Source of the DNA: Amphiura filiformis
Taxonomy: Eukaryota; Echinodermata; Ophiuroidea; Amphilepidida; Amphiuridae
Direction of reading: 5' to 3'
Assembly (NCBI RefSeq): GCF_039555335.1
Contig: NC_092647.1
Coordinates: 18,946,946-19,010,945 of the forward strand
DNA: 64,000 nucleotides
This document shows, one piece after another, positions 1 to 64,000 of this stretch (position 1 is its first letter; each line of letters starts with the position of its first letter). Position numbers and translations under genes: made by a program. The notes under the pieces were generated by a model. The model was given only the letters and a program-made list of their open reading frames with translations, did not search any database and had not been told where the DNA came from.

Positions 1-780
1 ATCATCAGATTTATAAAGTTTACTTCAAGTATTGTTAAATATCAAAAATATCAATTTTTAATGATTTGCCATAAAATGTGTATTAAATTGCGAATTTCAA
101 AAAATCAAAATTATTTGATATCAGAATGACATTCTTCATATTCAGAATGCGATTCGATATGTCTGATGTGCTCTAATGTCCCACAATAAATACTGTCCAA
201 ACGTTCATACCCCAGCCCTTAAGGAATCGGAAAGCAATGTGTGCATAGTAATTTTTTGGGACCTGACAGCACATCAGATACTAAATTACATTCTGAATAC
301 AAGGATGTCCTTCTGCTATAAAATAATTTTGATTTTTTGAAATTTGTGATATAATACAAACTCTAATGGCAAATTACTAAAAATTTATATTTTTTATATT
401 CAACAGTCATCAAAGTTACATGATATGATCTTAAAGTGTTTGTAGCTGGGAGGAAAAGCTGTTCATCAATTGAAAATGTTGACCTTTTGTATTGAAGATA
501 CTAGTATACATTTCTTCCCAGAAAGACCTAAGTTTGTGAAAAATATATATGTATATCTTCAATTCAAAAGGTCAATTTTTTCAAATGATAGATGCCTTTT
601 CCTTTAAGCACATATTATTAAATTTATAAAGTTTACTTTGAGGACTGTTAAATGTCAAATTTGCCATAAAATGAGTACTAATTATATCACAAATTTCAAA
701 AAATCAAAATTATTTGATATCATCAGGACATTCTTTGTATTCAGAATGCAATTTGATGTGTCTATGCAAACATTGCTACC
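1..780. repeat. Foldback repeat family F1, one and a half copies
   Basis: 250-775 is a long inverted repeat centred near 520-545 (TTGACCTTTTGTATTGAAGA on one arm, its complement on the other), with outer arms containing CATTCTGAATAC...ATGTCC. 1-235 is the right arm of another copy. Relatives occur at 15908-16303, 19717-19851, 30238-30816, 43680-44100, 47580-47790 and 48510-48570. No coding content. Confidence 0.65.
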
Positions 781-1042
781 CTATACCTTAAATGAATCTG
801 TAAATCACAAATAATACTGTGCAATAGTTGCTATCTGATCCCATAACTTTCTATTTATTATTACAAATGTAAATGTCATAATAATACAAGTTCAGGTCTC
901 TTCTAACCAGTGATGCCAAAATCAATATAAACATTCACCACCTGATCATGTCACTATGACGTCATGTGAGTGTGTACAAAAGTACAGGTAAAATTTGATC
1001 TGGAGCTAAACAATCCAATCTTTCTTTTCTACAAATCCTCTG

Positions 1043-1364
1043 GCCAATAAGCCCAATCGGCATTGGAAGTTTGCAATTCATTGTGGGACAGTTTTTGCAG
1101 TTTTAGGACACTTTGTCCTTTGACCTATCGGGAAAATTGCTGTAATTATTAATAATTTATTTATTATTGTCATAATGTTATCATTAAAAATATTTAAATA
1201 CATGTAATTAATTCATTTAATAATAATGTTTTTTAAGTTTGTTTTTATTCTAGTAACAAGTTTTAAATTATATTTTGTACGCACAAAACCCGAATTTTCC
1301 AGATAGGTCAAAGGGCAAAGTGTCCTAAAAAAACCGGAAGTTACAATAGCGATTTGGCTTATTA
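1043..1364. mobile_element. MITE-like TIR element
   Basis: Imperfect inverted arms of about 80 bp: the left starts CCAATAAGCCCAATCGG and contains AGGACACTTTGTCCTTTGACC; the right is its complement, ending GATTTGGCTTATTA. The centre is AT-rich and non-coding. Confidence 0.6.
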
Positions 1365-3240
1365 CTCAACTCTATACACCATTTGAGTGCCATATGACCT
1401 TAGAGGTAACACTGCATGGTAGCGAGTTAGTTCAAAGGATGATCTTAAGGTTTTACCGTTGTAACTAAACCTATCGACCAAATTTTTTTTAATTGACATG
1501 TTTTGTACATTAATATGTGTAGATAATAAATCAGGAAAAAAAACAGGGGGTGCCGGACCTCACTTTTGAGCTACAGCCGTTTTAAAAGAGGTGTACATTT
1601 CCAAAAATCTCTGTACACTTCAATGGCAAAATCAGCAATTTGCCCAAAATATACCACCTTTTATGTTGTATAAAAAATTGTCTAGACAAAATTTTTAAAT
1701 TTTATATATGTTATGAAAAAGAAAAAGCTCTGTAAAATCGCGCAAAAAAAATTGGGGGTACCGGACCTAGTTTTCGCGTAAATTGACCAAAATAGGCCCA
1801 AAATGCATTTTTTCTGCGACACCATGCGTAGTTAATTGCGTACATGGATATTTTGGTGCGTACCAACGCGGTGGTATACAAGCGCGATATGATGCCGGAT
1901 CAGCGTTCGTTTACGCATATGGCCACAAAAAAGGATTGTCTGTTTACGCAGGAAGGTTTTCACTGTAAAAAAAAAAGTTGCCTAAGATACTTCTTAGGCT
2001 AAGAAGTGTCCATAATAGGAACATTTACAGTAATGTCGACTATGTAGCCTTAAAATTCTTAGCCTACTTCTAATTTGGTGTATTTTGGTCACAAACGGGT
2101 GTAAGAAAGACTCCCATTCTGTAAAGATATTGGGCCAAAGAGTTATCAAGTTACACAAAGTGCGGAATTTTCAGCTTTATGTTCACCTGACTCGAATGAC
2201 CAAATAGAGGAATTATTAAACATGTTAAAGCGAAGCGTTTGACACCATGGGCGGAAGTATTTGACTATAATAGGCCTACATTAATTTATTATAGGCATAG
2301 GCCTACTTAGCATGCTTAGTGCCGCTGAGAGGAAAACTTTTTTGGTCACAAAACTATAGGCCTACGCAATTATCTCGAGGTGGATTCATATCATCAATGG
2401 TTGCAGATCAATAAAGCAAAGTTAAACACTGAGTTGCCTATAGCTGTAGCAAAACGTTTGGCCAATTATGATATGAAAATGTATGACACATTGTTTTGAA
2501 ACTGAATAGTTTTGATGGTGTTGTCTATATCGCATGCATTATGAATTTTCACAACATGTTTTTAATTTTGTTGTAGTGTTTCATTATGAAACGTTCTACA
2601 AACGTATAACCTTTAATATGCCTATAATATAGTGCTTACCCAACATTTAGGCCAAAATATTAATAAAACTAATTAACCAATTTAACCAACACTCGTTTAG
2701 GCCTAATGTTAAAAAAAACATGACCCATGATTCTCAGTGTGTTTGTTGGGTATGCCTATAACTACATACCATCTATTGGACCGTACTGTCGTAGACCTAC
2801 TTTGGGGAGGGGGTCCAGGTCCGTTATTAGTGGAAGCACGCTGGCAAGATTTGGTTTGTACATGTTGTATTTAATATATTAGAAGCGGTCACTTTTTTGC
2901 GCTCAACAAACATTGTTTTCTTTATTTTGTGGTCCTAGTTATCGCCGGTCGCAAAAAATAGCATTGACACGCACAACACGCATCGTTTTCTGCGATGTCT
3001 CGCAACGCAACGCCGAAAGCACGACGCCAGGCGTGCATCGCATTGAAAACAGGCGCAATAGTCAAGTCAAATCGGGTGACGACGGTAAAACCTTAAGGTG
3101 AAGCTAACTCATTTGTGCATTACCGTAAAGATTCGCCTAATGGCGCACTTGGGTTCCTTTGCCTTGGGTAAATTTCATGTGCCTGGAGAGCTCCCTTTTT
3201 TGAAATCCCAACAAGAGTTAAGGTTCCATGCCCTCATTTC
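1365..3240. other. Intergenic, no gene recognised
   Basis: AT-rich sequence. A phrase GGGGGT(A/G)CCGGACCT occurs at about 1546 and 1753, suggesting a diverged dispersed repeat. 2900-3100 is locally richer in CpG, with only a 62-codon open frame that resembles nothing I know. Confidence 0.4.
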
Positions 3241-3379
3241 CTGATGCAAATTTTATGGGAGGGCACTTTTAGGTTGTCACTGATTTTGTCACTTATTTTG
3301 AGAAATTTGAAGCCATTTAGAACTAGAAATTCGATTTTCGAGGTTTCTGTTGCGCTGTTTCGCTCTCACCCAAAGATTC

Positions 3380-3520
3380 CATTTAAAAAAAGGTCATGTT
3401 CTCACCCAATGACCCCATATTTTTTACATTTTGCTCTCACCGAATGCCAAAAATCATGCTCTCACCCAATGTGCCCATATGTTTTACATTTTGCTCTCAC
3501 CGAATGCCCCTTAGTGCGAA
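3380..3520. repeat. Short tandem duplication, about 70 bp unit
   Basis: TCTCACCCAATG ... CCCATAT.TTTTACATTTTGC TCTCACCGAATGCC is present twice in a row, with a looser third copy just before. Non-coding repeat. Confidence 0.5.
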
Positions 3521-3657
3521 AGTGCCAGCCCTACACCTATATCCATTTCAAATTGAAGTGCCCCGGGTGCTATAAGCTTAGTCATTTTCAGGGGGCACTT
3601 TCTGTAGGGGGTACTTATTAGGGGAGCGTGCTATTTAGGTCAAATATGTACATAAAT

Positions 3658-5443
3658 TTACTCCTGGGTCTCCTTTACATGCGTTGGACAACTGCACAAC
3701 ACCTGCACCATGCCAAGTTTGCATTTGTCAAATGTGAATGGGAACTGACTATCAGGACGTCTTAGGTCTAATGTGTCATCTTCCACTGCTTCTGCAATGA
3801 CAATTGTAGGCCTATCACTGTCAAAGTCACAGATACATCTGTTTACTTTGTCCGACTCTTGGTCTTTACCTTTTGTAACGAGGTAGCAGATATTATCACG
3901 AAACACCAAATATGATCTGTCCATGTTTGCATCTACAGCAACATCTACCAATTCATCTTTGGCTGGTTTATATATGGCAAATTGCTCGATATTGCCTGTG
4001 TAATCGTAGTCACTATCGTCATCCAATGTTGCACCCATGACAAATATGTATTGTTCATTTTTTTGCATCAAAACATTGGTAGCATAATATGGGTCGAAGT
4101 AGAGATTACCAGCAGTCATTTCCCAAGTGTTGCTACTGATACTATACCTTTCTATCATGGTCTTATTCGTACTTCTGGCTAAGCCCATTGCATATATATA
4201 GTCATCACATTGGATCATTGCGGCCACATCAAAACATAGGGCATTGGAGGTAGCACACTCCACTCGTTCTTCTCAGAATTGTACTTAAAGAAATTGTTTT
4301 CAGATATCCACTTACGAATGACCACCAATTCAGTTGGCTGATGTCTACCGGACCATTTGGAATATTCATCATTGCCACCTGCAGCATATAAATAACCTGA
4401 GTCACTAACCAAGACTGCAATACCTATTTCGTCAACTTGTGGATCAAGATGTGGAATCTTATCAGGAACATCGGCAACTTTAGTTAGCTTATAACAAGCT
4501 GTTTCCATGCTGCACCTCAAAGAAATTATGGAATCACGATCCTCATCCTCTTCTGCCCATAACATGGCTGTGATAGTGTTTCTGGTCGCAAATAAATCCG
4601 GGCGAGTCGTGATCAATGAAGGTGAGGCAGTATCCTTGGTAACGCTCAACTTGACTACCTCCTCCACCATGTCCATACGCTCTGGTATGGCCATTATCTC
4701 ATCACCAAGGATCTTCTGGAGTCTGTCAATTGGCACCAATCCCAGACGTATCTTCTTCAGGAGATCAACTGCATGGACCTTACGCTGCTCCCAATCATAC
4801 TTCAGCCACATCACTGTTCCTTGCAGAATCTGTTCCTCTGTTGTGGTGTCTGTCTCTATTTCTTCATCGCTTAAGATCTCCATCATGACACTTGCAGAGG
4901 AATTCTCAAGAAATACCTTTGATTTAACACACTTCATAAAGTTCTGGATGACATGGCTTCTGTACATTTGTGCAACATCTCTAAGACTGTTATGATTGCT
5001 AGCAATCAACCAGATCTCAAACCAGTCTTCCACTGTTAGCTTATCTTTGACATCTTTCAGGTACTCGGCACATAACTCTACAGCTTTGGTTAAAATCATG
5101 TAAGTGGCCATTTTGAGAATATCTACCACTGTTCTAACTGATAAAGTTAAGTGCCCTGTATAAACAAAGTCCAAGATTTGGGCAAAGCTTTCTTCAGTTC
5201 CAGGAACAGTTATTTCACTCATTGTACTCTCTTGAAACCCTGATGAGAGAACATTCCTTGGAAGTAGTCACTTGTACAGCTTAAAACTGCTTTGTGAGCA
5301 GGAAATCTTTGATCTCCAACAATGATGGTGACATCGCAGAAGGTAGCCTGATGCCTTAACTGGTTAAGTCCCGAGGAGAGATGAGACAAGTGGGATGGGT
5401 CTCCCATTTGTTTAACACACTGGTCTTGTTCCATTCTTGCCAT
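3658..5443 (-). pseudogene. BTB-BACK-kelch gene 1, two frameshifts
   Basis: First member of the minus-strand kelch array. Three open segments chain in order: 5443-5219 (N-terminus starting MARMEQDQ and the front of the BTB domain), 5222-4215 (rest of BTB, BACK, first kelch blade) and 4263-3658 (remaining blades and the family C-terminal block FDKCKLGM...CSCPTH). The first break is near 5244-5250, where GATGAGAGAAC replaces the GATGAGAAC of gene 7; this is a 2-bp AG duplication. The second is near 4217, where one base is missing after the codons for VLMWPQ. All other family blocks are present, so the gene is either recently dead or carries two assembly errors. Its upstream 1.1 kb is nearly identical to that of gene 2. 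A LWDV-type kelch-domain drift is also visible compared with gene 2. Confidence 0.85.
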
Positions 5444-6560
5444 ATCTTATCATCAACAAGAACATATGCAAGATGTTATGAAATCAAAATGAACTGGCGA
5501 AACTTAACATACAAATGAAAGCCACATGCACAAACTAAGTTCATATATGCTGAATGTGTGGCATAAACATAGGCTCATGTAGTTAACTTGACTAGAAAAC
5601 ATACCACACAACCTTATGCACTTCTGTTCAATGGTAAAAAGTCAGGTGTAACACAAAGTTTATTGGTTTTCTGCGCTTACTGGTATAATTGTTCCAATTT
5701 TGTTGTTTAAAATTATCCACATAAGGTAGCTTGGCTAATGCTGACTTGTCTTCTGAATTGTGGTTGCTAGTTGTTCAGTGTTGACTTGAGTTATGGTATC
5801 TGCAGAATTGTGAGTAAGAGAGAATGAAGAGTTTCAGGAATTATTCTGTCTGGTTCCAAAATGTAACGCTATTATAAAGGACAACCAACCAACCCATAAC
5901 CAGTCAACCTGAATATTTGACAGGCATTAGATTTTTCAGCTACAATAACACCTCTTGTATATTGGTTACTACTTTAGAAGTAATGAAGTTGGAATTGTCC
6001 ATGTTCTCTCCCTTAATTTACAGTTACACAAGCAAAACATAAATGTACATATAGATGCAATGTAAACAATATAAATTGAATGTGACTGAAGTGGAATACT
6101 AAAATGTTGAATGTTCCAAATTATGATGAGAACAATCTACAATTCTGGAATAAAATAGTACACTTGTACTTAGCAATTGAAACATGTGCCCTATCAATTT
6201 TGAGAGGCGAGTAAAACATGCATGCAATATGTGGAGCACAGACACTCCTCAGTATAACCTCACCATTCCCCATCCTTCAATGTTGACAACTTGGCTTTAT
6301 CAAACATTTGGATTGGGGAAGTGGGGGCAGAAATATTTGTAGGTTCATGCAGCAGCTGTATCATGGGTTATTCAGCTTATTCTAGATACAACATCTTTGT
6401 AACACACAATCTGACCCAATTCTAGTAATGTATCAAAAATGTGTGAACATATGTTATATAACTGGAAAAGCATGATTAATACCCATTTTAAATTCTTTAT
6501 ACTCTATTGTCTCGTCTGAACTTGTTTAGAAAGAGACAAATTTCAAGTTAAAGAATGTTC
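5444..6560. repeat. Segmental duplication, copy A (upstream of kelch gene 1)
   Basis: Nearly identical to 9998-11125 in the same orientation, apart from small indels. It contains the SDHAF3 relic and otherwise no coding sequence. Together with genes 1 and 2 it defines a recent tandem duplication of roughly 3-4.5 kb. The similarity stops near 6535 (11110 in the other copy). Confidence 0.85.
5643..5799 (-). pseudogene. SDHAF3 last-exon relic upstream of kelch gene 1
   Basis: On the minus strand this begins after CTGCAG, reads ATACCATAACTCAAGTCAA and ends at the homologue of the SDHAF3 stop (CACCTGAC). It aligns with the intact SDHAF3 exon at 52655-52834, notably the CTCAAGTCAA start and the GGATAATTTTAAAC core, but the reading frame is closed by stops and indels. 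It lies 200 bp upstream of the kelch start codon. The donor seen in genes 2-6 (AAG|GTAAC) is AAGTTAAC here, so splicing in this copy is doubtful. Confidence 0.6.
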
Positions 6561-7051
6561 AATTCAGGCGAGGCTTTTATACCATCGGTGTTCTTGTTTT
6601 ATAATTAGAGCTAGTTTCAATTAGTCCAAAATCAACCATTAGTTTCAAATGGAGTAGGCTTCCCTTAACTGATAATTCTAAACATTGTCTTTATAAGTTT
6701 ACACCTAATATCACTCAGACACTGCAGCCATACCATTTGAAAATTTTAGAGATAAAAACTCTTATGAAAATTTGTAGGTGAAAACACATGTCAGAAGTAG
6801 GCATCCATTATTTTGAACCCTGTTATGCAGTTCCTTCATGGCAAGCACAGTTTACACTTGTCTACGATGCCAGTATTTTCCTCCCTTTTGATTCTTGAAT
6901 TTATTACATGCATACACTTTATGAAAATCTTTCAAATTCATTGCATACATAGATACCAACAAGATAACTTAATATACACAGTTGATCTGAAGGTGGGCTT
7001 TCACTGTTCTTTTTTAACAACTGATGTGCTACTTCAGGTTGGAGCAGTTGG

Positions 7052-7659
7052 CAATTGAATACCTGAGTGGAAGAAGGGCTCAACTCTAATTTTTTACAAA
7101 AATGAGTTAGACCCAGCATTTTATTGCCAGCAGACTGTTCTTCATTGTGTGTGAAAGATGAGCCAAAATCCTCTCTCTAAATAGACTTCCACTAACACCA
7201 AATCCTGGTTTTCATGGAAGAAAGGCCCAACTCCATGGAGTTGGGCCCTTCTTCCACAAATATTGGGTTCAAGAGGAATTTTGTTCATCCATGTAATTTG
7301 CTTTTTACTACAATAAACTTTCTTGCTAACATATATTACATGCTTCTACTTGTGCAATTAATGGATAATTTCCAAATTTCTGTACCTATTTATAACACAT
7401 CTGCTTTCGAAACTGGCACTTGTAGTATATTTAGTGGAAGAAGGGCCCAACTCCAGCTTGCATTAAGACCTGTACCGTTGCCATGGAAACATCATAATTA
7501 TATGATTTCGAATGTAATACTGTATGTTCATGTATTGGAGGTCCCCTGAAGATGAAAACATTCTGTCTATAAAACTTTTCCAAATATTAAGTTTTTTCTT
7601 AATATCTCAAAAACAGTTTTGATGGAGTTGGGCCCTTCTTCCACTCAGGTATTCAATTG
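7052..7659. mobile_element. TIR element with four copies of its end motif
   Basis: Ends are CAATTGAATACCTGAGTGGA on the left and the exact complement on the right, continuing into AAGAAGGGC(C/T)CAACTC. The same AGAAGGGCCCAACTCCA motif recurs inside as a near-perfect palindrome at 7213-7256 and again at 7434-7455. No coding capacity. Confidence 0.65.
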
Positions 7660-7667
7660 AATATTTT

Positions 7668-7980
7668 CACAGAATTAAAACCACCAAAATCACCATTTTG
7701 ATACCCGCATGGAGCAAAAATTGGGGATATTCGGGTTCGCTTGGAAATCGCTTGTTGTCATGTGAGCACGAGATCGCTTACTATAGATGCATTTGAGAGA
7801 TGCACTTGATGTGCCCTGCACAGTGCATGCAGTACCTATTGCGCTTATTCAGATGATGCAGTATTGTTTTCATTTGTTTCTGTGCACCGTTGGCAAGGAT
7901 CCAAATACACCCCTTCATAGCTGATGGCGCTACTGCATGTAGTGTATAGGGAGTCCAGGTTCTCTGGTTTTAATTCTGTG
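7668..7980. mobile_element. Small MITE with 16-bp TIRs
   Basis: Ends CACAGAATTAAAACCA (7668-7683) and its perfect complement (7965-7980). The interior is non-coding. It abuts the previous element. Confidence 0.5.
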
Positions 7981-8200
7981 AGTATTTTACAACTTGTCCA
8001 CTACTTACTTTACACCAGCATTTACTGCATGCCCAAGGTATTATATTTACAGGGTGGGTTTTGCTAAATTTGAGCCCTGATCTCAAGAAGTGTTGTGGGA
8101 AAACATTTTTCAATGTGGAATAAAGCGTGATCTTCATGCAACATCAACCAGGCTGCAAAATTGAATACAAACTCTGCTTTAGTTTAAGATACCACACAAT

Positions 8201-9997
8201 CTACATGTACTCCTGCATTGTTGACTTATCCTTCACATGAGATGCACACTCGCATGGCATTTCAATCATCCCAAGGTTGCGTTTGTCAAATGTAAACTCT
8301 ACTGAATTCATGTCTTCTCTCAGTTCTTGGATAGTTTCATACTGTTCATCTGTCACTTCCTCTGCGATGATAATTGTGGGACTATCACTATCCAAGTCAC
8401 ATATACATCTGTATATTTCGTCTGGTTCATGGTTTCCTCCTTTAGTGACAAGATAGCAGACACTATTATGCATTTCAAAATGTGAATCTCTACCCATGTC
8501 TCTATCGACAGAAACTTCCAACAATTCATTTGTAGCTGGTCTATACAGTGCTGTTTTGAAAACCTCAATTCCACCATCACCACCTTGCTGGTTGGGGCCC
8601 TCAACATATGCAATACCCACAACCATTATATTATGTTTTTGCACACAGTTTATTGGCGGGAAAGGGTGCAGGTATAGGTCATCTTCAACAATTTCCCATG
8701 TTTTGCTGGATATACAATATCTTTCAATTACTTGCTCTGGTCCACCTACACCAAGTAGATATATGTACTCGTCAAATTGAAACATCAAGGGGAAATACAA
8801 AACTACGGGCATTGGCGAAAGCACAATCCATTCGTTCTTCACAGAATCGTATCTGAAGAAATTGTTTTCAGAAAGCCATGTTTCATAGAGCTCTTCTTTT
8901 TCAGGATCATCATCTTCAAACCAGACACAACCACCTGCAGCATATAAATGACCTGAATCGGGAACAAATAGGTTAATACCACTTCCATATTCTTCTGTGG
9001 TTGCTTCATAAGGACAAGGAATGTCAGAAAATTTAGTGAGCCTAAAACATGCAGCTTCAGTACGGCATTTCAAAGGAATTAAGGCTTGTGACTCATCATC
9101 TCCATGTATGACACGCAACTTGGCAGTTATATTGTTTCTAGTAGCAAACAAATCTGGGTGACTTTTGATTAATGGCAATAAAGCAGTATCCTTGGTAACG
9201 CTCAACTTGACAACCTCCTCCGCCATTTCTTTACACTCTGGTATGGCCATTATCTCATCACCAAGAATCTCCTGGAGTCTGTCAACTGGCACCAAACCAA
9301 GACGTATCTTCTTCAGGAGATCAACAGCATGGACCTTGCGCTGCTCCCAATCATACTTCAGCCACATCACTGTTCCTTGTAGGATCTGTTCCTCTGTTGT
9401 GGTGTCTGTCTCTATTTCTTCATCGCTTAAGATCTCCATCATGACACTTACAGAGGAATTCTCCAGAAATACCTTTGACTTAACACATTTAACCATGTTC
9501 TGGATAACATGGCTTCTGTATATTTGTGCAACATTTGAAAGACTTTTATGATTGCTAGCAATCAACCAGATCTCAAAACAGTCTTCAATTGTAAGCTTAT
9601 CTTTGACATCTTTAAGGTACTCGGCACACAACTCTACAGTTTTGGTCATAACCATGTAACAGGCCATTTTAAGAATGCCCACAACTGTTCTTAATGATAG
9701 AGTAAAATGTCCTGTATAAGCAAAGTCCAAGATTTGGGCAAAGCTTTCTTCAGTTCCAGGAACAGTTATTTCACTCATTGTACTCTCTTGAAACCCAGAT
9801 GTGAACATTCCTTGAAAGTAGTCACTTGCACAGCTTAGAACTGCTTTGTGAGCAGGAAATCTTTGATCTCCAACAATGATGGTGACATCACAGAAGGCAG
9901 CCTGATGTCTTAACTGGTTAAGTCCTGAGGAGAGATGAGACAAGTGGGATGGGTCTCCCATTTGTTTTAAACACTGCTCTTGTTCCATTCTTGCCAT
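8201..9997 (-). CDS. BTB-BACK-kelch protein, gene 2 (598 aa)
   Basis: Predicted substrate adaptor of a Cullin-3 RING ubiquitin ligase, by family: BTB binds CUL3 and dimerises, the kelch propeller binds substrate. BTB lies at about residues 26-134 (FCDVTIIVGDQRFPAHKAVL, then the YFQGMF and FAYTGHFTLS blocks). BACK is at about 139-250 (EDCFEIW, the acidic DEEIETDTTTEEQIL stretch, MWLKYDWEQRK). Degenerate kelch blades start near residue 350 (HLYAAGG; FFRYDSVKNEWIVLSPMP; ERYCISSKTWEIV). The C-terminus has the family block FDKRNLGM...CECASHVK. The length of 598 aa is usual for the KLHL family. It is a single coding exon; the start is supported by the conserved MARMEQ in all paralogues. I cannot assign an orthologue, and the substrate is unknown. 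Confidence 0.93.
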   Translation of the reverse strand: MARMEQEQCLKQMGDPSHLSHLSSGLNQLRHQAAFCDVTIIVGDQRFPAHKAVLSCASDYFQGMFTSGFQESTMSEITVPGTEESFAQILDFAYTGHFTLSLRTVVGILKMACYMVMTKTVELCAEYLKDVKDKLTIEDCFEIWLIASNHKSLSNVAQIYRSHVIQNMVKCVKSKVFLENSSVSVMMEILSDEEIETDTTTEEQILQGTVMWLKYDWEQRKVHAVDLLKKIRLGLVPVDRLQEILGDEIMAIPECKEMAEEVVKLSVTKDTALLPLIKSHPDLFATRNNITAKLRVIHGDDESQALIPLKCRTEAACFRLTKFSDIPCPYEATTEEYGSGINLFVPDSGHLYAAGGCVWFEDDDPEKEELYETWLSENNFFRYDSVKNEWIVLSPMPVVLYFPLMFQFDEYIYLLGVGGPEQVIERYCISSKTWEIVEDDLYLHPFPPINCVQKHNIMVVGIAYVEGPNQQGGDGGIEVFKTALYRPATNELLEVSVDRDMGRDSHFEMHNSVCYLVTKGGNHEPDEIYRCICDLDSDSPTIIIAEEVTDEQYETIQELREDMNSVEFTFDKRNLGMIEMPCECASHVKDKSTMQEYM

Positions 9998-11125
9998 ATC
10001 TTATCATCAACAATAATGCATGCAAGATGTTATGAAATCAAAATGAACTGGTGAAACTTAATATACAAATGAAAGCCACATAAACAAACTAGGTTCATAT
10101 GCTGAATGTGTAGCATAAACATAGGCTCATTATGTGGTTACCTTGACAAGAAAACACACCACATGCACAAAACCTTATGCACTTCTGTTCATTGGTAAAA
10201 AGTCTGGTGTAACACAAAGTTTATTGGTTTTCTGCGCTTACTGGTATGATTGTTCCAATTTTGTAGTTTAAAATTATCCACATAAGGTAGCTTGGCTAAT
10301 GCTGACTTGTCTTCTGAATTGTGGTTGCTAGTTGTTCAGTGTTGACTTGAGTTATGGTATCTGCAGAATTGTGAGTAAGAGAGAATGAAGAGTTTCAGGA
10401 ATTATTCTGTCTGGTTCCAAAATGTAACACTGTTATAAAGGACAACCAACCAACCCATAACCAGTCAACCTGAATATTTGACAGGCATTAGATTTTTCAG
10501 CTACAATAACACCTCTTGTATATTGGTTACTACTTTAGAAGTAATGAAGTTGGAATTGTCCATGTTCTCTCCCCTAATTTACAAGTTCCACAAGCAAAAC
10601 ATAAATGTACATATAGATGCAATGTAAACAATATAAATTGAATGTGACTGAAGTGGAATACTGAAATGTTGAATGTTCCAAATAATTGAATGTTCCAAAT
10701 TATGATGAGAACAATCTACAATCCTGGAATAAACTAGTTGGCACACTTGTACTTACTGATTGAAATACATGTCCTATCAAAATTAGAGAGGCGAGTAAAA
10801 CATGCATGCAACATAATGTGGAGCACAGACTCCCGGCCCATCAGTATATTCTCACCCTTCCTCATCCTTCAATGTTGACAACTTGGCTTTATCCAACATT
10901 GCATTGGGGAAGTGGGGGCAGAAATATTTGTAGGTTCATGCAGCAGCTGTATCATGGGTTATTCCGCTTATTCTAGATACAACATCTTTGTAACACACAA
11001 TCTGACCCAATTCTAGTAATGTATCAAAAATGTGTGAACATATGTTATATAACTGGAAAAGCATGATTAATACCCATTTTAAATTCTTTATCCTCTATTG
11101 TCTCATCTGAACTTGTTCAGAAAGA
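9998..11125. repeat. Segmental duplication, copy B (upstream of kelch gene 2)
   Basis: Counterpart of 5444-6560. It differs by scattered substitutions and a short local duplication near 10670-10695 (GAATGTTCCAAA repeated). Divergence begins near 11110. Confidence 0.85.
10203..10360 (-). pseudogene. SDHAF3 last-exon relic upstream of kelch gene 2
   Basis: Same layout as upstream of gene 1. On the minus strand a pyrimidine-rich tract runs into CTGCAG|ATACCATAACTC, and the relic ends at CACCAGAC where SDHAF3 has its TGA. The segment reading GTGGATAATTTTAAACTACA aligns with GTTGGACAGTTTTAAACAAG of the intact exon. No long reading frame remains. About 50 bp closer to the gene, at 10138-10150, the minus strand reads CTTGTCAAG|GTAACC, a good splice-donor candidate. 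Confidence 0.62.
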
Positions 11126-12040
11126 GAACTATATTACATTTTCATGTTGGAGCGTTTAACAATAATTACTAGAGACATTGCGATTTCCAAACGTAGACAT
11201 CAGATGTACTTTGATCTATTCCAAACCAAAAGGGGTAGGCCTATATCAAATTTTTAGATTCCATGCCTATAGGTAAACTGTGCACGTTGAAGCCTGTGCA
11301 TTGATACTCAAACAGTTGAGCAAGTATATAGGCCTAAACCTAATATAAGAAGGAGAGGAAATAATTATGCTGCTCTGCGCTATTGACGAGAATCTACGTA
11401 ACCTAATTTCGTTTATCGTTTTTAGATGTTCCGCAACATGGTGAGTAACTGACGATTTGCAATGGGACACACATGTAGACCTACATTTTGAAGCCTTTGA
11501 ATCCACCCAGCATGTCCAGAGCTCGGCAGTCGAAATTTGAGCCCGCATGACAAGATTGCCGCAATAATATTAAAACCATATTAAGATCCAAGCCTATGAT
11601 GCTCAGGGCCGGGAACTTGGGCCGGGGAATACCCGGGGTTTGCATCGGTTTGCATCAGATATATAGAGTTGGGGATGATTTGATATGACCGCCAATTATG
11701 ACTGTTTGATATTTATTGCCAGCAATGTGGAAAAAGAGACACATGTAGAAACGAAAAAAGCTATAATTTTGTTGAAGGAGCAAACTTAAACAAACCATAA
11801 CCCCGCTTCTGGATATCGTTTGAAGTCAAATGATATACCATTTTAAAGCTTATGATGTATATTTTTTAAACACGAAATAAAATAAAATTGACCGGGGGAG
11901 GAATTTACGGCTCATTCGCCGTGAACGGTTGAACAATAAAGAATCCAAAACTGAAAGCTTAAAAAGCCTAGTCTTTAACCTAACTCACCACTTATTCTTT
12001 AAATTACACACTTTGATAGTATTTAGATAAAAGAAACATG
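11126..12040. other. Intergenic, no gene recognised
   Basis: Between the gene 2 upstream block and the gene 3 downstream flank. 11930-12035 matches 27075-27215 (around CAATAAAGAATCCAAAACTG and ATTTAGATAAAAGAAA), which anchors the homology of the flanks of genes 3 and 5. An antisense open frame of 93 codons at 11267-11548 has no recognisable content. Confidence 0.45.
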
Positions 12041-12041
12041 G

Positions 12042-13094
12042 GTAAGTCCATATCAAATCAACCAGGGGTCCCCAGGTGACCCTCTCAGATTTTGATGAAA
12101 TTCCATCAGAATAATCTTTTGTGGCCATTATGAACCCATGCAAAAAATTGGCCTCATAGGCCATGTCGTTTTTGAGAAATGGCCCTTTGAAGTTTGGCCC
12201 AGTACCCCCCTTTTTGGCACTCGCGAGTGTCGTTGGTGATTTTTACCAACTTGGGTAGCTTATAACTTCTTGTTCTGAACAGATATAAAGCTGCAATGTT
12301 GCATTCTAGCTAACCTTATGTCATATTTTTAGAATCTGGCTCTAAATTTCAGATATCTGCTTTCCATTTAAAGTTATGAGCACTCAAAGTTGGTCATTTA
12401 TTCAACCGCAAGTGTGATTTTGTCATTTTGGGGGTCCCCTGGTGCCAAAAATATGTGGTCATATGACTCAAATTTCAATTCATGTTTCAACTGTCAACAT
12501 GGTCAACCATTGGTCAGAAAGAGGGGGGGGGGGGGCTCCAGCAAATTTTTACCCGAACCCAACTTCGGATACCGCCCATTCCTCCATTAATGGTTTGATT
12601 TGCTCAAACTTGCTTGTGGGCTTAGATATGTACCTATAGACAATGTATCTATGACATTTGAGTCATATGACCACATATTTTTGACACCAGGGGACCCCCA
12701 AAATGACAAAATCACACTTGCGGTTGAATAAATGACCAACTTTGGGTGCTCATAACTTAAAAAGGAAAGCAGATATCTGAAATTTAGAGCCAGATTCTGA
12801 AAATATGACATAAGGTTAGCTAGAATCCAAGATTGCAGCTTTATATCTGTTCAGAACAAGTTATGAGCCACCAAAGTTGGTAAAAATCACCAATGACACT
12901 CGTGAGCGCCAAAAAGGGGGGTCCGGGCCAAACTTCAAAAGGCCATTTCTCAAAAACGACATGGCCTATATGAAGCCAAATTTTTGTATGGGTTCATTGT
13001 GGCCACAAAAGAATATTCTGATGGAATTTCATCAAAATCTGAGAGGGTCACCTGGGAACTTTTCAGAAAATTGGTTGATTTGACATGGACTGAC
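12042..13094. mobile_element. 1.05-kb foldback element
   Basis: Two inverted arms of about 430 bp (12042-12475 and 12655-13094) around a spacer of about 180 bp. Left arm landmarks are AAATCAACCAGGGGTCCCC, CTCAGATTTTGATGAAATTC and GGGGGTCCCCTGGTG; the right arm gives their complements in reverse order. The corresponding flank of gene 5 (near 27213) lacks it. Short open frames here are arm artefacts. Confidence 0.75.
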
Positions 13095-13315
13095 GGAAAA
13101 ACACCTGTCAAAATTAGGCATCCCTTATTTTGAACCATCATGCATTTCCCACACTATGATGCCAACCGTATTCTCCATGTTAATTCTTCAACTTCTACAT
13201 TTCTGCAAATCTTTCAAATTTATTGTACAGAAATTCTTTTTTAAACAGGCACCAACCTTACAATAACGTACATTTTGGTGTCCAGTTCAAAGTTGATCTC
13301 AAGATACCACACAAT

Positions 13316-15106
13316 CTACTCCTGCATTGTTGACTTATCCTTTACATGAGATGCACACTTGCATGGTACTTTCATCATCCCAAGGTTGCGTTTGTCAAAT
13401 GTAAACACTTCTGAATTCAAGTCTTCTTTTAGTTCTTGAATACTTTCATAAAGTTCACCTGTCACTTCCTCTGCACTGACAATTGTGGGACTATCACTGT
13501 CAAAGTCACATATACATCTGTTTATTTGGTCTGGCTCTTGGTTTCTTCCTTCAGTGACAAGATAGCGAATACCCTTATAAACGTCAAAATATGAATATCT
13601 ATCTAAACTTTTATCAACAGAAACTTCTAACAATTCATTTGTGGCTGGTCTATAAAGTGCCATGCACTTTGAAAACTCCAAATCCACCATCACCACCATG
13701 TTGATTGGGGCCTTCAACAATTGCATTACCCATGAGCAATATATACCTTTTTTGCATAAATATAGTTAAGGCTGGGTGAAGGTATAGGTCATCTTCCATA
13801 ATTTCCCATGTTTTCCTGACTATACTATACCTTTCAATCATGTTCTTAGTTTGGAATAATTCATTTTCAGCTGTACCAAATAGATATATACTCTCATCAA
13901 ATTGATACATCCTGGGGAAGAGAAGGACTACAGGCATTGGAGGAAGAACAATCCATTCATTCTTCTCCGAATCGTATCTGAAGAAATTGTTTTTAGAAAG
14001 CCATTTTTGATACTTTGCTGCCATTTCAGGTTCCTTGTCATCAAAATAAACAGTATTATTGCCACCTGCCGCATATAAATGACCTGTATCAGAAACAATT
14101 ATTTCAATACCACTTGACTCTTCTTCTGATTCCAAATATGGACATTTCTCAGGTATATCAGCAAATTTAGTCAGCTCATAACATGATGTATTAGTACTGC
14201 ATTTTATTTTGATAGAACTAGCTTCATGATCTATGTGCAATTTAGCAGTAATAGTGTTTCTAGTCGCAAACAAATCACGGTGACTTCGGATCAATGGCGG
14301 TGAAGCAGTATCCTTGGTAACACTCAACTTGACAACCTCCTCCACCATTTCTTTGCATTCCAGTATTGCTAGTAACTCATCACCAAGGAGCGGTTTGAGT
14401 CTGTCAACTGGCACCAAGCCAAGACGTAACTTCTTCAGGAGATCAACTGCATGAACTTTACGCTGCTCCCAATCATACTTCAGCCACATCACTGTTCCTT
14501 GCAGAATCTGTTCCTCTGTCGTGGTGTCTGTCTCTATTTCTTCATTGCTTAAGATCTCCATCATGATGCTTATGCGGTGGAATTCTCAAGAAATACCTTT
14601 GATTTAACACACTTCAGAAAGTTCGGAATAATTTGTGCAATTTCTGACAGACTGGTGTGATTTCTTGCAATTGACCATATCTCATAACAGTCTTCAATAG
14701 TGAACTTATGTTTGATATCTCTCAAATACTTGGCACATAATTCTACTGCTTCAGTAAAAACCATGTAACAGGCCATTTTGAGAATATCCACAACATTTCT
14801 CAATGAGAGAGTAAAGTATCCTGTATAAGCAAAGTCCAAGATTTGGGCAAAGCTTTCTTCAGTTCCAGGAACAGTTATCTCATTCATTATGCTCTCTTGA
14901 AACCCTGATGTGAACATTCCTTGGAAGTAATCACTTGCACAGCTCAGAACTGCTTTGTGAGCAGGAAATCGTTCATCACCAACAATGATGGTGACATCAC
15001 AGAAGGCAGCCTGATGCCTTAACTGGTTAAGTCCTGAGGAGAGATGAGACAAGTGGGATGGGTCTCCCATTTGCTTTACACACTGGTCTTGTTCCATTCT
15101 TGCCAT
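13316..15106 (-). pseudogene. BTB-BACK-kelch gene 3, frameshifted
   Basis: Three open segments: 15106-14570 (BTB and part of BACK), 14564-13650 (rest of BACK and first blades) and 13726-13316 (last blades and C-terminus). In BACK, a 15-bp in-frame deletion removes five residues of the MYRSHVIQ block. Shortly after, near 14566-14572, two extra bases create a TAA. A second shift near 13675 lies at the Lys-Val-His codons before GTL. Its closest relative in the window is gene 5 (shared NTSCYELTKFADIP and the flanks). A minus-strand AATAAA at 13219-13224, about 100 bp past the stop, matches the one after gene 5. Confidence 0.87.
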
Positions 15107-15312
15107 CTTATCATCAACAAGAACACATGCAAGATGTTATCACAACAAACTGGCAACAGATAACATGCAGCAAAGTCACATCACGCACACAAGGACCAAG
15201 TTCACATGGATGTATAATTTGTCAAACATTGATGCGCTGTTCAATGACAGAGAAACTTAGTTACCTTGACAAGACACAACACATCTGATGACCTCATGCA
15301 GATTTGCTCCAA

Positions 15313-15436
15313 GATGGCAAAGAAAGTTTCTTGGTTTCTTGAGCTTACTTGTAAGTTAGAGTTGGTCAATCCTGAATTGTCCTATGATCTTTGGTTGGTC
15401 TTGGTTGTTGTCATAAAGCCACTTGAGTTATGATAT
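15313..15436 (-). pseudogene. SDHAF3 last-exon relic upstream of kelch gene 3
   Basis: On the minus strand the tract ATTTATACAG|ATATCATAACTCAAG marks the acceptor side, followed by decayed sequence ending near TTTGCCATC. It is nearly identical to the relic of gene 5. A donor-like CTTGTCAAG|GTAACT follows at about 15260-15275. It has no coding capacity left. Confidence 0.55.
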
Positions 15437-15907
15437 CTGTATAAATGTGGGGAAATAGAAGAAAAGAATGATTTTCAAGATTGATTTCTCTGCAAAGAAA
15501 ATTAGATTCTAGAAATGTATGCACCCATTGAAACCATCAATATATTTCTTATGCAAAATTACACCAATGAAGAACATGATTACACACCTCTGTCACAGCA
15601 GTTGATATTGAATTAAGAATTTTCTCGCTCTTAAAGGCCCATTCAGTGATTTGCTCATCTGGACAATTGTAAAAATCATCAAAATTTTGGTACCTTTGTC
15701 ATTGTCATAGATGTGCTGCTAGTGGTCCAGCCACTAATATAAATTAGCTACATGTATTTGAATGGGGCTTCAACTTCGCTCATGCTGCGGTTTTCTTTGT
15801 TTTTTTGCCAAATTTTTGATTTCAAAAATACCAAATGACAATTTGAATGACTGATCCTTCACTTTTAAACAATTTATATAAAATTATAATTATTTTTTGA
15901 CACTCTA

Positions 15908-16303
15908 GCTGGGATCACTGATGGGACTTTAAGGGCTCTCTAACCCACCTTTGCACAATTTTTTTTTTGAGACATGAGATACACCAAATTGGATTCTGAA
16001 TATAATGAATGTTCTTCTGATATCAAATAATTTTTTTTAAATTTGCAAATTGTATGATATTTACAAAAAGTTTACATTTTTGACATCATAGTCCTCAAAG
16101 TAAACCTTACAATCTAATGTGTACTTAAAGTGTACGTAGCTGCGATGAAAACCCGACTACATGTATTATATGAAAAGTTGGACCTTTTGTATTGAAGATA
16201 TACAGGTACATGAAATTTCCCAAAAGACTGAAAATTTTTAAGTCTTTTGGGAAACTTCAATACAAAAGGTCAACATTTAGGATTATATTATAAAGTCTAC
16301 CTA
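15908..16303. repeat. Foldback family F1, left part, interrupted
   Basis: Matches 30238-30660. It carries a perfect central palindrome at about 16221-16258 (TTTCCCAAAAGACT on both sides). Its right arm resumes at 19717 after the 3.4-kb insertion. Confidence 0.7.
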
Positions 16304-16575
16304 CAATCAAGGAAAAAGGTCCTTGGAACGCTTGGCACACTCTGTCGAAATTCCGTGCAAAATTTCTTATGTTCATGGAAATGACCTATATTGTGTTTGG
16401 GAAGAAACATGACATCTACAACAATGATTTACCCTTCCCTCTCCCCATCAAGCAATGTTGGAACACATTGGGGAACCGCTGAAGACATTGGCATTTCTCA
16501 ACATTGCACGGGGAGAGGGGGTGACAGTTTTCCGTTATTTACACGCAAGCGTTCCAAGACTTTTTTCCTTGATTG
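16304..16575 (+). mobile_element. 272-bp MITE, left copy in the composite element
   Basis: Has its own terminal inverted repeats of about 30 bp (CAATCAAGGAAAAAGGTCCT ... CCAAGACTTTTTTCCTTGATTG, written from each end). Nearly identical to 19443-19714, same orientation. The interior contains GGGGAGAGGGGGTGACAG. Confidence 0.75.
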
Positions 16576-17369
16576 TCTCTACCGAATGCAAAATATTTCA
16601 TCTAAATTTCGTTTTTGTCTCATAACTCAAAAACGGAATGTCGTATGAGCTTCAAATTGCACACGATTTGAGAGTGGATTATATGCTTTGTAATCATAAT
16701 AAAATTGTTGATAAAGAATTTGGTTTATTTAGGGAGTGGTCAATGGAAACACCCCTATGCTAAATTACTCACGTTTCTTAATCATGGCTCTAAAATGCTC
16801 TAAAATGTCGTTTTTGTCCATAACTCAAAAACAGAATGTTGTATGAGTTTCATATTGCACCAGATTTGAGAGTAGATAATACCCTTTTGAATCATAATAA
16901 AATTGTTGATAAAAATGTTGGGTTATTCAGGGAGTGGTCACTGAAAACACCTCCTATGCTAAATTACACAAGTTTCGTAATTATGCCCTCTACTGTAGTC
17001 AAATTTCGTTTTTGTCTCGTAACTCAAAAACACTACAAATACATTTTTTTTACAATATCACAATGTTTTGCAGCATGTTTCCAAAATATTTTCAATGTTA
17101 TCAAAACTTCAAACATTTTGCACCCTTTATGATATAACCCAACATGTAAATGTTTTGTCTAAAACTTGTGTTTGCTGAGTATAGGCATATATAAATGTTT
17201 TCTGGAAAACTTGTGTATGCTGAGTGTAGGCATATCTGAGCGAATCACAAAGATTATGATGTAACAATTTGAAACAACTCATTTCTGAATATTATTTCTA
17301 TTAAGACACGCTTTTGCGATGAGAAAAAACAAGAAAAAAACACACACAATTGAATATACTTTTAAAAAA

Positions 17370-17460
17370 AAGACCACCACTGGGACTCGAACCATTCACA
17401 TCGGTCAATAGTCAAAAGGTTATCAGTCTGAGGACTAATCCGCTTCGCCACGCTGCCATT
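17370..17460 (-). repeat. tRNA-derived SINE-like segment 1
   Basis: Minus strand carries an A-box-like TGGCGAAGCGG and, about 55 bases on, a perfect B-box GGTTCGAGTCC, the internal promoter of RNA polymerase III. The fold is not a convincing tRNA, so a tRNA-derived SINE or tRNA pseudogene is likely. A relative is at 18118-18200. Confidence 0.5.
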
Positions 17461-18117
17461 TCGCAATCGAGTAACAAGTTTTGTTCTTTTATAGTAGTCA
17501 GGTATCAGGAAAGTGTAAACTTGTATAGAGTGCCTGCACGAAAGGTCATGAGTTCAAATCATCCTCCAGACACGCTCCATAAGATATGCTAATGCATGGA
17601 ATACAAAGAATTACTTTGATCAAAAACAGTTAAACAAGTGATTGGTATTGTACTCCGTGCATTTGCATGTCCTCTGGAGCGTGTCTTTAGGATGGTTTGA
17701 ACTTTGTGATCTTCCATGCAAGCACCCTATAGTAGAAACTTCAAAATGTATCACTTTACCATAATGACAAAATGGTCCAAAATCGACATTTTATGTTTTT
17801 AGGCGCATCTCACGAGGCGTCACGTTAGATTTACATTTGCTATACCAATTGAAAATGTTTTATTGCAAAAGGAATGACACCTTGATCTCTTATATGAAAT
17901 TTGTTAACACTTTACCATTTTGAATTGAAATAAATATATATGCGTGTTTCATCATTTATAAAATTTGTTAACAGTTAAATTTACCAATTTGAATTGAAAT
18001 AAATACGCATAAACAACTCATTTCTGAATATTATTTATATTAAAATACGCTTTTGTGATGAGAAAAAAAACCAGAAAAGAAAAAAAGAAAACACCAATTG
18101 AATATAGTTTTAAAAAA

Positions 18118-18200
18118 GACCACCAATGGGACTCGAACCACATCGGTCAATAGTCAAAAGGTTATCAGTCTGAGGACTAATCCGCTCCACGCTGCCATTT
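18118..18200 (-). repeat. tRNA-derived SINE-like segment 2
   Basis: Degraded copy of 17370-17460: the B-box complement (GGACTCGAACCA) is present and the A-box region is shortened by deletions. The sequence that follows both copies (GTAACAAGTT.TGTTCTTTTAT) is shared. Confidence 0.45.
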
Positions 18201-19442
18201 ACATAAATCGAAGTAACAAGTTGTGTTCTTTTATAGTAGTCAGGTATCGGGAAAGTGTAAACTTGTATAGTAGAAATGGCAAAGTGTATCAGTTTACCAT
18301 AATGACAAAATGGTCCAAAATCGACATTTTATGTTTTTGAGGCCGCATCTCATGAAGCGTCACGTTCGTTTACATTTGCTATACCAATTGAGAATGTTTT
18401 AATGCAAAAGGAATAAAACATTGATTTCATATATGAAATTTGTTAACACTTTACCATTTTGAATTGAAAGAAATACGCATATATATTTATTTCAATTCAA
18501 AATGGTAAAGTGTTAACAAATTTCATATGAGAGATCAAGGTGTCAAGGTGTATTTTGTTATAAATAATATTCAGAAATGAGTTGTTTCAAATTGTTACAT
18601 CATAATCTTTCTGATTCGCTCGGATGTGCCTATACTCAGCAAACACAAGTTTTAGAGAAAACATTAATTTTACACGTTAGGTTATATCATAAAGGGTACA
18701 TAACGTTTTAATAACATTCAAAAAAACATTTTGGATAACATGCAGCAAAACATTGTGATATAGTACGAAAAATGCATTTGTAGTGTCTTTGAGTTATGAG
18801 ACAAAAACGAAAATTGACTCAGTATCATACAGAAGAGGGCCATAATTACAAAACGTGTGTCATTTAGCATAGGAGGTGTTGTCAGTGACCACTCCCTAAA
18901 TAACTCAACATTTTTATCAACACTTTTATTATGATTCAAAAGTATATTATCTACTCTCTAATCGTGTGCAATATGAAGCTCATACAACATTCTGTTTTTG
19001 AGTTATGGACAAAATTGACATTTTAGAGCAGTTTAGAGCCATAATTATGAAAAGTGTGTAATTTAGCATATGGGGTGTTTTAAGTGACCACTCCCTAAAT
19101 AAACCAAATTCTTTATCAACAATTTTATTATGATTGCAAAGCATATAATCCCCTCTCAAATCGTGTGCAATATGAAGCTCATACAACATTCTGTTTTTGA
19201 GTTATGGACAAAAACGACATTTTAGAGCCATAATTATGAAACGTGTGTAATTTAGCATATGGGGTGTTTTCGGTGACCACTCCCTAAATAAACCAAATTC
19301 GTTATGAACAATTTTATTATGATTGCAAAGTATATAATCCACTCTCAAATCGTGTAAAATTTGAAGCTCATACGACATTCCGCTTTTTGAGTTATGAGAC
19401 AAAAAGCGAAATTTAGATGAAATATTTTGCATTCGGTAGAGA

Positions 19443-19714
19443 CAATCAAGGAAAAAAGTCCTTGGAACGCTTGGCACACTCTGTCGAAATTCAGTGCAAA
19501 ATTTCTTATGTTCATGGAAATGACCTATATTGTGTTTGGGAAGAAACATGACATCTACAACAATGATTTACCCTTCCCTCTCCCCATCAAGCAATGTTGG
19601 AACACATTGGGGAACCGCTGAAGACATTGGCATTTCTCAACGTTGCACGGGGAGAGGGGGTGACAGTTTTCCGTTATTTACACGCAAGCGTTCCAAGACT
19701 TTTTTCCTTGATTG
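19443..19714 (+). mobile_element. 272-bp MITE, right copy in the composite element
   Basis: Same length and orientation as the left copy, with few substitutions. The inner junctions are mirror images: TCTCTACCGAATGC after the left copy and GCATTCGGTAGAGA before the right one. Confidence 0.75.
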
Positions 19715-19716
19715 TA

Positions 19717-19851
19717 GTTTACTTTGAGGACTTTTAAATGTTTATTTTTAATATCAAGGGGACATTCCCAGTACTCAGAATGCAATTTGGTGTGTCTGAT
19801 GTGCTCTCATGTCCCACAAAATATTGTGCAAAGGTGGGTGACCGAGTCCTT
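19717..19851. repeat. Foldback family F1, right arm after the insertion
   Basis: Continues the arm broken at 16303: GTTTACTTTGAGGACTTTTAAATG through GTGGGTGACCGAGTCCTTA, as at 30670-30815. Confidence 0.65.
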
Positions 19852-19959
19852 ATTATTACATGATCTGTTGGGAGTGGCCTTCTGTTCTTGTTTCTGTTCT
19901 GTTAATTTCCGGATTACCTCAATCGGCGACTCTCTTTGAAATTTACAACTCCTGTGTGG

Positions 19960-20410
19960 ACGATTAAGGTCATGTCTCCATGGTTACAGTTTGTTATTCC
20001 GCAAGGTTTTTCATTCAAAGTTTCAGTACTCTGCGGAAGGTTTGTTACTCTGAAGGAAGGGTCAATACTCCGAAGGCTCATCACTTCTAATGGTCATTAC
20101 TCCGAATTTACAGTAAGGCTTGTTATTCTGAAGGGTCATTATTCTGAATTTTTGGCAAGGATCGCTATTCCTAACAACCACCAAAATTTGAAGTATTGGC
20201 CCTTCGGAGTAACACCTAACAGGCCTTCACAGTCTTGACCTTTGGAGTGAAGGACTTTTGAAATAATGAGCTTTATTTTAAATTCTGAGTAATGACCCTT
20301 CGCATAACATAGTTTTTAACATACCTTCGGAATAACAACCTTTCGGAATAACAGTTCTTCGGTATAACAACTTGCCCCTATAGCCATCTTCCATAGGGGG
20401 TGACAGATTT
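19960..20410. repeat. Palindromic repeat of CCGAAGG/TTATTC motifs
   Basis: Many short copies of GTTATTC(C/T)GAAGG and its complement in both orientations; the end reads CTTGCCCCTATAGCCATCTTCC. The same unit lies at 30945-31237 and 31411-31500 in the flank of gene 5. Confidence 0.55.
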
Positions 20411-20676
20411 CAAATAAAATTATAAACTTACAAAATAAGAACACATTTTTAGATCTGTTTTTTTTCCCTAAATTAGGCAATATGCAAAGTTTATTTCTAC
20501 AGAAACATACAAAATATGTTGTTTTTAGAGAAAGAGAGCTACCAACCTTAAAAAATACAAGGATCTAATAGAGTCTGTCAACTGGCACCAAACCAAGATG
20601 TATCTACCAAGTTATTATTTTAAGCTCTTACTCGTACATTTTCAAATATCTTTTATAATAACACTAACCATATCTC

Positions 20677-21355
20677 TAACTCTAATCTTGAAACTACTCT
20701 AATCTTGAAACTAACTCTAATCTTGAAACTAACTCTAATCTTGAAACTTACTCTAATCTTGAAACTTACTCTAATCTTGAAACTAATTCTAATCTTGAAA
20801 CTAATTCTAATCTTGAAACTAACTCTAATCTTGAAACTAACTCTAATCTTGAAACTAACTCTAATCTTGAAACTAACTCTAATCTTGAAACTAACTCTAA
20901 TCTTGAAACTAACTCTAATCTTGAAACTAATTCTAATCTTGAAACTATTTCTAATCTTGAAACTAACTCTAATCTTGAAACTAACTCTAATCTTGAAACT
21001 AACTCTAATCTTGAAACTAACTCTAATCTTGAAAGTAACTCTAATCTTGAAAGTAACTCTAATCTTGAAAGTAACTCTAATCTTGAAAGTAACTCTAATC
21101 TTGAAAGTAACTCTAATCTTGAAAGTAACTCTAATCTTGAAAGTAACTCTAATCTTGAAAGTAACTCTAATCTTGAAACTAACTCTAATCTTGAAACTAA
21201 CTCTAATCTTGAAACTAATTCTAATCTTGAAACTAACTCTAATCTTGAAACTAACTCTAATCTTGAAACTAACTCTAATCTTGAAACTAACTCTAATCTT
21301 GAAACTAACTCTAATCTTGAAACTAACTCTAATCTTGAAACTAATTCTAATCTAA
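20677..21355. repeat. 18-bp satellite, about 37 copies
   Basis: Unit AACTCTAATCTTGAAACT. Because 18 is a multiple of 3, one frame is open throughout and would read a KLTLIL repeat; this is an artefact of the array, not a gene. Eight adjacent units at about 21030-21175 share GAAAGT instead of GAAACT, showing a local block expansion. Confidence 0.92.
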
Positions 21356-22407
21356 AAGGTGTTCAAAGGGGGGAAAATTATCAAAGAGTGAGGGTCTAGG
21401 GGTCCATTTCACTAGACGTTACAAAGCTTCGTAAGTAATTTGAGAATTGTTAATAGTGTAATGCAGTCATGTTATGCCAAAAAAATCTGGTTTGAAAAAT
21501 ATTAACCTATTTCATATTATAAGATCGTACATTATGACTTTAAAATTGGTTTTATTATAAAATGTTACACTTTGCTGGTAATAGTGTCATATACATACAT
21601 ACATACATCGATTTATATTGCGCCTATACAATTTTAGCTCTAGGCGCATTACAATAAGAAAGAAATAGCAATGACAAGAAATGGATCAAATTGGAAAAAG
21701 ATGGGTTTTTAAAAGCTTTTTGAAGCTGGCCAGTGTCGGCATGCTAGCAAAAAGGCATTGTCGTCACTACCGAACTCGAGGTGAACCAAAGAATAATACA
21801 GTTTAGCTTAGCATTGTATCATCATATATATGAACTCTGAAACATCGGAGCAGAATGTTGGAAATAAATCTAATACTGGAACTTACTTCTTGCAACTTGG
21901 CTATGTTGCATCTGGAACCACTAGACTTCATCAGGCAACTGTTCCGCTGGAGATGGCTAGGTATCGTCTAGATGGCCCATCCCATGCACAAGATAAGTTA
22001 AAGCGGAATCCTTCTTTCTTGTTAAGTGATGGTTGTTCAATAAGCGGCTGTGCAATAAATTTTCGAACGACTCACCAAAAATCGCTTGGCCCCCCTCTCG
22101 GCCCGCCATGAATTTTTTACCCTCCCCCAGGGCTCATTATTGCACAGCCCTAGCATGACCAGTCCAGTGGGTCAGAGTTATTTCCAAAATTCTGTTTACA
22201 ACTACTGGATGACTTAGAACATTTACACACATGACCTGAGCAATTCCAACAACTCCATTCTTTAAGAATGAACATTGATCTACAGATTCAGAAAATTGCA
22301 GCCAAATTTTCTGATATATCATCTAAACGTATTAAAAAGAAAAGAAATCATTAAAGCATGTTAAAAAACCCATCAAAAAAACAAACTTAAAATTCAATTT
22401 TAAAAGC
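21356..22407. other. Intergenic, no gene recognised
   Basis: Contains (ACAT)n followed by CGATTTATATTGCGCC near 21590-21625, which looks like a retroelement end, and a short inverted pair GTGCAATAA/TTATTGCAC at about 22049 and 22133. A 93-codon open frame at 21830-22111 has no family features. Confidence 0.4.
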
Positions 22408-22628
22408 TACCGTAAAACCCTGTCTACAAGCATATATAGTGTTTTTTATAAAAGCTTAATTAATTCGAAGCAAGCCTTAATATACCAATACAATAGACCG
22501 GTCTTAAAATAATACTTGTTTGTATTCTTGGATCCGTAATTTATTTGCTCAAACTCCATAATGGCGACTGGATTAATGTAGCTTTCATCAGAAGCACACT
22601 ATATGCTTGTAGACGGGGTTTTACGGTA
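22408..22628. mobile_element. 221-bp MITE
   Basis: Inverted ends TACCGTAAAACCC(T/C)GTCTAC continuing through AAGCATATA, perfect apart from one or two bases over about 34 bp. The interior is AT-rich and non-coding. Confidence 0.7.
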
Positions 22629-23394
22629 TGTGCATTCTTTTCTCTTCATATAACAATTAAATTCTGGTCACAACACAAAACATAACCTGTACTTGACACT
22701 ACATCAGGGGTTCTCAATTATATTTGCTTGTGGGCCATGGAGGGTCAAAATTATAAAGTTTTGTTTATCAGCCAAATACACCTTGTTTTGTTATGTTTAC
22801 TGTACAATTCAGAGCTGATCGAGGACCATCACAATTGGCTGGCTGCTCGGATCTCACCTATGAAGAACCCCTGCACTACATATTAAGCTGATTGACCACA
22901 TTTTTTTATGGTGCAAAAATGGTTTCATTGTGGTCTTGGTTAGAAATGTTTGAAATGCACATGTTTATCAAATTCTAGCCAATTCCAATGATGCTGTTCA
23001 GCATTTGTCCTTTTGATTCTTTGAATTGATGACCATTTTTGCTAATCTTTGAAATTCATAGTTCAAAATTTCTTTTACCAAAAAAGCTATACAGAGAAGT
23101 TTATGGGTGCCAAGTTTTTATGAGACATTGCAATCTACCATGTTCTCTAATAAATGCCCCAGGGCGTGACATTTTTGAAAGGGGGGGGGGCATTTATTAG
23201 GTCTTTTTTGCTTAAAAATCATGCCGAAACAACAAACTATGAACTTAGGATCAATGTCTTCTGGTTAACTTCTGGGTTTGCGATATCATTTTCAGCAATT
23301 ACAGACTGCGTGTAGACCGTGGTAATCTTAAACAAGATAGCATGGAAAATTCAGCATATTTTAAACATTTTGTTTGAAAAAAATGGTGGGGGCA
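22629..23394. other. Intergenic, nothing recognised
   Basis: AT-rich sequence with a G-run at 23180-23190. GGGGGCATTTATTAG occurs twice (about 23186 and 23388), a possible short dispersed repeat. Confidence 0.4.
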
Positions 23395-23439
23395 TTTATT
23401 AGAGGCGAAGCTACTGGAGAATATACGGTAGGCCTATAT

Positions 23440-25256
23440 CTAATCGCCATTTGTTTGTTTTTCCTTTAAATGGGATGCGCAGTCGCATGGCATTTCCATC
23501 GATCCTAGTTTGCGTTTGTCAAATATGAATCTTGCTGTACCCAGGTTTTCTGGTTTTTTTACCATTCTGTTTTGCCATTTAATACTTGAATAAATCTCAT
23601 CTTCTACTTCCTCAGCAATAACAATGGTTGGACCATCACTGTCAAAGTTGCATATGCACCTGTTTACTTAGTTTGGTTCTTGGCCTTTGCCTTTGGTGAT
23701 GAGATAGCAGATACTATTATGCACTTCAAAATATGAATCCCTATCTATACATTTATTGACAGAAACTTCTATCAATTCATTTGTGGTTGGTCTATACAGT
23801 GCAGCTTTGAAAACCACAATGTAGTTGCGGTTGACACCCACTTGATGATTAGGGCCTTCCACTTCGTCATCGCCGCTGAACAGCACAAGCCCATTCACAA
23901 CACTTGCATATCTTGGGGAAAGAAACAGGTTATCTACAGCAAGTTCCCATGTTTTGCTGGGTATATTATACCTTTCAATACTGTTCCGGTGGCTGTAATC
24001 ATCATAAGCTGAACCAATTACATATATATATTCATCCAATTGAAACATCATCGGGTAGAACAATACTTTAGGCATTGGGGGAAGTACATTCCATTCATTC
24101 TTCTCAGAATCGTACATGAAGAAATTGTTTTCAGAAACCCACTTTAGATGATTTTCTTCTTTTCACGATTATCACCATATTCAACAATGCTGCCACCTGC
24201 AGCAAATAGATGACCTTCATCACTGACAAATAATTCAGTACCACTTTGTGGTTTATCCAATTCCAAGTAAGCAATTTCATAAGGAATATCAGCAAATTTA
24301 GTAAGTTTATAACATGCTGAACTGGTACTGTATGCTACAGATAATAAAGAATCTGATTCATCGAATTCAACTACATTTAGGTGGGCTGCAATATTATTTC
24401 TAGCAAACAAATATGGATAGCTGTTGATTACTAGTGGTGAAGTAGTATCTTTGGTAATGCTCAACAGATGTACCTCCTCCACCATTTCTTTGCACTCTGG
24501 TATGGCTAGCAACTCTTCACCAAGGATCTCATGGAGCCTGTCAACTGGCACCAAACCAAGACGTATCTCCTCCAGGAGATCAACAGCATGGACCTTACGC
24601 TGTTCCCAATTATGCTTCAGCCACATCACTGCTCCTTGCAGAATCTGTTCCTCTGTTGTGGTGTCTGTCTCTATTTCTTCATCACTTAATATATCCATCA
24701 TGACACTTGCGGTGGAATTCTCAAGAAATACATTTGATTTAACACACTTCAGGAAGTTCTGAATAACATGGTTTCTGTACAGTTGTGTAACATCTGAAAT
24801 ATTGCTATGATTGCTAGTAATTGACCAGATCTCAAAACAGTCTTCCACTGTAAGCTTATCTTTGACATCTTTCAGGTACTCAGCACATAACTCTATAGCT
24901 TTGGTCAAAACCATGTAACAGGCCATTTTGAGAATACCTGTGACAGTTCTCACTGAGAGAGTGAATTGCCCTGTATAAGCAAAGTCTAAGATTTGGGCAA
25001 AGCTTTCTTCAGTTCCAGGAACAGTTATCTCACTCATTGTACTTTCTTGAAACCCTGATGTGAACATTCCTTGGAAGTAGTCACTTGCACAGCTTAGAAC
25101 TGCTTTGTGAGCAGGAAATCTTTGATCTCCAACAATGATAGTGACATCACAGAAGGCAGCCTGATGCCTTAACTGGTTAAGTCCTGAGGAGAGATGAGAC
25201 AAGTGGGATGGGTCTCCCATTTGTTTTACACACTGGTCTTGTTCCATTCTTGCCAT
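23440..25256 (-). pseudogene. BTB-BACK-kelch gene 4, one frameshift and one stop
   Basis: Open from the MARMEQDQ start at 25256 to 24144 (370 aa: BTB, BACK, first blade), then shifted, with the kelch part continuing at 24117-23668. The shift is between NREKKKII and the expected WVSENNFF block near 24145. At about 23668-23670 a TAA stands where paralogues have a Gln or equivalent codon in the PDQVNRCIC block. Reading through it gives VNRCICNFDSDGPTIVIAEE and the C-terminal CDCASHLK block, ending at TAG 23440-23442. A minus-strand AATAAA at 23395-23400 is a possible polyadenylation signal. Either the gene is decayed or, if both lesions are errors, it is intact. Confidence 0.85.
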
Positions 25257-25450
25257 ATCTTATCATCAAGAAGAACACATGCAAGATGTTATGAAATCAC
25301 AGCGAACTGGTGAGACTTAACATGAAAATCTACATTGATTCACTTCACTGTTCCAAGAGAGAAATGTAGTTACCTTGTCAAGAAAACGCGTCAGAATTGG
25401 GCTAGATGACCGGCTGCACTTCGGTCTGTTCATACATGATTGTTAAAAGT

Positions 25451-25601
25451 CAGGTGGGACATGAAGTTTATTGGTTTCCTGAGCTTACTTGTACAATTGG
25501 TCCAATTGTTGTTTAAAATTGTCCACATAGAGTTACTTGGCCAATGTTGAATTGTCATCTGATTTGTGGTCGCTTGTTGTTACGTGTGCTGATTATGGTA
25601 C
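25451..25601 (-). pseudogene. SDHAF3 last-exon relic upstream of kelch gene 4
   Basis: Minus strand: AATTATGCAG|GTACCATAATC at the upstream edge and CCCACCTGAC at the downstream edge, matching the stop-codon context of the intact SDHAF3 exon. TTTTAAACAACAATTGGACC in the middle resembles the SDFKQEQLDQ coding stretch. The frame is broken. The donor candidate GACAAG|GTAACT lies at about 25370-25382. Confidence 0.6.
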
Positions 25602-27340
25602 CTGCATAATTGAGAAAATGAAGATTCAGGAATGACCCTTTAATAGTCATGTAGTGGTTTCAAACTGTAATAGTGAAGTGTAACCATGTCGACATGAAAT
25701 TATCAAGATTTCTTGAGTGCATGACATATGCCAGGCTTTTATAACCCTTAGTGTTATCTGTTTCAGCTAGAGTGACACTTTGTGCATCGTCCTGGTTAGT
25801 ATGTTGATCAGACAGAGACACATGTGTTGATTTGAAAGCCATATTGTAACATTTGTTAATCAGGATACCCTCAATATTTTTCACAATTTAACAAAAGCTT
25901 AGTTCCCGATAGATGCACACAGATCTGTGGTGCATGGAAATTGGTTATTTGCGTAATAAATACAATATCAAATCCTTTTCTGGTGTGTTTGTGCATAAAT
26001 GATATGTCATGTCCTGTGTGAAAGATTAAGGTCATGTCTTCCATAGGGGGTGTATGGATTTCAACTGGAATAGCCCATTTGACACATTGGGCCTTTTCAA
26101 GTTTCTGGTTTTAGTTTTGGTCGCATTATTTCTCATTTGTTGTGGCCAAGATATTGCAATCAATATTTCCTTTTAGTTTCTTATGGTAAATCATCTGAGC
26201 TCAAATATTCACAGCTGAAAGCCATGGAGAGCTGAGTGAACAAAAAGATGTTTCAAAATATTGTAGTCTAGTATCATTGACCAGCAGGACCTAAGGTAGT
26301 TACATTTGCTAGTCCGTGTGTATATTGTTTTAATTACAGCTGGGCTTAATATTGCCCTGCAAATAATGTACACATTGACATATTATTTTAGTGGTAATGT
26401 GAAATATATGTGTTTATATAACTCGTACAAAGATTCTTATCATTTGATTGGTCAATTACTATTGATTATTCTTGCTATTTATAGAAAAAGACTATTGCAC
26501 TCCGCGCCCTGTGCAATAGTCCTTTTTCCATTGCACTCACACGCAGCTACCATGGTAACGCTGATAGACGTGTGCATATATTGCGCACGGAGACTACACT
26601 GACTCGCCAATTATAGGTATGGGTGTCGCTTCTAAAATAAATACAGTAATATTTTTTTAATTTATTTTGTTTTTCTGGTGATTTATAAAATTAAGTGGAA
26701 GAAAAAGAATTTTTATATGAGTTATCAAATAATGAATGGTTTTATTTGTTCAATGGAAAGAATATTTTCATTGGGTGAAATATGAACTGTTCCATTCAAC
26801 TTGGCTTGGAACAGTCCATATTTCACTTCATGAAAATATTCTTACTATTGTACTCATTTACATTCAATATTTGTAAACCAATCTTTGCTAAGTTAATCAC
26901 TTCTCTAATCTATCCATATTTAATGATAGCACATCACTATACCTCCCTTCTACATTGAAATCTTGATGACCTATTATGTAGCCTAAGGGCCCTCTTTTGA
27001 GACTATTAGACCATGGTAGCCTTCTTAAGCTTCCTAGTATTGTTAGCACTATAAATCTCTTGATTTTCAGTTTATGAGCAATAAAGAATCCAAAACTGAA
27101 AATGTCCCAGTGTCATACCTTACATAAATTAGAAACCAGATATGTCAGTATTGTGATTTTTTCACCACTTGTGCTTTTTAAAAGTATACATTTTGATAGC
27201 ATTTAGATAAAAGAAAACAGATTCAAAGATCCCTTATTTTGACACCTGTCATGCATTTCTCACACGACTTTACGGTTTACAACTATGCTACCATCCATAT
27301 TCTTTAGCTTCTACATGTATACATTTCTGCAAATCTGTCA
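25602..27340. other. Intergenic between kelch genes 4 and 5
   Basis: No gene seen. It holds a hairpin at 26484-26528 (GAAAAAGACTATTGCAC and its complement around a GC-rich loop) and a palindromic MITE at 26753-26846. From about 27070 it becomes the 3' flank shared with gene 3. Confidence 0.5.
26753..26846. mobile_element. Palindromic mini-element, copy 1
   Basis: Arms AAGAATATTTTCAT(T/G)... and GTGAAATATG(A/G)ACTGTTCC with their complements. A second copy is at 38022-38131. Confidence 0.6.
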
Positions 27341-27447
27341 AATTTATTGTACAGAAATTCTTTTTTAAACAGACACCAACAAGATAACCTTACAATAACG
27401 TACATTTTGGTGTCCAGTTCAAAAATGATCTCAAGATACCACATAAT

Positions 27448-29247
27448 CTACTCCTTCATTGTTGACTTGTCCTTTACATGAGATGCACACTTGCATGGTA
27501 CTTTCATCATCCCAAGGTTGCGTTTGTCAAATGTAAACTCTTCTGAATTTACGTCTTCTTTCAGTTCTTGAATACTTCTATAAAGTTCATCAGTAACTTC
27601 CTCTGCAATGACTATTGTAGGACTATCGCTGTCAAAGTCACATGTACATCTGTGTACTTGGTCTCGTTCTTGGCCTATTCCTTCGGTGACGAAACAGTAG
27701 ACACTATTATGCACTGCAACATGTGAATTTCTACCTATATTTCTATCAACAGAAACTTCTAACAATTCATTTGTAGCTGGTCTATACAGTGCCACATTCC
27801 GTACCACAATTCCACCATCCCGACCTTGCTGATTGGGGCCCTCAACATACTGAGTCACCTGTGACCAATATATATTGTTTTGCACAACTGTAACATATAC
27901 TGGGTCAAGGTATAGGTCATCTTCAATAATTTTCCATGTTTTACTGGCTATACTATACCTTTCAATCATCTCCTTACTTGGCAAATCATCATATTCAACT
28001 GTACCAATTAGATATATATACTCATCAAATTGATACATGAAGGGGAATAGAAGGACTACAGGCATTGGAGGAAGAACAATCCATTCATTCTTCTCAGAAT
28101 TGTATCTGAAGAAATTGTTCTCAGAAAGCCATTTTCGATAATTTGCTGCCTTTTCAGGTTCCTCGTCATCAAAGTACACAATATTATTACCACCTGCAGC
28201 ATATAAATGACCTGTATCAGAAACCATTATTCCAATACCACTTGGTGGCTCTTCTGATTCCAAATATGGAAATTTGTCAGGTATATCAGCAAATTTAGTC
28301 AGCTCATAACATGATGTATTAGTACTGCATTTTAGTTTTATAGAACTAGCTTCATAATCCATGTACAATTTAGCAGTAATAGTGTTTCTAGTTGCAAACA
28401 AATATTGATGACTCTGGTTTAATGGCGGTGAAGCAGTATTTTTGGTAACACTCAACTTGACAACCTCCTCCACCATTTCTTTACACTCTGGTATTCCTAT
28501 TATCTCATCACCAAGGATCTGTTTGAGTCTGTCAACTGGCACCAAACCAAGACGTATCTTCTTCAGGAGATCAACAGCATGGACTTTACGCTGCTCCCAA
28601 TTATGCTTCAGCCACATCACAGTTCCTTGCAGAATCAGTTCCTCTGTCGACATATCTGTCTCTATTTCTTCATCACTTAAGATCTCAATAATGACACTTG
28701 CAGAGGAATTCTCAAGAAATACCTTTGATTTAACACACTTCAGAAAGTTCTGAATAACATGGCTTCGATACATTTGTGCAATTTCTGACAGACTGGTGTG
28801 ATTCCTTGCAATTGACCATATCTCATAACAGTCTTCAATAGTGAACTTATGTTTGACGCCTCTTAGATACTTGGCACATAATTCCACTGCTTCAGTGAAC
28901 ACCATGTAACAGGCCATTTTGAGAATATCCACAACATTTCTTAATGAGAGAGTAAAGTATCCTGTATAAGCAAAGTCCAAGATTTTTGCAAAGCTTTCTT
29001 CAGTTCCAGGAACAGTTATTTCACTCATTGTACTCTCTTGAAACCCTGATGTGAACATTCCTTGAAAGTAGTCACTTGCACAGCTTAAAACTGCTTTATG
29101 AGCAGGAAATCTTTGATCTCCAACAATGATGGTGACATCACAGAAGGCAGCCTGATGCCTTAACTGGTTAAGTCCTGAGGAGAGATGAGACAAGTGGGAT
29201 GGGTCTCCCATTTGCTTTACACACTGGTCTTGTTCCATTCTTGCCAT
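27448..29247 (-). CDS. BTB-BACK-kelch protein, gene 5 (599 aa)
   Basis: Intact member of the array. BTB is at about residues 26-134 (AAFCDVTIIVGDQRF, YFQGMFTSGF, FAYTGYFTLS). BACK is at about 139-250 with the shared DEEIETD acidic segment and MWLKHNWEQRK. Kelch-type blades run from about residue 350 (HLYAAGG; FFRYNSEKNEWIVLPPMP; IERYSIASKTWKI), and the protein ends FDKRNLGMMKVPCKC. Predicted CUL3 adaptor, substrate unknown. Its flanks on both sides match gene 3, which is broken, so gene 5 may be the surviving copy of that pair. A polyadenylation-like AATAAA sits at 27343-27348 on the minus strand. Confidence 0.93.
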   Translation of the reverse strand: MARMEQDQCVKQMGDPSHLSHLSSGLNQLRHQAAFCDVTIIVGDQRFPAHKAVLSCASDYFQGMFTSGFQESTMSEITVPGTEESFAKILDFAYTGYFTLSLRNVVDILKMACYMVFTEAVELCAKYLRGVKHKFTIEDCYEIWSIARNHTSLSEIAQMYRSHVIQNFLKCVKSKVFLENSSASVIIEILSDEEIETDMSTEELILQGTVMWLKHNWEQRKVHAVDLLKKIRLGLVPVDRLKQILGDEIIGIPECKEMVEEVVKLSVTKNTASPPLNQSHQYLFATRNTITAKLYMDYEASSIKLKCSTNTSCYELTKFADIPDKFPYLESEEPPSGIGIMVSDTGHLYAAGGNNIVYFDDEEPEKAANYRKWLSENNFFRYNSEKNEWIVLPPMPVVLLFPFMYQFDEYIYLIGTVEYDDLPSKEMIERYSIASKTWKIIEDDLYLDPVYVTVVQNNIYWSQVTQYVEGPNQQGRDGGIVVRNVALYRPATNELLEVSVDRNIGRNSHVAVHNSVYCFVTEGIGQERDQVHRCTCDFDSDSPTIVIAEEVTDELYRSIQELKEDVNSEEFTFDKRNLGMMKVPCKCASHVKDKSTMKE

Positions 29248-29387
29248 CTTATCATCAACAAGAACACATGCAAGATGTTATCACAACAAACTGGCAACAG
29301 ATAACATGCAGCAAAGTCACATCACGCACACAAGGACCAAGTTCACATGGATGTATAATTTGTCAAACATTGATGCGCTGTTCAATG

Positions 29388-29549
29388 CAGGCATGAGACT
29401 GCACTTTCCTAAAAAAACTGAAAAAACTGAAAATGCGCGTGAAATTGGGCAAAAAGTACCAAAAACAGGCTGAAATTAAATAAAGTTGCGGAAATTTTGA
29501 CTATAAAAAAAACTGAATTCAGTTTTTAAACTGAAAATTCTCATGCCTG
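29388..29549. mobile_element. 162-bp non-autonomous DNA transposon, 6-bp target duplication
   Basis: Inverted ends CAGGCATGAGA, flanked by TCAATG on both sides. The paralogous sequence upstream of gene 3 (about 15231-15250) has one uninterrupted TCAATG, so this is a clean insertion after the gene 3/gene 5 duplication. A related hairpin with the same TCTCATGCCTG end occurs at about 42204-42238 and 46074-46105. Confidence 0.85.
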
Positions 29550-29621
29550 TCAATGACAGAGAAACTTAGTTACCTTGACAAGACACAACACATCTGATGA
29601 CCTCATGCAGATTTGCTCCAA

Positions 29622-29745
29622 GATGGCAAAGAAAGTTGCTTGGTTTCTTGAGCTTACTTGTAAGTTAGAGTTGGTCAATCCTGAATTGTCCTATGATCTT
29701 TGGTTGGTCTTGGTTGTTGTCATAAAGCCACTTGAGTTATGATAT
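29622..29745 (-). pseudogene. SDHAF3 last-exon relic upstream of kelch gene 5
   Basis: Minus strand: CCCCACATTTATACAG|ATATCATAACTCAAG at the acceptor side. The relic is nearly identical to that of gene 3. The donor candidate CTTGTCAAG|GTAACT follows at about 29570-29583, downstream of a 162-bp mobile insertion that lies within the presumed intron. Confidence 0.55.
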
Positions 29746-30237
29746 CTGTATAAATGTGGGGAAATAGAAGAAAAAGAATGATTTTCAAGATTGATTTCTC
29801 TGCAAAGAAAATTAGATTCTAGAAATGTATGCACCCATTGAAACCATCAATATATTTCTTATGCAAAATTACACCAATGAAGAACATGATTACACACCTC
29901 TGTCACAGCAGTTGATATTGAATTAAGAATTTTCTCTCTCTTAAAGGCCCATTCAGTGATTTGCTCATCTGGACGATTGTAAAAATCATCAAAATGTTGG
30001 TACCTTTGTCATTGTCATAGATGTGCTAACATAGCCTGCTAGTGGTCCAGCCACTAATATAAATTAGCTACATGTATTTGAATGGGGCTTCAACTTCGTT
30101 CATGCTGCGGTTTTTTTGTTTTTTTGCCAAATTTTGATTTCAAAAATACCAAATGACAATTTGAATGACTGATCCTTCACTTTTAAACAATTTATATAAA
30201 ATTATAATTATTTTTTGACACTCTTGCTGGGATCACT

Positions 30238-30816
30238 GATGGGACTTTAAGGGCTCTGTAACCCACCTTTGCACAATTTGTTTTGAGACATGAGATACAC
30301 CAAATTGGATTCTGAATATGATGAATGTTCTTCTGATATCAAATAATTTTTTTAAATTTGCAAATTGTATGATATTTACAAAAAGTTTACATTTTTGACA
30401 TCATAGTCCTCAAAGTAAACCTTACAATCTAATGTGTACTTAAAGTGTACGTAGCTGCGATGAAAACCCGACTACATGTATTATATGAAAAGTTGGACCT
30501 TTTGTATTGAAGATACAGGTACATGAAATTTCCCAAAAGACTGAAATTTTTTAGGTCTTTTGGGAAACTTCATGTACATGTATGTACCTTCAATACAAAA
30601 GGTCAACATTTTCATGATAATCGGCTTTTTAACTGAGTACATGTAGATAGGATTATATTATAAAGTCTACCTAGTTTACTTTGAGGACTTTTAAATGTTT
30701 ATTTTTAATATATCAAGGGGACATTCCCAGTACTCAGAATGCAATTTGCTGTGTGTGATGTGCTCTCGGGTCCCACAAAAATATTGTGGAAAGGTGGGTG
30801 ACCGAGTCCTTATTTT
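30238..30816. repeat. Foldback family F1, full copy
   Basis: Long inverted repeat: outer ends GACTTTAAGGGCTCTGTAACCC and the complement near GGTGGGTGACCGAGTCC; inner arms GACCTTTTGTATTGAAG and TTTCCCAAAAGACT. This is the uninterrupted counterpart of the 15908-19851 copy. Confidence 0.7.
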
Positions 30817-31237
30817 TACATGATTTGTTGGGAGTGGCCTTCTGTTCCTGTTTCTGTTATGTGAATTTCAAATGGGTTACCTCAATGGGTGACTCTGTTT
30901 GAAATTTACAACTCCTGTGTGGACGATTAAGGCCATGTCTCCATGGTTAGTTTGTTATTCCGAAAGGTTTTTACTTCAAAGGTTCAATACTCTGAAGGTT
31001 TGTTATTCTGAAGGGTCAATACTCCGAAGGGTCATTACTCTGAATTTAGAATAAGGCTCGCTATTCCAAAGGTTCATTACTCTGAAATTTTGGCAGGGAT
31101 CGTTATTCCAAAGAACCGTTCCAAAATTCGGAGTAATGGCCCTTCGGAGTAACACCTAACAAGCCTTCACAGTATTGACATTTGGAGTGAAAGACTTTTG
31201 AAATGAGCTTTATTTTAAATTCCGAGTAATGACCCTT

Positions 31238-31410
31238 CAGGGTTCGAATTCGTTTAAAATTTTACACAGCAGTTTTTGGCTAATTCATCTTAATCAGGAT
31301 ACTTCCATACTAAAGCACTATAAAAAGTGCTACACAAATGTAAAATTTGGTAGCAGTTACTTCAAAATAAGGAGCAAACTACTATACGATACAGCCAAAT
31401 TCGAACCCTG
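31238..31410. mobile_element. 173-bp hAT-like non-autonomous insertion
   Basis: Inverted ends CAGGGTTCGAATT. The paralogous flank of gene 3 near 20300 lacks it (ATGACCCTTCGCATAAC). The CAGGG ends suggest hAT, but I see no clean 8-bp target duplication, so the superfamily is uncertain. Confidence 0.65.
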
Positions 31411-31483
31411 ATAACATACCTCCGGTATAACAAACTTTCAGAATAACAGTCAATCGGTATAACGACTTGCCCCTATAGCCATC

Positions 31484-31910
31484 TTCCATAGAGGAGTGAC
31501 AGATTTCAAATAAAATTATAAACTTACAAAATAAGAACACATTTTTAGATCTCATGTTTTTTCCCCTAAATTAGGCAATATGCAAAGTTTATATCTACAG
31601 AAACATACAAAATATGTTGTTTTTAGAGAAAGAGAGAGCTACCAACCTTAAAAAATTATTTTCAATATCAAGCCGTTTTTGGGTTATACTAAAATGTCTT
31701 AGGGGGGACTTACTTTTTTGGAACCGTTTATCTTCCATAGGGGTGACAGATTTCAAATGAAATTATAAACTTACAAAATAAGAACACATTTTTGGATCTC
31801 ATGTTTGTTTCTAAATTAGTCAATATGCTAAGTTTATTTCTACAGACACATAAAAATTACATTGTTTTTAGAGAAAAAGAGAGCTACGAACCTTAACAAA
31901 TACTTTTCAA
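31484..31910. repeat. Direct duplication, about 245 bp unit
   Basis: ATCTTCCATAG..G.GTGACAGATTTCAAAT and the following 160 bp occur at 31484 and again at 31730, and also at about 20388-20555. Non-coding. Confidence 0.6.
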
Positions 31911-32850
31911 TATGCTCAAACTTAAATCCGCATTTTACATACAAAATAAGATTTTGCACACTAACATGTACAAAAATATTTGGTCAGAATTCTTCAGTAA
32001 AATCTGTACAAACTGTATATCACCAGTACTATACATGTACTGTTGGTATATTTAGTTTTCAGACACAGGTGTACAATGTATGTGCCAGGCACCAAATGTG
32101 TGCGTTTTCACCTACGAACGAGGACACCCACTTGACATTTCACTTATAAACTACAGACACACAAAAAAAACGAGGACGTCCTCATTTTTTTAACGCTTGC
32201 AGAGGGCGCTATACAGCTCAAAATTGCATAGGGGGGTAGGTCCCCCAATGCCGGTAATGTGTCGAGGTCCTCGGTTAGTCGATTAATTGTCAGGTTTTCA
32301 CACGAATGTCCACGATTAGAATGCAAAAAGTCAAATGTATAAGGTCCTCGGTTGTACAGTGAAAAGCTAGGTGTCCTTGTTTGGTGGTGTAAACAGTAGG
32401 GGTGTGTGTATGTTGTGACTACACACTTTGCAGAAGCTCTGACCTTAGCCATAAACCTGTGGACACACAAATGACAATACACATATTGTGTCCGCAAATT
32501 AAATATAGGAATAGTAGTTGGCAGAACTGTAGGTTAGAGGTGTGCATTTACTGTTTTCATTGCATTTGGTGATGTTCATGAACTGACTAGATGGGTAATG
32601 ATCCAAACTATATATTCACACAAAATATGCTGGACCTTTTGTATCAAATGCAATAAAAAAAACATGCAATGACACAACCCTATGCACACCCCTACGCAGC
32701 ATCTATGAGATTCTGACCTACAACTATGCTCCTGGAGCATAACTACATACATAACCTCATATAAAGGCAGCAATTCATTACATCACAATGACACACCCCT
32801 GGTATACAACATACATGAGGCTTTGACTTGTACACAACTATGCTCTATAG
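31911..32850. other. Intergenic, no gene recognised
   Basis: Contains loosely inverted phrases (ACGAGGACACCCA near 32127 and AGGTGTCCTTG near 32378) that suggest an old palindromic repeat. Open frames here are short and lack family features. Confidence 0.35.
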
Positions 32851-32857
32851 ACCGGCA

Positions 32858-32974
32858 CACATCCCAACTTGAAAAAAAAAACACACAAGGGAATGTGCCG
32901 TCATGGGATTCGAACCCACAACCTTCCGATCACTAGACGGACGCTCTAACCATTAGGCTACCAGCTCCCACTGA
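32858..32974 (-). repeat. tRNA-derived SINE, copy A
   Basis: Minus strand: a tRNA-like head GGTAGCCTAATGGTTAGAGC (A-box) with B-box GGGTTCGAATCCC, then a tail GGCACATTCCCTTG, a T-run and CAAGTTGGG. The anticodon-loop region CTAGTGA would correspond to a threonine-type head. Confidence 0.7.
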
Positions 32975-32992
32975 TAAACTAGATGGTGGTTA

Positions 32993-33044
32993 ATGCCGGC
33001 ACATTCCCTTGCTTTTTTTTTCAAGTTGGGTTGTGTGCCTACTT
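32993..33044 (+). repeat. SINE tail fragment
   Basis: CCGGCACATTCCCTTGC, a T-run and CAAGTTGGGTTGTGTGCC, the tail of the same SINE without the tRNA-like head. Confidence 0.55.
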
Positions 33045-33177
33045 TACTTGTATTATGCTGGGAAAACGATTAAGCATCAGAAATGATCTCCTGTACTTGC
33101 GTAGTTGCGTAATATTAGTTTGTGTGTATTGTATACCCCGACTGCTCACATTAGACACATGCAGTTTTAACCATGGG

Positions 33178-33300
33178 TCGAGCTGGTAGCCTAATGGATA
33201 GAGCGTCTGCGTCTGTCTAGTGATCGGAAGGTCGGGGGTTTCAAATCCCATGCCGGCACATTCCCATGCTATTTTTTTTTCCAATTTGGGTTGTGTGCTG
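33178..33300 (+). repeat. tRNA-derived SINE, copy B
   Basis: Plus-strand copy of the SINE: GAGCTGGTAGCCTAATGGAT (A-box region), a B-box disturbed by an extra T (GGGGGTTTCAAATCC), then CCGGCACATTCCCATG, a T-run and TTGGGTTGTGTGC. Confidence 0.68.
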
Positions 33301-33540
33301 GATGGGATTTATGTTTATTAAATTTGTTAGATTGACTGCACTATTAGGACCCTGATTACTCTGCATGTATTACTCTAGTTGTCTCATCATGTGTGCATGT
33401 GCATCTATGATCAAAAATATCTGGCATATTTAGATCAGCTTCTGTCACCAATGAGTGACATATTTTACTTTCTTTCTTTAGTCTTTCTTTACTCTTGATG
33501 CATATGGCTCTTTCAATACATACGACAAAATAAGTATATG

Positions 33541-33796
33541 TGATGCGATCAAGCAATATCAGTCAGAACTCGGAAATATTAAATTTTCAGTTTCTTATAA
33601 GATAGTAAAAAGCATTAAAACAAAGCTGCATTTCGCAGAAGACCCCATTGAAATTGAACTACCAGTTCCAAAGATATGAGCAACTAAAGAGTTTCCAAAA
33701 CAACAGAAAACAGAAGGAAATATTTCCTTACTGTAGTTTGGCTATATCTCAAAATCATTATTTCCGAGTTTGGACTGATTTTGCTTGATCGCATCA
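33541..33796. mobile_element. 256-bp MITE next to the mariner remnant
   Basis: Ends TGATGCGATCAAGC and its complement, continuing into CAGTC.GAACTCGGAAAT arms (about 40 bp, imperfect). It abuts the following TA-flanked element. Confidence 0.65.
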
Positions 33797-33798
33797 TA

Positions 33799-34735
33799 AA
33801 CTCCTCAAAAAAAGTTTGGAAACTTTCAAAAACGGTTGTATATCAGAAAATTTTGAAATCTATCTCCATATTGTTTCATACCAGCGAAAACATTGTTCTT
33901 TTCTGTCAACAATGATACCTCATTTGTGACGATAGCTTATTCCACGGCTGAGTAACTTGCTTTGAAAGACAGAGAGGTCTCAAAGAAAATGTGCGAAACT
34001 GACCATTATCTGCGCTCATCTTATTGATCTGAATGAATGAACGAGTAGTTTAATGCATGAATAAAAGAATGAATGAAAAGTTGTTTGCAGTACATCATTT
34101 TGAATGAAAAGTGCTAGGATGGGATTAGCAGTTCTACTACTTGTGGATTCGAACAGATCAACGCAAGTCAACCTATCTTGCTGGTCACTTCTTCATAGTG
34201 GTCATTTGCAAGAAATTTTTAAGCAAACATGGTTCGATTACCAGACCTGGATAAGGCTCGCTATTGGTCAGCTTGAGGCTGGCTGGCATACCTCAGAATC
34301 ACGGCAACATTTGGATTTTCCTGCAGTATGATCTCCAAGCTAAAAGCCCGGGGCTAAAAGTCAAGTTTCGTCAGACCGGAGATGTCAAAGACAGACCCAT
34401 AAGTGGCCATCCAAGAAAAACAACGGCTGCAGAAGACCGGTGCGTGAGACTGACAGTACAAGAACCGTTTTTAATGAAACAGTGTGGCATTCCTTATTCA
34501 TGTTTACTGATGCAAATGGCGCAGACAATGACAGATTTGGCACATTTTGTTTGAGACCTCCTTGTCTTTCAAAGACAGTTACTCACCAATAAAATAAGTT
34601 ATGGTCACAAATTTGGTGTCATTTTTGACAGGAAAGAACAACGCTTGTATCGATATGATTTAATATGGAAATAGATTTCACTTTTTTCTGATATAAAGCC
34701 GTTTTGGTAAGTTTCCAAACTTTTTTTGAGGACTT
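33799..34735 (+). mobile_element. Tc1/mariner-like element, degenerate
   Basis: Inverted ends AA(C/G)TCCTCAAAAAAAGTTTGG continuing to AAACTT, flanked by TA (33797-33798 and 34736-34737). It encloses a broken transposase N-terminal region. About 0.94 kb, shorter than an autonomous element. Confidence 0.75.
34104..34554 (+). pseudogene. Tc1-like transposase remnant
   Basis: In two frames. The clearest part is FRQTGDVKDRPISGHPRKTT followed by AAEDRCVRLTV, the paired-like helix-turn-helix linker typical of Tc1 transposases (R-x-T-G-x-x-x-D-R-P-x-S-G-x-P-R-K-T). The catalytic DDE part is missing. It lies within the TA-flanked element at 33799-34735. Confidence 0.72.
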
Positions 34736-34849
34736 TATATAGGCCTAATGAATACATTAATAGCAAAATATTTACAAATACTATGTGTACATGAAGGAAC
34801 ATGTTGGATAACAATCATATTACTGATAAAATAAATATGATTATGAACA

Positions 34850-34981
34850 AGGCTTTAAACAATATTTAGCAGGCTTTAAACAATAGCAGGCTTTAAACAA
34901 TAGCAGGCTTTAAACAATAGCAGGCTTTAAACAATAGCAGGCTTTAAACAATAGCAGGCTTTAAACAATAGCAGGCTTTAA
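34850..34981. repeat. 17-bp tandem repeat
   Basis: Unit GGCTTTAAACAATAGCA, about seven copies, the first with a short insertion. Confidence 0.88.
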
Positions 34982-35450
34982 AAATGTGCAGACTCAAAGG
35001 AACTTTATCTAAATGCACACCAACTGGAAGGTCATTCGATCAACCTTAGTTCTCTACAATGAAAGGCACATTTACCCAGAGAGCTTTAAACAATAGCAGT
35101 TTTAAAAATGTGCAGACTCAAAGGAACTTTATATCTAAACGCACACCAACTGGAAGGTCATTCAACCTTAGTTCTCTACAATGAAAGGTACATTTACTCA
35201 GAGAGCTTTAAACAATAGCAGTTTTAAAAATGGGCAGACTCAAAGGAACTTTATATCTAAACGCACACCAACTGGAAGGTCATTCAACCTTAGTTCTCTA
35301 CAATGAAAGGTACATTTACTCAGAGAGCTTTAAACATAGCAGTTTTAAAAATGGGCAGACTCAAAGGAACTTTATATCTAAACGCACACCAACTGGAAGG
35401 TCATTCAACCTTAGTTCTCTACAATGAAAGGTACATTTACCCAGAGAGTT
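34981..35450. repeat. About 122-bp tandem repeat, four copies
   Basis: Units begin GCAGACTCAAAGGAAC at about 34988, 35112, 35234 and 35355. Each contains the TTTAAACAATAGCA core of the adjoining 17-bp array, so the two arrays are related. Short open frames are repeat artefacts. Confidence 0.88.
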
Positions 35451-35734
35451 ATTCTAAGTTTTCAAAGTTTTTCAGGATTGTCTATGGGTACCCAAATTGC
35501 ATGCATATATATTGAGCAAAAATAAACTCATGGTGCTGAACCTTGAAGGCAATTTCAACACTACAACAATAAGCCAATTTACTTCATCCAGTTTTGGTCA
35601 ATTAAAAAAAATACTACCCCTTGCAGAAACTCTGGCATCAAATCAATCGTCTATTAATTTAAATCTTAAATCATAACAAAGAAAGTATTTTCCTCACCTA
35701 TTTAAAAGGAGTATTTCATGATCCTACATGTAGC

Positions 35735-36060
35735 ATCATCTTTTCGTGACATTTTTCAGCAGATATCCACAAAAAAAGCTTATTCCCAAAATTTCAGTTA
35801 ATTCCGATTTTGTGAGTTCTGCATGATGTGTATTACACTGCTCCATAGACAATGTGTTGTAGTTTTGTTCTGGTGTACCAGAACGTAATTCAATTTTCAC
35901 GATATTTGTGCTACACAAATTAATCTGCAAGATACTTTGTGTACATAAACATTATGGAGCCAAAGGTTTCCAGTGGTATAAAAATCTCACCTTTTTGAGA
36001 AAAGTGGGGGGATGATGCTGCCGATCACTAAATGCCCATTTAAGAGTGTTAGTTATAAGA
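35735..36060. repeat. Dispersed repeat R2, copy 1
   Basis: About 320 bp matching 49783-50105 in the same orientation (CAGATATCCACAAAAAAAGC, TGTATTACACTGCTCCATAG, GAGAAAAGTG.GGGATGATGC). Family not recognised. Confidence 0.65.
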
Positions 36061-36188
36061 ATTGTAACAATTTTTATGTTTTTTCTTTATTCTCTGAAAA
36101 TTCCCTAAATTTTGCCAGTTTTTGATTTTAGTAGCCAACAAGGAAGGTGCTATGGTTAGTTGGTTACCAAACTTTCAGGTGTGGTAAA

Positions 36189-36530
36189 TACATGTACTGT
36201 ATTCGTTCCAATAAGCGCCCATGCCCCAATAAGCGCCCACCCAGGGTATTTTCAATTTGCTAAAGGGTACCATTAATGTTGAAGTGACGGATAGACGTCG
36301 ATACAGTGAAATAGCTGGGGGATTAGAAGTCCTGTGTAAACATGCAATATATTTTCTGCATCAGAAAAGCTACTGGAACGTCTCAGGACCCTTTTATAAC
36401 ATATGTAAATTTGTCTCTAATAAACGCCTGTTAGGAAAAAATTGGGTAAACCATGTAAAAAATAAGCGCCCACCCATAATGACTTTGTTAAGCGCCCAGA
36501 GCGCCTATTGGAATGAATACGGTACATGTA
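36189..36530. mobile_element. 342-bp MITE with AAGCGCCC motifs
   Basis: Inverted ends TACATGTAC(T/C)GTATTC and TTCCAATAAGCGC. AAGCGCCCA occurs five times inside, in one orientation. Confidence 0.7.
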
Positions 36531-37582
36531 AGCTTAATTTTTAAATTCTCTCGCCAGGATTTTTGGATAAATGTTTACTTTATAAATTTTTATTTTAGGG
36601 AATGCTAGAAACACTGTACCTTGAAATAGAAACACTTATTTGGCAAGAAATTTTAGATAATTGAGAGCTTGCACTTTCAATAAGTACTCAACATTCCTTT
36701 AAAAAAATATATACATAGTATAATGTGACACTAAGTCAGAAAATAAAACTTGTTTTGTATTATTCTGTGAAACATTGGCAGCAAAATGAAACTTTTATGT
36801 ACAACTGCTATAAATGAGAAAAAATCAGTGTTAATGAAATCTTTGCTTTGAAAGGTTTGGCTATTTTGAGAAATTGCCCAAAACCCTTCAATAATTCAAT
36901 GGGATTTTGATAATTGAATGTGATTTTGAGATGACAAAAAAAATCACTTAAGTTAAACATGCTTTTTTGAAAAAAATTAAAACTTGCCAAGTAAGGTTTT
37001 CTCATCACTACACATACACATCCTATACCATTTTCAAGAAATTATGTACACGACTTTGTAGCCGATAAAACCACTTTAAAAGATTTCATAAAGAGTTCTT
37101 ATATTAGCACTAGCAGTAAGCAAAATCCTAGTTAATCTATTACATATTCACATGTTTGCTGTATGAGAATTTGATAAATGAGCACTACTATTTTACCATA
37201 CAGTACCACAGTGTACTATAATAATCATTTTATTTCAACAACTCTTACTATACCTTTGTACAGGAGCCAACCGTTGTTAATCCGTGATGAATCAACACTT
37301 TTACAGTAGCGTATACGCGAACACGAGCGAGACTACGTGTTAGGCGAGAGCGCGTAAAATTTTTCATGCTTGGAACCTTTGTGCGCATGCAAGCTTACAA
37401 GTTGAATTCAGTATTTTTCAGGTAGCGGCTAAACATTGCTGTTTTATTCTGTAGTTTTATTGTTGATATCAACAGAGAAATCATCAAAATTTTTGTACGG
37501 CTGAGTGGCAATGATTAACTGACATTCCTCATAAAATAATCGTGAATTATATACGATCTTTAATTTCTTTTCGTTGTTGAAA
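36531..37582. other. Intergenic, no gene recognised
   Basis: AT-rich. CCGTTGTTAATCCGTGATGA at 37271 is a stray copy of the arm of the hairpin at 37583-37707. Confidence 0.4.
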
Positions 37583-37707
37583 GGGATTCAATTATGTTTC
37601 ACCGTTGTTCATCATCGATTAACAACTCGCGTCCGGCGCGTCTGCAGACGACGCGGACGCATCGTTGTTAATCGGTGATGAACAACGGTGAAACATGATT
37701 GAATCCC
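37583..37707. mobile_element. Foldback hairpin with CpG-rich loop
   Basis: Arms of about 43 bp, GGGATTCAAT.ATGTTTCACC through GATTAACAAC and the complement, with three or four mismatches, around a loop GCGTCCGGCGCGTC...GACGCGGACGC that is itself palindromic. Confidence 0.7.
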
Positions 37708-38021
37708 TAATTCAATCAATGTTGTGTATATTGAGTAAGCAAAGCCCTCACCTAAGCACACACTCATACAATGTAAGACTAAACTACGAATGACTATTCG
37801 CCAGCGAAGTGTTACATAATCCGATTATCACCATGTCAACTGGATCACGCTTTTGAATTCTGCACCACAATCGATATAATCGCAACACAAAGTCTATGGC
37901 ATATACTGCCAATTCCAAAAGGTGCGTGATTCAGTTACCAGGGAGTCATGTAACCACTTCGCTGGCGAATAAGAAAGTGATCATATTGCATACATGTAGT
38001 ACCTGTGCATGCTATGTAATA

Positions 38022-38131
38022 ATGGTAAGAATATTTTCATCAGGTGAAACATGGACTGTTCCATTTAGCAAGGCCAAACCTAGTTTAATGTTATAGCTCA
38101 TATTTCACTGAATGAAAATATTCTTTCCATT
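38022..38131. mobile_element. Palindromic mini-element, copy 2
   Basis: Same family as 26753-26846: AAGAATATTTTCATC on the left and GAATGAAAATATTCTTTCC on the right, with a longer, less regular loop. Confidence 0.6.
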
Positions 38132-38324
38132 GAACAAATAAAAACATTAAATATTTGTTAATACATGTAATTAACTCATAGTCCAAAATTTCTTTTACCA
38201 CAATTTTAAGACGTACATGTACATAAATTTCTGGTGCTAAGTGACAATATGTACTAATCTAACACATCGCTATCAATATCACAAACAACATTGCCATCAT
38301 CATCGTTATCTGAAAATATTATGT

Positions 38325-40097
38325 TCATTTTTTTCCCTTCACATGGGATGCACAATCGCATTGCATTGGCACCATACCAAGTTTGCGTTTGTCAAATGTG
38401 AACTCTTTTTTGGCCTGGTCTGCTCTTTTATATGCTTGTCTAACTGCTCTGCAAGTATCTGTATCTTCTTTTAGAGTCTCTGCAATCGTAATCGAAGGCC
38501 CATCACTCTCAAAGTCACAAAGAACCCTCTTCACTTGGTCAGACATTGTGATTAGGTAACAGATATTGTCAACCACAACAAAATCTGACATTCTTTCCAA
38601 CTTAGTGTCACAGGAAACATTCAACCACTTGTCATTGGCCGGTTTGTAGAGACCTAGCTTGACGATTTCTCTCCTTGCTGTACTACCTCTTCCGATGATT
38701 TCTTTCAAACTGAGTGTTCCTTTCACCAACAGGTTTCCATTCACTTCAACAACATTATGTGCAGTCAAGCCAATACCATCTCTAACAACTTCCCATGCAT
38801 TTCTATGGAAACTATACTTTTCAATCAACCACTTACTTCTGTCAATTCCAGCGACACCAATTGAATAAATACATTCACCTATCTGAACCATTTGGGGCCA
38901 GTGGCGAATCTCTAGCATCGGTGGAAGCACATTCCATTCATTCTTCTCAGAATTATACCGGAAGAAATTGTTTCTAGAAAGCCACTCGTATTGACCTTGT
39001 GTTGAGTCAAACAATGGGAACCTAGCTCCGGCAGCATACAAATGACCTGCATCACTAACCAACAATAGAGCACAATTATACAGGTCATCTGATTCTTGAT
39101 ATGGTAATTTGTTAGGAACATCTGCAAATTTGGTGAGCTTGTAACAAGATGTTTCGTCACTGCTTGCTATTGAAATAACAGACCTATCCGATATATCTCT
39201 ACCAGTATATACAGATACTGCAGCTGTGATGGTGTTTCTGGTTGCAAACAAATCTGGGTGACTCTTCATCAATTGGGGTGAAGCAGTATCCATGATATCA
39301 CTCAGCTTGACAACCTCCTCCATCATTTCTTTACACTCTGGTATGGTCATGAAGTCATCACCAAGGATCTGCTGGAGTCTGTCAACTGGCACCAAACCAA
39401 GACGTATATTCTTCAGGAGATCAACAGCATGGACCTTACGCTGCTCCCAATCATACTGCAGCCACATCACTGTTCCTTGCAGAATCTGTTCCTCTGTCGA
39501 GGTGTCTGTCTCTATTTCTTCATCGCTTAAGATCTCCATCATGACACTTGCAGAAGCATTCTCCAGAAATACTTTTGTTTTAACACATTTCACAAAGTTC
39601 TGGATAACATGGCTTCTGTACATTTGTGCAACATTTGACAGACTTTTATGATTGCTAGCAATCAACCAGATCTCAAAACAGTCTTCCACTGTAAGCTTAT
39701 CTTTGACATCTTTAAGGTACTCTGCACATAACGCTACAGCTTTGGTTAAAACCATATAACAGGCCATTTTGAGAATACACACAACTGTTCTTAATGAGAG
39801 ACTGAAGTGTCCTGTATAAGCAAAGTCCAAGATTTGGGCAAAGCTTTCTTCAGTTCCAGGAACAGTTATTTCACTCATTGTACTCTCTTGAAAACCTGAT
39901 GTGAACATTCCTTGAAAGTAGTCACTTGCACAGCTTAGAACTGCTTTGTGAGCAGAAAATCTTTGATCTCCAACAATGATAGTGACATCACAGAAGGCAG
40001 CCTGATGCCTTAACTGGTTAAGTCCTGAGGAGAGATGAGACAAGTGGGATGGGTCTCCCATTTGTTTTACACACTGGTCTTGTTCCATTCTTGCCAT
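38325..40097 (-). CDS. BTB-BACK-kelch protein, gene 6 (590 aa)
   Basis: Intact member. The first 250 residues are nearly the family consensus (one change, RFSAHK for RFPAHK, in the BTB core). The kelch half is very different from genes 1-5: LLVSDAGHLYAAGARFP, EWLSRNNFFRYNSEKNEW, LPPMLEIRHWPQM, then FVVVDNICYLITMSDQVKR and FDKRKLGMVPMQCDC. It resembles gene 7 most in the kelch part (LPPML, RHW/RHL, VKRVLCDFESD). Slightly short for the family. A predicted CUL3-ligase adaptor with probably its own substrate range. Confidence 0.93.
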   Translation of the reverse strand: MARMEQDQCVKQMGDPSHLSHLSSGLNQLRHQAAFCDVTIIVGDQRFSAHKAVLSCASDYFQGMFTSGFQESTMSEITVPGTEESFAQILDFAYTGHFSLSLRTVVCILKMACYMVLTKAVALCAEYLKDVKDKLTVEDCFEIWLIASNHKSLSNVAQMYRSHVIQNFVKCVKTKVFLENASASVMMEILSDEEIETDTSTEEQILQGTVMWLQYDWEQRKVHAVDLLKNIRLGLVPVDRLQQILGDDFMTIPECKEMMEEVVKLSDIMDTASPQLMKSHPDLFATRNTITAAVSVYTGRDISDRSVISIASSDETSCYKLTKFADVPNKLPYQESDDLYNCALLLVSDAGHLYAAGARFPLFDSTQGQYEWLSRNNFFRYNSEKNEWNVLPPMLEIRHWPQMVQIGECIYSIGVAGIDRSKWLIEKYSFHRNAWEVVRDGIGLTAHNVVEVNGNLLVKGTLSLKEIIGRGSTARREIVKLGLYKPANDKWLNVSCDTKLERMSDFVVVDNICYLITMSDQVKRVLCDFESDGPSITIAETLKEDTDTCRAVRQAYKRADQAKKEFTFDKRKLGMVPMQCDCASHVKGKK

Positions 40098-40292
40098 CTT
40101 ATCATCAACAGGAACTCCTGCAAGATGTTATCACAACAAACTGGCAACAGATAACATGCAGCAAAGTCACATGCACAAAATGACAAAGTTCACAAAGGCG
40201 TAATTTGTCAAACATAGGTGCGCTGTTCAATGACAGTAATGTAGTTACCTTGACAACATAAGAAGTTTTGCAGTTTTGTTCCTATATTGATG

Positions 40293-40425
40293 TCAGGTGG
40301 CACAGGAAGCTGCTTGGTTTCCCAATCTTTCTAGTGTAGTTGCTCCAATTGTTGTATAGGGTTAGTTTGCCAATCCTGAACTATCTTTGGTTAGTGCTGA
40401 CTTTAAGCCCCTCCAGTGATGGTAT
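40293..40425 (-). pseudogene. SDHAF3 last-exon relic upstream of kelch gene 6
   Basis: Minus strand: ATATTTATACAG|ATACCATCACTGG, then decayed sequence ending GTGCCACCTGACATC, which matches the ATGCCACCTGACC end of the intact SDHAF3 exon. The segment CTACACTAGAAAGATTGG aligns with the stretch encoding YELAKETS. Frame lost. It lies 196 bp upstream of the kelch start. The donor candidate TTGTCAAG|GTAACTAC lies at about 40243-40255. Confidence 0.65.
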
Positions 40426-41636
40426 CTGTATAAATATGAGGGAATAGAACAAAAAAGAAAAAAGGATTTAATATCGAAATTGATTTTCTGCAAGCCAAGC
40501 AGACCTGTGGATCACTAGTGTCTCCTGTTTTTGCAGTCTCTGATAAGTGGTCAAGTTATTTTTTCTAACAAGTGTATGTTCTTTCCAAGATCTGTGGTCT
40601 AAATAAATGTCATGAAATGGTTAACAATGACACCAAATGACCCCATGAAAAAAGCATCTTGAGCAATATTGGAAAATGACCTTTGACATACAACACAGCT
40701 TTCTTTATAACTCACTATATTATGATTTACACGGAGAGAAGCAAGAGGAGGCTTAAAGGCATTCCTACAATGCACTATGATTGGGAAATTTGATCAATAT
40801 AACCTAATTTTAAAGGCAAAGTCCCCATTGCCTCAGATTGCCACACACAAAATGGTAATTTTAAAACTGCAGCTAATCGAGCTAATTAAGCCACTTACGC
40901 AGTTCCGCCATTATGCACTATGTGCGGGAGAGCCTCGAACTGGCAGCATACATGAATGGGAATTGAACCAGTCATATAACATTCTGTGTAAGGTTACGTA
41001 ATTCTTCCTTTCATGTATGCTGCCAGTTCGAGGCTCTCCCCGCATATAGTGCATAATGGCGGAACCGTGCAAGTGGCGAATAGTTGACACTTTGAGTTAT
41101 ATCTTATATTTGACTTTCTTACAGGAAACATTCATATTGTCCCATTGCATCAATTTTATTCATAAGTCTCAATGTTTTAAATCTGTACCACATGTGTACA
41201 AAAGCCAGACATACCAAGGTCAGAAACCCCATTGGGTTATGGGAATGCCTTTAAACATCCTCTGGACAGAAGCCTTCAACTTCGGAAATGGGAACAATTT
41301 GAGCAACGTTAACAAACAAAATAACAATGCCCCCTAGATAGCATACCTAATATCTCTATAGTCATGGACATAGTTGCATGGACAGGGGGCCTTATAATTT
41401 GGAAGTGGGAGCAATTTTAAACACCTTAACCTGAAACTAACACACATACACATACCCACATAATTTGGACTGGGTAGTGTTTCCATGAACAATATTCAGG
41501 TGAAGTGGCACAGCCAGCACTTTTTAAGAGGGTGAGCAAAAAGGGGGAAGCTAACTTTTAGGTGGGCATTTGACGAAAATGGTAAAACAATGGGCCAAAA
41601 AATGTCTAAAATCAGGACGGCCAGCATCCCACAGGG
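40426..41636. other. Intergenic, contains one long hairpin
   Basis: Nothing coding seen apart from chance open frames up to 93 codons. The hairpin at 40891-41076 is listed separately. Confidence 0.4.
40891..41076. mobile_element. Foldback element with about 60-bp arms
   Basis: CCACTTACGCAGTTCCGCCA, then TTATGCACTATGTGCGG and CTCGAACTGGCAGCATACAT, with the complement following a loop of about 50 bp. Two or three mismatches only, so probably young. Confidence 0.7.
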
Positions 41637-44183
41637 CATGGGGGTTGGGGGTCCCTTGGCTACACCACTGTCAGGCGAGACAAAAATGAGATTCCAGAAA
41701 TGTATGTAACAAGCCCATTGAAAGCATCAATAGATTTTATATTCAGAAGTACACTGATGGAGAAGATAATGCATATAGCTGGAAGTCGGGTTCTGACTGA
41801 TTGATTGAAAGGTCATGAAATAATAACACCACATCAATGAGTTTTCATTTGATTGATTCATAATTCATAAGGTTAATAAAACAGATTGTGATTACACTGG
41901 GATTACATAAAATTGAGATCTGCTGTTTAAACTTGCATGAATTGGGTTTTAATGACCAACATAAAGTTACCCACGAATTGTCTTATAGTGTAGAGACCCC
42001 AATCTTATGCAGTCATTTTACCAAGTGGGAGCAAAAGTATGAACTTCACAATTAAAAATGTTTATAAACTATTCTTAAACCACTTGAAGCTTTATACAGC
42101 CTCTGCTCTACACTGCCTGAAAAAGTATGTGAATTTGGCCTTATAAAGGCCCAAAACCGGCTTAAAAATGTGTAAATTTGGACAAATTTAGGCAAAAGCC
42201 TGAAAATTCTCATGCCTGTGCAAGCATGAGAATTTTCCTTTTTCAAAAGGAATTCCTTGTCCCCCCAAATGTCTGCGTCTTTATTTCTTTTAAACCTGTT
42301 TTGAGCATTTTTACCATATTTTACACCTTTTTTCATTGCAATGTATTCTTATTTCTGGTAAGGGACACATGCTTGGTATAATTGAGTTGACATCAAGTCA
42401 ATGTTTATCATCAAAGGCAAGGGACTAGCCTGTTGATAGGGCCACTACTCTATTCAGTGGCTTTATTCAGGGGAGTTTTGAAAGCACATATCCTCAACAA
42501 AGCATGTGGGGAGTGAACAAAGCATGATGCTATCGCATACTGCCAGGCAAGGTACAATTGCCGATAAACTGCCTGGCAATGATGTTACATATCAACTCAT
42601 CTACATTGTTTTCTTATGGACCGATTAACTTACAATTTTAGGAATAATTGTTTGAACACTTGGAGCCAATATGTTCATCTTCTCCCCACATTTTTTGGTG
42701 GAGAAAGGGGAGGGGGTATGCGTAAGTTAAACATTGAGAATGAGACAGCACTATATGTAATTCTTATTTTCCAGTGACTCATAATAGCTTACACACATTA
42801 CTAAGATGAACATGGAAATAAGCAGTGTCCGAATTAAGAAAATAAAAGGGTTGTCCCACGGACAACCAGGTTGTAATTTCTGGTTGTCCACCAAAGTTTT
42901 TGGTTGTCCGTAAGCTGCCACAATCTGAAACAACTACATGTGACCAATAAAGTGGAGTGAGTGTAGTCAATTTATGAACAATTACTCTTAAATATTTAAC
43001 AATTCATCAGTTGTGTGAGGTTTGAGGAAAGTAACATGCCGAAATGTCTTTTGGCTGTATATCTTTGGTTGTCCGCCGGACAACTAGAGCATTGTTTTCG
43101 GTTGTCCGGTGCATGTTTTGGTTGTCCCGGCGAACGGACAACCAAAATTTCAACACTGGAAATAAGAGTAGGTGTTCAAATACATTTTTCCATATAAACA
43201 AACAATATCAAACATAACACAGCAGGTGCCCTGTCTTTTTTCTGATCATGGTTACTTTGTTTTGTGTCATTTTTCAAACTCTGTGCAAATTGGGTTCAAA
43301 AAGGGTACATTTTTTGCCAAAAATTTGCTTTGGGGCAACATTAGCTGCGGAAAATATCCCTATTTTTAGGGCATTTTGATGGTACAATGTAGGCGAAGAA
43401 ACTGTTTAGGGATGTTGTAAGCTTACAAAATAAGGACACTATATCAAATTTGTTTATAATCAGGTAACTGCCTTTATTTCTACTGACAAAGACAACATAT
43501 TGCAGTACATGTACATGATTACTAACAATATATATTATTTAAAACTACATATAGCTGCAGCAGCTCCAAAATAAGGCAGCCAGGCTGATCTTTGCATGTG
43601 GGCGAGACAGGTGCTCGTCCGAATTTAAACTTTTTAGATGTAGTAAAGGCAAAGCTGCCAACCTTCAAAAATACTGTTCATCAGTACATTAAGGGATCTG
43701 GAATGAGCGTTTTGAGCATTTCGACAGTATTTTTTGTGGGACATGAGAGCACATCAGACATATCGAATTGCATTCTGAATACGAAGAATGTCTTTCTGAT
43801 GAAATTCGCGATATAATACAAATTTTATGACAAATTATTAAAATTTGATATTTTTCACATTTTTGATATCAGTCCTCAAGTAAATTTTATAAATCTAATG
43901 ATATATTCTTTAAAGTGTGTGTAGCTGGGAGGAAAAGCCGACGATCAATTGAAAATTTTGACCTTTCATATTGAAGATGTGGATTTTTTCCCCAAAAAGA
44001 CCTATTTTTTTTTGTGTTTTCAGAATGCAATTCGATATGTCTGATATGCTCTAATGTCCCACAATAAATACTGTCCAAACGTTCATACCCCACCCCTTAA
44101 AGAGCCGTTCCGACCATTAGGCCAGGTAAGGTGGTCGCCTAGGGCGCCAAACGCAGTGGGGCGCAAAGGGCAAAAGAAAAAAC
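41637..44183. repeat. Large direct duplication, copy 1
   Basis: Matches 45521-47840 in the same orientation. Copy 1 keeps a 74-bp piece near 43799-43872 and about 170 bp near 43950-44110 that copy 2 lacks. Most other differences are single-base homopolymer length changes. No gene is recognised inside; it includes the GGTTGTCC cluster and part of an F1 repeat. Confidence 0.88.
42852..43145. repeat. GGTTGTCC motif cluster, copy 1
   Basis: GGTTGTCC or its complement GGACAACC occurs about ten times in 300 bp, several in head-to-head pairs such as TTGTCCCACGGACAA and TTGTCCGCCGGACAA. The function is unknown; it may be a transposon subterminal repeat region. Confidence 0.7.
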
Positions 44184-44294
44184 AAGGCGGTTCTCGAACC
44201 ACGAGTCTCGCCTGCTTTCGCGACCGCAAATATTTTTGGTAGAGGTAAATGAATTTGGCGGTTATCGGCTGGGCACTATTATCTGGCTCATGGT

Positions 44295-45120
44295 GACTGT
44301 ACCCACCAAGTTTCATGCCCATGCAACAGTTTTTACTAATTTGACCTCAGCTGACCCCTGGTGACCCTGAAATGACCTTCCAAAAATCTGGCTCTAAATG
44401 TTGACTGTACCCACCAAGTTTCATGCCCATACGACAGTTTTTACAAATTTGACCTCAAATGACCCCGGGTGACCCCAAAATGACCTTCCAAAAATGTGGC
44501 TTCAAATGTTGACTGTACCCACCACGTTTCATGCCCATCCGACAGTTTTTACTAATTTGACCTCAGATGACCCCTTGTGACCTCGAAATGACCTTCCACA
44601 AATTTGGCTTTAAATGTTAACTGTACCCACCAAGTTTCATGCCCATACGACAATTTTTACTAATTTGACCTCAGATGACCCCTGGTGACCTCGAAATGAC
44701 CTTCTGAAAATTTGGCTTTAAATGTTGACTGTACCCAACAAGTTTCATGCCCATCCAACAGTTTTTACTAATTTGACCTCAGATGACCTCTGGTGACCTC
44801 GAAATGACCTTCCAAAATTTGGCTTTAAATGTTGACTGTACCCACCAAGTTTCATGTCCATCCAACAGTTTTACTAATTTGACCTCAGATGACCCCGGTG
44901 ACCTCGGAATGACCTTCCAAAAATTTGGCTTTAAATGTTGACTGTACCCACCAAGTTTCATGCCCATCCGACAGTTTATACTAATTTGACCTCAGATGAC
45001 CCCTGGTGACCTTGAAATGACCTTCAAAAAATTTGTCTTGAAATGTTGACTGTACCTACCAAGTTTCATGCCCATACGACAGTTTTTACTAATTTGACCT
45101 CAGATGACCTCTAGAGGTCC
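44295..45120. repeat. About 108-bp tandem repeat, eight copies
   Basis: Units start GACTGTACCCACCAAGTTTC at about 44295, 44403, 44511, 44619, 44727, 44834, 44939 and 45047, each with TTTGACCTCAGATGACC and CGAAATGACCTTCC. The array is followed by a CA-rich tail with ACACACGCACCCCC and CTTATCAGGCGAGACAAAAA, probably the end of a dispersed element. Confidence 0.85.
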
Positions 45121-45520
45121 TCAGTGACCTTGACCCACTAACCAATACAAACCGGTTATGTCTCGGGTCAAGATGCACCCACCCACCAAGTTTGAGACAC
45201 GTGCGACTCCTAGTCTCCGAGAAAATAGGCGAAAACCAAAACTTTAATCAAATTTGTCACACACGCACCCCCACACACACACCCCTACATACGGAAAAGT
45301 GATTATATAGTCTCCTGCCTTATCAGGCGAGACAAAAATTATGACTTTATGTCGGACCAACAGAAAATCGTCCCGTTTTACTACAAATAGGACGAATTTG
45401 ACAGTTTGCTCATAGATTTAAGTTAGAACATGTGTAAGTATTACAAATATGCCAAAAAATCGGTTTTGAAAAAAAATAAAGGTAAATTCTGAAAAAAGAC
45501 CGTACATTATGACTTTAACA

Positions 45521-47840
45521 TGGGGTTGGGGGTCCCTTGGCTACACCACTGTCAGGCGAGACAAAAATGAGATTCCAGAAATGTATGTAACAAGCCCATT
45601 GAAAGCATCAATAGATTTTATATTCAGAAGTACACTGATGGAGAAGATAATGCATATAGCTGGAAGGCGGGTTCTGACTGATTGATTGAAAGGTCATGAA
45701 ATAATAACACCACAATGAATGAGTTTTCATTTGATTGATTCATAATTCATAAGGTTAATAAAACAGATTGTGATTACACTGGGGTTACATGAAATTGAGA
45801 TCTGCTGTTTAAACTTGCATGAATTGGGTTTTAATGACCAACATAAAGTTACCCACTGAATTGTCTTATAGTGTAGAGACCCCAATCTTATGCAGTGGGA
45901 GCAAAAGTATGAACTTCACAATTAAAAATATTTATAAACTATTCTTAAACCACTTGAAGCTTTATACAGCCTCTGCTCTACACTGCCTGAAAAAGTATGT
46001 GAATTTGGCCTTATAAAGGCCCAAAACCGGCTTAAAAATGTGTAAATTTGGACAAATTTAGGCAAAGCCTGAAAATTCTCATGCCTGTGCAAGCATGAGA
46101 ATTTTCCTTTTCAAAAGGAATTCCTTGTCCCCCCAAATGTCTGCGCTTTATTTCTTTTAAACCTGTTTTGAGCATTTTACCATATTTTACACCTTTTTCA
46201 TTGCAATGTATTCTTATTTCTGGTAAGGGACACATGCTTGGTATAATTGAGTTGACATCAAGTCAATGTTTATCATCAAAGGCAAGGGACTAGCCTGTTG
46301 ATAGGGCCACTACTCTATTCAGTGGCTTTATTCAGGGGAGTTTTGAAAGCACATATCCTCAACAAAGCATGTGGGGAGTGAACAAAGCATGATGCTATCG
46401 CATACTGCCAGGCAAGGTACAATTGCCGATAAACTGCCTGGCAATGATGTTACATATCAACTCATCTACATTGTTTTCTTATGGACCGATTAACTTACAA
46501 TTTTAGGAATAATTGTTTGAACACTTGGAGCCAATATGTTCATCTTCTCCCCACATTTGTTGGGGGAGACAGGGGCGGGGTATGCGTAAGTTAAACATTG
46601 AGAATGAGACAGCACTATATGTAATTCTTATTTTCCAGTGACTCATAATAGCTTACACACATTACTAAGATGAACATGGAAATCAGCAGTGTCCGAATTA
46701 AGAAAATAAAAGGGGTTGTCCCACGGACAACCAGGTTGTAATTTCTGGTTGTCCACCAAAGTTTTTGGTTGTCCGTAAGCTGCCACAATCTGAAACAACT
46801 ACATGTGACCAATAAAGTGGAGTGAGTGTAGTCAATTTATGAACAATTACTCTTAAATATTTAACAATTCATCAGTTGTGTGAGGTTTGAGGAAAGTAAC
46901 ATGCCGAAAAAATGTCTTTTGGCTGTATATCTTTGGTTGTCCGCCGGACAACTAGAGCATTGTTTTCGGTTGTCCGGTGCATGTTTTGGTTGTCCCGGGC
47001 GAACGGACAACCAAAATTTCGAACACTGGAAATAAGAGTAGGTGTTCAAATACATTTTTCCATATAAACAAACAATATCAAACATAACACAGCAGGTGCC
47101 CTGTCTTTTTTCTGATCATGGTTACTTTGTTTTGTGTCATTTTTCAAACTCTGTGCAAATTGGGTTCAAAAAGGGTACATTTTTTTGCCAAAAATTTGCT
47201 TTGAGGCAACATTAGCTGCCGGAAAATATCCTATTTTTAGGGCATTTTTGATGGTACAATGTACATGTAGGGCGAGAAACTGTTTAGGGGATATTGTAAG
47301 CTTACAAAATAAGGACACTATATATCAAATTTGTTTATAATCAGGTAACTGCCTTTATTTCTACTGACAAAGACAACATACTGTAGTACATGTACATGAT
47401 TACTAACAATATATATTATTTAAAACTACATATAGCTGCAGCAGCTCCAAAATAAGGCAGCCAGGCTGATCTTTGCATGTGGGCGAGACAGGTGCTTGTC
47501 CGAATTTAAACTTTTTAGATGTAGTAAAGGCAAAGCTGCCAACCTTCAAAAATACTGTTCATCAGTACATTAAGGGATCTGGAATGAGCGTTTTGAGCAT
47601 TTCGACAGTATTTTTTGTGGGACATGAGAGCACATCAGACATATCGAATTGCATTCTGAATACGAAGAATGTCTTTCACATTTTTGATATCAGTCCTCGA
47701 AGTAAATTTTATAAATCTAATGATATATTCTTTAAAGTGTGTGTAGCTGGGAGGAAAAGCCGACGATCAATTGAGGCCAGGTAAGGTGGTCGCCTAGGGC
47801 GCCAAACGCAGTGGGGCATAAAGGGCAAAAAAGAAAAAAA
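45521..47840. repeat. Large direct duplication, copy 2
   Basis: Counterpart of 41637-44183, with the second GGTTGTCC cluster at about 46714-47015. It joins the 55-bp minisatellite shortly after its right end. Confidence 0.88.
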
Positions 47841-47925
47841 AAGGAATGGAGAAAAATAATTTGATATCATCAGAACATTTGTCATATACAGAATGCAATT
47901 CGATGTCTGATGTAACACTGGCTTG

Positions 47926-48455
47926 TGTGTTGTACTCTGATACCTGTATGATGATTTTCCAGCTGTAGGATAGTACACTCTGTGCTGTACTCTGATACCT
48001 GTATGATGATTTTCCAGCTGTAGGATAGTACAATCTGTGCTGTACTCTGATACCTGTATGATGATTTTCCAGCTGTAGGATAGTACACTCTGTGCTGTAC
48101 TCTGATACCTGTATGATGATTTTCCAGCTGTAGGATAGTCCACTCTGTGCTGTACTCTGATACCTGTATGATGATTTTCCAGCTGTAGGATAGTACACTC
48201 TGTGCTGTACTCTGATACCTGTATGATGATTTTCCAGCTGTAGGATAGTACACTCTGTGCTGTACTCTGATACCTGTATGATGATTTTCCAGCTGTAGGC
48301 TAGTACACTCTGTGCTGTACTCTGATACCTGTATGATGATTTTCCAGCTGTAGGATAGTACACTCTGTGCTGTACTCTGATACCTGTATGATGATTTTCC
48401 AGCTGTAGGATAGTACACTCTGTGCTATACTCTGATACCTGTATGATGATTTTCC
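47926..48455. repeat. 55-bp minisatellite, about 9.6 copies
   Basis: Unit TACTCTGATACCTGTATGAT continuing GATTTTCCAGCTGTAGGATA and GTACACTCTGTGCTG, nearly identical between copies. Because 55 is not a multiple of 3 and the unit lacks stops in all three minus-strand frames, three overlapping long open frames appear; I regard none as a gene. Confidence 0.93.
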
Positions 48456-49008
48456 AAGCTCGCTCCGCTCGCTGTTCGAGAGGCGTCCACGGTTTGAGAA
48501 CGGGCTAGTTCTAGTCTGATGTGCTCTCATGTCCCACAAAATTACTGTCCAAACGCTCATACCATTTAGCATTTCCACTGTAATTTTCATTATTTTGTGT
48601 ATGTACCCACTGAATTCAACAATACATATCATATTCAGATGTAACCTGATGGAGCAATGAGCAACTAGCGTATAAGTGCTGTGCACAACTGCGTGCATGC
48701 CATTCTATGTCAATGCACGATGTTATGGGTCTCATTGTTTTCGAGAATTATAGACCAAACAAACTTTAGGGGTGCAACTTCATGGATAATTTTATGTGCC
48801 CAGATCCTGGATGGGAGGGGGGAGGGTCACCCATATCACTCACTCCCATTGTGGCCTGTACACCATCTGTGAGAATCAACTTTTGAAAAGCACCCTAAAC
48901 AAGGATTTAATTATAACCCTAGGCTAAAACGATATACCCTAACAGGTAACTCACACCTGTTTTCACACCCTAAAGAGGTTTTTTATTCCTTGCATCCAAT
49001 TTCACACC

Positions 49009-49369
49009 TTAAGGGGGTACTACACCCCTGCCCAATTTTGTGCCTATTTTTGCATTTTTCTCAAAAATTATAGCGCGTTGGGGACAAGTAAGATATGTAT
49101 ATTATAGGGGCAAGGTCTACAACTGCTGCACAGGAAATTTTATTTCTGCACAGACAACAGTTGTGGAGTTACAGTCCAAAATGAGGGAAAACCAATATTT
49201 GATCAATAAATCAATATATACTTGCGTTGAGTTGCTGAATTTTCAGTACAGTAGATGTAGTCCTTGCCCCTATAATATGCATATCTTACTTGTCCCCAAC
49301 GCGCTATAATTTTTGAGAAAAATGCAAAAATAGGCATAAAATTGGCCAGGGGTGTAGTACTCCCTTAAA
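49009..49369. mobile_element. 361-bp MITE
   Basis: Inverted arms over 90 bp: TTAAGGGGGTACTACACCCCTG at the left; also GCGCGTTGGGGACAAGTAAG and TATTATAGGGGCAAGG repeated as complements on the right. Non-coding centre. Confidence 0.75.
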
Positions 49370-49782
49370 GGATTGCTGTGCAATTTCTTCTAGGGGATCA
49401 TCAATGCATAGTTTCCTGATCATGATTTCTTCTTTACATGCTTTTTGAATATCATTTCCAGGGATCATATCCACTTAACATACCCTTTCCGCGTAGCACA
49501 TTGCAATTTTGCTACCCTTTGCCGCCCCCAATTTTCATGTTTTTGACACCCTAAACACGATACACACATATCATGCCTAATTAAGATTACCACATACATG
49601 TACATTGTAGCATGTACAGGTTCAGAGGGTGTACAGGTTTTGCCTTTTGCAATACAGACAAAATCAAATATTATATACAAAATATTGAATGCTTAGGAGT
49701 ACAATGGTACAAATATTTTCATGAGGCCATACCCAGTTGAATTGAGCAGGTCATTTTTAGAGTATTTTGTGATCATAGCATC

Positions 49783-50105
49783 CTCTTTTTATGAAATTTT
49801 TCAGTAGATATCCACGAAAAAAGCTTGTTCCCAAAATTTCAGTTGATTCCGATTTTGCGTTTGCGAATTAAAATGCATGATTATGTGTATTACACTGCTC
49901 CATAGACAATGTGTTGTAATTTCGTTCTGGTACACCAGAACAAAATTCAAATTTCACGATATCTTTGCTAAACAAATTAATCTGCAAGAAATTGTACATA
50001 AACGTTATGTAGCCAAAGGATTCCAGTATTGGTATACAAATCTCAACTTTTTTTGAGAAAAGTGTGGGATGATGCTCTGCATCACGAAATGCCCTTTCAA
50101 ATGAA
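49783..50105. repeat. Dispersed repeat R2, copy 2
   Basis: See 35735-36060; the same order of landmarks with about one change per ten bases. Confidence 0.65.
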
Positions 50106-50607
50106 AATATTGTTTCCACCAAATGGTGAGAATAATCAATATTACTTTGCCTCTCCACATACTTTGGATATAACACTAAATTCAAATTGTATGTCATTTA
50201 TAAGACTTTTTAGATAACTTTACTTTTGACCTTCAAATAGGGCTTAAAAAAGTTGTTTGATTGACGCAACATAAAAACAATTCTAAGGGGAGGTAGTCAG
50301 GATTTTTTAAAAACTTTTAAAGCTGTAAATTGCATTTACAGGCCTTGGAACTTTTTTTCTTCCATCTTTTTAAAATTGAATTAATTGAATTATTCTTATT
50401 TATTTATTTTGTTTGCAAAAAAACTTTAAAAAACTAGGGTCGAGCCTAATTTTAGGGTCAGTCGGGTTACGCCAATCAAACAATTTTTATTTAGGCCTAA
50501 GTCCTCATATATTTATAATCAGGACAATACCGACCACATGGATGCAAGTAATTCATGCTAAATAGCAGACCACTAAAGCTGCAGTAATGCAACACTACTA
50601 TGCATAT

Positions 50608-52407
50608 TCATCTATGTTTGTTAACTCCATTCTCTGTGTGGGGTTTACAACTGCACTCCATTGGTATCATGCCAACTTTGTGTTTGTCAAATGTGAATTC
50701 ACCAATACTCTGGAGTGCTTCTTTAATTTTCATGTATGTACATTTATCAGTACTTTTTTTTACAGTCTCTGCAATCCTAATTGAAGGCCTGTCACTTTCA
50801 AAGTCACAAAGAACCTTCTTTATTTTGGGTGAGTCTGTGATTACTAGGTAACAGATATTGTCAACTTCTGCGAAGAATGACCATTGTTCCAACTGTCTGA
50901 CAGGTGAAATATGAACATCCCACCATTCATCTTTGGCTGGTTTATACAGTGCAACCTTTACAACTTCTATTCTTGACGTTTGTTCACCGTGACACATAAT
51001 TCCTTTGATCAACAGATATCCATTAACTATTACAACATGAACTGCCATAAAGCCGAGCTCATCTCTAACGATTTCCCACTTGTTACTGGAGAAACTATAT
51101 TTCTCCATTACGCTGTTCATTAATTGGGCATTTTCAGTTGAACCAATTGAATAAATAAATTCATCTAGCTGAATCAATTGATGCAAATGACGAATCTTAA
51201 GCATCGGTGGGAGCACATTCCATTCATTCTTCTCAGAATTGTACCGGAAGAAATTGTTTTCAGACAGACACTTGTAATGACTTTCTAGACGTTCTGGTGT
51301 TGTGCTAAACGATGCAAATTCCTTGCCTCCTCCGCCATACAAATGACCTGCATCAGAAACCAATAATCCAACACCATTTGTCAGATCATCTGATTCTTGA
51401 TATGTAAATTTGCTAGGAAAATCAGCAAATTTGGTGAGCTTGTAACATGCTGTTTCAGTTCTACATTCAATAGAAATACCTGACCCCAACTTATACCCAT
51501 CATGATTTATACCATGATTTACATGTAATACAGATGTGATTGTGTTTCTGGTTGCAAATAAGTCTGGGTGACTCTTTATCACTTGGGGTGAAGCGATATC
51601 CATGATATCACTTAACTTCACAACCATCTTCACCATGTCCTTGCACGCTGGAATGGCTAACAACTCATCATCATGGATCTGCAGGAGTCTGTCAACTGGC
51701 ACCAAACCAAGACGTATCTTCTTCAGGAGATCAACAGCATGGGCCTTGCGCTGCTCCCAATCATACTTCAGCCACATCACTGTTCCTTGCAGAATATGTT
51801 CCTCAGTCACGGTGTCTGTTTCTATTTCCTCATCACTTAAGATCTCCATCATGACACTTGCAGAAGAATTCTCCAGAAATACCTCTGATTTAACACACTT
51901 CAGAAAGTTCTGGACAACATGGCTTCTGTATATCTGTGCAACTTCTGAAAGACTGTTATGATTGCTTGCGATTGACCAGATCTCAAAACAGTCTTCCACT
52001 GGGAGCTTATCTTTGACATTTTTCAGGTACTCTGCACACAACTGTACAGCTGTGGTCAAAACCATGTAACAGGCCATTTTGATAATACCTGTGACTGTTG
52101 TTAATGAGAGAGTGAAGTGCCCTGTGTAGTAAAAGTCCAAGATTTGGACGAAGCTTTCTTCAGTTCCAGGAACAATTATTTCACTCATTGTACTCTCCTG
52201 AAACCCTGATGAGAACATTCCTTGGAAGTAATCACTTGCACAGCTTAGAACTGCTTTGTGAGCAGGAAATCCTTGATCTCCAACAATGATGGTGACATCA
52301 CAGAAGGCAGCCTGATGCCTTAACTGGTTAAGTCCTGATGAGAGATGAGACAAATGGGATGGGTCTCCCATTTGCTTTACACACTGGTCTTGAACTGATG
52401 TTGCCAT
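50608..52407 (-). CDS. BTB-BACK-kelch protein, gene 7 (599 aa)
   Basis: Intact member closest to SDHAF3. An upstream in-frame ATG at 52446 would add 13 residues, but the start at 52407 (MATSVQDQCVKQMGD) aligns with the MARMEQDQCVKQMGD start of all paralogues and is preferred. BTB (FCDVTIIVGDQGFPAHK, YYTGHFTLS) and BACK (EDCFEIWSIASNH, DEEIETDTVTEEH, MWLKYDWEQRK) are typical. The kelch half has HLYGGGG, FFRYNSEKNEWNVLPPML and EKYSFSSNKWEIV, and the C-terminus FDKHKVGMIPMECSC. It differs from genes 1-6 at residues 3-5. AATAAA at 50486-50491 (minus strand) is a possible polyadenylation signal. Confidence 0.92.
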   Translation of the reverse strand: MATSVQDQCVKQMGDPSHLSHLSSGLNQLRHQAAFCDVTIIVGDQGFPAHKAVLSCASDYFQGMFSSGFQESTMSEIIVPGTEESFVQILDFYYTGHFTLSLTTVTGIIKMACYMVLTTAVQLCAEYLKNVKDKLPVEDCFEIWSIASNHNSLSEVAQIYRSHVVQNFLKCVKSEVFLENSSASVMMEILSDEEIETDTVTEEHILQGTVMWLKYDWEQRKAHAVDLLKKIRLGLVPVDRLLQIHDDELLAIPACKDMVKMVVKLSDIMDIASPQVIKSHPDLFATRNTITSVLHVNHGINHDGYKLGSGISIECRTETACYKLTKFADFPSKFTYQESDDLTNGVGLLVSDAGHLYGGGGKEFASFSTTPERLESHYKCLSENNFFRYNSEKNEWNVLPPMLKIRHLHQLIQLDEFIYSIGSTENAQLMNSVMEKYSFSSNKWEIVRDELGFMAVHVVIVNGYLLIKGIMCHGEQTSRIEVVKVALYKPAKDEWWDVHISPVRQLEQWSFFAEVDNICYLVITDSPKIKKVLCDFESDRPSIRIAETVKKSTDKCTYMKIKEALQSIGEFTFDKHKVGMIPMECSCKPHTENGVNKHR

Positions 52408-52654
52408 CTTACCATCAACAAGAAGAACACAAGCAAAATGTTTCAAAGATTATATCAAATATGCAAGCAAAGATCAAATTTTCACAAGGAAACAAGTTCA
52501 CATTTCCAGAGCCAAGTTAAGCCATTGCTTTCAGTCTTTGACGGATTTGTCAAGCAAGGATTTTATGAGGCCTACGAGAGCAACTTGTTAACTTGTATAA
52601 ATAACACACACCTTATTAGCTAGTACACTTCTCTGTGCATATCATGTCTGTTGG

Positions 52655-52834
52655 TCAGGTGGCATATAAAAGCTTAGATGTCTCTTTCGCTAACTCATAG
52701 AGTTGGTCTAATTGTTCTTGTTTAAAACTGTCCAACACAGATTCCTCTAGATGTTGTCCAACATTGAATGGTTTCTGATCTGTAGCTGAGCTTAGCTGAT
52801 GGCAGTGCAGGATTGACTTGAGCACATCTGTATT
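52655..52834 (-). CDS. SDHAF3: SDHAF3 (ACN9) last coding exon
   Basis: SDHAF3 is a mitochondrial LYR-family factor that helps mature the iron-sulfur subunit SDHB of complex II. On the minus strand a strong acceptor (pyrimidine tract ending CCCTCTCAG) precedes AATACAGATGTG, and the exon reads open in phase 0 to a TGA: NTDVLKSILHCHQL..., then NVGQHLEESVLDSFKQEQLD and QLYELAKETSKLLYAT. This fits the C-terminal half of known SDHAF3, where a FGTFLPEEKLNDFRDEQIGQ-type stretch is followed by LQELMQEATK. It joins in phase with the exon(s) ending MVEWK at 54429 or 54558. It lies about 250 bp upstream of kelch gene 7 on the same strand. The assignment rests on remembered family sequence, not on a search. 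Confidence 0.78.
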   Translation of the reverse strand, partial: NTDVLKSILHCHQLSSATDQKPFNVGQHLEESVLDSFKQEQLDQLYELAKETSKLLYAT

Positions 52835-54428
52835 CTGAGAGGGATAAAATAAAAAGAAAAAATACTGAGCATATTCATCAGGACTGTTATTGAAAATAGA
52901 GACAAATTTCATAGATCTAGTTCAATTACAACAGCACTTACTGTCAGATTTCTTTCTCAACACTGATGTTGTTGTGGACGACCTTCTGTTTTCAACTCGC
53001 TGTTGCTCATCATTGACTGAGAGGCGGCTAAGATTTTAGGCAAAGAGACAGATAAATACAAATGGATCAAACAAGCAGTGAAAATCAGGCAGCAAGGCAC
53101 CACCCTGAACAGAGACCAGGGGCAATACAACCCAACTCACATGTTTGACGATCTTCTGTAGAAGAAACCAACTGGCAACCACGTTGCTGAGCAACAACAA
53201 GTTGTAAGCAGGTTGTCACAACAACATTAATAAAGAAATCTGACAGATTTTGAAACGTCCACAGTTGGTGCTGTTCTATAAAAAGAGAAAGTATTTTGAT
53301 AGTATACGTACTAATATTTACATTTTATCTACGATAAACATCAGCCAGGTCATTGATGTACCTGTATAAAATTGGATGACTTCATCTTTTATAGAAGTGG
53401 ACAAAAACGATTGAGACTAAGACGACTTTTGTAACTATTTGGAGGTCAAGATTTAAGTTAAAGCCCAAAATGCACAAGAAACATACAGGCTGTATCAAAA
53501 TGATTGATCTCCATGTTTTTTGGTGTTTTTGAAAAATCTGCCTGTTCCAAAAACACCACTGGATCTACCTGAAATGACCTGCAGACCACTAAACTTTTAA
53601 CTCTTTGTAACTCAAGTAACCATTCGTAAAGTTACGAATACCCAATACTAGACTAACTTTACGAAGAGTGCCTGTAGTAAATCCCTATTACGTACGGAGA
53701 GTACCGTTCGTAAGTAAGTTTAATGACATGGAACTTACTACTTGTCATAAGTTAGAGGCTTTTGAGACTTACAAAGTTTCGTAAAGTTTAGTGAAATGGA
53801 CCCCAGATCAAGGGTGAAAATAAGAGAGCTTGAACCAGGGGCCACTTTGGCAAAAAAAGTGGCCCCTGGTTCACCAAGATTTGGAAGAACCAGGGGCCAT
53901 TTATATAGATATTTAAATAAGCACTATTTACTTGTAATTTGATATTTTTGGTTCACTATCCAGGGGGCCAGTTTTGTGAGAAAGTGTCCCCTGGTCAACT
54001 AAAAATTGAGATGGAACCAGGGGCCATTTCTGAGTTTCTGGGGGACAAACTGCTCCCTTCTCCCACTTAATTTCACCCCTGACCCAGATGTAATTTTTTA
54101 ATATTTCATATTCAAAATGCTGTCAATTTCCTGTTGATCCAACATTTGGTGCGTTTGGAAGAATCAGACATTTCATACCAGATCCTATATCTGGAGCAAA
54201 AAAATATGTCTACCGCACTGCTACATGTAAATAGTTATGGATAAGACTATAGTCGACTTAGTCATGCAATTAAGGAAGTCATTTAAAGTCTTGAAGACAC
54301 CTTGGGCCTTGGTTCATGGTAGTTCAGTGTGGGCCTTAAGTCTTAATAAGAACGTAGAATTTCCACAAATCTTTGCATACTGAATAAAGAAAATTGTTTA
54401 TGAGTGTCATAAAAAGATCATTGCGTAC
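52835..54428 (-). other. SDHAF3 presumed intron, no other gene seen
   Basis: Sequence between the SDHAF3 exons. It holds a short repeated motif ACCAGGGGCCA in both orientations at 53834-54030 (one pair at 53834-53873 forms a hairpin) and AT-rich sequence. A motif near 53790-53805 (GTTTAGTGAAATGGACCCC) recurs inverted near 21408, marking a dispersed repeat. No ORF with recognisable content. Confidence 0.4.
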
Positions 54429-54511
54429 CTTCCATTCAACCATAAATTTTGCAGCTTCATACGTTGGGACGTCTTTGTGTCTTCTGAATTCCGCTTTCAC
54501 ATACTCGTCTC
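54429..54511 (-). CDS. SDHAF3: SDHAF3 penultimate exon, tandem copy a
   Basis: An 83-bp minus-strand segment bounded by TTGTAG|GAGACGAG and TGGAAG|GTACGC. With one base from a preceding exon it encodes GDEYVKAEFRRHKDVPTYEA and ends AAKFMVEWK, the diagnostic central block of SDHAF3 (G-D-x-Y-V-K-x-E-F-R-R-H-K). It ends in phase 0, matching the exon at 52834. It is a duplicate of the segment ending at 54558, offset by about 129 bp, and keeps only the last part of that exon. Whether it is spliced in, used alternatively or silent cannot be told. Confidence 0.65.
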
Positions 54512-54557
54512 CTACAACTTGTTAAAATGAGTACAAAAAAAAGATCATATTCCCTAC

Positions 54558-54695
54558 CTTCCATTCAACCATAAATTTTGCAGCTTCATACGCTGGGATG
54601 TCTTTGTGTCTTCTGAATTCGGCTTTCACACACTCATCTCCCTATGGCTTGTAAACGGCAAAGATCTGTGTAGTACCAGGATCCTCATATAGGCT
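54558..54695 (-). pseudogene. SDHAF3: SDHAF3 upstream exon, copy b, with two frame breaks
   Basis: Minus strand, recognisable from an LY(R)-like motif at about 54695-54687 (SLY), then RILVLHRSLP in a second frame, then LQAIGDECVKAEFRRHKDIP and AYEAAKFMVEWK ending at donor TGGAAG|GTAGGG (54558). The order LY-R-x-L-x-L-H-R-x-LP, then GDE-VKAEFRRHK, is that of SDHAF3. The frame changes near 54686 and again between 54642 and 54655 by single bases. No start Met was found upstream, so a first exon or the start is missing, or the copy is broken. If the indels are sequencing errors this would be a normal SDHAF3 exon. Confidence 0.65.
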
Positions 54696-55859
54696 CTTCC
54701 TCTTACACAGACTCCAAACAGCTGATGAGTTACTGGAAATGTAATCCTGTGAGTGATTGTGTAAGAGATGACAAACAATCAGTTGACATCATACTTGCAT
54801 GTTGTGTTCAACAGCAAACTTGAAGTTGGACCTCTTACATGTAAGAGGAGAGTAAGACTTACTCTACTTGTAGGGGTAGAGGATGTGGTAAACAATGGAA
54901 ATGTAAGGATTACCTCATCATGTTTTTAGAGATTACAAAATTGCAATTGTTTTTTTTTTTCATTTGAATAAAAACAAATTCAAATATTTTCCTGACGTGT
55001 ACCATCTCCGCCAATTTCCTTTTTAATCCCCCTTTTTTTTAATTTCCCTTTTTTTAATTTCCCTTTTTTTAATTTCCCCTTTTTTTTTAATTCCTTTTTT
55101 TAATTTCCCCTTTTTTTTTAATTTCCCGGTTTTTTTAATTTCCCCTTTTTTTTTAATTTCCGCTTTTTTTAATTTCCCTTTTTTAATTTCCTTTTTTTTA
55201 ATTTCCCTTTTTTTTTAATTCCCTTTTTTTAATTTCCTTTTTTTTAATTTCCCTTTTTTTAATTTCCCTTTTTTTTTAATTTCCCTTTTTTAATTTCCCC
55301 TTTTTTTAATCCCCTTTTATTTTCTCACAAAGCAGAATCTTTGCCGAGGCACATACTCAGTACTCAGTGGTTGTCCAAGAATTTGCTCGCTTCCCGCTGC
55401 GTACTATGCTGGTCTTTACGCACTGTAGTCTTTTACGTGTGACAGACCATGGATATAGTATATGGAGAGACCCACTGTGTAGATGTCAGTGGTCAGACCA
55501 TGTGTGTGTATCCACTGATATAGCCTGTGCCGGAGCCTGTGTGCTAGGGCCGTGACTTATTTCAAGTCACGGAAAACCGTAAGAATACTGGTATATAAAT
55601 CGCAGTAGTTTTATCCCGGCCCGTGGGGGGGGGGGGAGTGTAATTTTCCCAAGGCGTGCCAAAAAATGGCTTGCTTCCCTTCTCGGCCCTGCCAAAAAAA
55701 ATCTTCGCCTCCCCCCTCCTTTGCACATGCCAAATGTTTTAAAATTGCCATCAAAATTGCCATGTAAAGGGACGGCATATTCGTACTATTTAATAGAGCT
55801 ATTTAATAGAGCTATTTTATGACTATTAGGCCTATGTGACTATTTTTGCATTTTTCTCA

Positions 55860-57180
55860 CGAACTAATAACACACTGGTAAGGAACTGCATTGGCTTCCT
55901 GTGTTCCAATGAATTGTTGTTTAACTTATGTTGATTGTATATACTAGTAAATGTAATAATGATAGGCCTATTGCCCCGTATTTATCTGAACTTCTTTCAA
56001 ATTGTGTTCCCACTCGTACTCTTCGATCTGGAAACATGCAACTTCTACAAAATAAGAGCACATGAGTCATTTGAAATTGCAGCTCCACGTCTATGGAATG
56101 AACTGCCTATATATTTTAGAACTGCTAAAAATGTAACTACAGGGTGTCCCAGAATGATCTGTACCGGGAAATATGGAATTTTTTAGGTATGAAGGGCATG
56201 TTGAATGGTCATATTGTTTTGCATTTTAAGTTCTGCATATATTTAGCTTTCTCAGATTTTTTAGATTTTAAAATTGGACGTTTCTAGTAGAAGTTATAGA
56301 AGATTATGTAAAAATGGTGAATTCTAAGTTTTGACAACGCAACCTATTTTGAAAATCTGTAACATTACTAACCGTTCAGCACAAAGTTATTTGGAAAAAA
56401 GTTATGCAGGTATTTTAGTTGTGCTCTGATCATATTTCCACTAAATAGCCGATATCTATCTATTATTTATGACGTTATTTAAGCAATCATTATATGGAAT
56501 TAAGGATTTGTGGCCTAATCCCATTCTCTCCTTGGCGGTAGTTTTAAATATGGTTATTGTGGTGTGAGGTCCATGTCATTTGAAATGCTTGCAGAGATCG
56601 AACTGGTTGTGGTACAGAAAAGAAGGCTCCTCAATTTCCTGTACAGCAGTGTGGATTTCTTTTAAAAACTTACTGGTAAACCGGCAGCTATGTTGAGACG
56701 CAAAGAAGATTCATTAGACGATAGTGTATAATGTAAAGAAGTTTGACGAGCACGGAACTGTCAGGAATCGGCAGAGTGAAGCTTCGGTGCTCGTAAGACT
56801 GTAAGAACTAGAGCAAACATTGCAGCTGTCCGGCAAGCTTTAAGGCGCAACCCCAACAGTAGTTATCGTCCGAAATGCTGTGCAAAACATCCCACGTTCT
56901 TCATTTAATCGTATCGTGCCATTTTTCAAAGGTATGCGAGTCGTTTTTCATCGATTTTACATTATTGCATGCCACGCCAAAACAAATAAAGGTAGCGTGC
57001 TGAAATTAACAGAATAAGTAGGAGACATGTCCAACATTATAATGCTTGTATCAAAAATAGATACACTGCCCGTCTTCTATTTTTAGTTATTTTTGCAAAC
57101 ACGGTACAAATCATTCTGGGACACCCTGTATGTTTAAAAAGATGTTAAAAACTCATCTTATGTCGGGGTTTGCTCAGGGA
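55860..57180 (+). pseudogene. CR1/L2-like LINE C-terminal fragment, split by mariner
   Basis: After LHWLPV-like coding (TGCATTGGCTTCCTGTG, 55888) several frames give pieces of the LINE C-terminal region, ending with ESFEIAAPRLWNELPIYFRT and AKNVT at 56139. The reading resumes after the mariner element with MFKKMLKTHLM at 57131. A-P-R-L-W-N-x-L-P, then F-K-x-x-L-K-T-H-L, is typical of the LINE ORF2 end. Only a remnant remains. Confidence 0.75.
56140..57128 (+). mobile_element. Mariner-like element, 989 bp, in a LINE
   Basis: Ends CAGGGTGTCCCAGAATGAT(C/T) and the complement, then GTACC, flanked by TA (56138-56139, 57129-57130). Removing it restores the LINE frame exactly. The interior keeps a transposase N-terminal trace (frames broken): KFDEHGTVRN near 56735 and VRTRANIAAVRQALRRNPNS near 56800-56855. 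It is deleted for the catalytic region. Confidence 0.8.
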
Positions 57181-57879
57181 AATTTGAAAATTCCACCAAA
57201 TAGTGAAAAACTGTATAAAATGTCTATCTTTTGTGTTGATTTGCAAAATAAAACATAGAAAAGTGATTATTTAGCAGTAATCAACCATTAAACAATCAAT
57301 TCTAGCATTAATTTTAGGCCTGCGATCCAAGATTCTGGCCATAGGCCTAGTGCTTTACAGTGGACACGGAAAATCACGGAATCATCCAATTTGCAACACG
57401 GATTTTAGATTTTGTAACACCATGAACACGGAGAAATCGTGACTTTAGCTATAGGCCGAAAAAAGACTTAGACAGTGGAAGGGTCTAAATATTTAATATA
57501 TTATTAACAATTATTATTCTAATCTAATTCAAATTAGGCCTTCTTTAATATAAGCCTCGTGATCACTCTATTGGATTCGGATTGTGTTACTAGGTTTGGA
57601 AATAATTTTTGTCTTCACTATAATAGGCCAAGATATAAAAAAAAAATAGAAAGCTATGCGAGCGCTATCCATGTTGGACAGCTGTGTTCAAATATAAAGT
57701 GCGGACGAAGCCTTGACTAAGGCTAATGCTCCCCATGTATACTAACATGAATCCACTAGCTGCAACATTATACGCACATCCAAAAAAATATCGGGAAATT
57801 AAAAAAAAAGGGGAAATTAAAAAAAAAGGGGAAATTAAAAAAGAGGAAATTATTTAGCAAAAAAAAATGCATATTCATC

Positions 57880-58480
57880 AAAAAATTTAACTTTGTCCGA
57901 TCTGGCCCAAATTTGGTGGGTGGCATCCTTGATACAAGGGGAATATAATGCGCGAAAAAAAATCGAGGTCAACCAAGGTCAAAGGTCATAACGGAGGGGT
58001 CAAAATTTAAACTTTGTCTGATCGATCGAGCTCAAATTTGGTGGGTGGAATTCTTGATACGAGGGGAATATATGCCCGAAATAAAATTGAGGTCAAGCGA
58101 GGTCAAATTTCAAACTTTGTCCGATCGGGCTCAAACTTGGTGGGTGGAATCCTTGATATGAGGGGAACACGTAAAACTTAAAATCGAGGTCATCCAGGAG
58201 CTACATTTTAAACTTCATCTGATTTGGCTTAAAGTTGGTGAAAGTAAGTATAAAAACAATAAAGTAAATTATTTAAAAAAATTAATATCAATTTAAGCAA
58301 AATCGTATGGGTGTTTCAAGCAAATCCCATGAGCAATACCCTCGAAGTCAACGTTATCGCCATTGTCATGCACGTGTTCATCATGTCAGTCACAGCCAGC
58401 GCATGCAGCATTCATAATATTTACATGCAGGCCCGTGGAGTTTCCAAAGCCGTGCGCCGTGAGTTCGAACCCCGCCTCTG
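57880..58480. repeat. Direct duplication in the 4.8-kb structure, copy 1
   Basis: AACTTTGTCCGATCTGGCCC through GAGTTCGAACCCCGCCTCTG (a tRNA B-box-like phrase near 58465) recurs at 58640-59265 with few changes. Internal short repeats CAAA(T/C)TTGGTGGGTGG occur three times per copy. Confidence 0.85.
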
Positions 58481-58639
58481 CCAAATTTAATTTTACTTGG
58501 GGAAATTAAAAAGGTGAAATTCAAAAAAAAAAAAAAAGGGGAAATTCAAAAAAAAAAAGGTGAAATTAAAAAAAAGGGAAATTAAAAAAAAAAGGTGAAA
58601 TTAAAAAAAAAAGGGGAAATTATTACGCAAAAAAAAATG

Positions 58640-59265
58640 CATATTCATCAAAAAATTTAACTTTGTCCGATCTGGCCCAAATTTGGTGGGTGGCATCCTT
58701 GATACAAGGGGAATATAATGCGCGAAAAAAAAATCGAGGTCAACCAAGGTCAAAGGTCATAACGGAGGGGTCAAAATTTAAACTTTGTCTGATCGATCGA
58801 GCTCAAATTTGGTGGGTGGAATTCTTGATACGAGGGGAATATATGCCCGAAATAAAATTGAGGTCAAGCGAGGTCAAATTTCAAACTTTGTCCGATCGGG
58901 CTCAAACTTGGTGGGTGGAATCCTTGATATGAGGGGAACACGTAAAACTTAAAATCGAGGTCATCCAGGAGCTACATTTTAAACTTCATCTGATTTGGCT
59001 TAAAGTTGGTGAAAGTAAGTATAAAAACAATAAAGTAAATTATTTAAAAAAATTAATATCAATTTAAGCAAAATCGTATGGGTGTTTCAAGCAAATCCCG
59101 CGAGCAATACCCTCGAAGTCAACGTTGGTCGCCATTGTCATGCACGTGTTCATCATGTCAGTCACAGCCAGCGCATGCAGCATTCATAATATTTACATGC
59201 AGGCCCGTGGAGTTTCCAAAGCCGTGCGCCGTGAGTTCGAACCCCGCCTCTGCCAAATTTAATTT
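58640..59265. repeat. Direct duplication in the 4.8-kb structure, copy 2
   Basis: Same as 57880-58480. The two copies, each with a purine-run array, form a repeat of about 760 bp. Confidence 0.85.
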
Positions 59266-59819
59266 TACTTGGGGAAAATAAAAAAAGGGGAAATTCAAAA
59301 AAAAGGTGAAATTAAAAAAAAAAGGAAATTAAAAAAAAAGGTGAAATTAAAAAAAAAAGGAAATTAAAAAAAAAAAAGGTGAAATTAAAAAAAAAAGGGG
59401 ACATTAAAAAAAAGGGAAATTAAAAAAAAAAAAGGGGGAAATTAAAAAAAAAGGGGAAATTTAAAAAAAAAGGGGAAATTAAAAAAAAAGGGAAGGGAAA
59501 TTCAAAAAAAAGGTAAAATTAAAAAAAAAAGGTGAAATTAAAAAAAAAGGTGAAATTAAAAAAAAAAAAGGAAATTAAAAAAAAAGGTGAAATTAAAAAA
59601 AAGGGACATTAAAAAAAGGGAAATTCAAAAAAAAAAAGTGAAATTAAAATAAAAGGGGGAAATTTAAAAAAAAAGTGAAATTAAAAAAAAAAAGGGAAAT
59701 TAAAAAAAGGAAATTACAAAAAAAGGGAAATTAAAAAGGAAATTGGCGGAGATGGTACACCAGTATTTTCCTCAATCTGTTTCAAAATGTCTGTAATGAT
59801 GACAATCTACTTTTGAATA

Positions 59820-61408
59820 GTGTTGATACAGACACATTTAAAGATTTTTATAAGAATGTTCCGCTGACTCCTTTGAATTTCAAGAGGTTTGCGAGGAGTT
59901 TATTTTTGAGGAATTAAACAGTCTTAATACAAGCAAGAGCACTGGACTTGACAACCTTCCAGCCCGTTTTATCAAAGATGCGGCAGAGGCTATTAAAGGG
60001 CCAATCACTTTCATTATCAACCTTTCTCTTCGGTCCGGCATTGTTCCAACTCAAATGAAATTGGCAAACGCCATCCCTCTCTACAAAAAAGAAGAGTAGG
60101 CTGGATGCAGGTAATTATAGACCTGTTAGCATTCTCCCAGTTGTCTCCAAAATTTTAGAAAAGGCTGTCTTTTTCCAATTGAACAAATTCCTGGTTGAAA
60201 ATAAACTTCTTTATGAACTCCAATCTGGCTTCAGAGGATCATACTCAACTGACACTTGCCTCATTCACCTTCAAGATCATATCAGAAAGAAAACTGCTGC
60301 TGGCTTCTATACTGGGATGATTTTATTAGATATCCAGAAGGCTTTTGACAGTGTTGACCATAAAATCTTGTGTAACAAACTGTCTGCCATGGGTGTTAAG
60401 TCCACAGCCTGGTTTGAATCTTATCTTTGTGATCGTAAACAAATTGTTCAAATTGGTGGGGTTGAGTCTGATCCTCTTGTCATAACATGCGGAGTTCCCC
60501 AAGGCAGTATTTTAGGTCCTCTTTTATTCCTATGCTATGTTAATGACATGTCCACTTCTATTAATTGTATTATGTTGCAGTATGCTGATGATAGTGCTTT
60601 GATATATTCCGACAAAGATCCAGAGAGAATCAGTCATGTTCTTCGTGATAACTTGGAGAGCTGCAATAAATGGCTTATAGAAAATAATCTCTCTCTGCAC
60701 ACAGGTAAAACTGAACTGATTCTCTTTGGATCGAAGCGTAAGGTCAATAATGTTTCTGATTTTTCTATCATTCTTAACAATGGTCAAATAATTAAGTCTA
60801 AACATACTGTTGTTTATCTCGGTCTAGAACTTAATCAGTTTTTTTGATGGTGAATTGTGAAACAAGTTAATTCTCGTTTGAAATTCCTCTACAGACAAGC
60901 AAATTTTTTTAATCAAAAGGTGAAGAAAATGGTCTGCTCAGCTCTTGTTTTGTGCCTGTTTGATTATTCTATTTCCTCCTGGTATTGTGCCATTTCTAAA
61001 TATCATTCGATCAGATTGCAGCGAGCTCAGAACAAAGTTATCAGATTTATCATGGGAAAAGATCACATGTATCATATTAACCAAGCTGACTTTCAGGATT
61101 TAGGCATTTCAAATATCAGAACAAGGGCTGAGCAGCTCCGTTTGAACCATGTTTTTAATATTTTTCATGATGTTTGCCCAAGCTATATGAAAGAAAACTT
61201 TGTCAAATTATCTCATCTTCATCGTTATAACACTAGGGGTAGCAATTTTAACTTCCAAGTTCCAAAAATCAAAACAGCAGATTCTGCTTCCTTTTTTACA
61301 ATGCAATCCATGATTGGAACAAACTAACCGAAAATGTAAAATTGTGCAATATAAAATCAAGGTTTAAAAAAGATGCTAAAATTATCCTCTTAGACCACAT
61401 GGTTATAT
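59820..61408 (+). pseudogene. LINE reverse transcriptase, frameshifted
   Basis: Reverse transcriptase of a non-LTR element, which copies its RNA at the target site. In order: STGLDNLPARFIKDAA (about 59935), a frame change near 60093, NYRPVSILPVVSKILEKAVF, LLDIQKAFDSVDHKIL (60325; catalytic Asp region), GVPQGSILGPLLFLCYVNDM, LQYADDSALIYSD (60580; the YADD catalytic pair), LHTGKTELILFGS. A stop with a frame change follows near 60847, then the thumb and C-terminal part (KQVNSRLKFLYRQANFF ... LFDYSISSWYCAISK) and another shift near 61305 before the end DHMVI. At least three frame breaks, so inactive. The endonuclease part is absent. Confidence 0.85.
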
Positions 61409-61450
61409 AGTTTTTAATATTGTAATTTAGGTGTTTCATGTTTTAAATAT

Positions 61451-63191
61451 GACATGGTCTCAGATTTGAAGCAGGTTTCACTGCCAAAGTGTGTAAAAAT
61501 TCACTCCAGAGTGAAAATAGCTATGTTTAATTTCTAAGGTGTCTTTTCTAGGGTAAAATTGTTTGTAGAACATGATTTCTTTGTCAAAACGCTGCATCGT
61601 ACATCGTTTTGCTACAAAATGTTGATTTGTGGCGATTTTGCCCGAAAAATGCACTTTTTGGGTGACAACAATTTTCACATGCCAACTTTGTATACTCATA
61701 GAGTCTACAATATACATAGATATGGCCCTTTAAAATGTTAACATATCAGCTGAGGGTACTATTTGATGGATTCAGGTATTTGTTTTGTGATTGACTTAAT
61801 CATTTGCGTGCCAGAATCATTCAAATATGACATGCCTCGTGACAATTGACATGCCAAAATAAGCTGTTTTCGGCAATAAAATTTATTTGAAAAATCATAA
61901 CTCTTGATAGGAAGGTGCTACAGTGATAGTTGACCTACCAGTCTATGCAGTATTGAATGGGCTTTCATTTGATACCTAACTTTGTTCATTTTAACTAAGG
62001 GAAAAACTTGCAAAATGTAAAAATGTTTCCCCTACCCCTTAAAATTTTGATGTGTGTAAAAATTCCCGCCATTTATAAAAATCGGGATTACAAGAAAACT
62101 ACAAGAGCTATAGGCTTGAAAAACTAATCAGTTATGCACAGTATAAGTTCCTACTTGGGTAGAACTGTAATATCTTTCCATTCCTTCTCAATTTTCTTTT
62201 CTAATTTTTTTAACAATTTGTGACATCTGTAAATTACGTAAAATTTGGCATTTCGAAAAATCGTAAAAAAAAAAAATATGAGGCGACATGTTTAAAAAAC
62301 TAATCAGTTATTCCCATGATACAGTACTACAGGGATATAGTACCAAACTTGTGCTAAAATGCATATTTTTTTTTTTTTAATTTTTTTAACAAATTGACTC
62401 GCCACCCCATTTTTGAGCAAAATCGGGAACAATTAGTACCTGTAATATTGCGCAATCATGTGACCTATATTCAATGTGTGTGCACCAATCAGATGTCAGA
62501 CTTGCACTACAACATGATGTGAGCCTTGCAGAGCCTTTATAAGTGTGCCAATAGAGTTCAAATATGTTGTGATGATGTTGTCACTTATGGATCTCATATT
62601 TTTATTTCCGTCAAAAGCATATGCCTCTACTGTAATGCTCATATCAGGAAAACAATGACAGATTTTGCATTTCTGACTTCAGAAAAACTAATCAGTTATT
62701 CCCATGATACAGTACTACATGTACAGGGATATAGTATCAAACTTGTGCTAAAATGCATATTTTTTAAGTTCTAATTTTTTTATCAAATTGACTCGCCACC
62801 CCATTTTTGAGCAAAATCGGGAACAATTAGTACCTGTAATATTGCGCAATCATATGACCTATATTCAATGTGTGTGCACCAATCAGATGTCAGACTTGCA
62901 CTACAACGTGATGTGAGCCTTGCAGAGCCTTTATAAGTGTGCCAATAGAGTTCAAATATGTTGTGATGATGTTGTCACTTATGGATCTCATATTTTTATT
63001 TCCGTCAAAAGCATATGCCTCTACTGTAATGCTCATATCAGGAAAACAATGACAGATTGTGCATTTCTGACTTCAGAAATGATTTCTGCACAAAATTTCA
63101 GTCTAGAAAACATATTTAAAACAATATTTTTTGAAACTTTATATTTTGCCATTTTTGGCAGTCAAACCTGCTTCAAATCTGAAACCGTGTC
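61451..63191. mobile_element. 1.74-kb TIR element inside the LINE 3' UTR
   Basis: Ends GACA(T/C)GGT(C/T)TCAGATTTGAAG and complement, continuing GCAGGTTT(C/G)ACTGCCA (about 36 bp). It contains a direct repeat of about 395 bp (62392-62665 and 62787-63060, with a preceding shared piece AAAAACTAATCAGTTATTCC). No transposase. Confidence 0.72.
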
Positions 63192-63403
63192 ATATATATT
63201 TTCATTGTTATTTATAAGGACCCCTTTGGAAATAAGTCTCTGACTTTAAGGGATATCCTTGGCGTATTATCGTGTCAATTTTTATGTTTTAATTTGTATT
63301 TTATAATAATTATGTTTTTGTATAAATGTTCTGTGCAATATGTTATTTGACTCTTACGATGATATGCTTAATAAACTCAAATCAAATCAAATCAAATCAA
63401 ATC

Positions 63404-64000
63404 ATGATCTAAGCATTACGTGTATAACCTGTTTGAGATGGTCTTTCATCAACAATCAACGTAATAGCCTAAATGAAAGTTTTGACAATAATGAAAATTT
63501 CCAAAATAATGAATAATGAAATCAGGACCTCAGATTTCACTGAAAAAAATGTGACGGAAAACTAATCATTTCATTTTATTAGCCTTATCATGAGTATTCG
63601 GGTTAGATCATGAGATACACACATTCGCAATTTCGCATACAAATTACATGTGAAGTGTACAATGTATGCATCAAATCAAATGAATGCCGACCCAATTTTG
63701 GATTTTGAAATTAAATTCCAGAAAAAGGGTTTTTTTTTCTTTCAACATTTTTGACATCCTGAAAAGGTTTTTTTTACAGTTTCTACACACTTCTAAACTG
63801 TTTTAAAAACATGAATGAGTATACAGTAGAAAAATATCGAAATTTACGACTTACTGGGCTATTTATTAGGTATGAAAGGCAAACCTCAGTTTGTTAGTCA
63901 GCTAAATTGGCCCAAACCGGGGCCCAATGCAATCAATACATATTTTACATAGAAAATTAAAAGAACAGATTTTTCAAGGTCAAGGAAACCTACATTTCTA
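63404..64000. other. Intergenic, nothing recognised
   Basis: AT-rich sequence after the LINE tail, without repeats or open frames that I can name. Confidence 0.45.

Follow-up and report, generated by a model that had tools for sequence, protein, structure and literature searches.

The locus studied here raises two linked questions: how seven BTB-kelch genes came to lie in a row on one strand, and why each of them is preceded, on the same strand and at a similar spacing, by one copy of an exon resembling the last exon of the mitochondrial assembly gene SDHAF3. We analyzed the whole stretch of DNA, which is 64 kb (64,000 nucleotides) long and is referred to below as the window.

The BTB-kelch array

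Seven BTB-kelch genes are found on the minus strand of the 64-kb window, of which g2, g5, g6, and g7 are open and g1, g3, and g4 are broken:

3658..5443, minus strand: BTB-kelch gene 1 (g1), broken, in pieces; start codon at 5443
8201..9997, minus strand: BTB-kelch gene 2 (g2), open; start codon at 9997
13337..15106, minus strand: BTB-kelch gene 3 (g3), broken, in pieces; start codon at 15106
23470..25256, minus strand: BTB-kelch gene 4 (g4), broken, in two frames; start codon at 25256
27448..29247, minus strand: BTB-kelch gene 5 (g5), open; start codon at 29247
38325..40097, minus strand: BTB-kelch gene 6 (g6), open, mosaic; start codon at 40097
50608..52407, minus strand: BTB-BACK-kelch gene 7 (g7), open; start codon at 52407

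In a Pfam scan of the four open genes, all passed the BTB and BACK cut-offs, while the cut-off of the kelch model was passed in g2, g5, and g7, with g6 below it. Solved structures matched by the kelch proteins of the array include KBTBD2, KEAP1, KLHL3, KLHL11, and KLHL22. The array genes share BTB, BACK, and kelch motifs with the BTB-BACK-kelch (KLHL/KBTBD) proteins, but differ from them in standing in tandem, in having the coding part of the open genes in one ORF, and in the combination of a homogenised BTB half with a strongly diverged kelch half. Homology extends beyond the kelch gene itself and is common to all units, in the same order and on the same strand, as in tandem segmental duplicates.

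In a comparison of the 800-bp segments that follow the kelch stop codons, the g7 flank had no match to the flank directly behind any other kelch gene. The segment 508-800 bp behind g7 (49808-50100) matches 35763-36043 on the same strand at 82%, a stretch located about 2.3 kb past g6; this is possibly a shared flank or a dispersed repeat. Between g6 and g7 there is a 2.2-kb direct repeat (41641-43796 and 45522-47677, 97% identical), both copies of which contain a piece that is hit by the profile built from the upstream regions of g3, g5, and g6 (E 5e-4 to 6e-4).

Elsewhere in the window, a reverse transcriptase ORF lies at 60059-60847 on the plus strand (RVT_1, 126.9 bits), and the ORF that comes after it (60854-61327) has no Pfam match at E<=0.01. 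In the whole window there are 13 occurrences of the palindrome TAGGCCTA, compared to 0.7 expected from base composition. Palindrome enrichment of this kind may be a feature of echinoderm-like genomes.

SDHAF3 sequence beside gene 7

SDHAF3, also known as ACN9 and, in yeast, Sdh7, is described as a LYR-type assembly factor of complex II (PMC5525311, PMC4381221), and the human gene is described as having two exons (PMC5525311). A preliminary description of this DNA had placed SDHAF3 at the head of the array, with its diagnostic blocks at 54429-54695 and 52655-52834 joined by fitting splice sites. We recognize the following parts:

54656..54703, minus strand: LYR-helix piece of SDHAF3 exon 1 (RGRAYMRILVLHRSLP), frame-broken from the downstream part
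54558..54641, minus strand: SDHAF3 exon 1 tail, copy a (GDECVKAEFRRHKDIPAYEAAKFMVEWK); PF13233 19.3 bits, tblastn E 9e-7
54429..54512, minus strand: exon 1 tail, copy b, a tandem duplicate (GDEYVKAEFRRHKDVPTYEAAKFMVEWK); 79 of 84 bases as in copy a
52655..52834, minus strand: last exon of SDHAF3, 59 open codons and TGA; 0 of 2000 shuffles as good against human SDHAF3

With human SDHAF3 as the query, tblastn against the window yielded only three matches below E 0.29, all of them beside g7: 54515-54426 (60% over 30, E 3e-8), 54641-54555 (55% over 29, E 9e-7), and 52759-52673, which is the C-terminal block in the last exon (13/29 residues, 45%, E 0.002). In the Pfam family PF13233 (Complex1_LYR_2), with a cut-off of 22.3 bits, the 28-residue translation of copy b (54429-54512, minus strand) scored 22.5 bits, copy a remained below the cut-off, and copy b joined to the 52655-52834 exon reached 23.8 bits. 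The last exon alone matched no Pfam family at E<=1, and the joined peptide had no match at E<=10 in the PDB sequence set. The exon joint is in frame (EWK/gtacgc ... ctctcag/AATACA). Human Phe53, reported as required for the full function of human SDHAF3 in yeast (PMC5525311), is kept: it corresponds in the alignment to the F in AAKFMVEWK. The homology of the two blocks and the fitting splice are borne out, and the prediction that the minus strand at 52655-52834 codes for the C-terminal part of SDHAF3 holds. Similar to the known SDHAF3/ACN9/Sdh7, the locus has the EFRRHK...EWK block (PF13233), the C-terminal block, and an intron between them; unlike in these, exon 1 is frame-broken and its tail is duplicated.

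The composition of the 54429-54695 block had been overlooked: the 28-codon piece, which is the last of exon 1, is present twice, and the frame-broken LYR piece is present in addition. The LYR piece lies directly upstream of copy a and aligns with residues 8-24 of human SDHAF3 (0 of 200 shuffles as good), but its LYR motif is altered (RA-YMR vs RALYKR); opposite the human RVRALYKRVLQLHRVLP, the piece 54656-54703 reads RGRA-YMRILVLHRSLP. Between this piece and copy a, at residues 26 to 30, there are a frameshift and a stop, no in-frame ATG was found upstream of the LYR piece in the sequence read, and the locus has no continuous SDHAF3 ORF with a start codon. With exon 1 damaged in this way, SDHAF3 is now probably a pseudogene or an incomplete copy, or dependent on exons outside those recognized. 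We infer that the human intron lies at the same place as the one found here. If the intron positions agree, the LYR piece and copy a are the original exon 1, and copy b is a partial duplicate. Upstream of SDHAF3, A-rich repeat units lie at 54997-55323, and an inverted similar stretch (81%) is found at 59388-59760.

Alternatively, SDHAF3 at 52655-54703 may be a working gene, with exon 1 using a GT within copy a as donor and an AG before copy b as acceptor, thereby bypassing the broken joint, or with an exon farther upstream. Judged by eye, this GT and AG would yield a continuous frame, the last exon is open, and copies a and b diverge less in the coding part (5/84) than in the following intron (6/29; hand alignment, Fisher p 0.03). 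However, three of the five coding differences alter a residue, and the LYR piece with its altered motif would still lack an upstream in-frame ATG. We consider a working gene rather unlikely.

Exon relics upstream of the other kelch genes

According to the preliminary description, decayed copies of the last exon lie upstream of the six other kelch genes. In the list below, direct matches come from local alignment against the dinucleotide-shuffled exon (2000 shuffles), and protein matches from comparison of the relics with the g7 exon protein, frameshifts allowed (200 shuffles); the counts are of shuffles that were as good.

5643..5799, minus strand: relic of g1; direct 0/2000, protein 0/200; shared TAA and frameshift
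10203..10360, minus strand: relic of g2; direct 0/2000, protein 1/200; shared TAA and frameshift
15313..15436, minus strand: relic of g3; direct 30/2000, protein 47/200; shared TAA, core lacks about 35 bp
25451..25601, minus strand: relic of g4, the best preserved; direct 0/2000, protein 0/200; shared TAA
29622..29745, minus strand: relic of g5; direct 30/2000, protein 130/200; shared TAA, core lacks about 35 bp
40293..40425, minus strand: relic of g6; profile of g1-g5 E 1.1e-14, direct 25/2000, protein 28/200; in-frame TAG in the end part, by eye

By coordinates, the distance from relic to kelch ATG is 195-375 bp, in agreement with the 196-375 bp given before, and for the g7 exon it is 248 bp. 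A profile of the six relics, built without g7, had seven matches in 64 kb at E<=1, namely the relics themselves and 52656-52799, the latter with E 1.1e-8. The profile of g1, g2, and g4 recovered g6 (7e-10), g7 (4e-8), g3 (8e-7), and g5 (6e-6), along with one chance-level match at 0.53, and the profile of g3, g5, and g6 recovered g1, g2, and g4 and missed g7. In all profiles other than the six-relic one, the only matches outside the seven copies had E 0.34-0.9. The alignment beyond chance that had been claimed for all relics is therefore seen directly for g1, g2, and g4, and through profiles for all; as the direct exon match of g3, g5, and g6 is weak, these three were placed through profiles. 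Taken together, the profile and direct alignments show the six relics to be homologous to the SDHAF3 exon of g7. Chance or A+T-rich low complexity is a vanishingly improbable source of the upstream similarity: the three relics that are weak alone, and whose own profile misses g7, would fit it, but not the recovery of g7 at E 1.1e-8 by a profile that otherwise finds only relics in 64 kb, nor the absence of equally good shuffles for g1, g2, and g4.

The relics tested alone against human SDHAF3 (g1 and g4) were at chance level, with 796/2000 shuffles as good for g1 and 58/2000 for g4; in another alignment of the g4 relic, 15/200 shuffles reached the score. Since neither of these two relics on its own exceeds chance against the human protein, the SDHAF3 origin of the relics rests on the g7 exon.

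Contrary to what had been stated, the start, core, and end motifs are not common to all copies. The core TTTTAAAC is present in g1, g2, g4, and g7 and missing in g3, g5, and g6, CACCTGAC is found only in g1, g4, g6, and g7, and CTCAAGTCAA, a stretch of the start quoted earlier, only in g1, g2, and g7. In five of the six relics (g1-g5), codon 48 of the exon, read in the SDHAF3 frame, is TAA, and g1 and g2 also contain a frameshift. For g3 and g5 the TAA rests on the DNA alignment, since their protein match is weak. The TAG of the g6 relic is one codon before the TAA site of the others, by eye. Relics g1-g5 look as if they had been copied after the shared stop arose. The AG that heads the relics is 7 nt downstream of the frame-fitting SDHAF3 acceptor. 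With flanks included, the relics are 0.46-0.55 identical to g7, so their difference is close to the g7 pS of 0.45-0.63 in kelch codons 361-600. With a divergence from g7 near that pS, the relic is by default taken as a neutral passenger.

While the other six copies decayed, the g7 last exon was probably maintained, and SDHAF3 would then not have been idle since the array formed. This is suggested by simulations in which free drift rarely leaves the exon open. With an assumed indel rate, 0.06% and 0% of 5000 runs at 0.35 and 0.5 substitutions per site kept the exon open without any frameshifting indel, and 6.2% and 4.5% kept it open when stops only were counted; at 0.2 and 0.1 substitutions per site, it was open without frameshifting indels in 1.0% and 7.6%. 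The g7 branch length is 0.35-0.51 in unrooted trees, and because they are unrooted, some of this length may belong outside the g7 lineage.

Possible reuse of the relics

Alternatively, the old SDHAF3 exon could have been recruited by the kelch genes to serve as a 5'-UTR exon or a promoter element, with the AG at the head of the relic and one of two donor-like stretches in the relic region, CAAGGTAACTAC or GTAAGC, as splice sites. GTAAGC goes back to the change that also produced the stop shared by relics g1-g5. We scanned conservation with g2, g3, g4, and g6 as representatives, excluding the final 110 nt before the ATG, and compared it with neutral simulations, relying on the 243 of 900 runs that matched the data in mean conservation and gaps. 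The four representatives have conserved blocks at the AG, twice within the relic, and at CAAGGTAAC, and four peaks of at least 0.75 were reached by 4/243 matched simulations. On the other hand, the highest single peak was reached by 20/243, and the peak threshold was changed between analyses, from 0.70 to 0.75. In earlier simulations, at least four peaks appeared in 0/100 runs under each of three settings at 0.70 and in 2, 0, 0, and 0 of 200 runs under four settings at 0.75, but all these runs were more diverged than the data. Moreover, g1 and g7 carry CAAGTTAAC in place of CAAGGTAAC and thus lack GTAAC, GTAAG is absent from g6 and g7, the conserved AG differs from the frame-fitting SDHAF3 acceptor, and exchange between units could also yield patchy conservation. 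Reuse as a kelch 5' element is therefore doubtful, and exaptation for the whole kelch family, whether as a promoter element or as a 5'-UTR exon that is spliced, is slightly more doubtful still. If true, the array would owe a common regulatory head to an accident of duplication.

Unit histories and mosaicism

Returning to the relic as a passenger, we compared the history of the 5' ends with that of the kelch genes. The tree of the regions upstream of the ATG contains two groups, ((g1,g2),g4) and ((g3,g5),g6), each with at least 95 on both support measures, and g7 stands apart. The position of g6 with g3 and g5 has support 98/99, and a g6+g7 grouping is rejected for the whole upstream region (p 0.019); in a tree of the relic exon only, g6 with g7 stays unrejected (p 0.106). 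In the kelch domain (codons 361-600), by contrast, g6 groups with g7 (100/99) and g3+g5+g6 is rejected (p 3e-41), and in codons 1-240 it groups with g2 (94/90). Unit 6 is, by these trees, a mosaic, with its upstream part going with units 3 and 5 and its kelch domain with gene 7. The conflict between the upstream and the kelch-domain trees means that units have exchanged parts, and with such exchange the relic records the history of 5' ends only. Relic and kelch domain therefore differ in history.

Synonymous distances are 0.18-0.45 in codons 1-200 and 0.26-1.75 in codons 361-600. In the latter, dN reaches 0.57, in contrast to the homogenised BTB half; this pattern would fit a ligand-binding part that diversifies behind a shared adaptor.

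Origin of the array

We estimate the probability that the array arose by DNA-level tandem duplication of the end of SDHAF3 together with a kelch gene, with later exchange and passenger decay, at roughly 0.85. The relic found at all six other units agrees with the earlier proposal of such a unit. The order of events we infer would start from a kelch gene as the immediate downstream neighbour of SDHAF3. One endpoint of a tandem duplication would have fallen within the last intron of SDHAF3, so that last exon, spacer, and kelch gene would have been duplicated together as a block, to be multiplied afterwards. Cut off from the upstream exons, the exon would have decayed as a passenger in the new units; at g7 it would have stayed attached to the rest of SDHAF3, with its frame open. 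Later exchange between units would have homogenised the BTB halves and produced mosaics such as unit 6, and SDHAF3 at g7 would then have lost a readable first exon, or it may rely on exons unrecognized here. As tblastn of the window found other SDHAF3 sequence only beside g7, this unit is likely the parent side, as the preliminary description had it. Profiles of the 60-200 bp upstream of the exon copies gave no link of g7 to the others beyond the acceptor.

Tandem duplications with a breakpoint in a neighbouring gene, giving partial and chimeric copies, are described, for example, in Drosophila yakuba (PMC5460883). As far as they are described there, those duplicates are likewise DNA-level tandem copies able to carry part of a gene; here, by contrast, 7/7 units have the captured piece on the upstream side of the duplicated gene, most copies of this old piece have decayed, and exchange of parts between the units followed. 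The one publication found on SDHAF3 together with tandem duplication concerns, by its title, human mitochondrial pathologies, and titles and abstract openings on echinoderm kelch/BTB tandem genes, among the matches listed, mention no comparable array.

The mechanism itself is an ordinary, known mode of gene-family growth, and the array is an old case of it, visible in 7/7 units, not a new kind. The passenger marks the copied block, so that the 5' ends reveal a history separate from that of the kelch genes, in which exchange has blurred the BTB halves. In unit 6, it reveals a 5' end and a kelch domain of different ancestry.
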